Positions 1 to 64,000 of a stretch of DNA of 64,000 nt are shown here, in pieces. Source of the DNA: Azospirillum cavernae (GTDB lineage: Bacteria; Pseudomonadota; Alphaproteobacteria; Azospirillales; Azospirillaceae); the NCBI RefSeq assembly GCF_003590795.1, contig NZ_QYUL01000001.1, forward strand, positions 1,877,001 through 1,941,000, written 5' to 3'. The notes under the pieces were generated by a model. It worked only from the letters and a program-made list of their open reading frames with translations. It had not been told where the DNA came from and searched no databases. Position numbers and translations under genes: made by a program. Within the stretch, counting starts at the first letter, position 1. Every line of letters starts with the position of its first letter.

Positions 1-828
1 GCGCAGGCGACGACCGAATTCCAGCCAAAGGCGGACGCAGCGCTGGTCCGGCGCCAGGGCGCCGAGATCGCCCAGCACCAGGACCGCCGCGCCGGGCGGC
101 GGCGGACGATAGTCGGCGTCGATGTCCAGACCGGCCTGACGGATCGGGGCGCGGGCGCCGTCAAACCAGCGCGCCTGGTCGAAACGGTCCCGTGGATACA
201 GGGTGGCGAGCCAGGCGCAAACCTGATCCTGATCGCGCCAAAAGGGCGTCAACCGGCGGCTGCGGTCGTCGATCACCTGAATGGCCGGTCCCCAGCGGCG
301 CCGTTTCCGCCGTGGCGGCCGCTTCAGCTCCTGCGCTTTCGCGATGGCGAGGATCGCCGCGTCGATGTCCAGATCCCCGCCATCGCCCCATTCCGCGACA
401 TGGCCGCGCAGGCGGGGCAGCAGACGGCGCCACGGCTCCAGCGACGGCCAGGACGGCGGCGCGGTCGGGCGGCCGCTCCACGCCACCGGCGCGCGCCGCG
501 CCGACGCCCCGGCGGGCATGGCGGGCGTGGCGGGCGTGGCTGCGTCCTCGCTCGGCTCCTCGCCCGCCGTCTCGTCCAGAAACCATCGCGCGATCGGTTG
601 CCAGAAGGAATCCTCCGGCTCCTCCGACGGCGCGGACGGCGCGGGCGGCGCCGGATCAAGGGGGGGCGGCGGCTCGGCAGGGGGGCGCTGGTCCAGCCGC
701 ATGTCCTGGCGATCGTTTGGCGCGGGCGTCGGCTGGTAGCCCAGCAACCGGGCGGCGGCCTCCAACCCCGCCGGGCCGCCGACGGCCAAGGCCCGGACCA
801 GATCGGCGCGTCCACAGGCGGCGGACAT
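1..828 (-). CDS. vWA-like/SAV_2336-type protein of a MoxR conflict system, N-terminal part
   Basis: This reading frame starts at the ATG at 828, four bases after the MoxR stop, and stays open to the left edge for 276 codons, so the C-terminus is missing. It matches the N-terminal third of the protein at 10207-13674. Both have a short helical start (GRADLVRALAVGGPAGLEAA), a Pro-rich linker, an RRRWGPAIQVIDDRSRRLTPF block and a degenerate vWA-like strand (AAVLVLGDLGAL). The paralogue suggests that one or more FGE domains follow beyond the edge. In MoxR-vWA systems such a protein is the ATPase partner. Family naming is from memory; the paralogy is directly visible. Confidence 0.75.
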   Translation of the reverse strand, partial: MSAACGRADLVRALAVGGPAGLEAAARLLGYQPTPAPNDRQDMRLDQRPPAEPPPPLDPAPPAPSAPSEEPEDSFWQPIARWFLDETAGEEPSEDAATPATPAMPAGASARRAPVAWSGRPTAPPSWPSLEPWRRLLPRLRGHVAEWGDGGDLDIDAAILAIAKAQELKRPPRRKRRRWGPAIQVIDDRSRRLTPFWRDQDQVCAWLATLYPRDRFDQARWFDGARAPIRQAGLDIDADYRPPPPGAAVLVLGDLGALAPDQRCVRLWLEFGRRLR

Positions 829-831
829 CGG

Positions 832-1794
832 TCAGACGGCTCCCACATGCTTTTTCAGGACATAACCGGCGATGCGGTCCATGACCGCCTCCTGCCGCTC
901 CGGGTCGTCCCGCGCCAGTTCCAGCACGGCGCGGATCAGATCGAGATATTCCGCCTGCCCCGGCAACGGCGACCAATGGTTGGCGACGGCGCGCGCGCGA
1001 TCGGCGGCCAACTGCTCGGCGGCCTTGAGCAGCAGGCCGTCCGCCGCCGCCGGGAAATGCGCCCGGCCCCGTTCGACCAGATGGGCGATCAAGGCCGCCG
1101 TCTCCGTCGGCAACTCAAGGCACAGCACCAGGCAGCGGCGCAGGAAGGCGTCGGGAAGCGCGCGTTCCTCGTTGCTGGTGATGATGACCAGGGGCGCCAC
1201 GCCGGACACCGTCACCGGCGCGTCAAGCCCGGGCGGGGCGAAGACGCTGGACCCCAAGGCTTCGAGCAGGCCGTTGGGAAATTCCGGCTCCGCCTTGTCG
1301 ATCTCGTCGATCAGCACCACGCAGCCGTTCGCCGGATCGTCGCCGTTCTGGCGATGCGGCGGCGGCGTTCCACTGCCCGCCGCCCTTGCCATCGCGTCGT
1401 CCCAGTTGAACGCCCACCACAAGGGGCCGGGACGAAGATGGTTGGCGATCGCCAGACGATTGCGAACCGTCTGGACGTCTTCCCGCAGGGCGCCGGCCAG
1501 TTGGGCTTCGGCCAGACGTTCGACGGCGTCGAGCCGCCACAGCAGATCGCGCGCTTCGCTTCGGGCGTCGACCACATGCTGGACATAGACGCGGCCCAAT
1601 TCCTTGGCGGCGGCGCGGGCGAGCTGGCTCTTGCCGATCCCCGGCTCCCCCCGCACCAGCAAAGGCCGCCGGGCCGCCATCGCGGCGTTGATCGCGTCGA
1701 TGCTGGGCTGGTCGAACACATGCACCTGTTCGGGCAGGCCGGGCGGCGTGGTCAGGGAAACGGCGTGTTTTGGCGCGATGGTCAGGAATTTCAT
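832..1794 (-). CDS. MoxR-family AAA+ ATPase (module 1)
   Basis: A 320-residue MoxR ATPase, the usual length for the family. Walker A is GEPGIGKS near residue 50, and Walker B with its Asp-Glu is CVVLIDEIDK near residue 160, followed by the typical NGLLEALG segment. A sensor-type TSNEERALPDAFLRRC stretch follows. The ATG lies inside the TGA of the protease gene upstream (ATGA overlap) and the vWA-like gene starts four bases after its stop, so the three are translationally coupled. MoxR proteins act as ATP-dependent remodellers with vWA partners. It is a clear paralogue of the MoxR at 13687-14670, including the shared GPLWWAF motif. A role as the NTP-dependent switch between effector and sensor is inferred. 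Confidence 0.9.
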   Translation of the reverse strand: MKFLTIAPKHAVSLTTPPGLPEQVHVFDQPSIDAINAAMAARRPLLVRGEPGIGKSQLARAAAKELGRVYVQHVVDARSEARDLLWRLDAVERLAEAQLAGALREDVQTVRNRLAIANHLRPGPLWWAFNWDDAMARAAGSGTPPPHRQNGDDPANGCVVLIDEIDKAEPEFPNGLLEALGSSVFAPPGLDAPVTVSGVAPLVIITSNEERALPDAFLRRCLVLCLELPTETAALIAHLVERGRAHFPAAADGLLLKAAEQLAADRARAVANHWSPLPGQAEYLDLIRAVLELARDDPERQEAVMDRIAGYVLKKHVGAV

Positions 1795-3221
1795 GGCGTC
1801 CCCCCGGCTTCGATGGACATAAAATAAAGGATGCCATCGGAAATCGCTGTTTGTACTGCAAAATGATCGGGATCGGCGCTCAATCGAATCAGACGAAGGT
1901 GGTCATATCGATTGGAAATCACTTTCATCAAATTTCGAGCGAATTCATCGTCGCCAATTTCATTTGATCTGATGCAGTAATAATGGGAACTCTTTAGTCT
2001 CGCTCTTCTGGCCAACACCGCATTGATGGATTTTCTTATTGTTTCCTCATCCCGCCCCGTTGTGTTGGAAATTTTCAGCATTGCGATCAGATCTTTCTCG
2101 AACGCAGCGATGAATTCTCCGCCAATGTCTTCAAACCCGGCTGGCGGAGGCGTGGGAATGGAATTTCCCCCGATTGCTTCCTCGCCCAACAAAATGAATT
2201 TGGGATCCCGTTCTTCGAAGCTGGCTATGGCGATTTCAGCGCTTGTCCGTGTTGCGATCGCCGTCGGATCGCCGTCGATCATCCGACCAAATTGTTGCGT
2301 CAGGAGGCTGACGACCGATGGCTCTATGAGCAGCGGGATGGTTCGGAACACGATTCCGCACATTGCCTTGGGATCGACGGTCGAATTCCACTTCCGCGCG
2401 TTTCTCAGATTGACGCAAACAAGCTGGAGCAGATCCAGGAAATCGACCAAACTTTTATCAAAAAACCGGCCCGCCAGTTCCGTGGCGGTGGCGTCAATCC
2501 TCTCGACGGCGAGAATGGCCTGATGAATCTTTGGATGAAGGCTGAGCGCTTCGGCATTTTCCTTGTGGACGGCAGCGCGGCGGGCATCGTCCTCAGGCCA
2601 TAAAATCGCGCCTCGAAACCCCGGAGCATCAAAAAACTTCCGGGCGGAAACTGCCAGAAGTCGGCTTTGGTCAAAATTTATCGGGCATTGCACGACAACG
2701 CCGATAATACTCCCTTGAACAAAAACCGGACATCCGGAAATTCCTTTCCATCCATCCGGCAGAGTCGTCGCATCATCAACACCAACATCAAAATTTCCAG
2801 TCGTTTCATTCAGGGGATAGCACCCACCCTTGAGGCCAACAGACTTTGTATATATTTTATCGTCTTTTTTCTCAGACACGCATTTTGCAAAGCCTGCGCT
2901 GTGCCATCTCGCATCGACTTTGTGGGGGATGTTTGAAACAGGGGCGTATGTCTTCTGAAACCCATCAGGAAAGTCGCAGATCAGGACCGCGACATCCATC
3001 CCCTCGTCGTCCCACGCGACGGTCGCCTGCCGCCACGTTCGCGCCGCGTCATCCGCGTGGTTCTTCCATCTGACTTTAATCGTTGAATCCGTTCCCGGAC
3101 AAAGGACATGACGGGCTGTCAGGATGCGCCCCGGTCCAACCGGATAGCCGGTTCCAGTTTTCAGGCTTGAATCATACGTGTTGGCCTGAGCGAAGATCTC
3201 GACCAGGAGCGTCACGTCCAT
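1791..3221 (-). CDS. trypsin-like serine protease effector with conflict-system C-terminal domain
   Basis: Start chosen at 3221 because GGAG lies nine bases upstream; 476 residues. Residues 1-200 are a trypsin-like fold with a readable triad: His38 (LTARHV), Asp76 (MDVAVL) and Ser162 (GISGCP). There is no signal peptide, so it is probably cytoplasmic. Residues about 210-476 form a second domain that also ends the phosphoesterase at 14667-16661. AEIAIASFEERDPKF at 328-342 pairs with AEIVMAGIDVRKPKF there, and an Asp/Glu-Glu-Phe motif follows about 80 residues later in both. This domain is probably the VMAP-C-type adaptor of MoxR ternary systems, though that name needs a profile search. The gene follows Trypco2 and overlaps moxR by ATGA. 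Codon use looks less GC-rich than its neighbours, hinting at transfer. Confidence 0.85.
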   Translation of the reverse strand: MDVTLLVEIFAQANTYDSSLKTGTGYPVGPGRILTARHVLCPGTDSTIKVRWKNHADDAARTWRQATVAWDDEGMDVAVLICDFPDGFQKTYAPVSNIPHKVDARWHSAGFAKCVSEKKDDKIYTKSVGLKGGCYPLNETTGNFDVGVDDATTLPDGWKGISGCPVFVQGSIIGVVVQCPINFDQSRLLAVSARKFFDAPGFRGAILWPEDDARRAAVHKENAEALSLHPKIHQAILAVERIDATATELAGRFFDKSLVDFLDLLQLVCVNLRNARKWNSTVDPKAMCGIVFRTIPLLIEPSVVSLLTQQFGRMIDGDPTAIATRTSAEIAIASFEERDPKFILLGEEAIGGNSIPTPPPAGFEDIGGEFIAAFEKDLIAMLKISNTTGRDEETIRKSINAVLARRARLKSSHYYCIRSNEIGDDEFARNLMKVISNRYDHLRLIRLSADPDHFAVQTAISDGILYFMSIEAGGTP

Positions 3222-3240
3222 CGGCGCGTCTCCACCACGC

Positions 3241-3549
3241 TTATTCCGGGCAACGGTCAACGTCGTTGCTGACGAAGGTGTCGGACAGCGCGCCCGCGCG
3301 GTCCGCGACCTTCAGCGACAGTTTCACCCGATGGGTTGTCGTTCCTCCCACTTTCCCCCCCAGCTTGCCGCCAAGGCCGAGAACCTGGAAGCTGAGATCG
3401 CCGTTGCTGCCAACCTCGCAAGCCACCGCAAGCTCAAGGTCGATGGCTTCAACCTTGAAGCGGAGATCTTCCCCATCCCCCTGCGTGATCGCTTCGGCGA
3501 GTTCGGCCCGCAGGGATTTGATCGCATGAGCCAAACCGATTTTCGCCAT
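3241..3549 (-). CDS. Trypco2-domain protein (trypsin co-occurring domain 2)
   Basis: A 102-residue single-domain protein. An N-terminal helix (AHAIKSLRAELAEAI) is followed by strands LRFKVEAIDLELAVACEV and LSFQVLGLGGKLG and a closing THRVKLSLKV strand. This is the layout of the Trypco2 family, small proteins typically encoded next to trypsin-like proteases of bacterial conflict systems. It is the first gene of a four-gene minus-strand operon and ends 20 bases before the protease start. It likely helps regulate or recruit the protease, but no enzymatic residue is visible. The family assignment rests on pattern and context. Confidence 0.8.
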   Translation of the reverse strand: MAKIGLAHAIKSLRAELAEAITQGDGEDLRFKVEAIDLELAVACEVGSNGDLSFQVLGLGGKLGGKVGGTTTHRVKLSLKVADRAGALSDTFVSNDVDRCPE

Positions 3550-4099
3550 GGTGCATTGCCCGCCATAAAAATCCGAAAGCGGTAATCATCTATCATGATT
3601 CTCGGGATTTTTACAGGTTGACACTCCCTTAAGTAGATTTTTTTATGGAAACATTCTGCAAAAGGCTCGCGTATTATTGGAATACCGCCTTGGATGCGGC
3701 GCCGCAAACGGAATCAACATTTTTTAAGGCCACGCCAAGGATGGGTTGCGCCCCGTCCGTAAAGTGCGGACTTGGTATTGCGGACACCGGTCGTAGCGCC
3801 ACAATCCGCACCCTTCTGCGACATCAAGGCCGTTGGCGCTCAGCCAGCGGCCTTTGTCGTTTCCAGGCCATGGGCAGACCGTTTTTGGCACAGTTTGGGC
3901 GGATTGCCTTCGTGCGCGCCCCCCCCCCCAGCCGCCGGGTGTTCCGTGTCCTTCTGCGGCAAGTCCGCGAACCTGTCTCTGATAATTCTTGAGATCGTGC
4001 GACCGGCCCGCGCCGCGCTATACTCGATGGAGTTACCGGGCGGTCATTCCTCTTATAAGAGTTGGAATGCCCATAAACGACGGCACGGAGGCTTGCGCG
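3550..4099. other. 550-bp divergent intergenic region between Trypco2 and CHAT genes
   Basis: No credible gene is visible. The region must carry promoters for the minus-strand protease operon and the plus-strand CHAT gene. It contains an AT-rich stretch around 3590-3680 and one copy of a dispersed palindromic repeat (3801-3925). Confidence 0.6.
3801..3925. repeat. dispersed palindromic repeat, copy A
   Basis: The core hairpin has arms AAGGCCGTTGGC and GCCAGCGGCCTT around a 5-base loop, preceded by ACAATCCGCACCCTTC and followed by a conserved GTTTCCAGG-CATGG-AGACCGTTTTTG tail. Related copies occur at 8750, 16790 and 32085. Confidence 0.75.
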
Positions 4100-7000
4100 A
4101 TGCGGGACGCTACTCTTGATGATGCTCTGGCCGAACTGCTCGCCGCCGATGGGCTGGCCGCCAAACAGTCGATCCTGGCGCGCCATGCCCAATTGCTGGT
4201 GACGGCGGCGGCCGACGCGCGGTTGTCCGACCGGGAACAAGACGGCTCTGTAGCGGCGGACGGACCGGAGATTCATCGGGCCTTGATCGCACAGTGCCGG
4301 GAACAGGGGGTTGACGCGGGGGTTGGCGCCTTCGCCCTGCTTCTGGTCAATCTTTGGCTCGACCAGCCGACGTTGGAGGCGAAGGCGGCCCTGCTGGCCG
4401 TCTGGTCGGACCCGTTGCTGTCCGGCCCGGTGCAGGACGCGCTCGTCTCGGCGGCGGAAAGCGCGGACGATCCCGATCAGGCTGCCGGGCTGCACTGGCA
4501 TGTCCGGCTGGCGGAGCACTGCCGCGACCAGGGGCTGGCGGCGGGGCTGGCGGCACACCGCACCCTGGACGGCGACCAACCCGGCGAGTCCGCCGCCAAT
4601 GCCACCGCGCCGATCGATCCGGCGTCCCTGCTCGCCGAGTTGGAGACGCTTGCAGCGGAGAATCGCCCCGAAGGCTGGTCGCGGATGACGATGATCCTGG
4701 AGACGCTGCTGGCGCATCTCCCCCGTTCCGGATCGTCCGAACTGGACGAAGTCCGCGCGGCGCTGGGCTCCCAACTGGCCGCCATCTTGTCGGAAAGGAT
4801 GCAAGCCGGGCTGTTTGCGACGGCATCGGCGGCATCCGCAGCCCAACGGCGCGCCCACGCCCTCTACGACGAGGCCCTGGCGATCCTGCGTCGGCACGAG
4901 CGCTGGGTCGAGGTGGCGGCCACGGCGCAGAACCAAGCCATCCTGCTGCGAAGCCAGTTCAAGGCCGGGGACGAGGCGGCGGCGGGGCGCGCCCACGCCC
5001 TCTACGACGAGGCCCTGGCGATCCGGCGCCGGGACGAGCGCTGGGTCGAGGTGGCGGCCACGGCGCAGAACCAGGCCAACCTGCTGGCCAGCCAGTTCGA
5101 GGCCGGGGACGCGGCGGCGGCGGGGCGCGCCCACGCCCTCTACGACGAGGCCCTGGCGATCCAGCGCCGGGACAAGCGCTGGGTCGAGGTGGCGACCACG
5201 GCGCAGAACCAGGCCAATCTGCTGCAAAGGCAGTTCGATGCCGGGGACGCGGCGGCGGCGGGGCGCGCCCACGCCCTCTACGACGAGGCCCTGGCGATCC
5301 TGCGCCGGCACGAGCGCTGGGTCGAGGTGGCGACCACGGCGCAGAACCAGGCCAGCCTGCTGACCAGTCAGTTCGAAGCCGGGGACGCGGCGGCGACGGG
5401 GCGCGCCCACGCCCTCTACGACGAGGCCCTGGCGATCCGGCGCCGGCACAAGCGCTGGGTCGAGGTGGCGACCACGGCGCAGAACCAGGCCAGCCTGCTG
5501 CGAAGCCAGTTCGAGGCCGGGGACGCGGCGGCGGCGGGGCACGCCCACGCCCTCTACGGCGAGGCCCTGGCGATCCTGCGTCGGCACGAGCGCTGGGTCG
5601 AGGTGGCGGGCACGGCGCAGAACCAGGCCAACCTGCTGACCAGCCAGTTCGAGGCCGGGGACGCGGCGGCGGCGGGGCGCGCCCACGCCCTCTTCGACGA
5701 GGCCCTGGCATGGTTGCCCTTCGACGCCGTGCCGATCCGGAACCTGACGGCGCGCCGCAATCGGCTTCGCCTGCTCGAGGCCGAGCGAGATCATCGTCGG
5801 GTGGTCGATCTGGCATCGGTGCTGCTCGCCGACGTGCGCCTCCGGCTTCCCGGCATCGCGGCGCCGCGCAACCGGCGGCGTCTGCTCCAGGAAATCGACG
5901 GTCTCGGCCAACGGGCGGCCAATTCGGCCCTGGCGCTGGGGGAGATCGAGCAAGGGCTGGCTTTGATGGAAGCGGGGCGCACGGTCGAGTTGGGACACCG
6001 GCTGCGCGACGCCGAAGCACTCCTGACCGCTGATCAGCGAGCGCTTCTCGACGACGCTCGCGCCGACCTGGACGCGGTCGGCGCGGTCTTTGCGCAGAGC
6101 CTGCACGCCCTGGGCGAGCCACGCGGGCCGAGCGGGGCCGACCCGCATCGCGCGGTCACACAGGCCGAGGCGCTGTTGAACGAGCGGGCCGCCGCCTTCG
6201 CCGCCCTGCGCACCCGGTTGGGCCTCAATCTCGATCAGCCCCCGCCCGACGCCGTGGCTCTGCGCGCGGCGCTCGGTCCCAACACCGTGCTGGCGGCGCC
6301 GTGGTTTGCTGAGACGGGCGGCGGCCTGCTGCTTCTGGCGCCGGGGCGCGACGGCTGGCAGCGTGTGGACCGGCCGGACATGACGCGCGATGCCCTTCAG
6401 ACGCTGTTGGAGGCGTGGTTCGCCCGGTATCATCACTTCCACCAGAGTGATGCGGGTGCCGCCGGTGTCGCGACGTCGGCGGTCGATGAGGGGCGCCAGG
6501 CCCTGTGGCGGCTGCTGATGGGGCCGCTGCACCAGGCCATGGCCGCGCTGGGTCTGCTGCCGGCCAGGGGAGCGGCCATGGCGACGGAGATCGTGTTGTG
6601 CCCGCCGCCCGCCCTGTCGGTGCTGCCGCTGGCGGCGGCGACCGACCCGGAGACGGGGCGGGCCTTCCTCGACGACTACGCCCTGCGTGTGGCGCCCAGC
6701 CTGCAAGCCTGCCTGACCGCCGCCGAGCGCGCGGCGCGGCCAAGCCCGCGCACGCTGGTCGCAGTGACCAACCCGCAGGATGATCTCGGCGTCCACGCCA
6801 ATCCGGCCCTGGCCTTCTTCGAGGACGCCGCCCGCATCGATCTGACCGGCTATCACGGCGACCCGCAGCGTGCCGCCGCCACGGCGGACAGGCTGCGGGC
6901 CACCGTCTCGGCCCGCCGGCCCGGATGCTTCAGCTTTTACGGCCATGGCGGCTGGGACCCGGCCGATCCCGACAACAGCGCCCTCTATCTCGCCGCCCCG

Positions 7001-7477
7001 CTCGACGTGGACGGCGCCATCCCGCAGGAGGACACGAACCGGGGGGACCGGCGAACCATCGGCGAGCCGTTCGGCGCCGCCGCGTTGCAGGGGCTGGACC
7101 TCGGCGCCTGCCGGATCGCGGTGCTGGCCGGCTGTGAAACCGGCATGATCGACTTGGCGAGGAACCCGGACGAACATCTCGGTCTGCCGGCGGCGCTGCT
7201 GCAAGCCGGCGCGGCGGCGGTTCTGGCGACGCTGTGGCCGGTCGAGCCCGAATCGACCTACGCCGTCGTCACCCAAACGCTGCGGGCCGTGCTTAACGAC
7301 GAATCAAGCCCGGCCCAGGCGCTGCGGCGGGCGCAGATGCGTCTGCGCGACGATCCCGGCGCCGTCGATCCGACCGGCGCCCACCTCGGCCCGAAACCGG
7401 TCCGGTCGGACAGCGGCAACAATCCCTGCCCTCGGCCCTCCCCGCTCTGGGCCGCCTTCACCCTGGTCGGCGCCTGA
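4100..7477 (+). CDS. TPR-repeat CHAT-domain caspase-like protease
   Basis: Start at 4100 chosen for the GGAGG nine bases upstream; 1125 residues. An alpha-helical N-terminus (to about residue 245) leads into six full 46-residue TPR-like repeats plus a partial seventh (about residues 251-540), then a long helical region. The C-terminus is a CHAT protease with the His949 (FYGHGGW) and Cys1012 (AGCETG) dyad, and the expected LGLPAALLQAGAAAVLATLWPV segment after the cysteine. CHAT proteases act in bacterial conflict systems and are activated by partner proteins. The gene is divergent from the protease-MoxR operon and is followed 41 bp later by a DUF4384-like gene. No membrane segment or signal peptide is seen. 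The near-identical DNA repeats suggest recent copy-number change. The target is unknown. Confidence 0.9.
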   Translation: MRDATLDDALAELLAADGLAAKQSILARHAQLLVTAAADARLSDREQDGSVAADGPEIHRALIAQCREQGVDAGVGAFALLLVNLWLDQPTLEAKAALLAVWSDPLLSGPVQDALVSAAESADDPDQAAGLHWHVRLAEHCRDQGLAAGLAAHRTLDGDQPGESAANATAPIDPASLLAELETLAAENRPEGWSRMTMILETLLAHLPRSGSSELDEVRAALGSQLAAILSERMQAGLFATASAASAAQRRAHALYDEALAILRRHERWVEVAATAQNQAILLRSQFKAGDEAAAGRAHALYDEALAIRRRDERWVEVAATAQNQANLLASQFEAGDAAAAGRAHALYDEALAIQRRDKRWVEVATTAQNQANLLQRQFDAGDAAAAGRAHALYDEALAILRRHERWVEVATTAQNQASLLTSQFEAGDAAATGRAHALYDEALAIRRRHKRWVEVATTAQNQASLLRSQFEAGDAAAAGHAHALYGEALAILRRHERWVEVAGTAQNQANLLTSQFEAGDAAAAGRAHALFDEALAWLPFDAVPIRNLTARRNRLRLLEAERDHRRVVDLASVLLADVRLRLPGIAAPRNRRRLLQEIDGLGQRAANSALALGEIEQGLALMEAGRTVELGHRLRDAEALLTADQRALLDDARADLDAVGAVFAQSLHALGEPRGPSGADPHRAVTQAEALLNERAAAFAALRTRLGLNLDQPPPDAVALRAALGPNTVLAAPWFAETGGGLLLLAPGRDGWQRVDRPDMTRDALQTLLEAWFARYHHFHQSDAGAAGVATSAVDEGRQALWRLLMGPLHQAMAALGLLPARGAAMATEIVLCPPPALSVLPLAAATDPETGRAFLDDYALRVAPSLQACLTAAERAARPSPRTLVAVTNPQDDLGVHANPALAFFEDAARIDLTGYHGDPQRAAATADRLRATVSARRPGCFSFYGHGGWDPADPDNSALYLAAPLDVDGAIPQEDTNRGDRRTIGEPFGAAALQGLDLGACRIAVLAGCETGMIDLARNPDEHLGLPAALLQAGAAAVLATLWPVEPESTYAVVTQTLRAVLNDESSPAQALRRAQMRLRDDPGAVDPTGAHLGPKPVRSDSGNNPCPRPSPLWAAFTLVGA
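4851..5740 (+). repeat. tandem 138-bp coding repeats (TPR units of the CHAT protein)
   Basis: Repeat units begin at 4851, 4989, 5127, 5265, 5403, 5541 and 5679, exactly 138 bp apart, each encoding 46 residues beginning AHALYDEALAI and ending near AGDAAAAGR. Variation is concentrated at a few codons after AI and before RW, and in the Ser/Gln/Phe positions. The seventh unit is truncated. Confidence 0.9.
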
Positions 7478-7518
7478 ACGGCGCCCCGATTCCGCACACC
7501 CCACCCATGGAGCACCCC

Positions 7519-8430
7519 ATGTCGGATCGACGCGGCAGCGGCCGCCCCCCTCTTGATCGCATTCCCGGCTCCCTGATGCCGGTCTACAAGCTGTTGCAGG
7601 AGCTGATGCCCCACATCCAGGCCAGCCGCAGCCAGAGCGATCTGGCCTTCGCCCTCGGCAAACGGCTGAACAAGCCCACTCTCAGCGTCCCCAACATGCT
7701 GCGCGAGCTGAGCGGGACCGCCGAACAGCCGGACAGCATCCACCCGAAATACCTCCGCGCCTTCAAGGAGCTTTACGAGCTGGAGGCGCAGGGCATCACC
7801 GACGATGTCCTGCTCCATCCCGACGCCACGGCGCGCGAGGCGATCATCCGCGCCCTGATGGGGCAGCGCTGCTTCGACTGGCTGTGGGCGCAACGAACGG
7901 ACGAACCGCGCCTGGCCTTCGCGGATCCCCCCGCCAAGGCTCCCGCCGCGCGGCTCGGCCCCAACGGAAACCGTTTCCAGCGTCTCCCCCTGACGGTTGC
8001 CGACAATGTTCCAGCGGGCGCCGAGTTCCGCTTCGCCATCGACATGCCCTGGCCGGGTTACGCCACGATCCTGAGCCAGGATCCGACGGAACAGAAGGTC
8101 GAGTTGATGATGGCGCCGGGGCGAAGCACCATCCAGCGGCCGACCTTCAGCCTCGACGCCTTTGCCGGCGTTCCCGACGGCCCGCTGCCCCAGGGCCGGA
8201 GCGTTCTTCCCGGACGCCTGACCATGGATCCGCCCCTGGGTCTGACCCGAACGATCTTGTTGGCCGCGCGACAGCCCTTCGCCTGTCCCTGGACCCGGCA
8301 GCCCCCCAGCGAACTGACCCCGGAACAACTGGCGGCCTTCATGCGCAGCCTGATCCATACGCCCATCATCGTGTCCTGCCTGGAATACCACGTCGTCGAC
8401 TCCTCGGCCCAAGCGCCGGATGAGTATTGA
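7519..8430 (+). CDS. CHAT-associated protein with DUF4384-like domain
   Basis: About 303 residues from the ATG at 7519, which has GGAG eight bases upstream; an in-frame ATG at 7507 is also possible. The N-terminal half is helical with conserved-looking LPVYKLLQELMPHIQ-type and tryptophan-containing segments. From about residue 170, a beta-rich segment (FRFAIDMPWPGYATILSQDP followed by KVELMMAP) resembles DUF4384, a domain often encoded with caspase/CHAT proteases. It follows the CHAT gene by 41 bp on the same strand and is probably its operon partner, perhaps a sensor or substrate. The DUF4384 call is by pattern only and no catalytic residues are evident. Confidence 0.6.
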   Translation: MSDRRGSGRPPLDRIPGSLMPVYKLLQELMPHIQASRSQSDLAFALGKRLNKPTLSVPNMLRELSGTAEQPDSIHPKYLRAFKELYELEAQGITDDVLLHPDATAREAIIRALMGQRCFDWLWAQRTDEPRLAFADPPAKAPAARLGPNGNRFQRLPLTVADNVPAGAEFRFAIDMPWPGYATILSQDPTEQKVELMMAPGRSTIQRPTFSLDAFAGVPDGPLPQGRSVLPGRLTMDPPLGLTRTILLAARQPFACPWTRQPPSELTPEQLAAFMRSLIHTPIIVSCLEYHVVDSSAQAPDEY

Positions 8431-8546
8431 TGCTTGAGAATAATTGACAGTTCGGTTCTATTATTTTCTCCAAAACAACAATCGCGTATTCGCGTATCGG
8501 GTTGAGATCTACACTCCATTCAAACCATTTCCCAATGGAGGATGTC

Positions 8547-8729
8547 ATGATCTCAATTCTTCTTTCCATCCTGTCTTCCCCGATCCTTCTTTTGTATTGG
8601 GCGCAGGCAGGAACCTATCTCGCGGTGGCGCGGATCGCCTGGCAGGCCGGGCATGTGAGCATGGCCGCTCTCCACGCCATCAGCGCGCTGCTCTACGCGC
8701 TGTTTGGCATCGTGGACGCGACAAAATAG
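8547..8729 (+). CDS. small hydrophobic protein, two predicted membrane segments
   Basis: A 60-residue protein from the ATG at 8547, with GGAGG starting ten bases upstream. Residues 1-25 (MISILLSILSSPILLLYW) and about 38-57 (MAALHAISALLYALFGIV) are hydrophobic, giving two short membrane helices separated by a charged loop. No family is recognised. It ends the CHAT/DUF4384 plus-strand group. A membrane-acting peptide in the same system is possible but inferred only from position. Confidence 0.45.
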   Translation: MISILLSILSSPILLLYWAQAGTYLAVARIAWQAGHVSMAALHAISALLYALFGIVDATK

Positions 8730-8749
8730 TGCCCGCGATCACTGACGAC

Positions 8750-8930
8750 ACAATCCGCACCCTTCCGCGACAGCGAGGCCGTCGGCAGTCAACCGGCGGC
8801 CTTCGCCGTTTCCAGGGCATGGATCGACCGTTTTTGGCACTGTCTCGGCGAACCCATGTTGCTCTTTACGCCCTCATGTCTCGGGCAGAAGACGCTGTGT
8901 CGTGGAGAGCCCCAGGAACACCGATTTCCG
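8750..8930. repeat. dispersed palindromic repeat, copy B
   Basis: It shares ACAATCCGCACCCTTC with copy A, then the GAGGCCGTCGG/CCGGCGGCCTT hairpin, then the GTTTCCAGGGCATGG tail. It continues with a CGAACCCATGTTGC and CCCTCATGTCTCGGGCA extension found only in copy C. It lies downstream of the FGE gene at 9059-9946. Confidence 0.75.
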
Positions 8931-8934
8931 CGCG

Positions 8935-9058
8935 CTCTGCGGGGGCCTTAATGGTTTTGCCCCCCTCCCGCGTCGGCGCTCTCGCCCCTTGGCGCCCCGC
9001 CGCTCTGCTTGGAGCGACCATGGATCAAGCCCGTTGCCGCTTCTCACTGGCTGGCCGG
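8935..9058 (-). repeat. post-VR cassette behind the FGE gene (copy 1)
   Basis: A GC-rich segment immediately 3' of the FGE stop contains short inverted repeats (for example CGCTCCAAG-CAGAGCG on the minus strand). It is closely similar to the segments behind the variable regions at 17121 and 18337. DGR variable regions commonly have a hairpin just downstream. Confidence 0.55.
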
Positions 9059-9946
9059 TCATGTCTGAAGTCGGGCACACCGAAAGCCAAAGGGGCCATC
9101 GCGTACATCTGGAAGGTACCAAACGCGGTTCGCGGCGCGTGCAAAACTTGCTTTGCCCTTCCAGGCCCCGCCGCGAAGGACACGTTTAGCGTCGGGGTTG
9201 ACCAGGCCACGCGGATTGGTTTCCGACTGCGTCGTGTAGTCACGCCGTCCATCGGCGCACCATTCCAAGACGTTCCCCAGCGTGTCGTGCAGGCCCCAGG
9301 GATTCGGGCGCTTGCGGGCGACGGGACGAGTCCCGGCTGTCTCATGCGGGTGCTGCTTCTCCGGCCAGCCCGTGCTGTCCTCGCCATTGTCCAGATCGAA
9401 GCCAACCCCGCTGTTCCCGCCATACCACGCGATCGGGTCCAGCGCCGGAGCATTCCGTTCGCCCAGGATTGCGATGTCGCCGCTGTAGAGCGCTGTCGTG
9501 GTACCGGCCCGGCAGGCGTGTTCCCATTGCGCCTCCGTCGGCAGCGTCAGATCAAGCCCCGGAACCCGCCCGTTGATCCGGGTCAGAAAATTCTGGGCGT
9601 CGTTCCAACTCACCGTTTCCACCGGTCGGTCGGGCGACTTGAAACGACTTGGGTTCTCGCCCATCACCGCTTGCCACAGCGCCTGCGTGCAGGGCGTGTC
9701 GAACAGCCAATAGCCACGGCTGAGCGTCACCGCGTGCTGCGGACCTTCATTGTCAAAGCGTCCCGGTTCATCCTCCGGCGATCCCATCAGGAACCGGCCG
9801 GGCGGGATCCAGCGCAGACGCTGGGTCACGTCCGCCACCGTTACGGCGACGAACACGCCGTAACGGTCCTGGCCCCATTCGCTCGCCCAATCCGGCGGGT
9901 TGCCATCGGCCAGGGGATGCCAGCCCTTGTCGATGACGGCGCTCAT
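9059..9946 (-). CDS. FGE/C-lectin-fold protein (SUMF1-like), putative DGR target
   Basis: A 295-residue protein; start at 9946 overlaps the stop of the 53-aa ORF (ATGA). It is a whole FGE-sulfatase domain: VTQRLRWIPPGRFLMGSPED, GYWLFDTPCTQALWQAVMG, PTEAQWEHACRAGT, WGLHDTLGNVLEWCADG and a C-terminal RGGAW...GFRCARL. Catalytic FGE needs an active-site Cys in the RGGSFLC-type loop; here the loop is RGGAWKGKAS, so formylglycine synthesis is unlikely. The C-terminal pattern (GG-A/S-W-x3-A-x3-R-x-A-x-R-x4-P-x2-R-x4-GFR) is that of DGR variable proteins, implying ligand binding. It is a paralogue, of identical length, of 17090-17977. Confidence 0.85.
   Translation of the reverse strand: MSAVIDKGWHPLADGNPPDWASEWGQDRYGVFVAVTVADVTQRLRWIPPGRFLMGSPEDEPGRFDNEGPQHAVTLSRGYWLFDTPCTQALWQAVMGENPSRFKSPDRPVETVSWNDAQNFLTRINGRVPGLDLTLPTEAQWEHACRAGTTTALYSGDIAILGERNAPALDPIAWYGGNSGVGFDLDNGEDSTGWPEKQHPHETAGTRPVARKRPNPWGLHDTLGNVLEWCADGRRDYTTQSETNPRGLVNPDAKRVLRGGAWKGKASFARAANRVWYLPDVRDGPFGFRCARLQT
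9089..9163 (-). other. DGR-type variable region 1 (C-terminus of FGE protein)
   Basis: The region encodes GGAW to GFRCARL. Framework residues match the other four copies, while residues between them differ. Several framework codons also differ (GCA for GCG/GCC), so this copy looks older or less active than those at 17121 and 18337. Confidence 0.5.
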
Positions 9947-10104
9947 GACGCGACGCCCGACAACAGAGGCGACCAACCGGCGAGCCGTCGCCAGGGTTCC
10001 ACCCAGGCCACCCGCGCACCGAAAGCCAATGGTGGAGTTGTGGCCATCCGGGTGGCGGCCTCGTCGCCGCCATGGACCGGGATGGTGAAGAAACGCAGTT
10101 GCAT
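9943..10104 (-). CDS. 53-aa ORF beginning like a DGR accessory protein, probably a deletion remnant
   Basis: The frame starts at 10104 with GAGGTGA upstream and reads MQLRFFTIPVHGGDEAA before becoming Arg/Pro-rich; it stops in an ATGA overlap with the FGE gene. The opening resembles small proteins encoded between variable target genes and reverse transcriptases in DGR loci (from memory, not searched). In the +1 frame the same DNA encodes HPDGHNSTIGFRCAG, a variable-region end. The ORF therefore looks like a fusion of an accessory-gene start to a VR or TR remnant. An identical arrangement occurs at 17974-18135. It may survive mainly to couple translation of the FGE gene. Confidence 0.5.
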   Translation of the reverse strand: MQLRFFTIPVHGGDEAATRMATTPPLAFGARVAWVEPWRRLAGWSPLLSGVAS

Positions 10105-10135
10105 GATCCGTCACCTCACATCCGACAGCCCGGCA

Positions 10136-10206
10136 CATGTTCCGCGACCCCTGCGGGGGGCGTTGATGATCCTCTTGCCCGCCGCCGCTTCCCCCTGGCT
10201 AGCCGG
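10136..10206 (-). repeat. short post-VR cassette behind the large FGE gene
   Basis: A deleted version of the hairpin-rich segment seen at 18170-18304. Both ends match (CCAGGGGGAAGC near the stop codon and CGCCCCCCGCAGGGG further on), while about 67 bp between them are missing. Confidence 0.5.
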
Positions 10207-13200
10207 TCACGCCTGAACTCGGACGCACCGAAAGCCAAAGTTGCCGAAGCGGTCAACCGGGAGGTTCCAATAGCGGCACGCAGCGCGGGCGATCCGCGCG
10301 CGGTCCTTCCAGGACCCGCCGCGAAGGACCCGCTTGGCGCCGACGCTCTCCGGGCCTCGTGGGTCGGTTTCCGCCTCCGCACTGTAGTCCCGTTGCCCAT
10401 CGGCACACCATTCCCACACATTGCCGTGCATCTCGTACAGCCCCCACGCGTTGGGCGGCAGGCTCGCCACCGGGACCGTTTCTTTGCGGAAAAGCCCCTT
10501 GGCGTCGTCGGTATACGGATAATGGCCGTTATAATTGACCTGCTCCGGCGTGATGGCGACGCCGAAGCTGAAGGGCGTCGTCGTCCCGGCCCGACAGGCG
10601 TGTTCCCATTGCGCCTCCGTCGGCAGGCTCAACTCAAGCCCCGGTCGGCCCGCGTTGAGCCGCGTCAGGAAGCCCTGAACGTCGTTCCAACTGACGCTGT
10701 CCACCGGACGCCGGTCGTCGCCCGTGAGACGGCTGGGATTTTCGCCCATCACCGCCTGCCACAGCGCTTGGGTGCAGGCCGTGTCAAACAGCCAATAGCC
10801 CCGGCTGAGCGTCACCGCGTGCTGTGGGCCTTCATTGTCATTGCGCAACGGTTCATCCTCCGGCGATCCCATGAGGAACCGACACGGCGGGATCCAGCGC
10901 AGGCGCTGGGTGACGGAATCGCCACCGCCCTCCGGCTCCACCACGATTTCCGTCCACAGGCCGAAACGGTCGCGGCCCAGAGCGTCGGCCCAAGCGGGCC
11001 GGGTGATCCGTTCGACGCGCAGCTCCTCGCGATCCGTGCGGATGCGGACAACCGGAGCCTGGGGCCATGGGCAGCGGGCGCCCCCGCCGGTCCCGGACTC
11101 AACGCGCAGGACCGCTCTACCCACCGCCCCCCGCGTTCCCCGGCGCTCCGCCAGCCGAGGCAACGCCGGGGCCGTCGGCTCCGCTGCGCCTTCCGGGCTG
11201 GCTTGGCTCCCGGCCTGAACTCGGGCGCACCGAAAGCCAATGCGACTGTTGCGGAACCACGGTAGGAGATGATCGCGGCAGGCGACGCGGACGAGCACCG
11301 CACCGTTAAACCAAGATCCGCCGCGAAGGATGCGTTTGGCGTCGTAGCTGTTCGGGCCGCGTGGGTCGGTTTCAGGCCGGGCCGCGTAGTCCCGCACCCC
11401 ATCGGCGCACCATTCCCATAAGTTGCCCTGCATCTCATACAGTCCCCACGGGTTGGGCGGCAGGCTCCCCACTGGAACCGTTCGGGCGCGGTAAAGCCCC
11501 TTGGCGCCGTCAGCATACGGGAAATTGCCGTTATAATTGACCTGCTCCGGCGTGATGGTGGTCCCGAATCTGAAGGGCGTCGTCGTTCCGGCCCGGCAGG
11601 CGTACTCCCATTGCGCCTCCGTCGGCAAACCCAGAGCAAGCCCCGGAACTTGGTCGTTCAGCCGCGTCAGGAAGCCCTGTACGTCATTCCAACTGACGCT
11701 GTCCATCGGATGCCGGTCGTCGCCCGTGAAACGGCTGGGGTTCTTGCCCATCACCGCCCGCCACAGCGCTTGCGTGCAGGCCGTGTCAAACAGCCAATAG
11801 CCCCGGCTGAGCGTCACCTCATGCTGCGGGCCTTCGTCGGCCTTGCGCTCCGGCTCATCCTCCGGCGATCCCATCAGGAAGCGGCCCGGTGGAATCCAGC
11901 GCAGACGCTGGGTGACGCTTCCGACCGTGAACGTCACCCACGCCCCGAATTCGTCCCACCCCCAGTCCTGCGCCCAGGAGGGCGGTTTCCCGCTCTTCCA
12001 GAAGGCGTTGCGGTCGTCTTCGTCCTCCTCGACGAGTTGGATTTCGCCGTTGGCGGTGCGCAGGGTGGTCAGCGGGCTGCCTGGACCGTCACCGGGCGCC
12101 TGAAGGACCAGATCGTCGCCGATCTGGCGCAATTCGACACTGCGTTCCGGTTGTCCACCGTCTCCAAGCAGCCTTGGGTGGAAACCCGGCGGCGGCGGCG
12201 GGCGGTCGGCGGGGTCGGGGAATGCCTCGGCATACATACGGGACAGGGCGACGCACAGCGCCGTGTCCTCCCGACCTTGGACATCGGCCAGACCGCGCCG
12301 ACCAAACCGTCGGCCATAGGCAAGGCCGCCGGCATGGTCCGCCAGCGTCGGCAACACATCGATCGCGTGGCGGCGCGCCCAAGGCAGATCATGGTCGCGG
12401 ATGGCGGCGGGCAGAATCGCCGGGTCGAGCCGCAGCAGTTCCTCCATCCAGATTTCCCGCGCGAGACCGGCGCGGTGGCGGCGCAGCGCCTCGGCCACCG
12501 CCGGCGCCAGTTCCCGTTCCTGCTGATGGAAGACCGCGCGCCGCTTGGCGGCGATGTCGGGATCGAGGGCGCCAGCCACGCTCGACCGTCCGGTCAGCGC
12601 GCGGTGCTGCCACAGATCGGCCTCCGTCCCGGCGTCCGCCGCCGGGCCAAGCAGCCGACGGATGTCGCGCAGCAACGTCGGCTCCAGCCGGATGGCGGGC
12701 GACACCAGGGTCAGCAGCCGTTCGCTCCGCCCGGTCAAGGCGGCGGGATCGGACGGCGACGCCGCTCGACGGTCCCACTCCACCATCGTCCACCAGCGCG
12801 CCAGACCGGGCCGCCAGCGCGCCCGTGGGCAGGGGGTGACGGCAACCGCCCGGCAACCCGCCGCCGCCAGCCGCCGACCAAAGGCGATCCAGCGCGCGAC
12901 CAGCCGCTCTGGATTGCCCGCCAGACAGCCAAGGTCGCCCAGCACCACCACCAGCGTTCCCGACGGCGGCGGACGGTAGGACGCCGGATCGCCGCGCCGG
13001 TCGGTGAGCACCGGGTCGTCGAAACCGTCGAAGGCTGTCCCGCGCTCCACCCCATGGCCGGGAAACAGGCCGACCAGCCTGCTCTCCAGCCGGGCCTGAT
13101 CCTCGTAGAAGGGGACCAGACGCTCGCCGCGATCGGTGATGATCTGCACGCCCGCGCCCCAGCGCCGCCGCAACCGCCGAGGCAGATGATCGAGCAACGC

Positions 13201-13674
13201 GCCCTTGCCGACGCGGCGGAGCAGCACCGCGATGTCCGGCGCCTTGCCCGCCGTCCTGGCGGCGGCGGCGGCGCGCATCCAGGGCAGCAGCGCGTTCCAC
13301 GGGGCCAGATCGGTGTGGGCGGCGGGTTTGTCCCAGTCCGGCGGCGGCGGCGGCGGTGGGGGCGGCGGCGGCTCCGCCAAGCTGTTCAGGAACACCCGTT
13401 CCGTCGGTTGCCAGACCGGAAGTTCGGCCCGTGGCCTTTCGATGAACTCCAGGGGCGCCGCCGCCGGGGACGCCGCCGCCGGGGGGGGCGGTTGGGCGGT
13501 GGGGCGATCCTCCGGGACCCGGCGTGGCCCCGGCTGATAGCCGGTCAGCGCCGCGATCGCCGCCAAGCCCTGCTGTCCGCCGGTGGCATAACCGAGAAGG
13601 AGGTCGGCGTAGCCGCAAGCGCCCCGAGGCTGAGGCCGGGTCGGCGCTTTCATGGTGTGGCGGGAATCCGTCAT
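10207..13674 (-). CDS. vWA-like/SAV_2336-type protein with two FGE domains (module 2)
   Basis: A 1155-residue protein. Residues 18-45 form a helical start, about 100-120 a Pro-rich linker, 165-310 an IQVI/vWA-like region (GTLVVVLGDLGCLAG near 238), and 310-540 a helical region. FGE domain 1 spans about 575-810 and FGE domain 2 about 905-1155, each opening with VTQRLRWIPP and closing with a GGSW...GFRC element. Neither FGE loop has the catalytic cysteine (GGSWFNGAV; GGSWKDRAR). The gene begins 13 bases after the moxR stop and is followed by the 53-aa ORF and the FGE gene. In ternary conflict systems this protein would couple ligand recognition by the FGE folds to the MoxR switch; that mechanism is inferred. 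Confidence 0.85.
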   Translation of the reverse strand: MTDSRHTMKAPTRPQPRGACGYADLLLGYATGGQQGLAAIAALTGYQPGPRRVPEDRPTAQPPPPAAASPAAAPLEFIERPRAELPVWQPTERVFLNSLAEPPPPPPPPPPPDWDKPAAHTDLAPWNALLPWMRAAAAARTAGKAPDIAVLLRRVGKGALLDHLPRRLRRRWGAGVQIITDRGERLVPFYEDQARLESRLVGLFPGHGVERGTAFDGFDDPVLTDRRGDPASYRPPPSGTLVVVLGDLGCLAGNPERLVARWIAFGRRLAAAGCRAVAVTPCPRARWRPGLARWWTMVEWDRRAASPSDPAALTGRSERLLTLVSPAIRLEPTLLRDIRRLLGPAADAGTEADLWQHRALTGRSSVAGALDPDIAAKRRAVFHQQERELAPAVAEALRRHRAGLAREIWMEELLRLDPAILPAAIRDHDLPWARRHAIDVLPTLADHAGGLAYGRRFGRRGLADVQGREDTALCVALSRMYAEAFPDPADRPPPPPGFHPRLLGDGGQPERSVELRQIGDDLVLQAPGDGPGSPLTTLRTANGEIQLVEEDEDDRNAFWKSGKPPSWAQDWGWDEFGAWVTFTVGSVTQRLRWIPPGRFLMGSPEDEPERKADEGPQHEVTLSRGYWLFDTACTQALWRAVMGKNPSRFTGDDRHPMDSVSWNDVQGFLTRLNDQVPGLALGLPTEAQWEYACRAGTTTPFRFGTTITPEQVNYNGNFPYADGAKGLYRARTVPVGSLPPNPWGLYEMQGNLWEWCADGVRDYAARPETDPRGPNSYDAKRILRGGSWFNGAVLVRVACRDHLLPWFRNSRIGFRCARVQAGSQASPEGAAEPTAPALPRLAERRGTRGAVGRAVLRVESGTGGGARCPWPQAPVVRIRTDREELRVERITRPAWADALGRDRFGLWTEIVVEPEGGGDSVTQRLRWIPPCRFLMGSPEDEPLRNDNEGPQHAVTLSRGYWLFDTACTQALWQAVMGENPSRLTGDDRRPVDSVSWNDVQGFLTRLNAGRPGLELSLPTEAQWEHACRAGTTTPFSFGVAITPEQVNYNGHYPYTDDAKGLFRKETVPVASLPPNAWGLYEMHGNVWEWCADGQRDYSAEAETDPRGPESVGAKRVLRGGSWKDRARIARAACRYWNLPVDRFGNFGFRCVRVQA
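10236..10312 (-). other. DGR-type variable region 2 (C-terminal FGE domain of the large protein)
   Basis: The region encodes GGSWKDRARIARAACRYWNL to GFRCVRV. Compared with the copy at 17121, most differences are at codon positions 1 and 2 of NNC/NNT codons, as expected for adenine mutagenesis of AAC/AAT codons. Three third-position differences also exist. Confidence 0.6.
11239..11313 (-). other. variable-region-like segment 3 (internal FGE domain)
   Basis: The region encodes GGSWFNGAVLVRVACRDHLL to GFRCARVQA in the middle of the large protein. The framework is kept but synonymous and framework changes are common, so it is probably no longer being rewritten. Confidence 0.45.
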
Positions 13675-13686
13675 GGGCGCCCGGCG

Positions 13687-14670
13687 TCAAGCGGTCGTCA
13701 CGGAATCGGCCTGCTTGCGCAGGGTGTAATCCCGGATGACCGCCAGCATCTTGATGTGGTTGCGGGTCCCCCGCGCCATGCCGAGGACGGCGCGCAGCAG
13801 ATCAAGATACTCCGCCTGTCCGGGATATGGCCGGATTTGCTCGTGGATCGCCGCCGCCCGATCCGTGTGCAGCAGTTCGGCCGCTTTGCGCAGCAAGGCG
13901 ACGCTCGCCTGCGGAAAATGCGCCCGTCCGCGCGCGACGAGGAAGGCGGTCAAATCCTCCTTCGTCTCCGGTAGGCTGAGACGCAGAACCAGACAGCGGC
14001 GCAGGAAAGCGTCGGGCAGCACCCGCTCCTCGTTGGTGGTGATGACCACCAGGGGAGGGATCCCGGTGGCGCGCACCGGGCCGCGATGCCCGACCGGGGT
14101 GAATTCCCGCGCGCCCAAGGCTTCCAACAGCCCGTTGGGAACCTCGGCCTCCGCCTTGTCGATCTCGTCGAGCAGCAGGACGCAACCCTGCCGCCAATCC
14201 CCGTCGTCGGGCTGGGAGGGGCGCTCGGCCTGCGCCAACGCCGCCTGCGCCTCAGCGTTCGTCCAATCGAAGGCCCACCACAGCGGGCCGGGGTGCAGGA
14301 AACGTTCAACCGCCAGGTCAGACCGCGCCTTGGCGATGTCGTCGCGGAGCGCGCCGGCGAGTTGCGCCTCGGCCAGCCGTTTCACGGCGTCAAAGCTCCA
14401 CATCAGATCGCGGGATTCGGTGTGGGAGTCGATCACGTGCTTGACGAAGGCGCGCCCCAGCGCCGTAGCGGCGGCGCGCGCCAACTGGCTTTTGCCGACG
14501 CCGGGTTCGCCCCGCACCAGAAGGGGCCGCCCGGCGGTGATCGCCGCGTTGATCGCGTGGATCTCGCGCGCCCGGAGCAAATGGACCCGATCATCCTGGC
14601 CGCTCTGGCCGACGAGTTCGACCCGACGGACGGCGGTCGGAGATGCGGGGGCGGGGATGAGGTCGGTCAC
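13687..14670 (-). CDS. MoxR-family AAA+ ATPase (module 2)
   Basis: A 327-residue MoxR ATPase. Walker A is GEPGVGKS near residue 57, Walker B is CVLLLDEIDK near 166, followed by NGLLEALG and ITTNEERVLPDAFLRRC. It overlaps the phosphoesterase stop by ATGA, exactly as its module 1 paralogue overlaps the protease. The vWA/FGE gene follows after 13 bases. Likely role: an ATP-driven switch coupling recognition to the phosphoesterase effector. The two MoxR proteins share long identical stretches such as RLAEAQLAGALR and HPGPLWWAF/RPGPLWWAF, so the modules arose by duplication or recombination. Confidence 0.9.
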   Translation of the reverse strand: MTDLIPAPASPTAVRRVELVGQSGQDDRVHLLRAREIHAINAAITAGRPLLVRGEPGVGKSQLARAAATALGRAFVKHVIDSHTESRDLMWSFDAVKRLAEAQLAGALRDDIAKARSDLAVERFLHPGPLWWAFDWTNAEAQAALAQAERPSQPDDGDWRQGCVLLLDEIDKAEAEVPNGLLEALGAREFTPVGHRGPVRATGIPPLVVITTNEERVLPDAFLRRCLVLRLSLPETKEDLTAFLVARGRAHFPQASVALLRKAAELLHTDRAAAIHEQIRPYPGQAEYLDLLRAVLGMARGTRNHIKMLAVIRDYTLRKQADSVTTA

Positions 14671-16661
14671 GCGTCGTTGTCCTGGAAATCAAGAAGATGG
14701 CGGATGTTGTCAAACCGATCCTGATCACGAACCACGTCGCCAGCCAGTTTGATGACGCCCAATCCGGGATACGCGGTGGCGATCCGCTCCAGGAACTCTT
14801 CATCGTGGCCATCGCTGGCGTTGCAGATCATGAAGATTCTTGTTCCTTGCTTTTCAAGGAAGTACGCGATGCGTTTGCGGATCGACCCATCCTTTTCCGC
14901 ATCGGATTTGTCGAAAATCTCCGAAGAAACGCCAAGGCGTTTCATCAGATCGTGACGAACCGTATCGAGGTTCTTTTGACAAAAACCTTGCTCCGGCAAG
15001 TTGGATTCGGCGGCGTAGGAGGAGGATGGCCAGGCCAATGGATCCTTGACCGGGTGGAATTTGGGTTTGCGAACGTCAATTCCAGCCATGACAATCTCGG
15101 CAAAGCATTTCAACCCGGCGGGCAGCGGCAGAACGGCACCGATGTCGTTGTTTTCCCAGGGGCCGCAATCAACCGCATCGCTCACAACATGCAGCCAGGG
15201 CAACAGCCACGCACTGGTTTGCACAATGGCCCGGCGGGCGGAGGAGTCGCCACGGTGGCTTTTTTGGATGTTTTTGTAGGCCCGCGTCAGCCCATTCACC
15301 GCCTCGTCAAACGGAAGATTGTTCAGCAGATGATCGCGCAAACGCGCCGCCCGGTCGTCGGGCGCCCCCGTCGGCCCAGCAGGACCGGCGCTCGCCAAAC
15401 CAATCGCGGTCTCCAGCGCGCTCATGGCGGGGGGAGAGACCGCCAGAATGTCGGCCATCTCCTCCTTCATGTCTTGAAAGCGCTGCTCCCGCGACGGGGA
15501 TCGCGCATCGGCGGCGCCTTGAGCGCCCGCGCCGTCACCCTTGCGGGCCGGACCGACGTCGCCGCTCGGCGTGTCCCCTCCCCCAGGGTCGCCCGTCCCC
15601 TCGGTTGCGGTCGGCGACCGCGTCAGCCCCGCAGGCAAGGCGACGTCAAACCGCCCGTCCTCGCAACTGTCCGTGTCCTTGGCCCAGCGGGTCTTGCTGT
15701 CGTTCCAGCGACGCAGATGGACAACGCCGCGCCCGGCATCCAGATCGAGCGCCACGAAATTATAGGCGTTGGTGTAGCGCGGATTGTTGGCGACCCGCCC
15801 GTCGAAGGCCGCTCCCGCCGGCACGATGAGGCACTGCCCATCGGTGCCCATCTCGTGCCGAACCTGGGGGCGATGCTCATGGCCCCAGAGGATGATGTCG
15901 GCCTCGTCCTTGAGGCGCGATTCCACGCGGGCACGATCAAACTCCGCCAACCATTCAAACGCGTGATGCAGGACGACGATGCGCAGATCGCTGTCGGCGG
16001 TCGCGGCCAAGGCGTCATGAATCTGCGGTTCGCCGACCACAAGATGGCCATGGTCGCGCACTTGGCCATCCACCTTGTTGCGGGCGCACATCCAGGCCGA
16101 ATTGAAGCCCAGCAATGCCACCGACCGACCGGCGAGAGTCAGGCGCTTCACGCTGGCGTAAGCCGGGCTTAGTTGGCCGGTGTATTGGGTGACGAAGTCC
16201 GCATACGCGCGAAACGGCCGTAGCACGTGCCCGAGGCGTTCCGCATCGCCTAGCCATTTTTGGACGTCCGCGTCCTTGGTCAACGGCGCTTGGAGTTCCG
16301 CAGACAAGAAATCCTTGATCGCTCCCCGATCCAGGTCATGATTGCCGGGCACCAGAAACAGCCGGTCCGGCGACAAATTCAGAAGGTTCAGAAGCGGTTT
16401 GAACAGCTGGTCGCGGATCGCCGCCAATTCCGCTTCCGCGCCGTTGTGAGCGGCGTCGCCGCTGAACACGACGAAGTCAATCGACTCAAGGCGCGGATCA
16501 ATGCCGCTGCGGCTCTCGATATCCGCAAGCAGCTTGTCCCGCAAAACCTTCCGGTCGAAATTTACTCCACTCTGATGCCAATCGGACAAGTGCAGCCAGG
16601 AAATGTGGTTCATGGTCAGAAATGCGCCCAATTGGTACGTGGTGGACTCGATGATACTCAT
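14667..16661 (-). CDS. calcineurin-like metallophosphoesterase effector with conflict-system C-terminal domain
   Basis: 664 residues from 16661; an internal ATG at 16613 would remove 16 residues and cannot be excluded. The N-terminal 330 residues carry every metallophosphoesterase motif: SDWH, SGDAAHNG, PGNHD, VLHHAFEW and GHEHRP. A Gly/Asp-rich linker (about 345-390) leads to a C-terminal domain (about 395-664) homologous to that of the trypsin-like protein at 1791-3221. This domain probably docks onto MoxR/vWA partners, and the catalytic N-terminus is the swappable effector. The substrate is unknown; nucleic acid, nucleotide or protein phosphoesters are all possible. No signal peptide is seen. 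Confidence 0.85.
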   Translation of the reverse strand: MSIIESTTYQLGAFLTMNHISWLHLSDWHQSGVNFDRKVLRDKLLADIESRSGIDPRLESIDFVVFSGDAAHNGAEAELAAIRDQLFKPLLNLLNLSPDRLFLVPGNHDLDRGAIKDFLSAELQAPLTKDADVQKWLGDAERLGHVLRPFRAYADFVTQYTGQLSPAYASVKRLTLAGRSVALLGFNSAWMCARNKVDGQVRDHGHLVVGEPQIHDALAATADSDLRIVVLHHAFEWLAEFDRARVESRLKDEADIILWGHEHRPQVRHEMGTDGQCLIVPAGAAFDGRVANNPRYTNAYNFVALDLDAGRGVVHLRRWNDSKTRWAKDTDSCEDGRFDVALPAGLTRSPTATEGTGDPGGGDTPSGDVGPARKGDGAGAQGAADARSPSREQRFQDMKEEMADILAVSPPAMSALETAIGLASAGPAGPTGAPDDRAARLRDHLLNNLPFDEAVNGLTRAYKNIQKSHRGDSSARRAIVQTSAWLLPWLHVVSDAVDCGPWENNDIGAVLPLPAGLKCFAEIVMAGIDVRKPKFHPVKDPLAWPSSSYAAESNLPEQGFCQKNLDTVRHDLMKRLGVSSEIFDKSDAEKDGSIRKRIAYFLEKQGTRIFMICNASDGHDEEFLERIATAYPGLGVIKLAGDVVRDQDRFDNIRHLLDFQDNDA

Positions 16662-16789
16662 TTTTCCAGTTTATTTTATATATTTTTCTAAGTTATGAAC
16701 TGCCGGCGAGTGAATGACGGAGCAACAAAAACGTCACATCGATGGGCTGTGGAAAAGATTTTTGGTGAGAGAAAATCTGCGCCAGAATC

Positions 16790-16930
16790 TCACCTTTCCG
16801 CGACAGCGAGGCCGTCGGCGCCCAGCCGACGGCCTTCGCCGTTTCCAGGGCATGGGCAGACCGTTTTTGTCACTGTCCCGACGAACCCATGTTGCGTTTT
16901 ACGCCCTCATGTCTCGGGCAAAAGACGCCG
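16790..16930. repeat. dispersed palindromic repeat, copy C
   Basis: It contains the perfect hairpin AGGCCGTCGGC / GCCGACGGCCT with loop GCCCA, the GTTTCCAGGGCATGG tail and the CGAACCCATGTTGC extension shared with copy B. It lies downstream of the FGE gene at 17090-17977, as copy B lies downstream of its paralogue. Confidence 0.75.
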
Positions 16931-16964
16931 TGTCGCTGAACGTCCCGGGGGCACCGGCTTCAGC

Positions 16965-17089
16965 GGCCCCTGCGGGGGGCCTTGATGGTCCTATCCCCTT
17001 GCCGCGCCGACGCTCTCGCCCCATGGCGCCCCGCCGCTCCGCTTGGAGCGACCAAGGGGCAAGCCCGCCGCCGCTTCCCCCTGGCTTGC
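16965..17089 (-). repeat. post-VR cassette behind the second FGE gene
   Basis: GC-rich segment directly after the FGE stop. On the minus strand it has inverted repeats GCAAGCC/GGCTTGC and CGCTCC/GGAGCG, then AAGGCCCCCCGCAGGGG. It is nearly identical to the segment after the truncated FGE copy at 18305. Confidence 0.6.
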
Positions 17090-17977
17090 TCACGGTTGAA
17101 CTCGGGCGCACCGAAAGCCGATGAAGTCGTAGCGGTCATCCGGGTGGTACCGATTGCGGCACGCGGCGCGGGCGTACCGCGCGCTGTAGAACCAGGACCC
17201 ACCGCGAAGGACGCGCACGGCGACGGCGCTCTCCGGGCCGCGCGGGTCAGTTTCCGGCTGGGCCGTGTAGGTCCGTCGCCCTTCGGCGCACCATTCCCAG
17301 ACGTTCCCCAGCGTGTCGTGCAGGCCCCAGGGGTTCGGACGCTTGCGACCGACCGGACGCGTCCCCGCTGTCTCATGCGGGTGCTGCTTCTCCGGCCAGT
17401 CCGTGCTGTCCACGCCATTGTCCAGATCGAAGCCGACTCCGCTGTTCCCGCAATACCATGCGATCGGATCCAGCGCCGGGGCGTTGTTTTCGCCCAGGAT
17501 TGCGATGGCGCCGCTGTGCAGCGCCGTGGCGGTTCCCGCGCGGCAGGCGTGTTCCCATTGCGCCTCCGTCGGCAGCGCCAGATCAAGACCCGGAAGCCGA
17601 CCGTTGATCCGAGCCAGAAAATCCTGGACGTCGTTCCAACTCACCGTCTCCACCGGGCGGTCGGGCGACTTGAACTCGCTCGGGTTGGCGCCCATCACCG
17701 CCTGCCACAGCGCTTGCGTGCAAGGCGTGTCAAACAGCCAATAGCCCCGGCTGAGCGTCACCGCGTGCTGTGGGCCTTCATCGTCGTAGCGTCCCGGCTC
17801 ATCCTCCGGCGATCCCATCAGGAACCGGCCCGGCGGGATCCAGCGCAGACGCTGGGTGACGTCCGCGACCGTGAAGGCGACGAAGACGCCGTAGCGGTCC
17901 TGGCCCCATTCGCTGGCCCAATCCGGCGGGTTGCCGTCGGCCAGGGGATGCCAGCCCTTGTCGATGATGGGGGTCAT
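17090..17977 (-). CDS. FGE/C-lectin-fold protein (SUMF1-like), duplicated copy, putative DGR target
   Basis: A 295-residue paralogue of 9059-9946 with the same start context (ATGA overlap with a 53-aa ORF). It retains VTQRLRWIPPGRFLMGSPED, PTEAQWEHACRAGT and WGLHDTLGNVWEWCAEG. The C-terminus is RGGSWFYSARYARAACR...GFRCARV, again without the catalytic FGE cysteine. It lies in a duplicated block that includes upstream and downstream repeats. Ligand-binding lectin-like use is inferred. Confidence 0.85.
   Translation of the reverse strand: MTPIIDKGWHPLADGNPPDWASEWGQDRYGVFVAFTVADVTQRLRWIPPGRFLMGSPEDEPGRYDDEGPQHAVTLSRGYWLFDTPCTQALWQAVMGANPSEFKSPDRPVETVSWNDVQDFLARINGRLPGLDLALPTEAQWEHACRAGTATALHSGAIAILGENNAPALDPIAWYCGNSGVGFDLDNGVDSTDWPEKQHPHETAGTRPVGRKRPNPWGLHDTLGNVWEWCAEGRRTYTAQPETDPRGPESAVAVRVLRGGSWFYSARYARAACRNRYHPDDRYDFIGFRCARVQP
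17121..17230 (-). other. DGR-type variable region 4
   Basis: Between the GGSW tryptophan codon and GFR, this copy differs from the one at 18337 at 16 bases. All are at codon positions 1 or 2, none at position 3, and 15 of the 16 have coding-strand A in one copy. Framework codons between them are identical. Variable codons upstream of GGSW (ES-AV-A-V-RV versus ES-VF-A-E-RV) extend the pattern toward 17230. Confidence 0.75.
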
Positions 17978-18135
17978 GGTGCGACGCCCGGAAACAGAGG
18001 CGACCAACCGGCCGGCCGTCGCCAGGATTCCACCCCGGCCACCCGCGCGCCGAAAGCCAATGGTGGAGTTGCGGCCATCCGGGTGGCGGCCTCGTCGCCG
18101 CCATGAACCGGGATGGTGAAGAAACGCAGTTGCAT
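17974..18135 (-). CDS. 53-aa ORF beginning like a DGR accessory protein, duplicate
   Basis: It begins MQLRFFTIPVHGGDEAATR at 18135 behind GAGGTGATGGATC and ends in an ATGA overlap with the FGE gene. In the other frame it carries HPDGRNSTIGFRRAG, a variable-region end. It is the duplicate of 9943-10104, and both share the same junction, so the deletion that made it predates the duplication. Confidence 0.5.
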   Translation of the reverse strand: MQLRFFTIPVHGGDEAATRMAATPPLAFGARVAGVESWRRPAGWSPLFPGVAP

Positions 18136-18169
18136 GATCCATCACCTCACATCCGACAGCCCGGCAAAT

Positions 18170-18304
18170 CTTCCGCGCCCCTTGCTGGGGGCCTTGATAA
18201 TCCTCGTCCCCGACCGCGTCGGCGCTCTCGCCTCATGGCGCCCCGCCGCTCCGCTTGGGGCGACCAAGGGGCAAGCCCGCCGACGCCTCCCCCTGGCTTG
18301 CCTG
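18170..18304 (-). repeat. post-VR cassette behind the truncated FGE copy
   Basis: Immediately after the stop codon the minus strand reads GCAAGCCAGGGGGAGGC, then the complementary GGGCTTGCC, then CGCCCCAAGCGGAGCG. This is the same cassette as behind 17090. Confidence 0.6.
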
Positions 18305-18551
18305 TCACGCCTGAACTCGGGCGCACCGAAAGCCGACGTAGTCGCTGCGGCCAACCGGGGGGAACCGAAGGCGGCACGCGGCGCGGGCGCTCCGCGCGAA
18401 GTTGATCCAGGACCCGCCGCGAAGGACGCGCTCGGCGAAGACGCTCTCCTGGCCGCGCGGGTCGGTTTCCGGCTCCGCACTGTAGGTTCTTTTCCAATCG
18501 GCGCACCATTCCCACACATTGCCGTGCATCTCGTACAGCCCCCACGGAACG
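18305..18551 (-). pseudogene. FGE C-terminus truncated by an IS3-type element
   Basis: The frame encodes WGLYEMHGNVWEWCADW through GGSWINFARSARAACR...GFRCARVQA and stops at 18305. It matches the last 80 residues of the large protein at 10207, so it is the end of a duplicated vWA/FGE gene. It is cut at 18552 where an IS terminus (TGTCAACGATTATGAGAC) begins. Its 5' part is not found on the far side of the insertions, so it was deleted. An internal ATG at 18529 could give a 74-residue protein, but it is probably nonfunctional. Confidence 0.85.
18337..18420 (-). other. DGR-type variable region 5
   Basis: This is the partner of the 17121 copy in the 16-difference comparison. Codons such as ATC, AAC, TTC, AGC, CTT, CCC, GTT and GGC stand opposite TTC, TAC, AGC, TAC, AAT, CAC, GAT and GAC in the other copy, always with the third base unchanged. 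Confidence 0.75.
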
Positions 18552-18776
18552 TGTCAACGATTATGAGACGGGCCGATTTGCGATTTAGGCTTGGATGATT
18601 TCCGGCTTTTGGGGTGGATTGATCCAGGCTTCGATTGGCTTGGCGGGCGGTTCGGGCCTTTTGCGGACGAACCGTTCTGGATTGCTGCGAAAGACGCGGT
18701 CGAGGGTTTCCTGCCGGGCGGCATACACGGCGTCAGCTTGCCCGTAATGGACCTGATCGGGGGTCATCAAGCGGAT
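18552..18776 (-). mobile_element. IS3-family element remnant (transposase C-terminus)
   Basis: A reading frame ending at 18585 encodes RLMTPDQVHYGQADAVYAAR and a Pro-rich tail ending in AWINPPQKPE, the typical C-terminus of IS3-family (IS2-like) OrfB proteins. It starts abruptly at 18776 where a second IS3 element begins. Its terminal TGTCAACG abuts the FGE fragment. Confidence 0.8.
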
Positions 18777-18815
18777 GGAGTTGCCCTGGAAAAGAGGAGA
18801 GCCTTCGGCTTTTGG

Positions 18816-19129
18816 CTATGCGGCAGCCTCGAAATCGCATGGGCTTTTGTAGCCAAGCGCCGAATGTCGCCGCACAGGATTATAGAACCCGTCGATGTAG
18901 CGTCCAATGGAGATTTTAGCGGCTGATCTGGACAGGAAAATTGTTCTCCAGATAAGTTCAGCCTTCAGCGTCTTGAACACAGTTTCAACCATGGCGTTGT
19001 CGTAGCAATTCCCCTTTCCGCTCATTGATATGACAAAGCCGCCATCTTTCAGTATTTTCTGATAATCCGCAGAGCAATATTGGCTCCCACGATCCGAGTG
19101 ATGAACAACGTCCTTCGGGGGACGGTGCC
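18816..19129 (-). pseudogene. IS3 transposase OrfB, 3' part
   Basis: It encodes PPKDVVHHSDRGSQYCS, GNCYDNAMVETVFKTLK and a NPVRRHSALGYKSP end, the last two thirds of an rve integrase core including the second Asp and the Glu of the DDE triad. It is separated from its 5' half at 23122-23673 by the nested insertion. Confidence 0.9.
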
Positions 19130-19221
19130 TCACCATCCATCAGTTTACGAAAGAAAGCTATTGACGGCAGGAATCGGCGTGTGATTCGAAGAGTCCGCTT
19201 TGATTTTTGCGGACGGCGACG

Positions 19222-19512
19222 ATGGACGGGGTCACAGGTATCGCGGCTGGCATCGCCGTGGAGTTGCAGCGGCTTCTTCCCGATCAGCGCAAGACGCAGC
19301 GGGCGAATCTGGCGCTTCTGGTGGCGACGATGCTGGATGTCCGCAGCGCCAATCTGATGGCTCTGGCGGCCGGGCTTCTCCGCGATGTCGCGCGGATCGA
19401 CATGCGTTATCAATGGATTACACGGGTTCTGATGAACCGGCTGATCAATCCGGACGCAGTGATGGCCCCGTTCGCCCGCGAGGTTCTGTGCCGACTGAGC
19501 GATGACGGTCGT
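19222..19512 (+). pseudogene. IS4-family transposase, N-terminal part
   Basis: It encodes MDGVTGIAAGIAVELQRLL to PFAREVLCRLSDDGR, the helical N-terminal domain of IS4-family DDE transposases, and then runs into unrelated IS66 sequence. The first catalytic Asp segment is lost. Confidence 0.8.
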
Positions 19513-19542
19513 ATCGCTCCGGTGAGCGCCGCGAGGATGGTG

Positions 19543-19926
19543 CTATAGGGGATGCAAGATCCCATCGGTTTCCAAGATTTTCAAGGCTTCGGTCAGCGAC
19601 ACGTCGCGATAGAGGCAGTGCCACGTTCCGGTATGGCGGAACCATTGGATATCGAAGCGGTCGCGGCCCCTCCAGTCGAGGCGGGCGAACGGGCTGTCGA
19701 ACTCGTCCCCGAGGTTCTCTGGAAAGCCGGATCGATAGCGTTGCAGGAAGCGATAGCGGTTCCCGTGCCATTTGCCCGAGATGTCGATGGGATAGTTGAA
19801 CGCGGTCGGGCGGATGATTGGCAGGAACCGGGGCTTCAGCACCTCGTCGATGAAGTTCTGGCAGGCCGCAACGATGGCGGCCTTTTCGGAGTCCGATGGT
19901 CCGGCGGAGCGACGCGGAGACGTCAT
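19543..19926 (-). CDS. IS66-associated conserved hypothetical protein
   Basis: A 127-residue protein starting at 19926 in an ATGA overlap with the tnpC stop. It contains ACQNFIDEVLKPRFLPIIRP, a GNRYRFLQRYRSG segment and a DIQWFRHTGTWHCLYRDVSL segment. Similar short proteins are often encoded directly after IS66 tnpC genes; no function is known. Here it is part of the element rather than of the conflict island. Confidence 0.65.
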   Translation of the reverse strand: MTSPRRSAGPSDSEKAAIVAACQNFIDEVLKPRFLPIIRPTAFNYPIDISGKWHGNRYRFLQRYRSGFPENLGDEFDSPFARLDWRGRDRFDIQWFRHTGTWHCLYRDVSLTEALKILETDGILHPL

Positions 19927-21560
19927 GCGACAGCCTCCTTCAGCCCCGCCGCCGGCCGCCAGTTCCAGGGCAACAGGTCGTGGAGCCGGGTCTGTGGGAT
20001 GTCGGCGATGCGGGCGAGAACATCGGCGAGCCAGGCCTGGGGATCGACGTCGTTCATCTTGGCCGTGGCAATCAAGCCGTAGAGGATCGCCGCCCGCTGG
20101 CCGCCGTGATCGGAGCCGCAGAACAACCAGGCTTTCCGGCCCAGAGCGATGCCGCGCAGGGCGCGTTCGGCGGCGTTGTTGGTGAGGCACAGGCGGCCGT
20201 CGTGCAGGAAGCGGGTGAAGCCGTCCCACCGCTTGAGCATGTAGTCCATCGCCTTGGCGACGGGGGCATGGCGGGAAAGCCGGGTGCGTTCGGCCCGCAT
20301 CCAGGCTTCCAGTTCGGCCACCAGCGGGGCGCTCAGTTCAGTGCGCACGGCCAGCCGCCGGTCGGCCGGCAGCCCGTTGATCGCGCGCTCGATGTCGAAC
20401 AGCCGGTCGATCCGGGTCACCGCCTCCAGCGCCATCGGGGAGATGGGCGGGGCGTCCTTGCCGCGCCGGGCGGTGGCGGCGATGTCGGCCAGCACGAAGA
20501 ATTTCCGACGCGCATGCGCCCAGCAGAGGACGTCGCGCACCGGGCTGGGGGTGCGTCCAGGATCGTAGAGCCGGTTGTACCCGGCATAGGCGTCGGCCTG
20601 GAGGAGGCCGGTGAAGCCTTCCAGATGGCGTTCGGGATGCTCGCCCCGGCGATCCCGGGAATAATAGAACACCGCCGCCGGCGGGGCGGGGCCGCCGAAC
20701 GGCCGGTCGTCGCGGACGTAGACCCAGGCGCGCGCGGTGTCGGCCTTTCCCTTGGCCAGCACCGGCACGGTGGTGTCGTCGCCGTGCAGGCGTTCGGCCG
20801 CCAGGACATGCGCTTCCATCAGGTCATGCAACGGCTTCAGCGCCGCGCAGCCGGTTCCAACCTGGTCGGCCAGCGTCGACAGGCTCAGCGGGACGCCCTC
20901 ACGGGCGAAGCGCTCGGCCTGCCGGTTCAGCGGCTGATGTTGGCCGAATTTCTCGAACAAAATCATGGCCAGCAGGCTGGGACCGATCCAGCCGCGCGGA
21001 GTGACGTGGAACGGCGCCGGCGGCTGGCTGATCGTCGCGCAGGACCGGCAGGAGAACTCTTCCCGCACGGTCTGGATCACCTTCCACTGACGCGGGATGC
21101 TCTCCAGCGTTTCGGTGACGGTCTCGCCCAGCTTGCACAGTTTGTCCGAGCCGCAGCACGGACAGGTGGCGGGAGCCGGCACCACGACGCGCTCGCGCGG
21201 CAGATGCGCGGAGAACGGCTGGCGCGCGGGTTTCTTGCGGGGCAAGGCCGCCAGGGTGCGGGCCTTGGCCGCCGCCCGTTCGGCCGCCGCCTCGTCCTCG
21301 CTCGCCGTCGCCTCGAGCTCTTCGAGCTGAAGTTCCAGTTGGTCGAGCAGCCGGGTCTTGCGCTCGGAACGCTGCCCGTAAAGGTCCCGGCGCAGCTTTT
21401 CGATCTCCAGCTTCAGATGCGCGATCAGGGCGTCGGCGCCGGACGCTTTGGCCACCGCCCAGGCGGCTTCGGCTTCCGCCACGCAGGCCCGGGCCTCGGC
21501 CGCGGCCAAGGCGGTGCGCAGAGCGGCGATGTCGTCCGGGATGGCGTCCATGGCCGCCAT
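19923..21560 (-). CDS. IS66-family transposase TnpC
   Basis: 545 residues, the full family length. It has an N-terminal coiled coil (about 10-110), the CPCCGSDKLCKLGE zinc-binding segment, and a DDE core with LHGDDTTVPVLAKGK, QADAYAGYNRLY, CWAHARRKF and a C-terminal LTNNAAERALRGIALGRKAW (catalytic Glu). The C-terminal LHDLLPWNWRP is typical of the family. It appears intact. Confidence 0.93.
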   Translation of the reverse strand: MAAMDAIPDDIAALRTALAAAEARACVAEAEAAWAVAKASGADALIAHLKLEIEKLRRDLYGQRSERKTRLLDQLELQLEELEATASEDEAAAERAAAKARTLAALPRKKPARQPFSAHLPRERVVVPAPATCPCCGSDKLCKLGETVTETLESIPRQWKVIQTVREEFSCRSCATISQPPAPFHVTPRGWIGPSLLAMILFEKFGQHQPLNRQAERFAREGVPLSLSTLADQVGTGCAALKPLHDLMEAHVLAAERLHGDDTTVPVLAKGKADTARAWVYVRDDRPFGGPAPPAAVFYYSRDRRGEHPERHLEGFTGLLQADAYAGYNRLYDPGRTPSPVRDVLCWAHARRKFFVLADIAATARRGKDAPPISPMALEAVTRIDRLFDIERAINGLPADRRLAVRTELSAPLVAELEAWMRAERTRLSRHAPVAKAMDYMLKRWDGFTRFLHDGRLCLTNNAAERALRGIALGRKAWLFCGSDHGGQRAAILYGLIATAKMNDVDPQAWLADVLARIADIPQTRLHDLLPWNWRPAAGLKEAVA

Positions 21561-21631
21561 TTTACGATGAAACGGCCCAGAGTTGATGGCTTTCCGGCCT
21601 TGGACCCGCCGCCTGATTCATCGTGCCGCAG

Positions 21632-21982
21632 TCATCCGGCGGCTTCGGGACGCCAGGTCTTCTGGGGCAGGCGCCAGTCGATTCCTTCCAGGAGATAGCC
21701 CATCTGTCCCAGGCTGATCGCCACCACCCCGTCGGTCGGCGAGGGCCAGAGGAACCGGCCACGCTCCAGCCTCTTGGAAAACAGGCACATGCCTTGGCCG
21801 TCGTGCCAGATCACTTTGATCAGGTCACTGCGGTGCCCCCGGAAAATGAACAGATGCCCGCTGTGCGGATCGTGCCCGAGGACCTCCTGGACCTGGAGCG
21901 CCAGACCGGCCCAACCCCGGCGCATGTCCGAAAAGCCCGCCGCCAGCCACACCCGCGTTCCGGGCGCCGTCGGCGCCATCAC
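21632..21982 (-). CDS. IS66 accessory protein TnpB
   Basis: 116 residues with the classical TnpB signature GTRVWLAAGFSDMRRGWAGL, HLFIFRGHRSDLIKVIWHD and GMCLFSKRLERGRF. Required with TnpA and TnpC for transposition in the IS66 family. It overlaps the tnpA stop by four bases. Confidence 0.93.
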   Translation of the reverse strand: MMAPTAPGTRVWLAAGFSDMRRGWAGLALQVQEVLGHDPHSGHLFIFRGHRSDLIKVIWHDGQGMCLFSKRLERGRFLWPSPTDGVVAISLGQMGYLLEGIDWRLPQKTWRPEAAG

Positions 21983-22449
21983 GCCCCCAACACCAACAGA
22001 ACCCGCCGGAGCGCCTCGGCGTCGACATGGCGATCGACCCGCAGACGGTGCCCGCCCGACAGTTCGATCTCGATCACGCCCTCCGCCGGCACCGGCCCGC
22101 CCTCCACCGCGGCCGCCGGGGCCGGGATGGAGGGCGGAGCGATGGAAGCCTGCGTTGGCGGCGACAGCGCGACCGCCGCCACCTCTTCCTCCGTCCGGAC
22201 GACCACCGCTAGGAAGCTAGCCGGCGCCGCTTTGGACGTTCGCGTCCGGCCGCGCGTGACCAGCCCCTGCGATTGTCGACGCCACGTGTAGAGCAGGCCG
22301 GTGGAAATCCCGTAGCGCCGCGCCACCGCGCTGCCCGAGGATCCCGCCCGCTCCATCTCCGCCACGATCGCCAGCTTCTGGTCGACGCTCCAGCGCCGAC
22401 GCCGCTCCGGCCCCGGCAAAATCTCAGCCTTCGATACCGATCCCGTCAT
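21979..22449 (-). CDS. IS66 accessory protein TnpA
   Basis: 156 residues. The N-terminal helix-turn-helix includes RRRWSVDQKLAIVAEME, SGSAVARRYGIS and GLLYTWRRQ, followed by an Ala/Pro-rich linker and a C-terminal IEIELSGGHRLRVDRHVDAE segment. This is the DNA-binding first gene of the IS66 operon. Confidence 0.9.
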   Translation of the reverse strand: MTGSVSKAEILPGPERRRRWSVDQKLAIVAEMERAGSSGSAVARRYGISTGLLYTWRRQSQGLVTRGRTRTSKAAPASFLAVVVRTEEEVAAVALSPPTQASIAPPSIPAPAAAVEGGPVPAEGVIEIELSGGHRLRVDRHVDAEALRRVLLVLGA

Positions 22450-22540
22450 AAGTGCGCTCGTAAGAGGTGGTTCGCAAAAACACCCCAGACAAGACAGCGA
22501 ACCGCGATGCCTTCAAGGCGGCCCTCGCCGGATAGATACG

Positions 22541-22990
22541 GACCTTATCTCTTTGTGTCAGGAGCAAAATTGGGACTATCGCCTGCGGCTGAAAGGCAAT
22601 CTCGTTGTTCGCGACGGCGCTGAGCGGCACACCACCGGCGAACTGGCGGCTGCCCGCGTCTTCACTCTAGAGAACGTGCAATTGACGGCGAAGAAGGCGA
22701 CAACCAATATCGGCATCATCCACGACCCGGATCATGACGAGCCTTGGATCGTCGCCATACCGAGCGTGCCGGGCTATCTGAAAACACTGGATTATTCGAA
22801 CCGGTGGGCTATCGAGCCGATGTTCTCCGATTTCAAGTCGCGCGGCTTTGGCGTCGAAGACACCCAGATCCAGCGTCCCGACCGTCTCGCCCGCCTGTTG
22901 CTGGTGATGACGCTGGCGCTCTACACCGCCGTGTCGACCGGCCAATGGGACACAGAAACCAATCCGACACCCGCCGAAAAAAAGACCTGA
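22541..22990 (+). pseudogene. IS4-family transposase, C-terminal part
   Basis: It encodes CQEQNWDYRLRLKGNLVV through YSNRWAIEPMFSDFKSRGFG, the Tyr-Arg-Glu-Lys region containing the catalytic Glu of IS4 transposases, and LLLVMTLALYTAVSTGQWD. The sequence just upstream (22500-22540) is frameshifted relative to the expected LAGDRFYGT segment. Confidence 0.85.
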
Positions 22991-23121
22991 AGCACCGCCC
23001 GAAGAAGGTTGCACGCTCCAAAATGTCGCTCTTTACCAGAGGCTTGCGCTGCATCACACGCCTCATCCTCAACGCGCTGCCGTTGCCACCGCTCTGGAAA
23101 CAAAAAACTGATGGATGGTGA

Positions 23122-23673
23122 GGGACGGCGCAAAGCGATGGCTCTTCGCAGCGCGCTTATCGCCAAATCTTTCTTCATTCGGTCGCTCGTGGCCTAACCG
23201 ATGATCCGGCGGGAATGCAGATCCACCACGATGGCGAGATACAGCCAGCCTTCGGCGGTCCAGATGTAGGAGATGTCGGCTCCCCACTTTTAATTTGGCG
23301 AGGCAGCGCTGAAATCCTGATCCAGAACATTCGGCGCGACCGGGCCGCCATGGTCGCTGTCGGTCGTCTTCTTGTATCGTCTTTTTTGCAGCGCTTTCAT
23401 GCCGTTGTCCCGCATCAGGCGGGCGATGCGATGGCGACCGCCGCTCACACCGTCAGCCTTCAACTCAGCATGCATTCGAGGAGAGCCGTAGGTTTCATGC
23501 GATAGAGCAAAATGGTTTCGGATGTGAGCGAGCACGATCATGTCGTCGTATTGACGACGACTGGGTTGGCGACGTTTCCAGGCATAATATCCGCTCATGC
23601 TGACCCCAAAAAGACAGCAGCCGCGATGCACCGGTATTTCAGCTTTCTTCGCGTCGATGGCTTCATAAATCAT
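23122..23673 (-). pseudogene. IS3 transposase OrfB, 5' part
   Basis: It encodes the HTH_21-like start (VHRGCCLFGVSMSGYYAWKR), HETYGSPRMHAELKADG and the integrase-core start. A stop codon after DQDFSAASPN (near 23290) precedes [20 protein letters not shown], so this half is also internally damaged. The frame ends at the IS4 insertion. Confidence 0.85.
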
Positions 23674-23960
23674 CGACTTGTTTCCTTGGCGAAGAAGGCC
23701 GCCGCGTTTTTTAAGAGGTCCCGTTCCTGACGGAGAATTTTATTTTCAAGCCGAAGCCGTGTCAGTTCCTTTTGCACGTCGTCGTGAGGACCAGACAGAA
23801 CATCGGCCTCTTTGAATTGGGTTTTCCACCGCGTCAGCGTCGACTTGCCGATCCCCAGATCACCGGCGACCTGCGCCACAGTCCGACCGCTCGTCTCGGT
23901 CAGCCGCACCACTTCACGCTTGAACTCTTCCGTAACTTTCCGCTGTTTGGTTGGGCTCAT
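23670..23960 (-). CDS. IS3-family OrfA (HTH protein)
   Basis: 96 residues. EEFKREVVRLTETSGRTVAQ and VAGDLGIGKSTLTRWKTQ form the helix-turn-helix, and ELTRLRLENKILRQERDLLK is the leucine-zipper tail. It overlaps OrfB at its 3' end, as expected for programmed frameshifting. Intact, but its OrfB partner is broken. Confidence 0.9.
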   Translation of the reverse strand: MSPTKQRKVTEEFKREVVRLTETSGRTVAQVAGDLGIGKSTLTRWKTQFKEADVLSGPHDDVQKELTRLRLENKILRQERDLLKNAAAFFAKETSR

Positions 23961-24119
23961 GGAGGCCTCCTGATCCGCGTTGTTGTCTCAGAAGGCTCTC
24001 CACTTTTCCAGGGCAACTCCACTTCGGGGATAAGGCGCTGGGGTGGAAAGCTACTGGCCTGCCTGTGTGAATATAATGGTTGCGAACAGCGTGCTCTCCA
24101 ATCAGCTTTTAGAGTATTC

Positions 24120-24608
24120 TTATTGCCCCAGTTGCCTCTTCAGAGTTCTATGAAAATCGGCGACGTCCCGTGGAGCGCTTTTGTTGAAGATTTCCATGCT
24201 TTCTGTTAGTTTTTCCACTCGGCGCCTACTATCAAATGTTTTGATGTGCCTAGCATATAGGTCGATATCTTCCGCAGTTCGCAGAAAAGGCCACTTTTTT
24301 AGGTAGCTGGGAATTGTCGGAACAGTCTGCGTAACGAAGGAGGTGATTGTGAAGTCCTTCTCCATTGCGACACCGATTTCCCATGGCACCCACCATGAGT
24401 TTTGCGTCGCAGAAGAGACGACGGCCATCAGCTGAGTGCATTCCGTCATACGGCTACGAATATAATTGCTGAGATCCGGGCCATCCTTAACCTCAACAGG
24501 ATCGATGACATCCAGGTAGCAGTCCACCGCGTTGGTTCGCAGACGTTCGGCAATTTTCCCAGCAGCTAGAGAGTCTTCGCTTTTGTGCGATATGAATACC
24601 TTTGGCAT
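24120..24608 (-). CDS. TIR-domain protein (putative NAD-processing immune protein)
   Basis: 162 residues; AAGGAG lies ten bases upstream of the ATG. The TIR fold opens with PKVFISHKSEDSLAAGKIA and continues with CTQLMAVVSSATQNSWWVPWEIG; Glu77 sits where TIR NADases carry the catalytic glutamate. The remainder (VPTIPSYLKKWPFLRT, DLYARHIKTF) completes a TIR_2-type domain. It is the third gene of an operon with a caspase-like protease and a second TIR-like protein. In type IV Thoeris, a TIR makes a cyclic ADP-ribose isomer that activates a caspase-like protease. That function here is inference from gene content. GC content is lower than in the core genes. Confidence 0.85.
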   Translation of the reverse strand: MPKVFISHKSEDSLAAGKIAERLRTNAVDCYLDVIDPVEVKDGPDLSNYIRSRMTECTQLMAVVSSATQNSWWVPWEIGVAMEKDFTITSFVTQTVPTIPSYLKKWPFLRTAEDIDLYARHIKTFDSRRRVEKLTESMEIFNKSAPRDVADFHRTLKRQLGQ

Positions 24609-24626
24609 GGTGAAATTCTCCTTAAA

Positions 24627-25580
24627 CTAGATGCATTCGCCCTCAACAAGTCGCCGGTAGTGCTCCCCAAGGACGGTGAGCTTGCATGACTTGCTTTCCA
24701 TTGCCGCGTGATACATATGCGGAGCGCCAACAGGTACCAGGAGATTTACCCTGTTGTATTTCTGGAGTACCGCAAACTTTTCCGTGTTGCTAGGGTTCGG
24801 GCAATCGCTTTCAGGCTCGTAGGTGGGGTCAAGTGGGAACTCAAAACCAGGCGTGGGAAAGAGTTCGGTAAAGCGGTGGAGGTCGGCCAAGCTGATCGGC
24901 GCTTGGACCTTACGAAGGGAAACGAAGCTTTTGACGTTAGTCTTGAAAACGGGGCGCTGTTGCCAGGGTCCTAGAGACTGGTCGATGTGAGCATAAACGG
25001 AACCTGGAGTAACGTCGCCGACCAAATTCCCTGCCGCTCCGCTAAGGGCATCCACGAACAAGTTTGTGAATACGCCTGCGCCATTCTTCTCGCTGGCATA
25101 TTGCTCCGCTGTCGAAGCAGTAAGAATGGTTATACCCTCGGACAAATCGGCGTGCTTCTGATTACTCAGGTCGTTACCAGCGCATCCCGAGTGGCAACTG
25201 TCTAAGACGACAATCCGGTTGCGCGCGGGCGATCTGTTTGCTAGCGTCATCACTTCGGCCAATGCCAAACCATCATCGCCAGCTTTGCAATCACTCGCGC
25301 ATAGGTAGCCACCCGTGGTCTCTATGTAACCATGGCCAGCAAAATACAGTAGCGCGGTTTCTATTTGGTCTGCAAAGAGTTCGCGCACGGCTTCCTTCAG
25401 CTGTGTTCTTGTGATCGCGTCATCAGAGCCGGTTCCCGTGAGGATCTTCACCCCGAAATTGACCGTGCCGTCACTGTTTCGTTCAAGCACGCTCTTAACG
25501 CTGTGAGCATCGTTCACACACCCGTGGAGGCCGGAAATGTACTGATAATAGTCAACTCCGATAATGAGTGCTTTACGCAT
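24627..25580 (-). CDS. caspase-like (peptidase C14) effector protease
   Basis: 317 residues. The N-terminal caspase fold includes [13 protein letters not shown], the catalytic His83 in LLYFAGHGY, and Cys129 in [10 protein letters not shown], followed by [14 protein letters not shown] and [13 protein letters not shown]. The last ~120 residues (from [10 protein letters not shown]) are an unassigned domain, perhaps the ligand sensor, with a conserved-looking [20 protein letters not shown] segment. It starts three bases after the stop of the TIR-like gene and ends 18 bases before the TIR gene. Likely role: abortive-infection protease triggered by a TIR-derived nucleotide signal. Confidence 0.85.
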
Positions 25581-25583
25581 ACG

Positions 25584-26018
25584 TCAAATTCCCCTGTAAA
25601 GGTCCCAGATTCCCTGAGCGACCGATTTTGAATTCCATCCAACTGTCAATCGGGCCGCGCGTTGGACCACGGAAGCAGTGCGTATCTGGCTCCAAGGATC
25701 AACACCTAGGATGGGTTTATTGTACGCATTCGAGCCGTCAATTTCTTTTTGAATCCATTTACTGTAATTGGCGTACATGCCCGTTGGAATCATGACGACG
25801 TGGCTACGAGCGATCTTTGCATAAATCGCGTCCTTTAAAGCCCTATCTGTTGGAGCATTGTAGATTGGGTCGCTCTTAGGCACCGAGAAGTCCAAGAAAT
25901 TTACTGAAGCTTGCCCAAAGCTCCAATTAGTCTCAAAGATCCACTCCGCGAGCTTTTCGTAGTGACCTGAGTATGACCATGAGTGGCTAATGAAAATGTG
26001 AAGTTGGTATGTGCTCAT
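25584..26018 (-). CDS. TIR-like protein of the Thoeris ThsB / DUF1863 type
   Basis: The start at 26018 (GGGG eight bases upstream) is preferred over the longer frame, giving 144 residues. It contains LHIFISHSWSYSGHYEKLAEW, FLDFSVPKSDPI, RSHVVMIPTGMYANYSKWIQ with Glu92 in KEID, and a KPILGVDPWSQ loop. This is the MTH538/ThsB TIR-like family, sensors that make cyclic ADP-ribose signals in Thoeris. As first gene of the operon with a caspase and a second TIR protein, it is the best candidate phage sensor and signal producer. Confidence 0.85.
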   Translation of the reverse strand: MSTYQLHIFISHSWSYSGHYEKLAEWIFETNWSFGQASVNFLDFSVPKSDPIYNAPTDRALKDAIYAKIARSHVVMIPTGMYANYSKWIQKEIDGSNAYNKPILGVDPWSQIRTASVVQRAARLTVGWNSKSVAQGIWDLYRGI

Positions 26019-26216
26019 ACGACTTGCCCCAGAAGTGGATAAACACAAGCACGACACAAGGCAAATACCACACCGCTGAGCAATCGTCCATTTAGCATCG
26101 AGGGTCTTTGAGGAAAAAACAACCGAGCCGCGTAGGCTGAGCGGAATCGGCGCACAAACAAGTCAGTTGGAGTGACACCAGCCGTTTGTGTGCATAGATG
26201 GTCAAAGCTACGCCCT

Positions 26217-27536
26217 AAGGGCTTTGGCCAAAACAACAGAATCGGATGGTCACAACTGCGGGTAGGCGATTCTCAGGCGTGGGCTGAGCGGTTAGACTCT
26301 GCGGCATGATTGATGAAGCTGAGATCCGCCGCCATTACCAGCTGCTGCGCCCGGATCTGGACGAACGCGGGCGGCGGCTGTTCGCGGCCACGCAAGTGCG
26401 TGCGCTGGGCCATGGCGGGCTGGCCGCGGTGGCGCGGGCCACCGGCATAGCCCGCAGCACCATCGGCCGGGGGCTGAAGGAGCTTGATGCGGGCACCGCG
26501 CGTGACCAGCGGGTCCGGCGGCCGGGCGGCGGGCGCAAGAGGCTGAGCGACACCGATGCCACGCTGGCGCAGGATCTGCTGCGTCTGGTCGAACCGGCGA
26601 CGCTCGGCGACCCGATACGGCCGCTGCTCTGGGTCTCGAAGAGCGTCGCGAAGCTGGCGGCGGCGCTGCGTGACCTGGGCCACCGGGTGTCGGCCAACAC
26701 GGTTCGCCGTCTGTTGCGCACGCTCGGCTTCAGCCGACAAGGCAATTTCAAGGCCAATGAAGGGCGCAGCCATCCCGACCGCGACGGCCAGTTCGAGCAC
26801 ATCAACGCCCAGGTCCTCGCCTTCCAGGCCGCCGAGCAGCCGGTGATCTCGGTCGATACCAAGAAGAAGGAGTTGATCGGCAACTTCAAGAACCCCGGCA
26901 CCGACTGGCGCGCCAAAGGGCGTCCGCGCCGGGTCAACGGCCACGACTTCGCTGACAAGACGCTGGGCAAGGCGATCCCGTACGGCGTCTACGACGTCAC
27001 CGACAACAGCGGCTGGGTCAGCGTCGGCATCACCCACGACACCGCCCAGTTCGCCGTCAATGCCATCCGGCTGTGGCTGGAGAAAATGGGCCGCGCGCGC
27101 TATCCCAGCGCCAAGCGACTGCTGATCACCGCCGACTGCGGAGGCTCCAATGGGGCGCGGGTGCGGCTGTGGAAGCGCGAACTCCAGGCATTGGCCGATG
27201 AAACCGGCTTGAGCATCCAGGTCAGCCACTATCCGCCGGGCACCTCGAAGTGGAACAAGATCGAGCACCGGCTCTTCTGCCAGATTTCCCAGACATGGCG
27301 AGCCCGCCCGTTGACAAGTCGCCTCGCCGTCGTCGAACTGATCGCCGCGACCACCACCAAAACCGGCCTGACGGTCGCCTGCGAACTCGACACCACCGAC
27401 TATCCCAAAGGGCTGAAGGTGAGCGACGCCGAAATGGATGCCATCGCCCTCACCGGCGATGACTTCCACCCAGAGTGGAATTACACCATCTCGCCTCGAC
27501 AGCCAAAGGGAGCGGTTGTTTTGGCGTAAGCCCTAA
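26217..27536 (+). mobile_element. ISAzo13-family insertion sequence
   Basis: The ends are inverted repeats: GGGCTTTGGCCAAAACAAC at the left and the complement of GGGCTTACGCCAAAACAAC at the right (two mismatches). TA lies at both borders, consistent with TA target use. It abuts an IS630 fragment on the right. Confidence 0.8.
26306..27529 (+). CDS. ISAzo13-family transposase
   Basis: 407 residues, full length. The N-terminal HTH includes GGLAAVARATGIARSTIGRG; then DPIRPLLWVSKSVAKLA and VSANTVRRLLRTLGFSRQGN. The DDE core has VISVDTKKKELIG, LLITADCGGSNG and YPPGTSKWNKIEHRLFCQIS (catalytic Glu). It appears intact, and the stop codon lies within the right terminal repeat. Confidence 0.93.
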   Translation: MIDEAEIRRHYQLLRPDLDERGRRLFAATQVRALGHGGLAAVARATGIARSTIGRGLKELDAGTARDQRVRRPGGGRKRLSDTDATLAQDLLRLVEPATLGDPIRPLLWVSKSVAKLAAALRDLGHRVSANTVRRLLRTLGFSRQGNFKANEGRSHPDRDGQFEHINAQVLAFQAAEQPVISVDTKKKELIGNFKNPGTDWRAKGRPRRVNGHDFADKTLGKAIPYGVYDVTDNSGWVSVGITHDTAQFAVNAIRLWLEKMGRARYPSAKRLLITADCGGSNGARVRLWKRELQALADETGLSIQVSHYPPGTSKWNKIEHRLFCQISQTWRARPLTSRLAVVELIAATTTKTGLTVACELDTTDYPKGLKVSDAEMDAIALTGDDFHPEWNYTISPRQPKGAVVLA

Positions 27537-27545
27537 TGAATTATA

Positions 27546-27725
27546 GTGCGCTTCAAATCGGCCTATCTCTTCGGGGCGGTCTGCCCGGCCCGAGACACCG
27601 GAGCCGCCATCGTCATGACGCGCGCCAACACCGAGGCGATGACCCTCATGCTGGAGGAAATCAGCCGCACCGTCGCTCCCGGCGCCCATGCCGCCGTCGT
27701 CATCGACGGGGCAGGATGGCACTGG
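27546..27725 (+). pseudogene. IS630-type transposase fragment
   Basis: The frame encodes RFKSAYLFGAVCPARDTGAA to AAVVIDGAGWHW, the DDE_3 region of an IS630-family transposase including one Asp. The 5' part is missing at the ISAzo13 border and the 3' part ends where an IS3 OrfB fragment begins. Confidence 0.75.
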
Positions 27726-28134
27726 TGATGTCCCAGGACCAGACCTGGTTGGGAGCCTGCGCCAGCAGCTCAGGTTTCTTGTAGACCGGATGGCGGAGTT
27801 GATCCCGCCGTTCTCGGATCTCGCCATGGTCGGCCAGCAGACGGTACATGGTTCGGATGGAGCAGTGATAGACGCCTTCGTCGAGCAAGGTGGCGTAGAC
27901 TTCCGCCGGAGCCAAATCGACAAAGCGCGGTTCGCGCAGAAGGTCGAGCACCGCTTGGCGCTCTTGGGGATCAAGAGCGCGCGGTGGACGGGGACGCCGC
28001 CGGGCGACCGTGGCCGGAGCGTCGCGGCGGGTCCGATGGCGATGGACGCAGGACCGTGACACGCCAAGCGCGGCGCAGACGGCGGTGGTGAGACCGCCGG
28101 ACGGCGCCATCGCCACGACCGTTTCCCTCATGGC
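27726..28134 (-). pseudogene. IS3-family OrfB fragment (second IS3 element)
   Basis: It encodes the start of an IS3 OrfB: LTTAVCAALGVSRSCVHRHR, RQAVLDLLREPRFVDLAPAE, SIRTMYRLLADHGEIRERRD and NQVWSWDIT, stopping at the first integrase strand. The rest is deleted at the join with the IS630 fragment. Its OrfA lies at 29779-30216, across an IS110 insertion. Confidence 0.8.
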
Positions 28135-28187
28135 GTTTCGTCGCCGTCGGACGTCGCCAGGGTTATCCCCAGCAGGGAAGCCACTTC

Positions 28188-29564
28188 CTAAGAAACCCCC
28201 ACAGCTTCCGGAATGGCGGCGGCGGGGGAAAGAACCAAACCCAACGACTTGGCGCGTCGCTGCAGGTTGTCGAGGACACGCTGACGATACCGCTCTTCAT
28301 AGTAGGAAGCGCCGGGGTCAACATAGTCCATGCCATGACGCATCGCGTTGTAGAACAGCACGGCGATTTTGCGGGCGGTGGCGGTGACGGCCTTGGCTTT
28401 GCCGACACGGCTCGACAAACGGCGGAAGAAGGCCCCCAGCGCCGTCTCGGTCCGTCCGACGGTGATGGCGGCCAGCCGCAGCAGCGAGGCCGCCCGGTTC
28501 CCGGATCGGCGTGTTCGTGAGGACAGCACTTTGCCGCCGGAGATTTTATTATGGGGCGCCAACGACAGCCAGGATGTGAAATGCTTGGCGTCCGGCCACA
28601 TGGAAAGATCAGTTCCGCATTCCCCGATCAACTTGAGGACAATATACGGACCAAGTCCGTGAATTTGCGTCAGATCGACGCCAAGAATGGCGTGGAGGGA
28701 TTTCCGCACATCGAAGGCCGGAGCATTGGCGCCCCGCGTCTTGTGTCGTGGGGGAGACAGTTCTTTGGTTGGTTTGGAGGCCGCCGCCGCCAACCGATCC
28801 AAGACGCCCTTGATCCGTTGATCGCAGTCCGCCACTTTGGCTTGGTAGACATCATACAATTCCACGGACTGAGCGAGTGCAAAAACATGCTCGTCGCGGG
28901 CATTGCCGACCAAGGCTTGGCGGATGGTTTCGCTCGAAGCGTGGCAGCCGCGTTCGCGGTAGGATGCCAGGACGTCCGGGTCACGCTCACCGGCGATGAT
29001 GGCGCGGATGATGCGCATGCCGGTGACCCCGGTAATGTCGGAGACGACGTGGTGGATTTGCAGGTTCATCTGCGTCAGCGCCTTCTGCATGTGCTGAATG
29101 TGCGCGGCGGCGTAATCCAGCAACCGTTCACGTTGGCGCAGATAGGCCCGTAAGGTCGCGATCGCGCCATGGGGTTGAAAGCTGGGCCGCAGCAAGCCGT
29201 ACTCGTGCAGACGTTGGAGCCATTGCGCATCGCTGACATCGGTCTTGCGACCGGGAACGTGCTTGGCGTCCCGAGCGTTGACCACCGACACCGCGAACCC
29301 TCGTTGCTCCAAGATCTCGTAAACGGGAATCCAATAGACCCCGGTGGATTCCATGACCACCGTCTTGACCCCGCATTGAACGAACCAGTCGGCAAGACGG
29401 TGCAGATCGCCGGTGAACGTACCGAAGCGGCGCACCGGCTCCGGGTCGCGGTCCAGGCCGACCGCCGCCATATGCATCGTCGCCCCGATATCGATCGCGG
29501 CCGCGTTGGGGTGGACGCAGGGCATGGTTCCCTGGCGACGGGCTGGCCTTTTTGTTTCAGACAT
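28188..29564 (-). CDS. IS110-family transposase (DEDD/Tnp20)
   Basis: 458 residues from 29564. The N-terminal RuvC-like DEDD domain has AAAIDIGATMHMAAVGLD, VKTVVMESTGVYWIPVYEIL and KTDVSDAQWLQRL. The C-terminal transposase_20 domain has LGVDLTQIHGLGPYIVLKLI and a serine-containing SWLSLAPHNKISGGKV segment. The tail EERYRQRVLDNLQRRAKSLG is typical. Family members use a bridge RNA from the element's own noncoding end. Confidence 0.93.
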   Translation of the reverse strand: MSETKRPARRQGTMPCVHPNAAAIDIGATMHMAAVGLDRDPEPVRRFGTFTGDLHRLADWFVQCGVKTVVMESTGVYWIPVYEILEQRGFAVSVVNARDAKHVPGRKTDVSDAQWLQRLHEYGLLRPSFQPHGAIATLRAYLRQRERLLDYAAAHIQHMQKALTQMNLQIHHVVSDITGVTGMRIIRAIIAGERDPDVLASYRERGCHASSETIRQALVGNARDEHVFALAQSVELYDVYQAKVADCDQRIKGVLDRLAAAASKPTKELSPPRHKTRGANAPAFDVRKSLHAILGVDLTQIHGLGPYIVLKLIGECGTDLSMWPDAKHFTSWLSLAPHNKISGGKVLSSRTRRSGNRAASLLRLAAITVGRTETALGAFFRRLSSRVGKAKAVTATARKIAVLFYNAMRHGMDYVDPGASYYEERYRQRVLDNLQRRAKSLGLVLSPAAAIPEAVGVS

Positions 29565-29789
29565 GGCGCGCTCCTTGGAACATGAGCCAAACGAGGAGGG
29601 CCGGGCTGCGGAAACCATCAATTTCCTAATCAGGATCGCTTGGGGCGTCACCACTCTCAAGCCCGCAACAACCCGGGGGCCATGTTTTTTTACGGGGTAT
29701 CACTCCACCAAAAAGTAGACGGCCGCTTCCCTCCGGCGATCAAGGTAGTCCCGCCCGTTTCTGCGCCCACAGGCGGAATCACAATCCGC
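29565..29789 (-). ncRNA. candidate IS110 bridge-RNA region (5' noncoding end)
   Basis: About 225 bases between the element's right border and the transposase start. The region contains short complementary stretches such as AACCCGGGGG and GCCCGGC. IS110 elements of this group transcribe a bridge RNA from this side of the gene. The location is inferred from family architecture; loops were not modelled. Confidence 0.35.
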
Positions 29790-30216
29790 GATGGTTTTTT
29801 TGGATCTCGATGATGGTTTCGGCCTGTTCGAGCCGACGCTGAAGCTGCGCCTTCTCCCGATTGGTCTGAGCCAACGCGGCGGACAAAGGGTTGGTCGGCG
29901 CGGCTTTCGGCCCACGCTTGAGCGGCTTCAGCGCCTCAAACGCCCCGGCGTCCCGCTGGCGACGCCAGTCCGTCAGCGCCGACGAGTACAGACCTTCCCG
30001 GCGCAGAATGGCCGCGATCCCGCCGGTGTCCGCCGCCCGATCCGTCTCGCTCAGAATCCGCAGCTTCTCAGCCGCCGTGAAGGTTCGGCGCTTCGGACGG
30101 GGCGACAGTTCCGGGGAGGCTGCAGCGGGCGCGGCGACAACCCGCGGCGGCTCACCGCTGGCAGGGGCGGCGCCAGCTTCAACGGCTGGCAGGGGCGTCT
30201 TGTTGGGCATGACCAC
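29779..30216 (-). pseudogene. IS3-family OrfA, interrupted by IS110
   Basis: It encodes [20 protein letters not shown], a [15 protein letters not shown] helix-turn-helix, a KPLKRGPK basic segment and the [18 protein letters not shown] coiled coil, then IIEIQK at the insertion point. The original last ~19 residues lie at 28135-28188. Confidence 0.8.
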
Positions 30217-30277
30217 GAAATGAGTGTCCTACGCCCTCAAGCTTAAACTTCCGGCGGGCTGATGTCTCACCGTCATT

Positions 30278-32032
30278 GGCACAGAGGGTTTCCGGTGCAG
30301 GCCGGATGCAGATGGGAAGCGGAATGAGCACATAAAGGGAAGCATTTCCTGCATGAGCACCCGCTTCCTTGTCCAAATCGCTGCTTTCCTTGCTGCCGGC
30401 CGGGCTTGTCGTTGATCAGGTCACGGTCGACGCCGATCGTGTCGTGGTGGCGGCCCATGTGCGTGCTGTCACGGCCGCCTGCCCGCTGTGCCGCCGACCA
30501 TCGCGCCGCGTCCACAGTCGTTACAGTCGCCGCCTGGGCGATCTGCCCTGGCAGGGCCGTATGGGTGAACTGCGTCTGCAAGTCCGCCGATTCCGGTGTC
30601 CGGCCGCGGACTGCCCGCGCCGTGTCTTCGCCGAACGCCTGCCCACGGTCGCGGCGCCGCGGGTCCGGCGCACCCGCCGGCTTGCCGAGGCGCAGCGCAC
30701 CATCGCCTTGAGCGCGGACGGCGATCCCGGCGCCCGGCTGGCCACCCGCCTTGCGATGCCGGTCAGTGGCGACACGCTGCTGCGCCTGATCCGGGCGGAG
30801 CCGATGGCGCCGATCCCGACGCCGCGCGTCATCGGCATCGATGACTGGGCGTGGCGCCGCGGCAAACGCTACAGCACCATCGTCGTCGACCTCGAACACC
30901 GCCGCCCGATCAACCTGCTGCCCGACCGCCAAGCCGACACCGTCGCCGCGTGGCTGAAGGCGCATCCCGGCGTCGAGATCGTTGCCCACGATCGCGCGGG
31001 CGCCTATGCCGACGGCATCCGCCGAGGCGTGCCGACCGCCGTTCAGGTCGCCGATCGCTGGCACCTCCTGCACAATCTCACCGATGCGCTGCGTGAGATT
31101 CTCACCGGTCATCATCGGGATCTGCGGGCGGCGGCCAAACTGGCCGCCGCTCCCGTCGATGGAACCGGACAAGAGGCACACGTGCCGCAGCCTGATCAGG
31201 GTGGCAAACCACCGACCCGTCGCGAGCAGAGGAGCGCCGTCATCCAGGCCGCCCGCCAAGCCCGTTTCGAGAAGGTCGTCGCGCTGAACGCTCGCGGCTG
31301 GTCGCAAACCCGCATCGCCCAGACGCTCGGCCTCGACCGCAAGACGGTGCGGGTGTGGCTACGGTCCGGGCAGCCACCACCCTGGCGCCAGCCGGCCAAG
31401 GGCAGCCAGCTCGATCCGTTCCTCGACCATCTGCATCGGCGCTGGGACGAAGGGTGCCACAACGCCGCACGGCTCTGGCGGGAGATCAAGTCCCTCGGCT
31501 TCACCGGTCAACGGACCACGGTTCGGGACTGGGCACGGCCTCTGCGGCAGACCATCCCAGGCACGACCTGTGCAGTCTCGGCCTCATGGCGGGCGCCATC
31601 GCGGCGACGGGCGGCATGGTTGGTGGTCGCCGACGCGACCGAGATCGACGCGACCGAACAGGCCTTCGTCACCGCCCTGCTTTCCCGTTCCCCGAAGCTG
31701 GCGCAGACCGTCGCGTTGGCTCGGGCCTTCCGGACGATGGTTCGCGAACAGCGGGCCGGAGAACTGGATGAGTGGCTGCTGGCGACCGACGGCACGGCTT
31801 TGGCGAGATTCGCCGGCGGCCTGAAGCGTGATCTGGCGGCGGTGCGCGCGGCCTTGTCGCTGCCGTGGAGCACCGGGCCGGTAGAGGGCCAGATCAGCCG
31901 GCTGAAGACGATCAAGCGCACGATGAACGGTCGTGGTAGCTTCGACTTGCTGCGCCACCGTGTCCTCGAAGCCGCCTGAATGGCCCCGCTCGTGTTGGTT
32001 CTCTGCACCGGGAATGCGGATGGACCTCAAGG
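30278..32032 (+). mobile_element. ISL3-family insertion sequence
   Basis: Imperfect terminal inverted repeats share TTTCCGGTGCAG on the left and the complement of ATTCCCGGTGCAGAGAACC on the right. They bracket a single transposase gene. Exact borders are approximate. Confidence 0.7.
30369..31979 (+). CDS. ISL3-family transposase
   Basis: 536 residues from a TTG start (no in-frame ATG upstream). An N-terminal zinc ribbon (CPLCRR and CPAADCPRRVFAE), then IGIDDWAWRRGKRYSTIVVD with catalytic Asp residues, HPGVEIVAHDRAGAYADG, ADRWHLLHNLTDALREI and a C-terminal LPWSTGPVEGQISRLKTIKR (catalytic Glu) define the family. A mid-protein HTH (WSQTRIAQTLGLDRKTVRVW) is typical of the longer ISL3 members. 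Apparently intact. Confidence 0.93.
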   Translation: MSKSLLSLLPAGLVVDQVTVDADRVVVAAHVRAVTAACPLCRRPSRRVHSRYSRRLGDLPWQGRMGELRLQVRRFRCPAADCPRRVFAERLPTVAAPRVRRTRRLAEAQRTIALSADGDPGARLATRLAMPVSGDTLLRLIRAEPMAPIPTPRVIGIDDWAWRRGKRYSTIVVDLEHRRPINLLPDRQADTVAAWLKAHPGVEIVAHDRAGAYADGIRRGVPTAVQVADRWHLLHNLTDALREILTGHHRDLRAAAKLAAAPVDGTGQEAHVPQPDQGGKPPTRREQRSAVIQAARQARFEKVVALNARGWSQTRIAQTLGLDRKTVRVWLRSGQPPPWRQPAKGSQLDPFLDHLHRRWDEGCHNAARLWREIKSLGFTGQRTTVRDWARPLRQTIPGTTCAVSASWRAPSRRRAAWLVVADATEIDATEQAFVTALLSRSPKLAQTVALARAFRTMVREQRAGELDEWLLATDGTALARFAGGLKRDLAAVRAALSLPWSTGPVEGQISRLKTIKRTMNGRGSFDLLRHRVLEAA

Positions 32033-32084
32033 GTACCCGCCGGGGGGGGGGAGTTCCAGGGAGATGGGCGATGCCACAACACGC

Positions 32085-32175
32085 ACCTATTCGCGACAGC
32101 GAGGCCGTCGGCAGCCAACCGGCGGCCTTCGCCGTTTCCGGGGCATGGGCCGACCTGTTTTCCGACGCTTGCCGA
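32085..32175. repeat. dispersed palindromic repeat, copy D
   Basis: GCGACAGCGAGGCCGTCGG and CCGGCGGCCTTCGCCGTTTC hairpin and tail, matching copies B and C. It then diverges. It sits just outside the ISL3 element. Confidence 0.7.
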
Positions 32176-32399
32176 AGCAACCCGCTCGACCGTCCAAAAC
32201 ACTCGGAATCGTGCGCGGAAAGCCCTGTCGGATTGATCGGCTGCGCGAAAATCATGGCATAGGGGTTTTCCGTACAGTCATCTCATCCCAATCGGAGTTT
32301 TTGTTCCGATGATCCCCAGGCCCCGACTTCGGCGAGGACGGCGAGGGGCCTGCCTGACCTGACCCTGCAGCTCCGGCCCGGTTTGAGTGTGCCAGAACC

Positions 32400-32645
32400 T
32401 TAGGGTTTCACATACCGCAGCGGCATCAGGCGCACCGTGTGGCCGAGCTTGGTGATTTCACGGCCCCAGTAACGCGCGGTGGCGCACGCCTCCATGCCGA
32501 CGACGCAGGCCGACAGGTTGGCGAAAAAGCTCAGAACGCCATCGCGGCGCAGACGCCTAGTGAGGACAATTTTGCCCGCCGCGTCAACGCAGTGAACCTG
32601 AAAAATCATCTTGGCCAAATCAAGGCCGATGATCGTGGGCTGCAT
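32400..32645 (-). pseudogene. IS110-type (IS1111-like) transposase, N-terminal fragment
   Basis: 81 residues: TIIGLDLAKMIFQVHCVDAA, LSACVVGMEACATARYWGRE and TVRLMPLRYVKP, then a stop. This is the RuvC-like N-terminus of an IS110-family protein, normally over 300 residues, so it is a remnant. Confidence 0.85.
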
Positions 32646-33026
32646 GGAAGGTCTCCGCTTCCAGAGGGCCGATCCCCTTCAGGTGGGGTTTTTCACCAAA
32701 AGCGGGGAGCGCCCATCTCATCAACACCCCGTCCACAACATCAGCTCACACACCGCAGTCTCGCGCACATGAAATCGTGTATCCTGTGCGCGCGAACCGA
32801 CCGATTTTTAGCCGTAGGCAACCTCTTTCCCTACGCCCTCAAACGGGACTTCCCTCCCGCGTGCTCATGTCGCATCCATTTCCGTGCAGCAGCGTGAGCC
32901 ACGACGAATCGGCGAGCCCGGAGGTGAATCCGGGTGATCGCCCCACTTAAAGGAACAACCAAGCGCTCGACCATTACTCATGATCGGCGGAACAACGTCG
33001 AAGCGCCGCCGGTAGCAGGAGGAAGT

Positions 33027-33257
33027 ATGTCAGAGACCAAGTTTCTAACCCCCGAAGAGGTCAGTGATCGCTATCGTGGAGGTGTGTCCGTGGGGACGCT
33101 TCGCAATTGGCGAGCCATGAGAATTGGACCATCGTTCGTGAAGATCGGAAAGGCCGTTCTCTATCCGATCGAGGAGCTTGAAGCCTGGGACGAAAGGAAT
33201 AGAGTGCACTGCCGTGCATTCAAGCGACTCAATGAACGTGTCGGGGATCAGACGTGA
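33027..33257 (+). CDS. excisionase/AlpA-like HTH DNA-binding protein
   Basis: 76 residues from 33027, where AGGAGG sits six bases upstream. FLTPEEVSDRYRGGVSVGTL, RNWRAMRIGPSFVKIGKAVL and YPIEELEAWDERN form a MerR-like winged helix of the HTH_17 type. Such proteins are excisionases or regulators of integrated elements, although no integrase is visible nearby. Together with the radC fragment downstream it hints at an island boundary. Confidence 0.75.
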   Translation: MSETKFLTPEEVSDRYRGGVSVGTLRNWRAMRIGPSFVKIGKAVLYPIEELEAWDERNRVHCRAFKRLNERVGDQT

Positions 33258-33359
33258 CGATCACGATCAAGCATCCTGGACATACCCCACTCCCCGGCAC
33301 CAGCTACTGACGAAATCGAAAAAATCACACGATTTCAGAACATTATAAAATCATCTAGA

Positions 33360-33527
33360 GTGGTCCACAACCACCCGTCGGGCGACCCAACCCCCAGCCG
33401 CGCCGACATCGAGATGACCAAGGAGATCGTGCGCGCCGCCAACGCCGTTGGCTTGATGGTGCACGATCACCTCATCATCGGCAAAGGCGGCAAGCACACC
33501 AGCTTCAAGGCGCAACGTCTGCTGTAG
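33360..33527 (+). pseudogene. radC: radC-like (JAB/MPN domain) 3' fragment
   Basis: An open 55-codon frame ending at 33527 encodes [39 protein letters not shown] and a closing SFKAQRLL. This is the C-terminal third of RadC with the HxH...D metal site. No start codon or upstream RadC sequence is present; the 5' part was lost. RadC genes are frequent in mobile elements. Confidence 0.85.
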
Positions 33528-33615
33528 CGAGGCGAAACCATCGCCGCCGGTCAGCCGGCGTCATGCATTGGCAATGCCATGGTTCTCAATGTGAATGAAT
33601 CCCATTCGCGGTCAA

Positions 33616-33647
33616 GAGAGGCCGTTGGCTGGGGTTACGGCCTCTCT
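33616..33647. terminator. strong hairpin after the radC fragment
   Basis: AGAGAGGCCGT and ACGGCCTCTCT pair perfectly around an 11-base loop. No T-run follows, so it may be a terminator relic or another member of the GGCCGT palindrome family. Confidence 0.45.
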
Positions 33648-33777
33648 CGGACAATGTTGCCCCTGCGCGCCACCGCTTTTTGCTCGCTCGCACCACCTCA
33701 ACGTATAAAAGTGACCAGACAATGGCTCCCGTCACACGCGATGGAACAGGATGCACAGCCTGGTCACACCTTGATTT

Positions 33778-35619
33778 TCAGCTCTGGCCAGGGCGCACGT
33801 TCCAGTAATAGGAAGAATCATCGATACGAGCCACGTTGCCCTTCCCCGATTGGTTCTCGGTGGGGGAGCCAAGGGTCAGGATCAGGGTCTCACTCTCCAC
33901 TTTCAAGTAAAGGCCCTGGTCGTTTCCAGACAGCATGAACAACACTGCGCTCCAATTGTAGACTTTCGGCACAGGATCGCTTCCGTAGTCACCCGCAACA
34001 TCGGCGGGATTTACGAGTGTCCAATGGCTGTGTGTGACGTTCCCAGACTCTCCGAACACCAACTGCCCGTTGCTGCTCCCCAACAAAACCTGAGGTGAGC
34101 CGACTTGTGTGATGGTAACTTTATCGCCGTACTGAGGCGGATGGGAGAGGCCCGACAACTGGAAGCTTTGGTTGCTTCCAAATGCGCCAGAATTGATGGC
34201 TGGCGCTCCATTGTTGTTTTCCAAATAACCGCGTTTGGCCGGGCTATACAACGCCACTTGGTCGCCGGCGTCGATCAACACGGGGCCAAAGGCGTTTTGA
34301 TGGATGGAGGTTTGCAGCCGAATGGCCAGTTGGTTGCCGAACACGGTGTAACCGAATCCGGTGATCGGCGTGGAGGCGCCGCGAGAGGGGAGTGATGAAT
34401 ACTGACCCAGGGCCACACGCTGGACCTCTGCTTTTTTGACGGCCGCTACGTCCAGATTTAGGGTGTAGGTTTGGTCGGAATCGAGCGAAAGATCCGGCTT
34501 AACCTTGTTGTAGGTAATGACGGCGCCAAAGGCGTCGTTGTATTCAGCAGAGTGCTCCCAGCTTTGCGTGTGATCCACAACCAGCTTCACCCCGGTGATC
34601 ACCTCGCCGTGGCTCAGAACACAGCTGTCCATTGTATAATTTATAAACGCTCCCCCGTTTCCCAATCCGGTCGGCGCCAAGTTGAGGTTTTTTCCAAAAG
34701 GAACGTCACCCCACGACGAACTGGAGAGCTTGATGCTTCCGTCTTTTAGCATCATCCCAGAAGCAATCTCAGGTCCCCACTGGTTCTGACCCGAAACCGT
34801 TCCAAACTGGATCCCGACGGATACGCACCCGCTGATAACCTTGCTATCCTCGATGCTGACAAATTGGTTGTTAACATCGCTGACTTCGAGAACGCAGGCC
34901 GCCGACCAGTCTGGACCACCAGTCCCCACCCAGGTAAAGTCATCATTGCTAAGGTTTTGATTGACCAAATTTTGGCACTCTATCCCCTGCGCTATAATAT
35001 TGTCGCGCACAACACAGATATATTGCCCAAGCTGGTCGCTGTTAATAGCCCTTAAGCAGGCTATTCCCTTCATCTGAATATGTATTAATTTCAACCAGCA
35101 TTTGTATGAAATTTCAACATAAGAATCCACTTGGTTAGCCGCCCTCGTTGCGGCGCTCGCCCCCAAGCATTGATCAATAACCAACTGAAGCCACTTACTG
35201 TTGTTCTCGCCAAGTTTTCCAAGAATAGCCGAATTAATATCATCCAACATCATGGTACAATTTTGTAAAATATCAGCGCCAGCAGAGCCAGTTTCGGTGC
35301 TAAGATATTTTCCATCCATTTCATTGGATGTATTATTCCTCTTGAGCCAGGGTCCGACATGGTTGTAATACCAATTATCAATATTTGAATCCGCTTGATT
35401 TTCCTCCGCGTAGAGTTCGCTCATTTTTATAGACAAACCCAATTGTCTTATTTGATTTTCTATATCCTTTAAAGTGAATTCGATATTATCAAGCTGCTTC
35501 ACCAAAGTTTCATTGAATTCATCCGGCTCCACGATGTTAAAAATACCGGAGAGAAACGACCCGACTTCGGGCACCTGCCCCAGAGTTACACTGAGAAAGG
35601 CTTGCGTTTGTGAGTCCAT
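33778..35619 (-). CDS. putative secreted or pore-forming toxin-like protein, helical N-terminus and beta-trefoil-like C-terminus
   Basis: 613 residues from 35619, where AAGGA sits about nine bases upstream. Residues 1-230 are helical with an opening glycine-rich FLSVTLGQVPEVGSFLSGIF, reminiscent of delta-endotoxin-type helical bundles. Residues 230-390 are beta-rich. The C-terminus (about 420-613) has repeats like DQVALYSPAKRGYLENNNG and LLGSSNGQLVFGES that resemble fascin/ricin-type trefoil units. No signal peptide is present. Codon use is AT-shifted and the flanks are very AT-rich, so it was probably acquired. The toxin idea is an inference from architecture; no family was matched with certainty. 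Confidence 0.45.
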   Translation of the reverse strand: MDSQTQAFLSVTLGQVPEVGSFLSGIFNIVEPDEFNETLVKQLDNIEFTLKDIENQIRQLGLSIKMSELYAEENQADSNIDNWYYNHVGPWLKRNNTSNEMDGKYLSTETGSAGADILQNCTMMLDDINSAILGKLGENNSKWLQLVIDQCLGASAATRAANQVDSYVEISYKCWLKLIHIQMKGIACLRAINSDQLGQYICVVRDNIIAQGIECQNLVNQNLSNDDFTWVGTGGPDWSAACVLEVSDVNNQFVSIEDSKVISGCVSVGIQFGTVSGQNQWGPEIASGMMLKDGSIKLSSSSWGDVPFGKNLNLAPTGLGNGGAFINYTMDSCVLSHGEVITGVKLVVDHTQSWEHSAEYNDAFGAVITYNKVKPDLSLDSDQTYTLNLDVAAVKKAEVQRVALGQYSSLPSRGASTPITGFGYTVFGNQLAIRLQTSIHQNAFGPVLIDAGDQVALYSPAKRGYLENNNGAPAINSGAFGSNQSFQLSGLSHPPQYGDKVTITQVGSPQVLLGSSNGQLVFGESGNVTHSHWTLVNPADVAGDYGSDPVPKVYNWSAVLFMLSGNDQGLYLKVESETLILTLGSPTENQSGKGNVARIDDSSYYWNVRPGQS

Positions 35620-36262
35620 GGCCATTTTCCTTTGTTTCGTGAGTGCTTTTCGATATAAATTAACTTATCTGATGTCAAAATCCTCCAAAAGCCTGGAGGT
35701 TGCTCGCGCTGTAAATTTCACCAACAGAAATAATTTCTTATAATGTTGCAAAAATGCTATTAATAATTGGGAGATTTGGTGAACACTTTATAGTCATTGT
35801 TTTATTTCAATTTGCATCTCTAATATATTTGCAAAGCAAACAACATTATTCATAGATAAAATACCTTAGCAAGGCTAAATTTTTATTTTTCTTATAGGCG
35901 CCGCCTTATTTTATGACCTTTTATAAATCATTATCTCCATTAATATTGTTATCAATAGCCTTTTGACATATCACTTAAGATTATATCTTCTTGCCCCACC
36001 TTCCTCTTTTTTGAAAATCAATCTGGGATAGGGTTGTGGCAAATATTGGTTTTTACCCGCGTCAGGCCGTCCGCGACCTGTGCTCAAGCGGCGCAGCTTC
36101 ATCGTCAGCGGATTTCGACGATGGGAAAAGTTGCGGCATAGGCGGCGCCCTCAACGCCTGTGGCGTCGGACGATGGCGAGCGACCCCGCCAGCCACCGGA
36201 TGCGACGCCGGTTAAGCAACGCCATGGCGCCCGGCCCGGCGTGATGGCAAAGGACGCCAGCC
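35620..36262. other. AT-rich intergenic region at the island/core boundary
   Basis: The part from about 35640 to 36040 is strikingly AT-rich in an otherwise GC-rich window and holds no credible gene. It presumably carries the promoter of the toxin-like gene. From about 36050 composition returns to the genomic norm. No tRNA or attachment-site repeat was recognised. Confidence 0.6.
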
Positions 36263-39200
36263 CTATTCCGCCACTTCCGGGACCAGCGCCTGATTTTTCA
36301 GGAAAGTGACGAAATCGTCGTAGGGCATCGGGCGGCCCAGCAGATAACCCTGAATTTGCTCACAGCCCAGATTGGCCAGACAGGTGAACTGCTCCTCCGT
36401 CTCCACCCCTTCGGCGAGAGTCTGCATGCGCAGAGACCGGGCCATACCGATGATCGCCTCGGCGATGGCGCCGCTGTCGGGGTCGTCGCTCTTCAATTCG
36501 CAGACGAAGGAACGGTCGATCTTCAGCTTGTCGACGCGGAAGCGCTTGAGGTAGCTGAGGCTGGAGTAGCCGGTGCCGAAATCGTCGATGGCCAGCGGCA
36601 CCCCCATTTCGCGCAGTTGCGCGAAGGTTTCGGCGACCACGTCGGAATCATCCATCAGGACGCTTTCCGTCACCTCCAACTCCAGCGCCTCCGGCGGCAC
36701 GTTGTAGGCCGACAGCCAGCCCGCCACGCGATCCGCCAAACCCGGCCGACGCATCTGCACCGCCGACAGATTGACGGCGATCAGCAGATCCTGATGCTTC
36801 AGCAACTCCGACGCCCGGCGGCAGGCCTCGCCCAGCACCCAATCGCCCAAGGGCAGAATGAGGCCGGTGTCCTCGGCCACCGGGATGAACTGGCCGGGCA
36901 TAATCAGCGAGCCGTCGGGCTGGCGCCAGCGCACCAGCGCCTCCGCCCCGACCAGACGGCGGCTGCCGACGGCGAATTGCGGCTGGAAGAACAGCTCCAA
37001 CTCGTTGTTGGCCAGCGCCCGGCGCAGGTTGTTTTCCGTCCACATGCGGTCGGACGCCCGGCGATTCAGCTCCGGCGTGAAGAAATGATAGGTGGCCCGC
37101 CCGCCATCCTTGGCCGCGTACATCGCCATGTCGGCGTTTTTCAGCAGCGCGTCGATGGTCGAGCCGTCTTCGGGGTAGATGGCGACGCCGATGGACGGCG
37201 TGACCTGCAACTCATGCCCATCGATGACGAAGGGATCAGACAGGTTTTTCAGCACCTTGCGCGCCACGGTTCCCGCCGCGTCGGCGGTTTCCATGTCGCT
37301 GATGAGGATGACGAACTCATCCCCGCCCTGGCGGCTGACCGTGTCGCTGGCCCGCACCGTCGCCAGCAGACGGGAACCAACCTCGCGCAGCAGCTTGTCG
37401 CCGATCTGGTGGCCCAAACTGTCGTTGATCGTCTTGAAACGATCAAGATCGACGAACAGCAGCCCGACCTTGTTGCCGTGACGCCCCGCCGCCAGCATCG
37501 CCCGCTCCAGACGGTCGCGCAGCAGGAAGCGGTTGGGCAGGTCGGTCAGGAAATCATACTGGGCGAGATGGCGGATGCGCTCTTCCTGGGCGCGGGTTTC
37601 GGTGGTGTCGGTGAAGGCGGCGATGTAGTTGACGACCGCCCCCGCCTCGTTCACCACGGCCTTCAGGCTGAGCCATTCCGGGAACACCTCGCCATTCTTG
37701 CGGGTGTTCCAGAGTTCACCCGCCCAATGGCCGTTTTTGCGCAGTTGCGCCCACAAATCCTCGAAGAACTGCGCGTCCTGGCGATCCGACCGCAGGAATT
37801 TCGGATCCTGCCCCACCGCTTCCTCCCGGCTGTAGCCGGTGATGCGGGTGAAAGCGTCGTTGGCGGCGACGATCAGGTTTCGTTCGTTGGTGACGAACAT
37901 GCCCTCGGCGGCGTTGTCGAACACCTTGGCCGACAGGCGCAACTCCCACTCGGCGCGCTTGCGTTCGGAAATGTCGCGGGCAATGGCGGAGTAGTATGTT
38001 TCCCCCTCATAGGCGATGCGGCTGGCCGTGACCTCCAGATCCAGCGTGCGGCCATCGGGGGTGAGGTAGGTTGTTTCGTAATGGCTGGACGTGTCGTCCT
38101 GGTCGTCGGCGAAGCGCTTGAGCAGATCGGCCTGCCCCATCACCAGATCTTCCAGCGTCCCGCCCAGCGCTGTGCAGCCAAACGGGTTGATGTAGGCGAT
38201 GCGCAGTTGCGCGTCGGCCAAGACGACGATTTCCGACACATGATCGACAAAGAAATTCGCCAGATAGAGCTGACGGGCGCGTTCGCGCAGCATGGTGTCG
38301 CTGCGCCGCATGCTGCTCTGGTATTTGCGGACGATCCGCCGAATCCACCCCGTGACCAGCCAGGACACGCCGACCGATGCGGCCAGCGCCACGCCCAGCA
38401 CCGCCACCGTGGTCAACACCCGTTGATCGACCCCCCGACCGATTTCGGCCCGCCGGACCTCCATCTCATGCGCCACATCGTCGATGTAGAATCCGGCGAT
38501 CAACGACCAGCCCCAGACGCCCGGAGCCGAAACAAAGGCCATTTTCGGAGTCGGGCGCGCCGTGACCGGATGCACCCAATCATACCGCAGCTCGCCGCCG
38601 CCCTTGCGGGCGACCTCCAGGAACTGCAAGACCAGATCGCGTTCGACCTGCCAGGGCAAATCGCGGGCGTTCATCCCCTCCGACGTTGGCGAGGTCAGGG
38701 ACAGCAGGACTTTGCCGTCGTCGCGCAGCACCCCGACATAGCCGCTCTCGCCAAACCGGAAGGAGCGCAGACGGTCGAGCGATTCCTTTTGCAGCTTGGC
38801 TTCCACCGCCGCCAACGAATCGCTGGCGCCGATGATCCAATCATACGGCTCCAGTTTCCGGACAAAGGCGATCTTGTCCACCATCTGGTCCGGGGCGTCG
38901 GGCATGCCCCAGCGGTAGCGGGCGAATCCCCGCGTCTGCGGATCATGGGCGGCGCGCAGCAGCTCCTGCATCACCTTGCCCGCCTTCGGATCGGACGCGG
39001 CGATGGGCGACCACCCTTCACGGGCTGGCTCAATCGGCATCAGCACCGTCATGCCGACCGAATCATTGATGAAGTAATAGCCGCGCCCGTTGGAAAAACG
39101 CAGCGGGCGCAGGGTTTCCTTGATTGATTCCTTGATCGCCTCTTCGGGCAGAATGCCCTTTTGCCGCTCGTAGATGGATCGGGCGATGGCGTAAGCCTCG

Positions 39201-39505
39201 TCCACCTGGGAGCGAAGCTGCTCCTTCAGCAGAGGTTCGGTGCGCGAGCGCATGTAAGCCAGATAGGACCGGGCGTTCTCGACCTCCTGCTCCAACGCCT
39301 GCCGCTGTTCCTGGAGCGCGCGCGCCTCCGACTGGCGCAGGTCGGTTTCGAAATCCGCCCAATGCTGCCAAACGAAATAGAAGCCCAGGCCAAGGACAAG
39401 CACCGTCACCAGCGACAGCGACGCCAGGAATTGCAAGCGATAGAGTCGGGCCTCGTCGGAGGAGCGAGACGGCTCGCGCACCAACTCGGCGACAGGATCA
39501 GACAA
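36263..39505 (-). CDS. membrane sensor with Cache, PAS, GGDEF and EAL domains
   Basis: 1080 residues from a TTG at 39505 with a G-rich stretch upstream; the longer frame upstream lacks a credible start. A membrane helix (FLASLSLVTVLVLGLGFYFV) near residue 30 and a second near 365 bracket a periplasmic Cache-type sensor (NGRGYYFINDSVGMTVLMPI). Two PAS domains follow (about 400-645). The GGDEF domain has an intact RQGGDEF near 727, and the EAL domain an intact GAEALVRW near 858 with DDFGTGYSSL. It should synthesise and/or hydrolyse cyclic di-GMP in response to an extracellular ligand; which activity dominates cannot be told. Confidence 0.93.
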   Translation of the reverse strand: MSDPVAELVREPSRSSDEARLYRLQFLASLSLVTVLVLGLGFYFVWQHWADFETDLRQSEARALQEQRQALEQEVENARSYLAYMRSRTEPLLKEQLRSQVDEAYAIARSIYERQKGILPEEAIKESIKETLRPLRFSNGRGYYFINDSVGMTVLMPIEPAREGWSPIAASDPKAGKVMQELLRAAHDPQTRGFARYRWGMPDAPDQMVDKIAFVRKLEPYDWIIGASDSLAAVEAKLQKESLDRLRSFRFGESGYVGVLRDDGKVLLSLTSPTSEGMNARDLPWQVERDLVLQFLEVARKGGGELRYDWVHPVTARPTPKMAFVSAPGVWGWSLIAGFYIDDVAHEMEVRRAEIGRGVDQRVLTTVAVLGVALAASVGVSWLVTGWIRRIVRKYQSSMRRSDTMLRERARQLYLANFFVDHVSEIVVLADAQLRIAYINPFGCTALGGTLEDLVMGQADLLKRFADDQDDTSSHYETTYLTPDGRTLDLEVTASRIAYEGETYYSAIARDISERKRAEWELRLSAKVFDNAAEGMFVTNERNLIVAANDAFTRITGYSREEAVGQDPKFLRSDRQDAQFFEDLWAQLRKNGHWAGELWNTRKNGEVFPEWLSLKAVVNEAGAVVNYIAAFTDTTETRAQEERIRHLAQYDFLTDLPNRFLLRDRLERAMLAAGRHGNKVGLLFVDLDRFKTINDSLGHQIGDKLLREVGSRLLATVRASDTVSRQGGDEFVILISDMETADAAGTVARKVLKNLSDPFVIDGHELQVTPSIGVAIYPEDGSTIDALLKNADMAMYAAKDGGRATYHFFTPELNRRASDRMWTENNLRRALANNELELFFQPQFAVGSRRLVGAEALVRWRQPDGSLIMPGQFIPVAEDTGLILPLGDWVLGEACRRASELLKHQDLLIAVNLSAVQMRRPGLADRVAGWLSAYNVPPEALELEVTESVLMDDSDVVAETFAQLREMGVPLAIDDFGTGYSSLSYLKRFRVDKLKIDRSFVCELKSDDPDSGAIAEAIIGMARSLRMQTLAEGVETEEQFTCLANLGCEQIQGYLLGRPMPYDDFVTFLKNQALVPEVAE

Positions 39506-39958
39506 CGAACACCCCCCTGACAGGCGAAACGGCGGCTCGCCCCATCCCCGCGCGGCAATTCTTGCTGAATGCCCGCAAGACTGCAACCGCAAGCGCGTCG
39601 AAGCGATTGATGCGCGACTCTTTGACAGAAGTCCTCGCGAACGAGAGTTGCGCGCGCCGCACAACGCCACCAAATCGCACAACAACAACCTGTTTTTCTA
39701 TCGCGTCGCTTGCTGCAACCTAGGCGCACATTCCCTTAAGGTTGATAAGATTTCTCTGATTGCTGTTGTCTCTGATCGAACGTTCAAAAACCCGCCTGCA
39801 TGTTTGCGCCGCTCCTCAGACCTTCGCAAGGCTTTGCAACGGACGCCGTCGCGGCTATGGTCGCGCGCGCGTGGTGGAACGATCCTCACGCGGCGCGCAA
39901 GCCCCCTTTGAACCGCTCAACAGCCGTCGTTCAGGACCGCTTCCTTCGGAGAGTGCCG
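39506..39958. other. intergenic region upstream of purB
   Basis: 453 bp between divergent genes. No gene or RNA was recognised; it must contain promoters for purB and the GGDEF-EAL gene. Confidence 0.5.
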
Positions 39959-41254
<1,296 letters not shown>

Positions 41255-41264
41255 CTCTCTGACG

Positions 41265-41302
41265 TTGCGTGCGCCCGGCGATGAACCGCCGGGCGCACGC
41301 AA
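41265..41302. terminator. bidirectional hairpin terminator between purB and a converging gene
   Basis: TTGCGTGCGCCCGGCG and its exact complement CGCCGGGCGCACGCAA pair around ATGAAC, giving a 16-bp stem between two convergent genes. Confidence 0.8.
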
Positions 41303-41308
41303 AGGGTT

Positions 41309-41806
41309 TCACCCCTCGCCCAACCCGCGCGCCAGCGCGGCGACGGTGCCGTAGCCGACCTGATCGACGGGGTCGAGTTCGGCCATCTTCGCCAGGATCG
41401 CCAGCGCCTTGTCGCGGTTGTGACGGCGCAGTTCGATGAAGGCCAGCGCCTTCATGGTGAACAGGAAAAAGCGCGGCGCGCCCAACGCCGTCCAGTCGGC
41501 GGTCGTCGCCGTCAACTGGCCCCAATCCGCCGTGAAACCACCTTCGCGCGCCGCCGCGTCCAGGCCGATGCGCGCCACCCGCTCGGCGTCGGCCAAGCGC
41601 TTGCGGTTGAAATAGAATTTGTACAGGGCGTAATAGACCGGCAGCACGCGGGGGGCCGCCTTGTGCGCCTGCCACAAAATCGCCTCGCACTGGTCGGGAA
41701 GGTCGCGCGCCTGCACCGCCTCTTGCAGCAACAGGTCGATGTGCTCCGGCACGTCGCCGAACGCCATGCGTCCGTTCGACATGCGCAGTTCGATCGGTTG
41801 GTCCAT
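41309..41806 (-). CDS. TPR-like helical protein next to the nif cluster
   Basis: 165 residues from 41806, with AAGGGA upstream. Helical repeats include CEAILWQAHKAAPRVLPVYY, ALYKFYFNRKRLADAERVAR and FFLFTMKALAFIELRRHNRD, a TPR-like pattern. No signal peptide or catalytic motif is seen. It is divergent from the nif operon across a region with a NifA site, and proteins of this kind are often encoded next to nif genes in Rhodospirillales (from memory), so a role in nitrogenase maturation is plausible but unproven. Confidence 0.6.
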   Translation of the reverse strand: MDQPIELRMSNGRMAFGDVPEHIDLLLQEAVQARDLPDQCEAILWQAHKAAPRVLPVYYALYKFYFNRKRLADAERVARIGLDAAAREGGFTADWGQLTATTADWTALGAPRFFLFTMKALAFIELRRHNRDKALAILAKMAELDPVDQVGYGTVAALARGLGEG

Positions 41807-41922
41807 GCTTGTCCCTTCTGTTCTGTGATCTAACCATCCGATGCGCCGACGACGCCCCAGCATGGACCGGCGGCGGGCGCGACGAAAGACCACATTATTT
41901 TTGCGCGTCAAAAGGTCGCGGC

Positions 41923-41938
41923 TGTCGCAAATCCGACA
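41923..41938. promoter_or_regulatory. NifA upstream activator sequence
   Basis: An exact TGT-N10-ACA match (TGTCGCAAATCCGACA), 90 bases upstream of the -24 element. The site is palindromic and could serve both divergent genes. Confidence 0.8.
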
Positions 41939-42027
41939 CGCCCAAAACCCGACAAAGCCGTACGTATCACCAACATTGTCGGACTTGCGCCAGCCTGACA
42001 ATTGTTGAAATTCAATGATTTATAAGT

Positions 42028-42043
42028 TGGCCCGCCTCTTGCT
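42028..42043 (+). promoter_or_regulatory. sigma-54 promoter of the nif operon
   Basis: TGGCCCGCCTCTTGCT matches the -24/-12 consensus (TGGCAC-N5-TTGC) with correct GG-to-GC spacing, 57 bases before the IscA-like start codon. Confidence 0.85.
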
Positions 42044-42099
42044 TTACTCAAACCCAGATTGGCCGGCATCCCCGGCGGCGCGTTTTGAGGAGGCGGGAC

Positions 42100-42501
42100 A
42101 TGGTGACTCTGACCGATGCGGCGGTGTCTTCCCTGGAACGGGTCTTGGCGAAATCGGGCGGCGCCGCCGCCGGTTTGCGCATCGCGGTGACGGACGGCGG
42201 TTGCGCCGGGATGAAATACCAGATGGGGCTGGAAGCCGGGGCGGGCGACGACGACGCCGTGTTCCGTTTCGGCCCGGTGACGATCTTCGTTGACGCCAAC
42301 AGCCAGCCCTTTCTGAGCGGCGTGGTCGTCGATTTCGTCGAGGGGATCGAGGGTGCCGGGTTCAAGTTCGACAACCCGAACGCGACCAGCAGTTGCGGTT
42401 GCGGCAAATCCTTTTCGGCGGGCGGGGCGGGCGGCTCCTGCTCCTCAAGCGGTCCATCCGGCGGCCCGTCCTCGGGCTGCGGCTCGTCCTCCACGCACTG
42501 A
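42100..42501 (+). CDS. IscA/HesB-like iron-sulfur carrier with Cys-rich tail
   Basis: 133 residues from 42100 (AGGAGG seven bases upstream). Residues 1-105 are the A-type carrier fold: [35 protein letters not shown] and [20 protein letters not shown], with conserved Cys in GGCAGM and CGCG near the end. The final ~28 residues are an unusual Gly/Ser-rich tail with two extra cysteines ([20 protein letters not shown]). First gene of the nif operon, 41 bp before nifU; likely delivers Fe-S clusters to nitrogenase. Confidence 0.9.
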
Positions 42502-42542
42502 ACGCTCCTCACGGCGCGCACCCACGGAAAGGCAGCAGCGAC

Positions 42543-43466
42543 ATGTGGAACTACACCGACAAGGTCAAGGAACATTTCTTCAACCCGAAGAATTCCGGCG
42601 TGCTGGAAACCGCCAACGCGGTGGGCGAGGTCGGCTCGATCACCTGCGGCGACGCGCTGCGCCTGATGCTGAAGGTCGATCCCGACACACAGATCATCCA
42701 GGACGCGAAGTTCCAGACCTTCGGCTGCGGCTCGGCCATCGCCTCAAGCTCGGCGCTGACGGAAATGATCATCGGCAAGACGGTGGACGAGGCGTTGGTC
42801 CTGACCAACCGCGACATCGCCGACTATCTGGGCGGCCTGCCGCCGGAAAAGATGCACTGCTCCGTCATGGGGGCCGAGGCGCTGCGCGCCGCCATCGCCA
42901 ACTACAAGGGCGAGGAATGGGTCGACGACCATGAGGAAGGCGAGCTGGTCTGCAAATGCTTTGGCGTCGACGCCGCGATGATCGAACGCGCGGTGACGGT
43001 CAACGGCCTGACCTCGCTGGAGGAAGTGACCCACTACACCAAGGCCGGCGGCTCCTGCCAGACCTGCCACGAGAAGATCGAAGAGGTTCTCGAAGCGGTC
43101 ATGGCCAAGACCGGCGCGCTGAAGCCCGCGACCAAGCATTCGCCCAAGGGCGTGGTCGGGCTGGACGCGATCCAGCCGCTGGCCGCCAAGGCCGAACCCG
43201 CCGCCGCGCCCAAGCTGACCAACGTCCAGCGCATGCAGGCGATCCTCAGCGCCATCGAGGAGATGCGCCCGCAAATCCAGCGCGACGGCGGCGACGTCGA
43301 ACTGGTCGATATCGACGGCAAGGACATTTATGTCCGGCTGACCGGGGCCTGTTCGGGCTGTTCGCAGTCGGCGGGAACCATGATGGGCGTGCAGATGAAG
43401 CTGGTCGAAAAGCTCGGCGAGTTCGTCCGCGTCAAGCCCGCCTCTCTGATGCCAGCGGGAGCGTGA
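42543..43466 (+). CDS. nifU: nitrogen fixation Fe-S scaffold NifU
   Basis: 307 residues with the three NifU parts. The N-terminal IscU-like scaffold (to about 125) has cysteines in [21 protein letters not shown] and MHCSVMG. The central [2Fe-2S] region has CKCFGV and [13 protein letters not shown]. The C-terminal Nfu domain has [13 protein letters not shown]. Assembles clusters from sulfur delivered by NifS for nitrogenase. It lies four bases before nifS. Confidence 0.97.
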
Positions 43467-43470
43467 CGCC

Positions 43471-44685
43471 ATGACCATCCCCAACAGCGGAATCTACCTC
43501 GACAACAACGCGACGACCCGCGTCGATCCCGAGGTTCTGGCGGAAATGCTGCCGCTCTTCACCGAGCATTTCGGCAACCCGTCCTCCATGCACGGCTTCG
43601 GCGCGGCGGTGGGCGGCAAGATCGAATGGGCGCGCAAGCAGGTTCAGGCGCTGCTCGGCGCGGCGCATGACAGCGAGATCGTCTTCACCTCCGGCGGGAC
43701 GGAAAGCGACAACACCGCCATCCTGTCGATCATCGAGGCCTATCCGAAAAAGCGCGAGATCGTCACCAGCGTGGTCGAACACCCCGCCGTGCTGGCGCTC
43801 TGCGACTATCTGGAAAAGAAGCGCGACTACAAAATCCACCGCATCGGCGTGGACGGCAAAGGCAATCTGGACATGGACGCCTACAAGGCGGCCCTGTCCG
43901 ATCAGGTCGCCATCGTCTCCATCATGTGGGCGAACAACGAAACCGGCACGATCTTCCCGATCGAGGAGCTGGCCCAACTGGCCAAGGCGGTCGGCGCGGT
44001 GTTCCACACCGACGCGGTGCAGGCGGTCGGCAAGATCCCGATGAAGCTCGCCGACAGCGCCGTGGACATGCTGTCGCTGTCCGGCCACAAGCTGCACGCG
44101 CCCAAGGGCATCGGCGCGCTCTACGTCAAGCGCGGCCTGCGCTTCCGCCCGATGCTGCGCGGCGGCCATCAGGAGCGCTCGCGCCGCGCCGGGACCGAAA
44201 ACGCCCCGGCCATCGTCGGCTTGGGCGCCGCCGCCCATCTGGCCCTGACCCACATGGCGGAGGAAAACACGCGGGTGAAGGCCCAGCGCGACCGGCTGGA
44301 ACAGGCGATTTTGGCCGCCGTCCCCGCCTGCTTCGTCACCGGCAACCCGGACAACCGCCTGCCCAACACCTGCAACGTCGCCTTTGAATACATCGAGGGC
44401 GAGGCCATCCTGCTCCTGCTGAACGAACAGGGCATCGCCGCGTCCTCGGGATCGGCCTGCACGTCCGGTTCGCTGGAGCCGAGCCATGTGATGCGGGCGA
44501 TGGGGGTTCCCTACACCGCCGCGCACGGGGCGACCCGCTTCTCCCTGTCACGCGACACCACCGACGCCGAAATCGACCATGTCATCAAGGTGGTCCCCGG
44601 CATCATCGCCAAGCTGCGCAGCCTGTCGCCCTATTGGGAACAGGGCGCGGCCAAGCCCAAGGAGTTCGCGCCGGTCTATTCGTGA
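43471..44685 (+). CDS. nifS: nitrogenase cysteine desulfurase NifS
   Basis: 404 residues, class V aminotransferase fold. YLDNNATTRVDPEVL opens the protein; the PLP lysine is in SLSGHKLHAPKG; the catalytic Cys loop is SSGSACTSGSLEPSHVM. Releases sulfur from cysteine as persulfide and passes it to NifU. Typical length for NifS. Confidence 0.97.
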   Translation: MTIPNSGIYLDNNATTRVDPEVLAEMLPLFTEHFGNPSSMHGFGAAVGGKIEWARKQVQALLGAAHDSEIVFTSGGTESDNTAILSIIEAYPKKREIVTSVVEHPAVLALCDYLEKKRDYKIHRIGVDGKGNLDMDAYKAALSDQVAIVSIMWANNETGTIFPIEELAQLAKAVGAVFHTDAVQAVGKIPMKLADSAVDMLSLSGHKLHAPKGIGALYVKRGLRFRPMLRGGHQERSRRAGTENAPAIVGLGAAAHLALTHMAEENTRVKAQRDRLEQAILAAVPACFVTGNPDNRLPNTCNVAFEYIEGEAILLLLNEQGIAASSGSACTSGSLEPSHVMRAMGVPYTAAHGATRFSLSRDTTDAEIDHVIKVVPGIIAKLRSLSPYWEQGAAKPKEFAPVYS

Positions 44686-44814
44686 ACATCCGGTTCTGAA
44701 CACAGGGATCGCAGTCCGGGTCGGGGATCCGCCCCGACACCCCGCCCGACGACACCCCGTCGGGTCGGGTTCCCGGCCCGGTCTGCGACACGAAAGGCGT
44801 TTAGCCACGTCCCC

Positions 44815-44935
44815 TCAAGCCATCGCCCCCTCCCCATCCCTCCCCCGCTGACGCGGGAGAGGGGGCCGGAGCTTTGCAAAGGGCGGCGGCAGTCCCCTCT
44901 CCCGCGAAGCGGGGGAGGGTTAGGGAGGGGGCCAT
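44815..44935. repeat. intergenic palindromic repeat between nifS and nifV
   Basis: CCCTCCCCC and GCGGGAGAGGGGG blocks on one side are mirrored by CCCCTCTCCCGC and GGGGGAGGGTTAGG on the other, forming a large inverted repeat around CGGAGCTTTGC. It resembles common GC-rich genomic REP-like elements and could stabilise the nifUS mRNA end. Confidence 0.65.
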
Positions 44936-44960
44936 CCGCCCAACACAGGGAAGCTCCGCC

Positions 44961-46079
44961 ATGCCCACCGTGACCATCAACGACACGACGCTGCGCGACG
45001 GCGAGCAGACCGCCGGGGTGGCTTTCACGCTGGATGAGAAAATCGCCATCGCCCGCGCGCTCGACGCCGCCGGGGTGCCCGAACAGGAAATCGGCATCCC
45101 CGCCATGGGCGAGGAAGAGCGCGAGGGCATCCGCGCCGTCGCCGGGCTGGGGCTGAAGGGCCGTTTGATGGTGTGGTGCCGGATGCACGACGCCGATCTG
45201 AAAGCGGCGCTGTCCTGCGGCGTCAGCTTCGTCAATCTGTCGATGCCGGTGTCGGACATCCACATCACCAAAAAGCTCAAACGCAGCCGCGCTTGGGCGC
45301 TGGGCGAGATCGAACGCATGGTCAAGACCGCCCGCGACCATGGGTTGGAGGTCAGTTTGGGCGGCGAGGATTCCTCCCGCGCCGACATGGATTTCCTGGT
45401 CGCCGCCGCCACCGTGGCCCAACAGGCGGGCGCCCGCCGCTTCCGCTTCGCCGACACGCTGGGCGTGCTTGATCCCTTCCAGACGCGCGCCTGCATCGAA
45501 CGGCTGCGCCGGGCCACCGACCTGGAGATCGAGATCCACGCCCACGACGATCTCGGCCTCGCCAACGCCAACTCGCTGGCCGCTCTGCTGGGCGGGGCCA
45601 CCCACGTCAACACCACGGTGAACGGGCTGGGCGAGCGCGCCGGAAACGCGCCGTTGGAAGAGGTCGTGGTGTCGCTCAAGCATCTCTACGGCATCGACAG
45701 CGGCGTGGACACCCGCGCGCTGGGGGTGATTTCCGATCTGGTCGAGCGCGCGTCCAACCGCCCGGTGGCCGTCAACAAATCCATCGTCGGCGCGGCGGTC
45801 TTCACGCATGAGGCCGGGATTCATGTGGACGGCCTGCTGCGCGACCGCGCCACCTACCAGAATTTCGACCCCGCCGAGGTTGGCCGCGAGCACCGCATCG
45901 TGCTGGGCAAGCATTCCGGCACGGCGGCGGTGAAGATGGCCTTCGACCGGCTGGGCCTGCCCTGCGACGACGCCACGGCGCACGCGGTGTTGCCCCAGGT
46001 GCGCGCGCTCGCCAGCCGCGCCAAACGCGCGCCCACCCCGGACGAGCTGCGCGCCTTCCACGCCGCCGCCCGGCATTGA
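44961..46079 (+). CDS. nifV: homocitrate synthase NifV
   Basis: 372 residues from 44961. The DRE-TIM motif [18 protein letters not shown] is at the start, and the metal-binding HxH is in [20 protein letters not shown], followed by [17 protein letters not shown]. Condenses acetyl-CoA with 2-oxoglutarate to homocitrate, the organic ligand of FeMo-cofactor. The nif context excludes the lysine-pathway paralogue. Confidence 0.95.
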
Positions 46080-46108
46080 GCGGGTTTCGCACCGATGAGG
46101 GATCACGC

Positions 46109-46939
46109 ATGGCCGCCATCGACGCCGATCTGGACAAGAGGATGACCGCCCCCGGCATCATCGATCTGCTGCGCGAGGACGTCGCCTGCGTCTTCGACCG
46201 CGATCCGGCGGCGCGCAACCTGTTCGACGTGCTGACCTGCTATCCGGGAATCCACGCGCTGGCCACCCACCGGATCGCCAACGCGGCGTGGCGGCGCGGC
46301 CTGCGCTGGCCCGCCCGCTTCCTGTCCTATCTGGGCCGGGCCTTGACCAACATCGACATCCACCCCGGCGCGACCATCGGGCGGCGCTTTTTCATCGACC
46401 ATGGCGCGGGCGTGGTGATCGGCGAAACGGCGGAGGTCGGCAACGACGTCACGCTCTACCACGGCGTCACGCTGGGCGGCACCTCCTGGACCAAGGGCAA
46501 GCGTCACCCGACGCTGAAGGACGGCGTGCTGGTCGGGGCGGGGGCCAAGATACTCGGCCCGATCACCATTGGCGTCAACGCGCGGGTCGGGGCCAATTCG
46601 GTCGTCACCAAGAACGTGCCGGGCGGCATGACCGTGGTCGGCATTCCCGGGCGAATCGTCCGCCCCGACACCCAAGCCCATCTGAGCGCCCACGGGATTG
46701 ATCTGGAGCATCACCTGATGCCCGACCCGGTCGGCAAGGCCATCGCCTGCCTGATCGACCACATCAACCGGATCGAAGCCCGGTTGGAAGCCCACACCGC
46801 CGCTGAGATGGCGCGCGCGCCGCTGTCCTCGCTGAACCTGTCAGAAATCCGGCTGGACGGCGTCGCCTGCGAATCCTGCGGCAATCTCTGCGATCAGGAG
46901 GGCTGTTCGCCCACCCCCTCCACCCAACAGCACGCGTAA
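46109..46939 (+). CDS. cysE: nif-associated serine O-acetyltransferase with Cys-rich C-terminus
   Basis: 276 residues from 46109. The left-handed beta-helix has [39 protein letters not shown] and [20 protein letters not shown]. Makes O-acetylserine for the cysteine consumed by NifS. The last ~25 residues ([15 protein letters not shown]) hold four closely spaced cysteines not needed for catalysis; they may bind metal or regulate the enzyme. Located between nifV and nifW. Confidence 0.93.
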
Positions 46940-46953
46940 GGAGTTCCCCGGAG

Positions 46954-47286
46954 ATGAGCGATTTCACCGACGATCTGGACGATCTGGAAACGGCGGAAGA
47001 CTTCCTGCGCTTCTTTCAGGTCGGCTACGACCAGCGCGTGGTCAACGTGAACCGCCTGCACATCCTGCAACGCTTCCACGATTATCTCGGCGCCGACAGC
47101 GGCCTGGAAGGTCTGGACGATTCCGGGATGGCCGACCGTTACCGCGTCCATCTGGAACGCGCGTACCAGGATTTCGTCGTCTCCACCGCCATCGCGGAAA
47201 AGACCTTCAAGGTCCACAAGGAAGAGGCGCGCAAGATGGCCGACCGCTTCGTACCGTTGGACAGCCTGCTGGGATCGCCGGTCTAA
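46954..47286 (+). CDS. nifW: nitrogenase-stabilizing/protective protein NifW
   Basis: 110 residues; AAGGAG lies upstream. Contains LETAEDFLRFFQVGYDQRVV, NRLHILQRFHDYL and the C-terminal KTFKVHKEEARKMADRFVPL, the NifW pattern. Thought to associate with MoFe protein and protect it from oxygen. Last gene of the visible nif block. Confidence 0.95.
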   Translation: MSDFTDDLDDLETAEDFLRFFQVGYDQRVVNVNRLHILQRFHDYLGADSGLEGLDDSGMADRYRVHLERAYQDFVVSTAIAEKTFKVHKEEARKMADRFVPLDSLLGSPV

Positions 47287-47343
47287 CGCAACGTCCAGGG
47301 GAGCGCGCGGGGCGGGAACCAAGCCGGCCCCCCCTTTCTCGTT

Positions 47344-48057
47344 CTACCCGCGCGGCGTCAGGCCGTGGGCGATGGTGTGGGCCAGAGTCGCGACCACCGC
47401 CGCCACCCGACCGTTGTCGCGCCCGAACACCACCTGATCGAGAAAGCCCAGGCCAAAGCTCAGCGTCGCGATTCCCGCCGCCACATTGGCCAGATCCGCG
47501 TCGGCGGCGATGTCGCCCCGGTCGCGGAAGACCTCCAGCCGCTTCATCAAGCAGGGGATCCGGCTCTCCGACAGGGTGCGGCTCATTTCATCGGCGATCG
47601 CCGGATCGACCAGCGCGCGGGCCAGCACCACGCGCGTGAAGTCGCGGCACTGCCAACTGTGCGCCAGTTGCGCCGTCAGAAAATGGGCCAGATCGGTTTC
47701 CAGATCGTCGGCGGGCGGCGGCAGGGCGCAGCCGCCGGTTTCCTGCCGCCAATAATGCTCGACCACCGCCAGCAGCAGGCCGCTTTTGCCGGAAAAATAG
47801 CGCTGGATGAGCTGTTCGTTGACGCCCGCCCGCCCGGCGATCTCGCGCGTCGTCGCGGCGTCGAATCCCCGCTCGGCAAACACCATCTTGGCGGCGTCGA
47901 GCAGCGCGCCCTTGGTCGCTTCGCGGTCGCGTTTGCGCCCGGCGCCCTCGCCGCCGCAACAGCCGTCCACCGGCGCTGAACCCTCATCCACAGAACGATC
48001 CTCCTCCGGGGGAACCACGGCGCTCCCCACCCGTTGATAATAAGTATGTCGATGCAT
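47344..48057 (-). CDS. TetR-family repressor, divergent to an ene-reductase
   Basis: About 237 residues if the ATG at 48057 is used; that start lies inside an operator-like palindrome, and later GTG codons are possible starts. The HTH is KGALLDAAKMVFAERGFDAA, TTREIAGRAGVNEQLIQRYF. The C-terminal helical domain is unspecific. It likely represses itself and the flanking old yellow enzyme gene until a reactive electrophile binds. Confidence 0.88.
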   Translation of the reverse strand: MHRHTYYQRVGSAVVPPEEDRSVDEGSAPVDGCCGGEGAGRKRDREATKGALLDAAKMVFAERGFDAATTREIAGRAGVNEQLIQRYFSGKSGLLLAVVEHYWRQETGGCALPPPADDLETDLAHFLTAQLAHSWQCRDFTRVVLARALVDPAIADEMSRTLSESRIPCLMKRLEVFRDRGDIAADADLANVAAGIATLSFGLGFLDQVVFGRDNGRVAAVVATLAHTIAHGLTPRG

Positions 48058-48060
48058 ACT
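48043..48060. promoter_or_regulatory. TetR operator-like palindrome 1
   Basis: AGTATG-N6-CATACT, overlapping the start of the tetR frame; it shares the AAGTATGT half-site with the second palindrome 26 bases away. Confidence 0.65.
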
Positions 48061-48085
48061 TGACAAGGGGCAGTGCTTCGATCAA

Positions 48086-48101
48086 GTATGTACTTACATA
48101 C
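48086..48101. promoter_or_regulatory. TetR operator-like palindrome 2
   Basis: GTATGTA-CT-TACATAC is a perfect inverted repeat 29 bases upstream of the ene-reductase start. Confidence 0.7.
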
Positions 48102-48130
48102 ATACACCAGCCAGCGAGCGAGACGCCCCG

Positions 48131-49252
48131 ATGAGCCAGTCCCCGCAGACCCAGACGCCCGACCTGTTCACGCCCCTGCAACTGGGCGCGATCCAGTTGC
48201 CCAACCGCATCATCATGGCGCCGCTGACCCGCAGCCGCGCCGGTGAAGGCAACGCCCCGACCCCGCTGAACGCCGAATATTACGCCCAGCGCGCCAGCGC
48301 CGGTCTCATCATCACCGAAGCGACGCAGGTCTGCGACACCGCCCAGGGCTATCCCAACACGCCGGGCATCCACACCGACGCGCAGACCGTGGGTTGGCGC
48401 GCCGTGGCCGAAGCGGTGCACGCCGCCGGTGGCCGCATCGTCACCCAACTCTGGCACACCGGCCGCATCTCGCACCCGCTGTTCCAGCCCAACGGCGCGC
48501 TGCCCATGGCCCCGTCGGCCATCGCCGCGCAAGGGCAGCTCTACACCGGCCAGGGGATGGAGCCGTTCCCGACGCCGCGCGCGCTGGAAACCGCCGAGAT
48601 CCCGGCGCTGGTTCGCCATTTCGCCGACGCCGCCAAGCGCGCGGTGTTCGACGCCGGTCTGGACGGGGTGGAGATTCACGGCGCCAACGGCTATCTGATT
48701 GACCAGTTCCTGCGTGACGGCGCCAACCACCGCACCGACCAATATGGCGGCAACGTCGAAAACCGCGCCCGCTTCTTGCTGGAGATTCTGGAGGCGACCA
48801 CCCACGCCATCGGCGCCGACCGCGTCGGGCTGCGGCTGTCGCCGACCGGCGGCTTCAACGACATGAGCGACAGCGACCCGCTGGGCCACTTCACCACCAT
48901 CGCCAAGACGCTGAACAGCTTCAATCTGGCCTATCTGCATGTGATCGAAGGGTTGCCCGGCAACGCCATGGCTCCGGCGCCGGGGCTGCCGCACGTCGCC
49001 GCCGCTCTGCGCGCGGTCTACAAGGGCGCGATCATTCTGAACGGCGGTTACAGCCACGCCACCGCCGACGCGGCGCTGGCCAAGGGCGAGGCTGACGCCA
49101 TCAGCTTTGGCGAACAATTCCTCGCCAACCCGGATCTGCCGACGCGCTTCGCCCGCAAGGCCGCGCTGAACGAGCCGGACCGCGCCAGCTATTACGGCGG
49201 CGGGGCCAAGGGCTACACCGATTATCCGGCGCTGGAAAGCGTCGCCGCGTAA
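48131..49252 (+). CDS. old yellow enzyme family alkene reductase (NemA-like)
   Basis: 373 residues, a complete FMN TIM barrel. LFTPLQLGAIQLPNRIIMAP and LTRSRAGEGNAPT bind FMN; WHTGRISHP and GVEIHGANGYLIDQFLRDGA supply the His/Asn and catalytic region, followed by TDQYGGNVENRARFLLEI. Reduces activated C=C bonds or nitro compounds using NAD(P)H. Divergent from the TetR gene and closed by a strong terminator, so it is probably monocistronic. Confidence 0.95.
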   Translation: MSQSPQTQTPDLFTPLQLGAIQLPNRIIMAPLTRSRAGEGNAPTPLNAEYYAQRASAGLIITEATQVCDTAQGYPNTPGIHTDAQTVGWRAVAEAVHAAGGRIVTQLWHTGRISHPLFQPNGALPMAPSAIAAQGQLYTGQGMEPFPTPRALETAEIPALVRHFADAAKRAVFDAGLDGVEIHGANGYLIDQFLRDGANHRTDQYGGNVENRARFLLEILEATTHAIGADRVGLRLSPTGGFNDMSDSDPLGHFTTIAKTLNSFNLAYLHVIEGLPGNAMAPAPGLPHVAAALRAVYKGAIILNGGYSHATADAALAKGEADAISFGEQFLANPDLPTRFARKAALNEPDRASYYGGGAKGYTDYPALESVAA

Positions 49253-49323
49253 GGCGTTTGTGAGAGGGGCAGGCACGAGCGGTTGCCCCAGCGGGGAATC
49301 ACGCCCCCGATTCCCCGCAACTG

Positions 49324-49359
49324 AAGGCCGGACGCCGCCCCATGCGTCCGGCCTTTTTT
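49324..49359 (+). terminator. intrinsic terminator of the ene-reductase gene
   Basis: AAGGCCGGACGC pairs with GCGTCCGGCCTT around CGCCCCAT and is followed by a run of T. Confidence 0.92.
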
Positions 49360-49401
49360 CCAACCAAGGGCAAAGCGCGTCCGGTCAGGAGTCGCCTGCG
49401 A

Positions 49402-50013
49402 TCAGAGATTCGCCATGCTGCGGCGGATCGCTTCGCGGAAGGCGTCCAGGGACGCGATGTCGAGCAGGAACAGCGCGTGGCCTCGGGCGTCGCCCGCCGC
49501 CAGCGCCATGTCGATGCGCACGAACAACACTGGATCCTCGGCGGAGCCGATGACCTCCTCAGCCTTCCCGGCGCCATAGCCCGGAACGGTTCCGGCGATT
49601 TCGCCGCCGATCAGGTTCGACAGGCTGGCCAGACAGCCGTTCAGGATGATGTTGCCGATCTCGGTCAGCGCGTCCTGCTCCATCTCCCCCGGCCCGTTGG
49701 CCTCGGGGTCGATGGGCATCAGCCGACCGACCAGCGCCAGCGTGCCTTCCTCCGGGAAAATCAGCATGGCTTCGCCGGTGAAGGGGCCGACGAACTCGCC
49801 ACGCACCGCGCAGACCGGCGGCTTCATGTCCGGGGCCAGATCGCGGGTGATGCGGGCGCGGGTCGACACCGCGAAGGACGGCACCGAAAGCTGAACCTCT
49901 TCCCCCAGCATGGAACTCAGCGCCGCCGCCGGTTCCCCCATGCCGATGTTGAAGAGTTCGGCGATGGCGTCGGCCTCGTCGCTGTCCAAAAGGAACGGGT
50001 CGTCGGCGGCCAT
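49402..50013 (-). CDS. CheC/CheX-type chemotaxis phosphatase
   Basis: 203 residues from 50013. Two phosphatase helices carry the D-x3-E-x2-N motif: DAIAELFNIGMGEPAAALSS and DALTEIGNIILNGCLASLSN. Dephosphorylates a CheY-type response regulator. The gene begins six bases after the stop of such a regulator, supporting a paired role. Confidence 0.9.
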   Translation of the reverse strand: MAADDPFLLDSDEADAIAELFNIGMGEPAAALSSMLGEEVQLSVPSFAVSTRARITRDLAPDMKPPVCAVRGEFVGPFTGEAMLIFPEEGTLALVGRLMPIDPEANGPGEMEQDALTEIGNIILNGCLASLSNLIGGEIAGTVPGYGAGKAEEVIGSAEDPVLFVRIDMALAAGDARGHALFLLDIASLDAFREAIRRSMANL

Positions 50014-50018
50014 CGGCG

Positions 50019-50378
50019 TCACTGCCCGCCAGCGGCGAGAAACTCGCGAATCTTGTCCGACGTGATCGGCTTGGCGATGAAGCGCACGCCCAGCGCCTCC
50101 GCCTTCATCTTCAGCGAGTCCTGAACGTTGGCGGTCAAAAGGCCGATGTGCAGGCCGAGGAACCGTTCCTTCAGCCGTTCGCACAGCGTCAGCCCGTCCA
50201 TGCCAGGCATGTTGTAATCGACGATGGCGGCCACCGGGACCGTCTCGCCAATGACATCAAGCGCCTCGTCCCCGCTCGCGGCGGCGACGATGGTCCAGTC
50301 CGGCCGCAACGACGTGATGACGCTGGCGACCATGTTGCGCGCCAGCCGACTGTCGTCGACGATGAGGATCGTGGTCAT
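50019..50378 (-). CDS. single-domain response regulator (CheY-like)
   Basis: 119 residues from 50378. ILIVDDSRLARNMVASVITS provides the acidic pair, AAIVDYNMPGMDGLTLCERL the phospho-acceptor Asp, and RFIAKPITSDKIREFL the conserved Lys. Located directly upstream of the CheC-like phosphatase on the same strand. Confidence 0.93.
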   Translation of the reverse strand: MTTILIVDDSRLARNMVASVITSLRPDWTIVAAASGDEALDVIGETVPVAAIVDYNMPGMDGLTLCERLKERFLGLHIGLLTANVQDSLKMKAEALGVRFIAKPITSDKIREFLAAGGQ

Positions 50379-50531
50379 GCCGAAGAATCCGCCCTTAATG
50401 ATCTGTTGACACAATTCAGCGTTCTTAGCGCAAACTTTACGGACTCACAAGAAAAGGCGCAGGTTTGGGCAATGGCTGGTGGCGAAAAATCAACGGAGAC
50501 TGCTCCTTCGATTAGGAGTGATTCGCATCCA

Positions 50532-50969
50532 ATGGAAACGAAGCCAGTGCGCGCGGTTCTCGACACCAACATCCTTGTCGCCTATGCCCTGCTGAACGGA
50601 TCGACCGCGCGCCGTCATGACGCGCTGCGTCGCTGCGTCGAACGCGTGCGCGCCGACCGGGGATTGCTGGGCAGCGCCGCGACGTTGGCGGAGTTGCAAG
50701 CCGTCCTGACGCGGTCCACCTTCGAGCGTTACCAGCCGCTGGCGGATCGCCGACGCTTTTTCGACGCCATCGCCGCCGAAACCACCCTGGTGACGCCGGT
50801 TCCCGACGTCCGGCTGTGCCGCGACCCCGAAGACGACATGTTCCTCGCCGCCGCGCTGGCCAGCGACGCCGATTGGCTGGTCACGGTGGACCGACAGCTC
50901 CTGTCCGTGCGCCGCATTGGCCGAACCCCCATCCTGCGCCCCGAGCGCGCCGTCGAACGGATGGGGTGA
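50532..50969 (+). CDS. PIN-domain putative toxin ribonuclease
   Basis: 145 residues from 50532 (AGGAG twelve bases upstream); an in-frame ATG at 50472 would add 20 residues. VRAVLDTNILVAYALL, AATLAELQAVLTRSTF and RDPEDDMFLAAALASDADWL supply the acidic PIN active-site residues. It belongs to the putative toxin-antitoxin PIN family, but no antitoxin gene lies immediately upstream, so it may be solitary. Confidence 0.85.
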   Translation: METKPVRAVLDTNILVAYALLNGSTARRHDALRRCVERVRADRGLLGSAATLAELQAVLTRSTFERYQPLADRRRFFDAIAAETTLVTPVPDVRLCRDPEDDMFLAAALASDADWLVTVDRQLLSVRRIGRTPILRPERAVERMG

Positions 50970-51077
50970 CGGGCCGCCCGCGTCAAAAAATCACGCGGGG
51001 GGCGCCGATTTCGCTCGACAGTCGGGGGGCTGTTCATAGAATAAAAGGGGAACACTTCGCAAACTGCGGGTGAACGG

Positions 51078-51503
51078 ATGACCGCCCAGCCCCTGCTTTT
51101 CACCGATCTGCCGACGACCGACCGGGTTCGCAAAAACGCCCGCCGCAGCCGCCCCACCAGCATCGCCGCCCCCGTCGCGGTCGATCTGGTGAGGGAGCCT
51201 GCGCGCACGCCGCCGCCCGCCGCGCTGACCGCCAGCTTCGACCTCGTTCCGCCGGGACCGCCGCCGCCCTTCGATCCGGCGGCTCTGTCCAACCCGGAGC
51301 TGCGCGCCCTGGTCCAAGCCCTGCCCGACCAGAAGCTGAGCCATCTGTTGATCGAGGCCGCCCGCGAGTTGAAACGCCGCGCCTTGCCCGACCGCGACCC
51401 GACCGACTCCGATGACCCGGAGGCGGAAGCGGTGGAGCCGAACCCGGTGCTGCTGCGCGCCGCCCGCCAGGTGGTGGGCGAATTGTCGGGCGAGGATTCC
51501 TGA
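51078..51503 (+). CDS. hypothetical protein, basic N-terminus and Pro-rich linker
   Basis: 141 residues. A basic start (VRKNARRSRPTS), a Pro/Ala-rich linker and a helical LSNPELRALVQALPDQKLSH, LLIEAARELKRRALPD region. No family is recognised and no membrane segment is present. Situated 108 bp after the PIN gene. Confidence 0.55.
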   Translation: MTAQPLLFTDLPTTDRVRKNARRSRPTSIAAPVAVDLVREPARTPPPAALTASFDLVPPGPPPPFDPAALSNPELRALVQALPDQKLSHLLIEAARELKRRALPDRDPTDSDDPEAEAVEPNPVLLRAARQVVGELSGEDS

Positions 51504-51686
51504 GCGCGGCCCCGCCCGCCATCCGATGCCCACCGTCTCATGAAAGAAAGTTTACGGGACAAGCCATCCGATCCTATGCCATGATGCGCAATCTTCCGTT
51601 TTTCCTGCTCTGCACCGCACAATAATGCGCGCCGCGAGCGTCGAGGACGGCAACAGAGCGTCGCGTATCGTCTCCCGGAGGGGGCT

Positions 51687-52274
51687 TTGGACTGGATCAA
51701 CTGGTTGCAGGAATGGGGCAACGCTTTCTACCCGCTGGCGTTCTTCTGGGCGTTTTTTGAGGGTGAGACGTTCGTTATCTTTGGCGGCATGGGCGCGCAG
51801 CTCGGCATCATCAACCTATATTGGTTGATCGGCACCGTCTGGATCGGCAGTTTTCTGGGCGATCAGGTCTGGTTCTGGTTGGGGCGCCGCTGGGGGACCA
51901 AGGCGCTCGCCCGCTTTCCGGCGGCCGAGATCCACGCCAACCGCGCCCTGCGCTGGGTGGAACTCTACGGCGTCGCCTTCATCCTGATGTTCCGTTTCCT
52001 GTATGGCGTGCGCAACATCGCCTCGGTCGCCATCGGCACGTCGCGGATGCGCTGGAGCAAGTTCCTGTTCTGGAACTTTTTGGCCGCTGGAATCTGGGCC
52101 TGCGCGTTTGCCGGGGCCGGTTACATGTTTGGCGAAGCCGCCGCGAGCATCGGCGAGAACGGCCCGAAAATCCTGCTGCTGAGCGCCGCCGCCATCGGTG
52201 GCCTGTGGATCGCCTTCAAAAGCATCCGCTGGGTGGTTCGCCGTCGCGCCACGTCGTTAACCACCACGTCGTAA
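51687..52274 (+). CDS. DedA-family inner membrane protein
   Basis: 195 residues from a TTG preceded by GGAGGGGG. Hydrophobic segments include FYPLAFFWAFFEGETFVIFG and WLIGTVWIGSFLGDQVWFWL; the conserved Arg/Gly motif is FRFLYGVRNIASVAIGTSRM. DedA/SNARE-associated proteins act in lipid carrier flipping and membrane homeostasis. The short basic C-terminus is typical. Confidence 0.9.
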   Translation: MDWINWLQEWGNAFYPLAFFWAFFEGETFVIFGGMGAQLGIINLYWLIGTVWIGSFLGDQVWFWLGRRWGTKALARFPAAEIHANRALRWVELYGVAFILMFRFLYGVRNIASVAIGTSRMRWSKFLFWNFLAAGIWACAFAGAGYMFGEAAASIGENGPKILLLSAAAIGGLWIAFKSIRWVVRRRATSLTTTS

Positions 52275-52315
52275 CCACCTCAACTCGCAACCACAACCGT
52301 CCACCGCGCCGGGCG

Positions 52316-53473
52316 CTACGCCCGGCGCGCGATCCACACCGCCGTCAGATCATCGCGCAACGGCTGACGGGTGCGCGCGTAGAAGCGCTCCATCATCGGC
52401 TCCAACGGGTGCGTCCGGTTGACCACCAGCGCGTCGCGGACGAAATCGGGCACGGCGGACTGGCCGATGGGGCCATGCTCGTCGCCCCAGCATTCAATCA
52501 GCGCGTCGCTGTAGAGGAACAGGAAACCGCCGCGCGGCAGGCGGAAACTCTGATCGACATACTGCGCCCGGCGCGACGCCCCCAGCACCAGCCCCGCCGA
52601 ATCGAGAAGGCGGATGTCGCCCCCCACCCCCAGAACCGGGTTGGGCGACCCCGCCGCCGAAAAGGTCAGCGTGTCGGTGGTCAGATCCAAAATGCCGAAG
52701 AAAGCGGTGGCGAACTGCCCGGTGGGCAACACGTCCTTGAGCGCGCTGTTCAACTGCATCAGCCACTGCGACGGGGCGCAATCCTGCATGGGAAAACGGT
52801 CGATCAGCGTGTGCAGCCGGAAGGTGTTGATCGCCGCCGTGATGCCGTGACCGGCGAAATCAATGATGAGGAAGCCGACACGCCGATTGTCCAGCGGGTA
52901 GACCCCCCAGAAATCGCCGCCCAACTCCGACGATGTTTCAAAATGCGCGTCGAGCGTCAGCCCGTAACGTTCGGCCACCGCCGTCAAACGGCGCTTTTCC
53001 GGCAACAGCGAATGCTGCATCTCCCGCGCGTGCGCCAGCTCACGCTGGACCCGCGCGCGGAACGCGGCCAGATCGTTGAACAGCTTGCGCTTTTCCAACT
53101 GGTGGCGGACCCGCGCCACGCATTCGCCGGGCTTGATCGGCTTGGAAATGAAATCGCTGCCCCCCGCCTCGAAACAGCGGACCTGCTCCTGGTCGCTGTC
53201 GAAGGCGGTTTGGAACAGCACGGGCAATTCCTCGTGCGTCGCGTTGCGGCGCAGCGCCTCGCACATCTCCAGCCCGTTCATCACCGGCATGTCGACGTCG
53301 AGCAGCACAAGATCGGGGCGAAAACTGTCCACCGCCTTCAACCCCTCCGCCCCATTTTCGGCGAAGGCGATCTGGGTGATTCCAGCCCGCCGGATCACCA
53401 GAGCCAGGGATTTTCGGTTGAACTCGTTGTCGTCAACGATGAGAACGCGGCAGTCGGAAAGCGAAATGGCCAT
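52316..53473 (-). CDS. response regulator with PP2C (RsbU/SpoIIE) phosphatase output
   Basis: 385 residues. Receiver domain: RVLIVDDNEFNRKSLALVIR, LVLLDVDMPVMNGLEMCEAL (phospho-Asp) and FISKPIKPGE. After a coiled linker, the PP2C domain has ELGGDFWGVYPLDNRRVGFL, FAGHGITAAINTFRLHTLID and GGFLFLYSDALIE. Likely dephosphorylates the STAS protein encoded two genes upstream in a partner-switching pathway. Confidence 0.93.
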   Translation of the reverse strand: MAISLSDCRVLIVDDNEFNRKSLALVIRRAGITQIAFAENGAEGLKAVDSFRPDLVLLDVDMPVMNGLEMCEALRRNATHEELPVLFQTAFDSDQEQVRCFEAGGSDFISKPIKPGECVARVRHQLEKRKLFNDLAAFRARVQRELAHAREMQHSLLPEKRRLTAVAERYGLTLDAHFETSSELGGDFWGVYPLDNRRVGFLIIDFAGHGITAAINTFRLHTLIDRFPMQDCAPSQWLMQLNSALKDVLPTGQFATAFFGILDLTTDTLTFSAAGSPNPVLGVGGDIRLLDSAGLVLGASRRAQYVDQSFRLPRGGFLFLYSDALIECWGDEHGPIGQSAVPDFVRDALVVNRTHPLEPMMERFYARTRQPLRDDLTAVWIARRA

Positions 53474-53485
53474 ACAGCAGGCTCG

Positions 53486-54241
53486 TCAGACGTCAAAATG
53501 CAAAACGGTGCAGCGTCCGCCGTCCGTCACCGCCACGCGGCTGGCCAGCGCGCGCATGAACACGAACCCCCGGCCCGAACGCGCCTTGCCATCGGTGGCC
53601 GACGCGGTTGTCGCGCTGTCGAAACCGCTGCCCTGATCGACCACCGCGACGGCGATGGTCGAGGCGTTCCAGCGGCAGAAGATGTCGATTCGCCGACGCT
53701 TGATGTCGGGATCGCCCAAACGGTCGCGCAGCATCTGGCCGAACACGCGGTAGCCGTCGGGCTGATTCTTGGCCGCGCTGGAAATCCCCAGATTGCCATG
53801 CACGATGGCGTTGGCGATGGCCTCGTGCAGGCACATTTCGACGTTGGGGCGATGCTCCGCCGTCAGCGCGCCGCGCCGCGTCAACTCGTCACAGACCAGA
53901 ACGGCGCATTGCAAGCCATAGGCGGTGCCGGTGGTCAGCGACAGATAAAAGCCCGGCTCCACCGCTGGCGCGCCCGACCAATCTTCCATCAGGGCGGCGG
54001 GTTCGTCCCCGCCCTCCCCCAACTCGACGGTCAGGAACGGGTTGCGGTGAAACGCCTCGCGCAGCCGGTCGCGGTCAGCCCGCTCCACCAGCAAGGCTTC
54101 GGCCCAGGCCGCCGCGCTTCCGTCATCGACGGCGTCAAAACCGCTGACGTCGAATCGGGCGGCGACCCGCGCCGTCATGTCGGCCGGAATACGATCCCGC
54201 ATCACACAAAAGGGACGCAACGGTGAAGGGATCGTGTCCAT
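53486..54241 (-). CDS. anti-sigma-factor-type ATPase (RsbW-like kinase)
   Basis: 251 residues. The C-terminal half is a GHKL ATPase with an N-box CLHEAIANAIVHGNL, a G1 DQGSGFD and a GRGFVFMRALAS lid. The N-terminal ~100 residues are an unassigned domain. It would phosphorylate the adjacent STAS protein and be counteracted by the PP2C protein; its ultimate partner is unknown. Confidence 0.85.
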   Translation of the reverse strand: MDTIPSPLRPFCVMRDRIPADMTARVAARFDVSGFDAVDDGSAAAWAEALLVERADRDRLREAFHRNPFLTVELGEGGDEPAALMEDWSGAPAVEPGFYLSLTTGTAYGLQCAVLVCDELTRRGALTAEHRPNVEMCLHEAIANAIVHGNLGISSAAKNQPDGYRVFGQMLRDRLGDPDIKRRRIDIFCRWNASTIAVAVVDQGSGFDSATTASATDGKARSGRGFVFMRALASRVAVTDGGRCTVLHFDV

Positions 54242-54251
54242 GCCAAACGCC

Positions 54252-54560
54252 TCACGGCTCGATGGTGACGATCTCGCCGATTTTGGCGAGGTCTATGGAC
54301 CGTTTTACGTCGCCTTGCGGGCCGCTGACAATCATCTTGACGTTCCGTTGCTCCGCCTCTTCCTGCAAGATCAGCAGCATGCCGAGACCAGCGGAATCGA
54401 TGAACTCCAGCGTCGAAAGATCCAGCACGAAGCGGCGCGGCTTCGCGCCCTCCAACGCGTCAATGATGTCCCGCAGCCGGTCATGATCGGTGAACTCAAG
54501 ACGACCAGCCAGCCGCACCTCAAGCGCGTCCGGGGTGCTGCGCGATTGAAATTCCATCAT
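54252..54560 (-). CDS. STAS-domain anti-anti-sigma factor
   Basis: 102 residues from 54560 (GAGGGG just upstream; two adjacent ATG codons). ALEVRLAGRLEFTDHDRLRD and RRFVLDLSTLEFIDSAGLGM contain the phosphorylatable Ser in DSAGLG. First gene of the STAS, kinase, phosphatase set. Confidence 0.92.
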   Translation of the reverse strand: MMEFQSRSTPDALEVRLAGRLEFTDHDRLRDIIDALEGAKPRRFVLDLSTLEFIDSAGLGMLLILQEEAEQRNVKMIVSGPQGDVKRSIDLAKIGEIVTIEP

Positions 54561-54840
54561 CCCCTCATCTGTCCTGGATTGCGCGCTCCGGTGCGGCAAC
54601 GCGCGTTTCTCACCCTATCCGCCTATGCACAGTAGTGCAACGCGGCAAAGCTTCTCAAGCATCGTCGCGCCAAAACAGCGGATTTTCAGCCAAAGCGCGA
54701 CCGTTTTTCTCAACCGCTCTCGCACCGGATCCGTCATGGACGACCACCGCCGGAAAAGAGTAGAAGATGGTCATCTGGCGCTCGCCCACGCTGTCGGCCG
54801 CCCCAGTCATTGCGCAAGCCATTGCCCGGAACACCATGGC

Positions 54841-57198
54841 ATGAACAGGATCGCACAGGGGTGGCGGCGGGTGCCGACGGTGTCGGCGAAATTTCTGCTG
54901 ATCCTGATTCCCAGCCTTGTTCTTGCCGTTTCGCTGTTTTCCTCGGTTTTTTTCTACAACCGCTACTATGACTTGCGGACGGCGCTGCGCGACAAGGTGT
55001 CCACCATCGCCGACATCAACGCGGCGGCCCTGTCCGCCAGCCTGTGGTCGTTCGACGTCACCGCCATCCGCAACGTCGTCCAGGCCATCGCCGCCAACCG
55101 CGAGTTGGTTTGCGTCGAGGTGTCGGACGATCTGGCCGACGGGCTGTTCGTGTGGCCGGGGGTGGATTGCCCGGTCAACAGCCCCAACATCGAACGACGC
55201 TCCATCAAGGTGCAGAATCTCCAGGTCGGCACCATCACGCTGCATTTCAGCCACGACGCGGTGCGCGAGCAGTTGCGGCAGGAGATTCTGAACACCGCCT
55301 TTCTGCTGCTGATGATGCTGGCGGGCACCATAGCGGCGGCGTTGGCCGCCCTGCGGCTGACCATCGGCAAGCCTCTGCGTCGGCTGATCGCCTCGATCCT
55401 GAATTCCGAACAGGGCAAGGGCCACCGCCCGATCGATTGGAGCGCCGCCGACGAGCTGGGGCGGGTGATTCACGCCTACAACGGCATGCTGGCCCGTTTG
55501 GGGGAGGAGGAAGCCGCCCTGCGCAAGAGCGAGCAGCGGCTGGCTCTGGCCATCACCGCGACGCGCTCCTCGGTCTGGGATTACGACCCGGGCGGCGGCC
55601 AATATTGGTGGTCGAAGGAGTTTCCCGCCCTGCTCGGCTACGGCCCGAACGAGCTGGCGATGACGACCAAGACCTGGGTCTCCCTGCTCCACCCGGACGA
55701 GGCCGAGGACATCGTCGCCGATTCCCGTCGTCGGAAACGCGACAAGGCGCTGGCCTACACCGCCGTGTACCGGATGCGCCGCCGCGATGGCCAATGGGCC
55801 TGGATCGAGGACCGCGCCACCGCCCTGCGCGACGCCAAAGGCACCGCGCTGCGCATCACCGGCACCATGTCCGACGTCACCGAACGGGTTCAGGCCGAGT
55901 TGGATTTGGCGCGCGAACGCAACATCCTGCAAATCACCTTGGACAACACCGACCAGGGCATCATCAAGGTGGACCATGATCTGCGGGTGGTGATGTCCAA
56001 CCGCCGCGCCGCCGAATTCCTGAACATCCCGCCGGAATTCCTCGCCGCCTGCCCGGTCTTCCCCGACATCGTCAGCCTGCAACGCAGCCGGGGCGAGTTC
56101 GACGAGTTGAGCGACGACCCCGACCTCTATCTGGCCTATGGCGGCCGCGCCGACGACGATGAGTTCGGCGGCGGCGTGTGGGAGCAGCCGCTCACCTTCA
56201 AACGCCGCCGCCCCGACGGGCGCATCATCGAGGTGCGAACCAACCCGCTGCCCGAAGGCGGCTTCGTCCGCACCTTCACCGACGTGACGGTGGAGGCCCG
56301 CTCCGCCGAGGAGATCTTCAACGCCATGCAGGCGCTGGGCGCCGCCTACGCCGATTTGAAGGAAACCCAGGCCAGTCTGGTGCAGGCCGAAAAAATGGCC
56401 TCGCTCGCCCTGCTGGTGGCGGGCGTCGCGCACGAGATCAACACGCCCATCGGCATCGCCTATGGCTGCTCCACCCATCTGTCCGGCCGCACCCAGGCGT
56501 TGAGCGCCGCGTTCGAGGGCGGGACGATGAAAAAGTCGGATCTGGCGGCCTATGTGGCGACCGCTGACGATTCCTCCCGCTTGATCCAGCAGAATCTGAC
56601 CCGCGCCGCCGAACTGATCCAGAGCTTCAAGCGCGTCGCCGTCGATCAAACCAGCGAGGAGCGGCGCGCCTTCGATCTGCTCGCCTATCTGGAGGAAATC
56701 GTCACCTCCCTCGGCCCGACCTTGCGCAAGGGGCCGCACCGGGTCGCCATCGCCTGTTCGACCGGCATCGTCATCGACAGCTTCCCCGGCGCGCTCAGCC
56801 AAGTCGTCACCAATCTGGTGATGAACGCGCTGACCCACGCCTTCCCCCCCGACACCAAGGGCCATATGGTGATCGACGTCACCGACCTGAGCGATGGAGA
56901 GATCGAGATCCGTTTCGCCGATGACGGCGTCGGCATCCCGACCGACCATCTGCCCAAGGTGTTCGAGCCGTTTTTCACGACCAAGCGCGGCGCGGGCGGC
57001 AGCGGGCTTGGCCTGCACATCGTCTTCAACCTCGTCACCCAGACCTTGGGCGGGCGGATCTCGGTTGACAGCGCGCCCGGCGATGGAACTACGTTCATTC
57101 TTCGCATTCCGAAATCCGTTCTGGCGGCCCAAACCGTGAGCGTGGACAACGCCCTGACCACCGTCAGCGCCAGCAGCCTGGAGACCGCAGCAGCATGA
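54841..57198 (+). CDS. membrane PAS sensor histidine kinase
   Basis: 785 residues from 54841. Membrane helices are at about 20-40 (FLLILIPSLVLAVSLFSSVF) and 155-180 (FLLLMMLAGTIAAALAALRL), with a periplasmic sensor between and a HAMP linker after. PAS domain 1 is at about 235-355 and PAS domain 2 at 365-500. HisKA-type His531 sits in GVAHEINTPIGIAYG, and the ATPase has NLVMNALTHAFPP and FTTKRGAGGSGLGLHIVF. Its stop overlaps the hybrid kinase start (ATGA). Divergent from the partner-switching set. Confidence 0.93.
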   Translation: MNRIAQGWRRVPTVSAKFLLILIPSLVLAVSLFSSVFFYNRYYDLRTALRDKVSTIADINAAALSASLWSFDVTAIRNVVQAIAANRELVCVEVSDDLADGLFVWPGVDCPVNSPNIERRSIKVQNLQVGTITLHFSHDAVREQLRQEILNTAFLLLMMLAGTIAAALAALRLTIGKPLRRLIASILNSEQGKGHRPIDWSAADELGRVIHAYNGMLARLGEEEAALRKSEQRLALAITATRSSVWDYDPGGGQYWWSKEFPALLGYGPNELAMTTKTWVSLLHPDEAEDIVADSRRRKRDKALAYTAVYRMRRRDGQWAWIEDRATALRDAKGTALRITGTMSDVTERVQAELDLARERNILQITLDNTDQGIIKVDHDLRVVMSNRRAAEFLNIPPEFLAACPVFPDIVSLQRSRGEFDELSDDPDLYLAYGGRADDDEFGGGVWEQPLTFKRRRPDGRIIEVRTNPLPEGGFVRTFTDVTVEARSAEEIFNAMQALGAAYADLKETQASLVQAEKMASLALLVAGVAHEINTPIGIAYGCSTHLSGRTQALSAAFEGGTMKKSDLAAYVATADDSSRLIQQNLTRAAELIQSFKRVAVDQTSEERRAFDLLAYLEEIVTSLGPTLRKGPHRVAIACSTGIVIDSFPGALSQVVTNLVMNALTHAFPPDTKGHMVIDVTDLSDGEIEIRFADDGVGIPTDHLPKVFEPFFTTKRGAGGSGLGLHIVFNLVTQTLGGRISVDSAPGDGTTFILRIPKSVLAAQTVSVDNALTTVSASSLETAAA

Positions 57199-60100
57199 GC
57201 ATGGGCGCGCTCGCCGACCGTTCGTTCGACGACGACGACATCCTGTTCGCGGATGAGGATGAGTCCGGCCATGGCGGCGCCGGTCCGGCGGCGGACGCGC
57301 CGCCGCCATGGACCATTCTGGTGGTGGACGACGAGACCGACGTCCATCTGATGACCAGCCTGCTGCTGGCCGACGTCGCCTTTCAGAAGCGCTCGCTTGA
57401 CCTCATCAGCGCCCACACCGCCGCCGACGCCCGCCTGATCCTGGAAAACCGGCCCGACGTCGCCGTCATCCTGCTGGACGTGGTGATGGAGGAGGATGAT
57501 TCCGGCCTGAAGCTGGTGCGCTGGATCCGCGACGATCTGGGCAACCGCGACGTCCGCATCATCCTGCGCACCGGCCAGCCCGGACAGGCGCCGCAGCGCG
57601 ACGTGATCGTCGATTACGACATCAACGATTACAAGCCCAAGGCCGACCTGTCGGCGGAAAGCCTGTTCACCGCCGTCATCGCCGCGCTGCGCGCCTTCGA
57701 TCAAATCCAATCCATCGAGACCCGCGTCGCCGAGCGCACCCGCGAACTGCACGAAAGCCGCGAGCAGATCAGCGCCGTGCTGGAGGCCAGCCCAATCGGC
57801 GTCTGCGCCTATGACGAAAGCGGCATCATCGTTCTGACCAACCACCGGCTGGTCACGCTGCTCGGCATCGCCAAGGAACGCTTGATCGGCGCCAGCATCG
57901 GCGAGTTGTTCGCCCCGATGGACGACCGCCAGGACGAACAGCGCTGGCTGTTCTACCGCCGCCAGATCCGCGACGCCGAGGTGAAGCTGTGCCGGGCCGA
58001 CGGCTCCACCTTCTGGGCCTTGATGACGGTCGATCCGGCCATCGTCGATGGGCAGGAGGTCTTCCTGTCCTGGATCTACGACATCACCCGCCGCAAGCTG
58101 GCCGAACGCCAGATGGAAAACGCCAAGGAACAGGCCGAACAGGCGACCAAGGCGAAATCCGCCTTCCTCGCCACCATGAGCCACGAGATTCGCACGCCGA
58201 TGAACGGCGTTCTCGGCATGCTGGGGCTGTTGGAGCGCACCGATCTGGACGCGCATCAACTCGACACCGTGGCGACGATGCGCGAATCGGCCACCTCGCT
58301 GTTGCGCATCATCGACGACATCCTCGATTTCTCGAAGATCGAGGCTGGCAAGATGGACGTCGAGCGGGTGGTGGTCTCCATCCCCGCCCTGGTCGAAGGG
58401 GTGGCGGAAACGCTGGCCCCCTCGGCCCGCGCCAAGGGGCTGGCGCTGCTGACCTACGTCGATCCCACCATCCCCGCCGCCCTGCTGGGCGATCCGGTGC
58501 GGCTGCGGCAAATCCTGTTCAATCTGGGCGGCAACGCCATCAAATTCACCGAAAGCGGGCGGATCGTCGTGCGCGTGGCGTTGAGCGGGTTGAGCCAGGA
58601 CAGCGCCGCCCTGCGGATCGAGGTGATCGACACCGGCATCGGCATTCCCGACGCGGCGCGGCGGCGGCTGTTCCAACCCTTCACCCAGGCCGAAAGCTCG
58701 ACCACCCGGCGCTTCGGCGGCACTGGCCTTGGCCTGTCGATCAGCCGCCGTCTGGCCGCCCTGATGGACGGCGAAATCGGCGTGGACAGCGCGCCCGGCA
58801 GCGGCTCCACCTTCTGGCTGACGCTGACGCTGGACCGGGCGGAGGCTTCGCCGCTCCCCGGAGAGCCGCTGGCGTCGCTGGGGAGCGTCTCGGCGGCGGA
58901 GGTCGATCTCCGTGGCCTCACCGTTCTGCTGGGGGTTCCCGACGACACCGAACGCAGCTTTCTGTCCTGCTATCTGGAAGCGGAAGGCGCGCGGGTTCTG
59001 CCGGCGGGCAACCCGCAGGAACTCGCCACACAAGCCCGCATCGCGCGCGAGGCGGGTTGCCCGACCAGCGTCGTCGCGGTGGATGAGGCGTTGCACGTCC
59101 CCGCCGCCGCCTGCGCGCCCGAAGAGTTTGGGCGGCGCAGCGGCGAAGCCTGCCCGCCCATCGTCCTGTTGCTCCATGGAGCCGGAGGCGACCGCCGCAG
59201 CGACAACGCCGTGCCGCTGGGCCGTCCCATCCGCCGCTTGCCCCTGTTGCGGGCAGTCGCCGCCGCCGCAGGCCGCGCCCCGGCCCCGGCGTTGGACACG
59301 CCTCTCCCGCCAGTGGGCAACCCATCACCCGAAGACTCCCTCCCTCGTCCGCAACCCGCGCCCGCACGCGCCTCCTCCGCTCCCCAGCCCCCGGATCTGG
59401 ACCAAGCGCTCGCCCAGGGGCGTCTCATTCTGGTGGCGGAAGACAACCCGGTGAACCGAAAGGTTCTGCTGATGCAGTTGCACGCGCTGGGCTACGCCGC
59501 CGAAATGACCGCTGGCGGCGCCGAGGCGCTGGCGGCGTGGCACGGACCGCGCCGTTACGCCCTGTTGCTGACCGACGTCCAGATGCCGGAGATTGACGGC
59601 TTCGAGCTGACCCGCCGCATCCGCAGCGCCGAGCAGGAGGGGCGTGGCCCCGCCGACGCCGGGCGTCTGCCGATCATCGCCATCACCGCCAACGCCGCGC
59701 CGGGCGAGGTGGCGAGCTATCGCGCCGCCAACATGGACGATGTTCTGAGCAAGCCGCTGGACCTGTCCCAACTGGCCGCCACGCTGGCCCGCTGGATGCC
59801 GTCGGCCGAGCAGGGGGAGGAGGCGAAGCTCCCCGCTCTCCGTTCCCCCGCCCGCGACGAATCGACCGCGCCCACCCCCACGCCCGAGCCGGACGCCCCC
59901 ATCGATTTGACCTCGCTGCGCGACCTGTGCGGCGGCGACGCGGCGATGCTGGCCGAGTTGCTGAATGATTTCCTGTCCATCAGCCGGACCATCGTGACCG
60001 CGCTGGACGCCGCCGTGGCGGGCCAGGATCTGGCCGGGGTGCGCGCCTGCGCCCACAATCTGAAAGGCTCCTCGCGCAACGCCGGAGCCAAAGCTCTGGC

Positions 60101-60224
60101 CGCCGCCGCCCTGCGGTTGGAGCAGGCGGCGACCGACAGCGCCGATTGGTCGAACCTGTGCGCGCTGGCCGACCAGTTGCGCGCCGCCTTCACCTCTCTT
60201 GAGCAGCATCTGGCGCAATCATGA
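57195..60224 (+). CDS. hybrid histidine kinase: REC-PAS-HisKA-HATPase-REC-Hpt
   Basis: 1009 residues. An N-terminal receiver has Asp95 in VILLDVVMEED, followed by a coiled coil and PAS (about 190-310). The kinase has His330 in MSHEIRTPMNGVLGM and GTGLGLSISRRLAALMDG. A Pro-rich linker follows, then a second receiver with Asp794 in LLLTDVQMPEIDGFELTR, and an Hpt domain with His954 in CAHNLKGSSRNAGAKAL. This is a full phosphorelay in one protein, probably receiving phosphate from the kinase encoded just upstream through its N-terminal receiver. Confidence 0.94.
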   Translation: MSMGALADRSFDDDDILFADEDESGHGGAGPAADAPPPWTILVVDDETDVHLMTSLLLADVAFQKRSLDLISAHTAADARLILENRPDVAVILLDVVMEEDDSGLKLVRWIRDDLGNRDVRIILRTGQPGQAPQRDVIVDYDINDYKPKADLSAESLFTAVIAALRAFDQIQSIETRVAERTRELHESREQISAVLEASPIGVCAYDESGIIVLTNHRLVTLLGIAKERLIGASIGELFAPMDDRQDEQRWLFYRRQIRDAEVKLCRADGSTFWALMTVDPAIVDGQEVFLSWIYDITRRKLAERQMENAKEQAEQATKAKSAFLATMSHEIRTPMNGVLGMLGLLERTDLDAHQLDTVATMRESATSLLRIIDDILDFSKIEAGKMDVERVVVSIPALVEGVAETLAPSARAKGLALLTYVDPTIPAALLGDPVRLRQILFNLGGNAIKFTESGRIVVRVALSGLSQDSAALRIEVIDTGIGIPDAARRRLFQPFTQAESSTTRRFGGTGLGLSISRRLAALMDGEIGVDSAPGSGSTFWLTLTLDRAEASPLPGEPLASLGSVSAAEVDLRGLTVLLGVPDDTERSFLSCYLEAEGARVLPAGNPQELATQARIAREAGCPTSVVAVDEALHVPAAACAPEEFGRRSGEACPPIVLLLHGAGGDRRSDNAVPLGRPIRRLPLLRAVAAAAGRAPAPALDTPLPPVGNPSPEDSLPRPQPAPARASSAPQPPDLDQALAQGRLILVAEDNPVNRKVLLMQLHALGYAAEMTAGGAEALAAWHGPRRYALLLTDVQMPEIDGFELTRRIRSAEQEGRGPADAGRLPIIAITANAAPGEVASYRAANMDDVLSKPLDLSQLAATLARWMPSAEQGEEAKLPALRSPARDESTAPTPTPEPDAPIDLTSLRDLCGGDAAMLAELLNDFLSISRTIVTALDAAVAGQDLAGVRACAHNLKGSSRNAGAKALAAAALRLEQAATDSADWSNLCALADQLRAAFTSLEQHLAQS

Positions 60225-61591
60225 GCGACCGCACCCTCATCAACCGCCGCGACGCCCTGGCGCTGCTGGGGGGGGCCGCCGCGTCCGCCGCGACGCCAAG
60301 CTGGGCGCAAGACGCGGCGGCGCCGCTGCCGATTCCCCGTCTGGGCGAGGAGTTGACCCCCTTCGGGGCGATCCGGGCGGGCAACCGCACCCGCGTCATT
60401 CCGGCCTGGAAAGGCGGCTTGACCACGCCACCCAAGGGCTACGCGCCGGGCCGCCACAGCCCGGATCCCTACATTGAGGATGGCCGCTGGATCACCGTTG
60501 GACCGGCTGACGTCGAGCGTTACAAGATTCGCCTGTCCGCCGGGCTGCAAGCCCTGTTGGCGAAATACCCGACCACGTTTGAGATTCCGGTTTTCCCCTG
60601 CCGCCGCAGCGCCGCAGCGCCGCAGCGCGTCTATGACGCGTGCTTGGAAAACGCCGGACGCGCCGCGCTGGGCGAAAACGGGCTGGTGCTGTCCGGCGCG
60701 CGGGTTGGCGTGCCCTTCCCCATTCCCGCCAACGGCGTGCAAGCGATGTGGAACCATCTGCTGCGCTGGCGCGGCACGGCGATGACCCACACCAGCCAAA
60801 CCGTTCTGCCCAGCGGCGATGGACGCCTGACCGACCGGCTGTACCGCGAGGATTTCGCCTTCCCCTACGCGGCGGGAGAAGACGGCAAACCGCTGCTCTA
60901 CCGCCGCACCAGCCTGACCCCGGCGGATCAAGCCGGCACCACCCTGCTAACCCAGGCGACGCTGAATCCCATCCAGTCCGGCTTTCGCGCCTGGCTGCGC
61001 ATGGGGGAGCGCGGGCGCGTGGTCGCCGCCCCCGATTTCCTCTATGACGTGGCCGACCCCGCCACCGACGGCGTGTGCACCGCCGACATGTTCGACATGT
61101 TCAGCGGGCCGCTCGACCGATTCGATTTCACGCTGATTTCGCGGCGGGAAATGTATGTCCCCTACAACGCGTATCGCCTGAACACGCCCAGCCTCGCCCC
61201 CCATGAGTTTCTGTGGTACGGCCACCCGAACCCGCAATTTCTGCGTTATGAGATGCACCGGGTGTGGATCGTCGACGCCCGCCTGAAGCCGAACTTCCAG
61301 CACAAGCTGCCCGACCGCACCTATTACCTGGACGAGGATTCCTGGCAAATCGTCATGGCCGAGCATTACAACGGCAAGGGCGAGTTGCAGCGCTACGCCG
61401 AGGCGCACAACGTCGCCCATTGGCAAGTTCCCGCCTTCGTCCCCGCCGCCGAGTTCATCTATGATCTGACCGGCGAGCGTTACGTCGCGCGCGGCATCGA
61501 CAATCTGCAACGCCCGCCGGTCTTCGACAAGCCGCTCAAGCCCGAAGAGTTCACCCCGGAATCGCTGGTCCGCCGGGGACGGCGGGACTGA
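60221..61591 (+). CDS. DUF1329 periplasmic protein with Tat-like signal
   Basis: 456 residues; starts in an ATGA overlap with the hybrid kinase gene. The N-terminus has a twin-arginine pattern (LINRRDALALLGGAAASAAT) ending near PSWAQ. The DUF1329 core includes FPIPANGVQAMWNHLLRWRG and a long aromatic-rich C-terminal half (YYLDEDSWQIVMAEHYNGKG). DUF1329 proteins are LolA-like periplasmic proteins often linked to RND-type lipid export. Operon placement with two kinases is unusual and suggests it is either signalled to or senses for them. Confidence 0.88.
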   Translation: MSDRTLINRRDALALLGGAAASAATPSWAQDAAAPLPIPRLGEELTPFGAIRAGNRTRVIPAWKGGLTTPPKGYAPGRHSPDPYIEDGRWITVGPADVERYKIRLSAGLQALLAKYPTTFEIPVFPCRRSAAAPQRVYDACLENAGRAALGENGLVLSGARVGVPFPIPANGVQAMWNHLLRWRGTAMTHTSQTVLPSGDGRLTDRLYREDFAFPYAAGEDGKPLLYRRTSLTPADQAGTTLLTQATLNPIQSGFRAWLRMGERGRVVAAPDFLYDVADPATDGVCTADMFDMFSGPLDRFDFTLISRREMYVPYNAYRLNTPSLAPHEFLWYGHPNPQFLRYEMHRVWIVDARLKPNFQHKLPDRTYYLDEDSWQIVMAEHYNGKGELQRYAEAHNVAHWQVPAFVPAAEFIYDLTGERYVARGIDNLQRPPVFDKPLKPEEFTPESLVRRGRRD

Positions 61592-61635
61592 GCGGCAATC
61601 CTCCCGCGCGTCGATCCGCGTGAGCGATTAAACGC

Positions 61636-61651
61636 TCAACCATATGGTTGA
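61636..61651. promoter_or_regulatory. ArsR operator-like perfect palindrome
   Basis: TCAACCATATGGTTGA, a perfect 16-bp palindrome 32 bases before the arsR start codon. Confidence 0.8.
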
Positions 61652-61677
61652 CTGTTCATCGGCTTGCGCCTACATTA

Positions 61678-61691
61678 AACCACATGGTTGA
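61678..61691. promoter_or_regulatory. second ArsR operator overlapping the start codon
   Basis: AACCACATGGTTGA repeats the upstream palindrome with one mismatch and contains the ATG of arsR, so bound repressor could block initiation directly. Confidence 0.65.
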
Positions 61692-62046
61692 ATATAATCC
61701 CTCCCCATTGGACAGCGTGTTTCAGGCGCTCAGCGACTCCACCCGGCGACAAATGTTGCGGGAGTTGGCGGATGGCGAACGCACGGTCGGGCAACTGGCC
61801 GAACCCTTCGCCATGTCGCTGGCGGCGGCCTCGAAACACATCAAGGTTTTGGAAAGCGCCGGGCTGATCCGGCGCGAGGTTCGCGGGCGCACCCATCTGT
61901 GCCGTCTCGACCCTTCCCCCCTGTCCAACGCCCAGCGCTGGTTGGCCTCTTACGAGGCGTTCTGGACCGACCGCCTGTCCGTCCTCGACCGGCTGCTGCG
62001 CGACGCCCCCGCCACTCCAACAACCGACAAGGATGCCGACCCATGA
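61684..62046 (+). CDS. ArsR-family transcriptional regulator
   Basis: 120 residues from 61684. The winged HTH has DSVFQALSDSTRRQMLRELA, RTVGQLAEPFAMSLAAASKH and IKVLESAGLIRREVRGRTHL. Metal-binding cysteines of classical ArsR are absent, matching the subgroup paired with AHSA1 proteins. Its stop overlaps the start of such a gene (ATGA), and two palindromes suggest autoregulation. Confidence 0.93.
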   Translation: MVEYNPSPLDSVFQALSDSTRRQMLRELADGERTVGQLAEPFAMSLAAASKHIKVLESAGLIRREVRGRTHLCRLDPSPLSNAQRWLASYEAFWTDRLSVLDRLLRDAPATPTTDKDADP

Positions 62047-62591
62047 CCGAAGCCACGACGCTCGACGCTCCCGCCGAATCCTTCGCCCGGTGGAGCGAGC
62101 CTCTGACCTTGACCATTCAACGGCTTTTGCCCGGCCCCATCGAACGCTGTTGGGCGTATTTGACCGACAGCGATCTGCGTCGGCAATGGCTGGCGGCGGG
62201 CGACATGCCCGACCAGACCGGCGTGCCATTCGAACTGGTCTGGCGCAACGACGAGCTGACCAATCCACCCGGCCAGCGGCCCGACGGTTTCGCCGCCGAA
62301 CACCGGATGGAAAGCCGCGTTCTGGCGCTGGACCCGCCCCACCGGCTGGTCATCGCCTGGGGAACCGCCAGCGAGGTGGATTTCACGTTGGAATCGAAGG
62401 GCGACCGGGTGCTGTTGACCCTGGTCCACCGCCGGGCGCCGGATTCCGCCATGCTGCTGAAGGTCAGCGCCGGGTGGCACATCCACCTTGATCTGCTTGC
62501 CGACCGTTTGGCGGGCGCCGCTTCCCTGCCCTTCTGGAACCGCTGGGCTGATCTGAACGCCGCGTATCAGAAACGCCGGACCGCCGACTGA
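62043..62591 (+). CDS. AHSA1/SRPBCC-domain protein
   Basis: 182 residues. LTLTIQRLLPGPIERCWAYL, TDSDLRRQWLAAGDM, MESRVLALDPPHRLVIAWGT and a C-terminal VSAGWHIHLDLLADRLAG form a START-like hydrophobic-ligand fold. Translationally coupled to ArsR. The ligand is unknown. Confidence 0.9.
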   Translation: MTEATTLDAPAESFARWSEPLTLTIQRLLPGPIERCWAYLTDSDLRRQWLAAGDMPDQTGVPFELVWRNDELTNPPGQRPDGFAAEHRMESRVLALDPPHRLVIAWGTASEVDFTLESKGDRVLLTLVHRRAPDSAMLLKVSAGWHIHLDLLADRLAGAASLPFWNRWADLNAAYQKRRTAD

Positions 62592-62607
62592 ACGCGGTCG
62601 CCGCTCC

Positions 62608-63432
62608 TCAGGCTGTCCGCCGCTCCAGCTTGCGGGCGCGGCGCTCCACCAGCCACCAGGCCCCGCGCGAGGCGACGCTGGACAGCGCGGAGTGCGGCTT
62701 CAGCCCGCAGGCCTTGAACACCATGGCGACCGCCCGATCAATGTGCTTGGGCCGGTAGCGGCCATAAGCGCGGCGCATGTAGGCGGCGTTGCAGCGGGCG
62801 TGATCGTAGGCGGAGTCCACCGCCTCGTTCGCGGCGAAATAGGCGTAGGCGAGTTCGTCATCCTCGGACTCGCCGATGCGCGACAGGGCGACCTTCAGGC
62901 GCTGAAACTTGGTCAGCCCCTCCAACTCCAGATACTTCTTCGAGTAATCGTAGAAAATCTTGTAGTGGCGCAACTCGTCCGCCGCGATCCGGCGGCAAAT
63001 CTCCTGCAACAGCGGTTCGTCGGTCGAATCGCCGATGGCGGCGTAATAGGAGCTGGTGCCGGTTTCGACGATGCAGCGCGCGATCATTTCGCCGGTGCGC
63101 GACCCGCGCACCGAAGCGTCGAGATCAATCGGCACCCGATAGCCCGCGCGGAACCGCTCCACCGCCGCGTCAAAGTCAAAGGACGGATCGACCAGAGCCG
63201 CCCAACGGCCCAGCGCCAACCCATGCTGGACCTCTTCCGCCGCCCAGCCGCGCGCGACCTCCTGGAAAACAGGGTCGTCCTTGAAGACGTTGCACAGATA
63301 GGCCGTGTAGTCGTTGGCGTTGACCTCCACCAGGGCCGCCGCCTTAATCAGGGGAACCAGATCAGGGTCCACCTTGCTGCGGTCAAACTGCTCCCAGGGA
63401 AGGTCGTCGAGTCGCCAATGCCCCCGCGCCAT
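62608..63432 (-). CDS. ferritin-fold di-iron protein (acyl-ACP desaturase/rubrerythrin-like)
   Basis: 274 residues from 63432, with GGAGGAG upstream. Helices carry two E/D-E-x2-H iron motifs, WAAEEVQHGLALGRW and IAADELRHYKIFYD, plus NANDYTAYLCNVF and TGTSSYYAAIGDSTDEPLL. This resembles the acyl-ACP desaturase-like ferritin branch. Substrate and function are uncertain. Located between the AHSA1 gene and atpC on the opposite strand to AHSA1. Confidence 0.75.
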   Translation of the reverse strand: MARGHWRLDDLPWEQFDRSKVDPDLVPLIKAAALVEVNANDYTAYLCNVFKDDPVFQEVARGWAAEEVQHGLALGRWAALVDPSFDFDAAVERFRAGYRVPIDLDASVRGSRTGEMIARCIVETGTSSYYAAIGDSTDEPLLQEICRRIAADELRHYKIFYDYSKKYLELEGLTKFQRLKVALSRIGESEDDELAYAYFAANEAVDSAYDHARCNAAYMRRAYGRYRPKHIDRAVAMVFKACGLKPHSALSSVASRGAWWLVERRARKLERRTA

Positions 63433-63560
63433 GCTCCGCTTCTCCTCCGCCGCCCGTTCCGGCAACATCATCGCACGCTCCGAAGATGAAGCAGAGGCAT
63501 GCCCGCGTCATCGTTCTTATTCGACTGTTGAATGTAGTCAGAGTTTACCGCGTTGCAACA

Positions 63561-63595
63561 GAAACGGGCGGTTCGGATGACCGAACCGCCCGCTC
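63561..63595 (-). terminator. terminator of the ATP synthase operon
   Basis: CGGGCGGTTCGG and CCGAACCGCCCG pair perfectly around a 4-base loop; on the minus strand the stem is followed by TTTCTG. It lies 25 bases beyond the atpC stop. Confidence 0.85.
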
Positions 63596-63619
63596 TTCTC
63601 AATCCCTCGACGCCGATGC

Positions 63620-64000
63620 TCAGTGAGCGGCGGCGGACGCTCCCAGCGCCTCAAGCTTGGCGCGGGCGACGCCCAGCTTTGCTTCGACGGCGGCCTTGTC
63701 GCTGTCCGACGCGGCGTCGTCCAGATCCTCAGACAAATCCTTGATCGCCTTTTCCACAGCCGCGCGGTCGATGCCCGACAGCGCTTCCGCTTCTTCGGCC
63801 AGGACGGTGCAGCGGGTCTCGGTCACTTCGGCGAAGCCGCCCGCGACAAAGACGCGATCCACAACGCGGTCGCCTTCATAAACGTCGATGACGCCCGGAC
63901 GAACCGTCGCGATCATCGGCGCATGACCGGCAAGCACGCCGAAATCACCTTCCGTACCCGGCACCACGACCATGTCCACCGGAAGCGACTTCAGCAGCTT
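63620..64000 (-). CDS. atpC: ATP synthase F1 epsilon subunit, 5' end cut by the window edge
   Basis: The frame runs from the right edge (KLLKSLPVDMVVVPGTEGDF) to a stop at 63620, about 126 residues visible. GVLAGHAPMIATVRPGVIDV is the beta-sandwich signature and VEKAIKDLSEDLDDAASDSD the C-terminal helices. The start codon lies outside. Part of the F1 stalk that couples the rotor to catalysis. Confidence 0.95.
   Translation of the reverse strand, partial: KLLKSLPVDMVVVPGTEGDFGVLAGHAPMIATVRPGVIDVYEGDRVVDRVFVAGGFAEVTETRCTVLAEEAEALSGIDRAAVEKAIKDLSEDLDDAASDSDKAAVEAKLGVARAKLEALGASAAAH

Follow-up and report, generated by a model that had tools for sequence, protein, structure and literature searches.

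The sensor genes of an array in Azospirillum cavernae very probably owe their ends to a diversity-generating retroelement (DGR). The cassette that wrote them, comprising an HRDC gene, a reverse transcriptase (RT) and a template, would since have been deleted, and the sensors would now form a fixed repertoire. We analysed a window of 64,000 nucleotides from this genome. By the mechanism we propose, RNA from a template rich in AAC codons would have been copied by an error-prone RT, with its A's randomised. Replacement of a sensor gene's 3′ end by the cDNA would then have written the terminal ~100 bases of its FGE domain.

The sensor, ATPase and effector genes of the array, their repeats and the scars described below lie on the reverse strand. 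Two of the genes are FGE-only sensor genes, A (9059..9946) and B (17090..17977, an open frame matching PF03781). A double-FGE sensor gene with an N-terminal extension and two PF03781 stretches occupies 10207..13674. The third type is a truncated double-FGE gene, in which homology to the other sensors ends at 18546-18548, adjoining insertion-sequence DNA. The variable repeats are c86 in gene A (9066-9172, decayed), c87 (10214-10320) and c88 (11216-11322) in the double-FGE gene, c94 in gene B (17097..17203) and c95 in the truncated gene (18312..18418). The initial annotation flagged c94 and c95. The insertion-sequence cluster that adjoins the cut-off point of the truncated gene spans 18549-23987. 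It contains an IS66 transposase (19923-21560), an integrase-core fragment (18816-19136) and frames that look IS3-like.

A MoxR-type AAA ATPase (13687..14670) adjoins the sensors. It matches AAA_5 (7e-12) and falls just under the bpMoxR cut-off (6.3e-6; 25.8 bits against 27). The likely effector is a metallophosphoesterase (14667..16661, PF00149), which scores far under the cut-offs of the anti-phage models NF053861 and NF053862. A second system begins with the 5′ part of another double-FGE sensor gene (1..831); its repeats, c75 and c74, are outside the window, on its upstream side (locus L033). It continues with a second MoxR-type ATPase (832..1794), recognised by its translation and with 69% DNA identity over 801 bases to a MoxR-bearing stretch of Azospirillum griseum. 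Its likely effector is a trypsin-like peptidase (1791..3260; PF13365, 27.7 bits against a cut-off of 27.6). Near the sensor cluster there is also a caspase-domain protein (24627-25580; PF00656, 6e-17). Sequence relatives of the window's FGE protein in the PDB include ordinary FGE enzymes as well as TvpA of Treponema denticola (2y3c). Judged by these domain matches, the cluster comprises MoxR-ATPase/FGE-fold (C-type lectin) sensor systems together with genes for effectors, and its proteins may serve to sense invaders.

The initial annotation had pointed to DGR-diversified lectin folds reported with MoxR-vWA conflict systems, and the likeness holds in part. The ternary systems of this name resemble the window in their MoxR ATPase, TvpA-related FGE (FGS) domains, effector genes and DGR connection, and Azospirillum is named among their hosts (PMC7159879, used here in excerpt). 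They differ, as far as the excerpt describes them, in three respects: here we found no vWA domain, no VMAP domain among the families listed for the cluster, and no mutator. In searches of the N-terminal extension (12201-13674) no vWA domain came up, with 0 Pfam families at E<=0.1 and 0 NCBIfam families at E<=0.01. The layout fits better with the type in which MoxR accompanies an extension, known as clade 5A (PMC10907252). There, DGR loci carry MoxR and two kinds of target, a short one that is lectin only and one whose N-terminal extension holds no known domain. The loci of the Thiohalocapsa DGR 8 type have these same parts as the window; the likeness is one of layout.

The case for a DGR begins with the repeats c94 and c95. 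Between the GGSW tryptophan and GFR, a pairwise comparison of 17121-17195 with 18337-18406 gives 16 differing bases. Our recount bears out the reported pattern: the differences fall 7/9/0 at codon positions 1, 2 and 3, and one copy has A at 15 of the 16. The further claim that the copies are otherwise identical holds inside these two spans and fails beyond them, with 8 more differences in the 24 codons through GGSW and 1 downstream. Ordinary divergence is a poor account of such a pattern, as had been argued. Third positions differ in 0/31 variable codons but in 10/40 codons just upstream.

A DGR predicts a template from which the repeats differ at A's only. The query template, inferred from the c94/c95 pair, had AAC/AAT at all variable codons; with it we searched 82 genomes of the family. 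The best match was in a species of the same genus, A. griseum (95% identity, 107/107 bases), and not in the window's own genome. Against this A. griseum template, c94 has 11/25 A's and c95 16/25 A's changed, each with 0/70 changes at other bases. Together, 27/50 A's and 0/140 other bases are changed (Fisher 2e-19). Both repeats hence differ from a template, A. griseum's, at A's only. The sixteenth difference, G in one copy and T in the other, falls where the template has A. Since neither copy departs from the template at non-A bases, all 16/16 differences lie at template A's. Such identity at all non-A bases is striking, given that the bodies of the FGE-only genes in the two species differ at 36/204 third positions. 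The base pattern of c94/c95 therefore supports adenine mutagenesis by a DGR. We infer that these two repeats were last written shortly before the final loss of the DGR.

Positive selection on a lectin-like binding face might, with no retroelement involved, yield amino-acid changes only. The variable codons do sit between FGE motif residues, positions that vary in ordinary FGE proteins too. However, selection does not erase silent differences, which number 0/31 here against 10/40 upstream, nor does it confine change to the A's of another species' template (0/140 non-A). Selection as the sole cause is scarcely credible and is rejected for c94/c95. In the older copies it may have acted as well.

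The A. griseum template belongs to a complete cassette (genome G016; strain L-25-5 w-1, scaffold 32) that lies between a double-FGE gene and an FGE-only gene, in the order HRDC, RT, template. The cassette is full-length. Its HRDC gene matches PF00570, and the start of the RT gene overlaps the HRDC stop. The RT has 339 amino acids and carries the motifs GLPIGALTSQ and YMDD. Its closest PDB sequence match is 8ub7, which we take to be the Bordetella phage DGR RT. It also matches 17 plasmid records; in two of these, at 40% and 37% identity, the matching gene is annotated as avd, 'diversity-generating retroelement protein'. In a viral collection, two short contigs carry an RT at 63%, which entered the motif comparison only. 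A plasmid search returned a single 197-base match, in A. lipoferum 4B, and no close strain. In the A. griseum locus (L087), no Rfam family passed the gathering threshold. The reading of the repeats as a DGR signature is thus borne out in a close relative, which has both the predicted template and, adjoining it, a DGR-type RT.

The remaining copies carry a weaker signal. The initial annotation listed five (at 9089, 10236, 11239, 17121 and 18337). All are confirmed, and the genome holds seven, with c74 and c75 just upstream of the window; the seven lie on one strand within ~21 kb. Relative to the A. griseum template, non-A changes number 5/70 in both c87 and c75, 13/70 in c74, 16/70 in c86 and 15/70 in c88. 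In c86, 16/25 A's also differ. The adenine signature is weak in c74, c86 and c88. Third-position changes as frequent as those at first and second positions had been proposed as evidence against mutagenesis. They do occur in pairs involving the copies at 9089 and 11239 (13/12/14 by codon position between these two), where they count against it, and not in c94/c95. We read the copies at 9089 and 11239 as older, decayed targets. We considered whether one of the seven copies is itself the template and rejected this: all are part of an FGE frame, with 0-2 Asn codons apiece in the stretch, against 8 in the A. griseum template.

In the Bordetella phage DGR a stem-loop stands just after the variable repeat (PMC3240598, in excerpt), and the same would be expected here. 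Among 12 sequences following repeats, c94, c95 and the A. griseum gene g10936 share a 7-8 bp stem. The signal is marginal, with shuffles as good in 49/500, 14/500 and 13/500 cases, respectively. A different 8-bp stem after the repeat of A. griseum g7058 is marginal too (52/500). The stems after the remaining eight repeats were matched by 167-430 of 500 shuffles.

The window's own genome appears to have lost the writer. The assembly is 6.46 Mb in 9 contigs, with a completeness of 100%, and is not closed. Neither family nor protein searches of these 9 contigs found a DGR RT. The sole RVT_1 match (L001 1249-2607, contig G000:C3) is a UG17-type defence RT (PADLOC model, 2e-138), and the A. griseum RT finds only this gene, at 24% identity. 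We rejected it as the missing DGR RT on the strength of the UG17 model and of its motif, GIPQGLSISN rather than GLPIG..(S/T)SQ. No template repeat was found either. The FGE copies and two scars described below account for all matches at E<1e-3; weaker short matches follow at E >= 0.15. Of the HRDC accessory gene, the genome yields the first 17 codons alone, twice. The A-rich homologue and the RT that the initial annotation proposed to seek in this genome are hence missing from the assembly. Its suggestion that the sensors are hypervariable modules is not supported for the present, there being no DGR RT, no template and deletion scars in their place. The array has what characterises a degenerate DGR, namely A-changed targets with the machinery missing or broken. 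Since the genome yielded no further DGR, we regard the sensors as a fixed repertoire. With neither DGR RT nor template and with scars remaining, the repertoire looks frozen, unless the RT is unassembled.

That proviso describes a DGR still active in trans, with RT and template on a plasmid that the assembly lacks or on a contig that was left unassembled. Trans action has been described in Thiohalocapsa (PMC10907252), and c94 and c95 may postdate formation of the scar. Support also comes from a survey of 44 MoxR loci in named records. Genome-wide RT searches covered 16 of the 34 loci with no RT match in the retrieved stretch, in genomes that come without completeness figures. An RT elsewhere in the genome (E<=1e-8) was found for 11 of these 16, and in 8 of the 11 at least one such RT has the DGR-type motif (S/T)SQ. 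A missing local RT therefore need not mean loss. Against present activity in A. cavernae stand the completeness of 100 in 9 contigs, with no RT match except UG17, and the failure to find a template in the genome. We consider continued activity in trans quite improbable.

Direct traces of the missing cassette are found at two places in the array. Scar A (9946..10104) has junctions near 10054/10053 and 10014. Scar B (17977..18135) has junctions near 18085/18084 and 18045, both the same as in scar A. The two lie 8 kb apart, and their site is that of the HRDC-RT-template cassette in A. griseum. Each consists of HRDC codons 1-17 (100% identity to A. griseum), ~40 bases resembling the end of a template, and post-template DNA joined across the 8-base repeat CGGTGCGC. 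The ~40 bases match the A. griseum template and variable repeat equally (86% each), so they could derive from either; they differ from the template at several A and non-A bases. Two deletions would have removed the cassette between the double-FGE and FGE-only genes, one taking ~1.56 kb and the other, across the 8-base repeat, about 90 bases, sizes that were measured on A. griseum. The scar left by these events would be the one now present twice in the strain. Because the junctions are identical, a single deletion was probably later duplicated or copied. Each scar contains a 53-amino-acid frame (10104-9943 and 18135-17974) that begins at the HRDC start codon, and its TGA overlaps the ATG of the next FGE-only gene (ATGA). 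The frame may keep that gene translated by coupling.

The scars bear on another explanation, that an A. griseum-like strain donated the sensors or their ends through recombination once they had diversified in it. In part this coincides with the explanation we favour; the difference lies in where writing happened. It would account for c94 and c95 equalling the A. griseum template at all non-A bases although the gene bodies differ at 36/204 third positions. However, the scars show that a cassette once stood at the window site. Moreover, the 172-base scar occurs twice in this genome, whereas the other 44 genomes of the genus have no match longer than 61 bases. A few short, weak matches in them cross the scar junction (22-50 bases, E 5e-4 to 9e-4). 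Import of written ends is unlikely on this evidence, and writing followed by deletion in the A. cavernae lineage remains our preferred account.

The order of events can be approached through genes A and B, which differ at 44/204 third positions and at 20 first and second positions together. If A and B split only after the shared scar had formed, this excess at third positions points to purifying selection that continued once the deletion had happened. Wherever the A. griseum template has a base other than A, the third positions of repeat c94 in gene B agree with it. Either c94 was rewritten in trans after loss of the cis cassette, or repeat or scar moved by recombination. A broader account is possible, which we offer tentatively. 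In Azospirillaceae the mutator may repeatedly have been lost soon after use, with the written repertoire kept by purifying selection as fixed receptors. Here, the cis cassette would have been deleted first, the sensors still rewritten for a time in trans by another copy, and the last copy then lost.

Relatives hint at repeated loss of the mutator in Azospirillaceae. Of the 82 family genomes, nine have template-like repeats at E<=1e-4; seven of these were examined, with G046 and G049 (short or weak matches) left out. The RT protein itself served as query because searching 41 relatives with PF00078 proved insensitive, giving no match in G006, whose DGR RT is split. A search with the HRDC protein matched 81/82 genomes, mostly at 27-45% identity, and is informative only for matches that contain the N-terminus. 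Two of the seven have been described above, A. griseum with its full-length cassette and the window's genome with its scars. In G006 (L090 2354-3423) the RT lies in two frames, with a frame change near residue 270 and TMDD for YMDD. Its repeats show 1/61, 3/61 and 16/61 non-A changes from their own template. The RT of G071 lacks its first half, and the repeats there differ from their template at 0, 0 and 1 of 27 third positions and at 7, 5 and 9 of 68 non-A bases. In this genome (L094 8772) the repeat at the template position has few Asn codons, as though the template had given way to a variable repeat. G055 retains an HRDC stub of 38-39 amino acids and has no RT above 30% identity. In G056 the template has no adjoining RT, lies ~230 bases from the contig end and is accompanied by no RT above 31% identity elsewhere; its repeat has 0/60 non-A changes. 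G042, with a completeness of 93%, has repeats and no RT match at E<=0.001. Since some repeats are still clean against their own templates, several losses look recent. These are draft genomes, in which some breaks may be assembly faults.

The 44 MoxR loci from named records extend this picture. Many are cut by contig ends, and a locus without an RT match was not scored as loss. A nearly full-length RT stands beside HRDC at nine of the 44 (L155, L158, L170, L174, L176, L177, L188, L190 and L193). One (L181) has an HRDC-RT pair with an internal deletion. Four (L171, L178, L182 and L191) have an HRDC stub and no RT match in the retrieved stretch, and one (L180) has an HRDC stub at a contig end. 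Nine template-bearing loci were picked for template comparison; L170, L174, L177, L181 and L188 were left out. In the Chromatiaceae MAG ppb02 (L171, from 10262) and Lamprocystis purpurea (L191, from 13949), a frame occupies the place of the RT behind the HRDC stub. These frames look to us like a REP-associated transposase.

Leftover DGR targets are already known from T. denticola (PMC4891356) and Thiohalocapsa (PMC10907252), both consulted in excerpt. Isolates of T. denticola have A-changed targets without RT and template, which the authors read as leftovers of loss. Its DGR resembles that of A. griseum in that the HRDC accessory gene overlaps the RT gene, and resembles the window in having a TvpA-type target, 2y3c being among the PDB relatives of the window protein. 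It differs in order, with HRDC between template and RT, whereas A. griseum has the RT between HRDC and template. As a further difference from the window sensors, 62% of T. denticola targets are predicted lipoproteins. The excerpt describes no deletion scar for the T. denticola leftovers, in contrast to the window (PMC4891356). Thiohalocapsa DGRs likewise change A's at codon positions 1 and 2, and degenerate loci there lack RT or template, some of these replaced by repeats. One complete locus per DGR class is kept in Thiohalocapsa (PMC10907252), whereas the window's genome yielded neither a DGR RT nor a template. What is new here is an unusually clear deletion scar at base level, together with the hints that Azospirillaceae have lost the mutator repeatedly.

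An untested proposal holds that sensors written by DGRs and accompanied by MoxR ATPases are a bacterial form of adaptive immunity, and the same authors put forward antigen sensing upstream of cell-death effectors as a hypothesis (PMC10907252). Arrays of this kind are missed by searches that start from the RT. The scar gives the event of writer loss at base level. Written sensors without a writer, in a species whose sister has both writer and template, amount to a natural experiment. Comparing the two distinguishes what a fixed receptor set is worth from what ongoing diversification adds.
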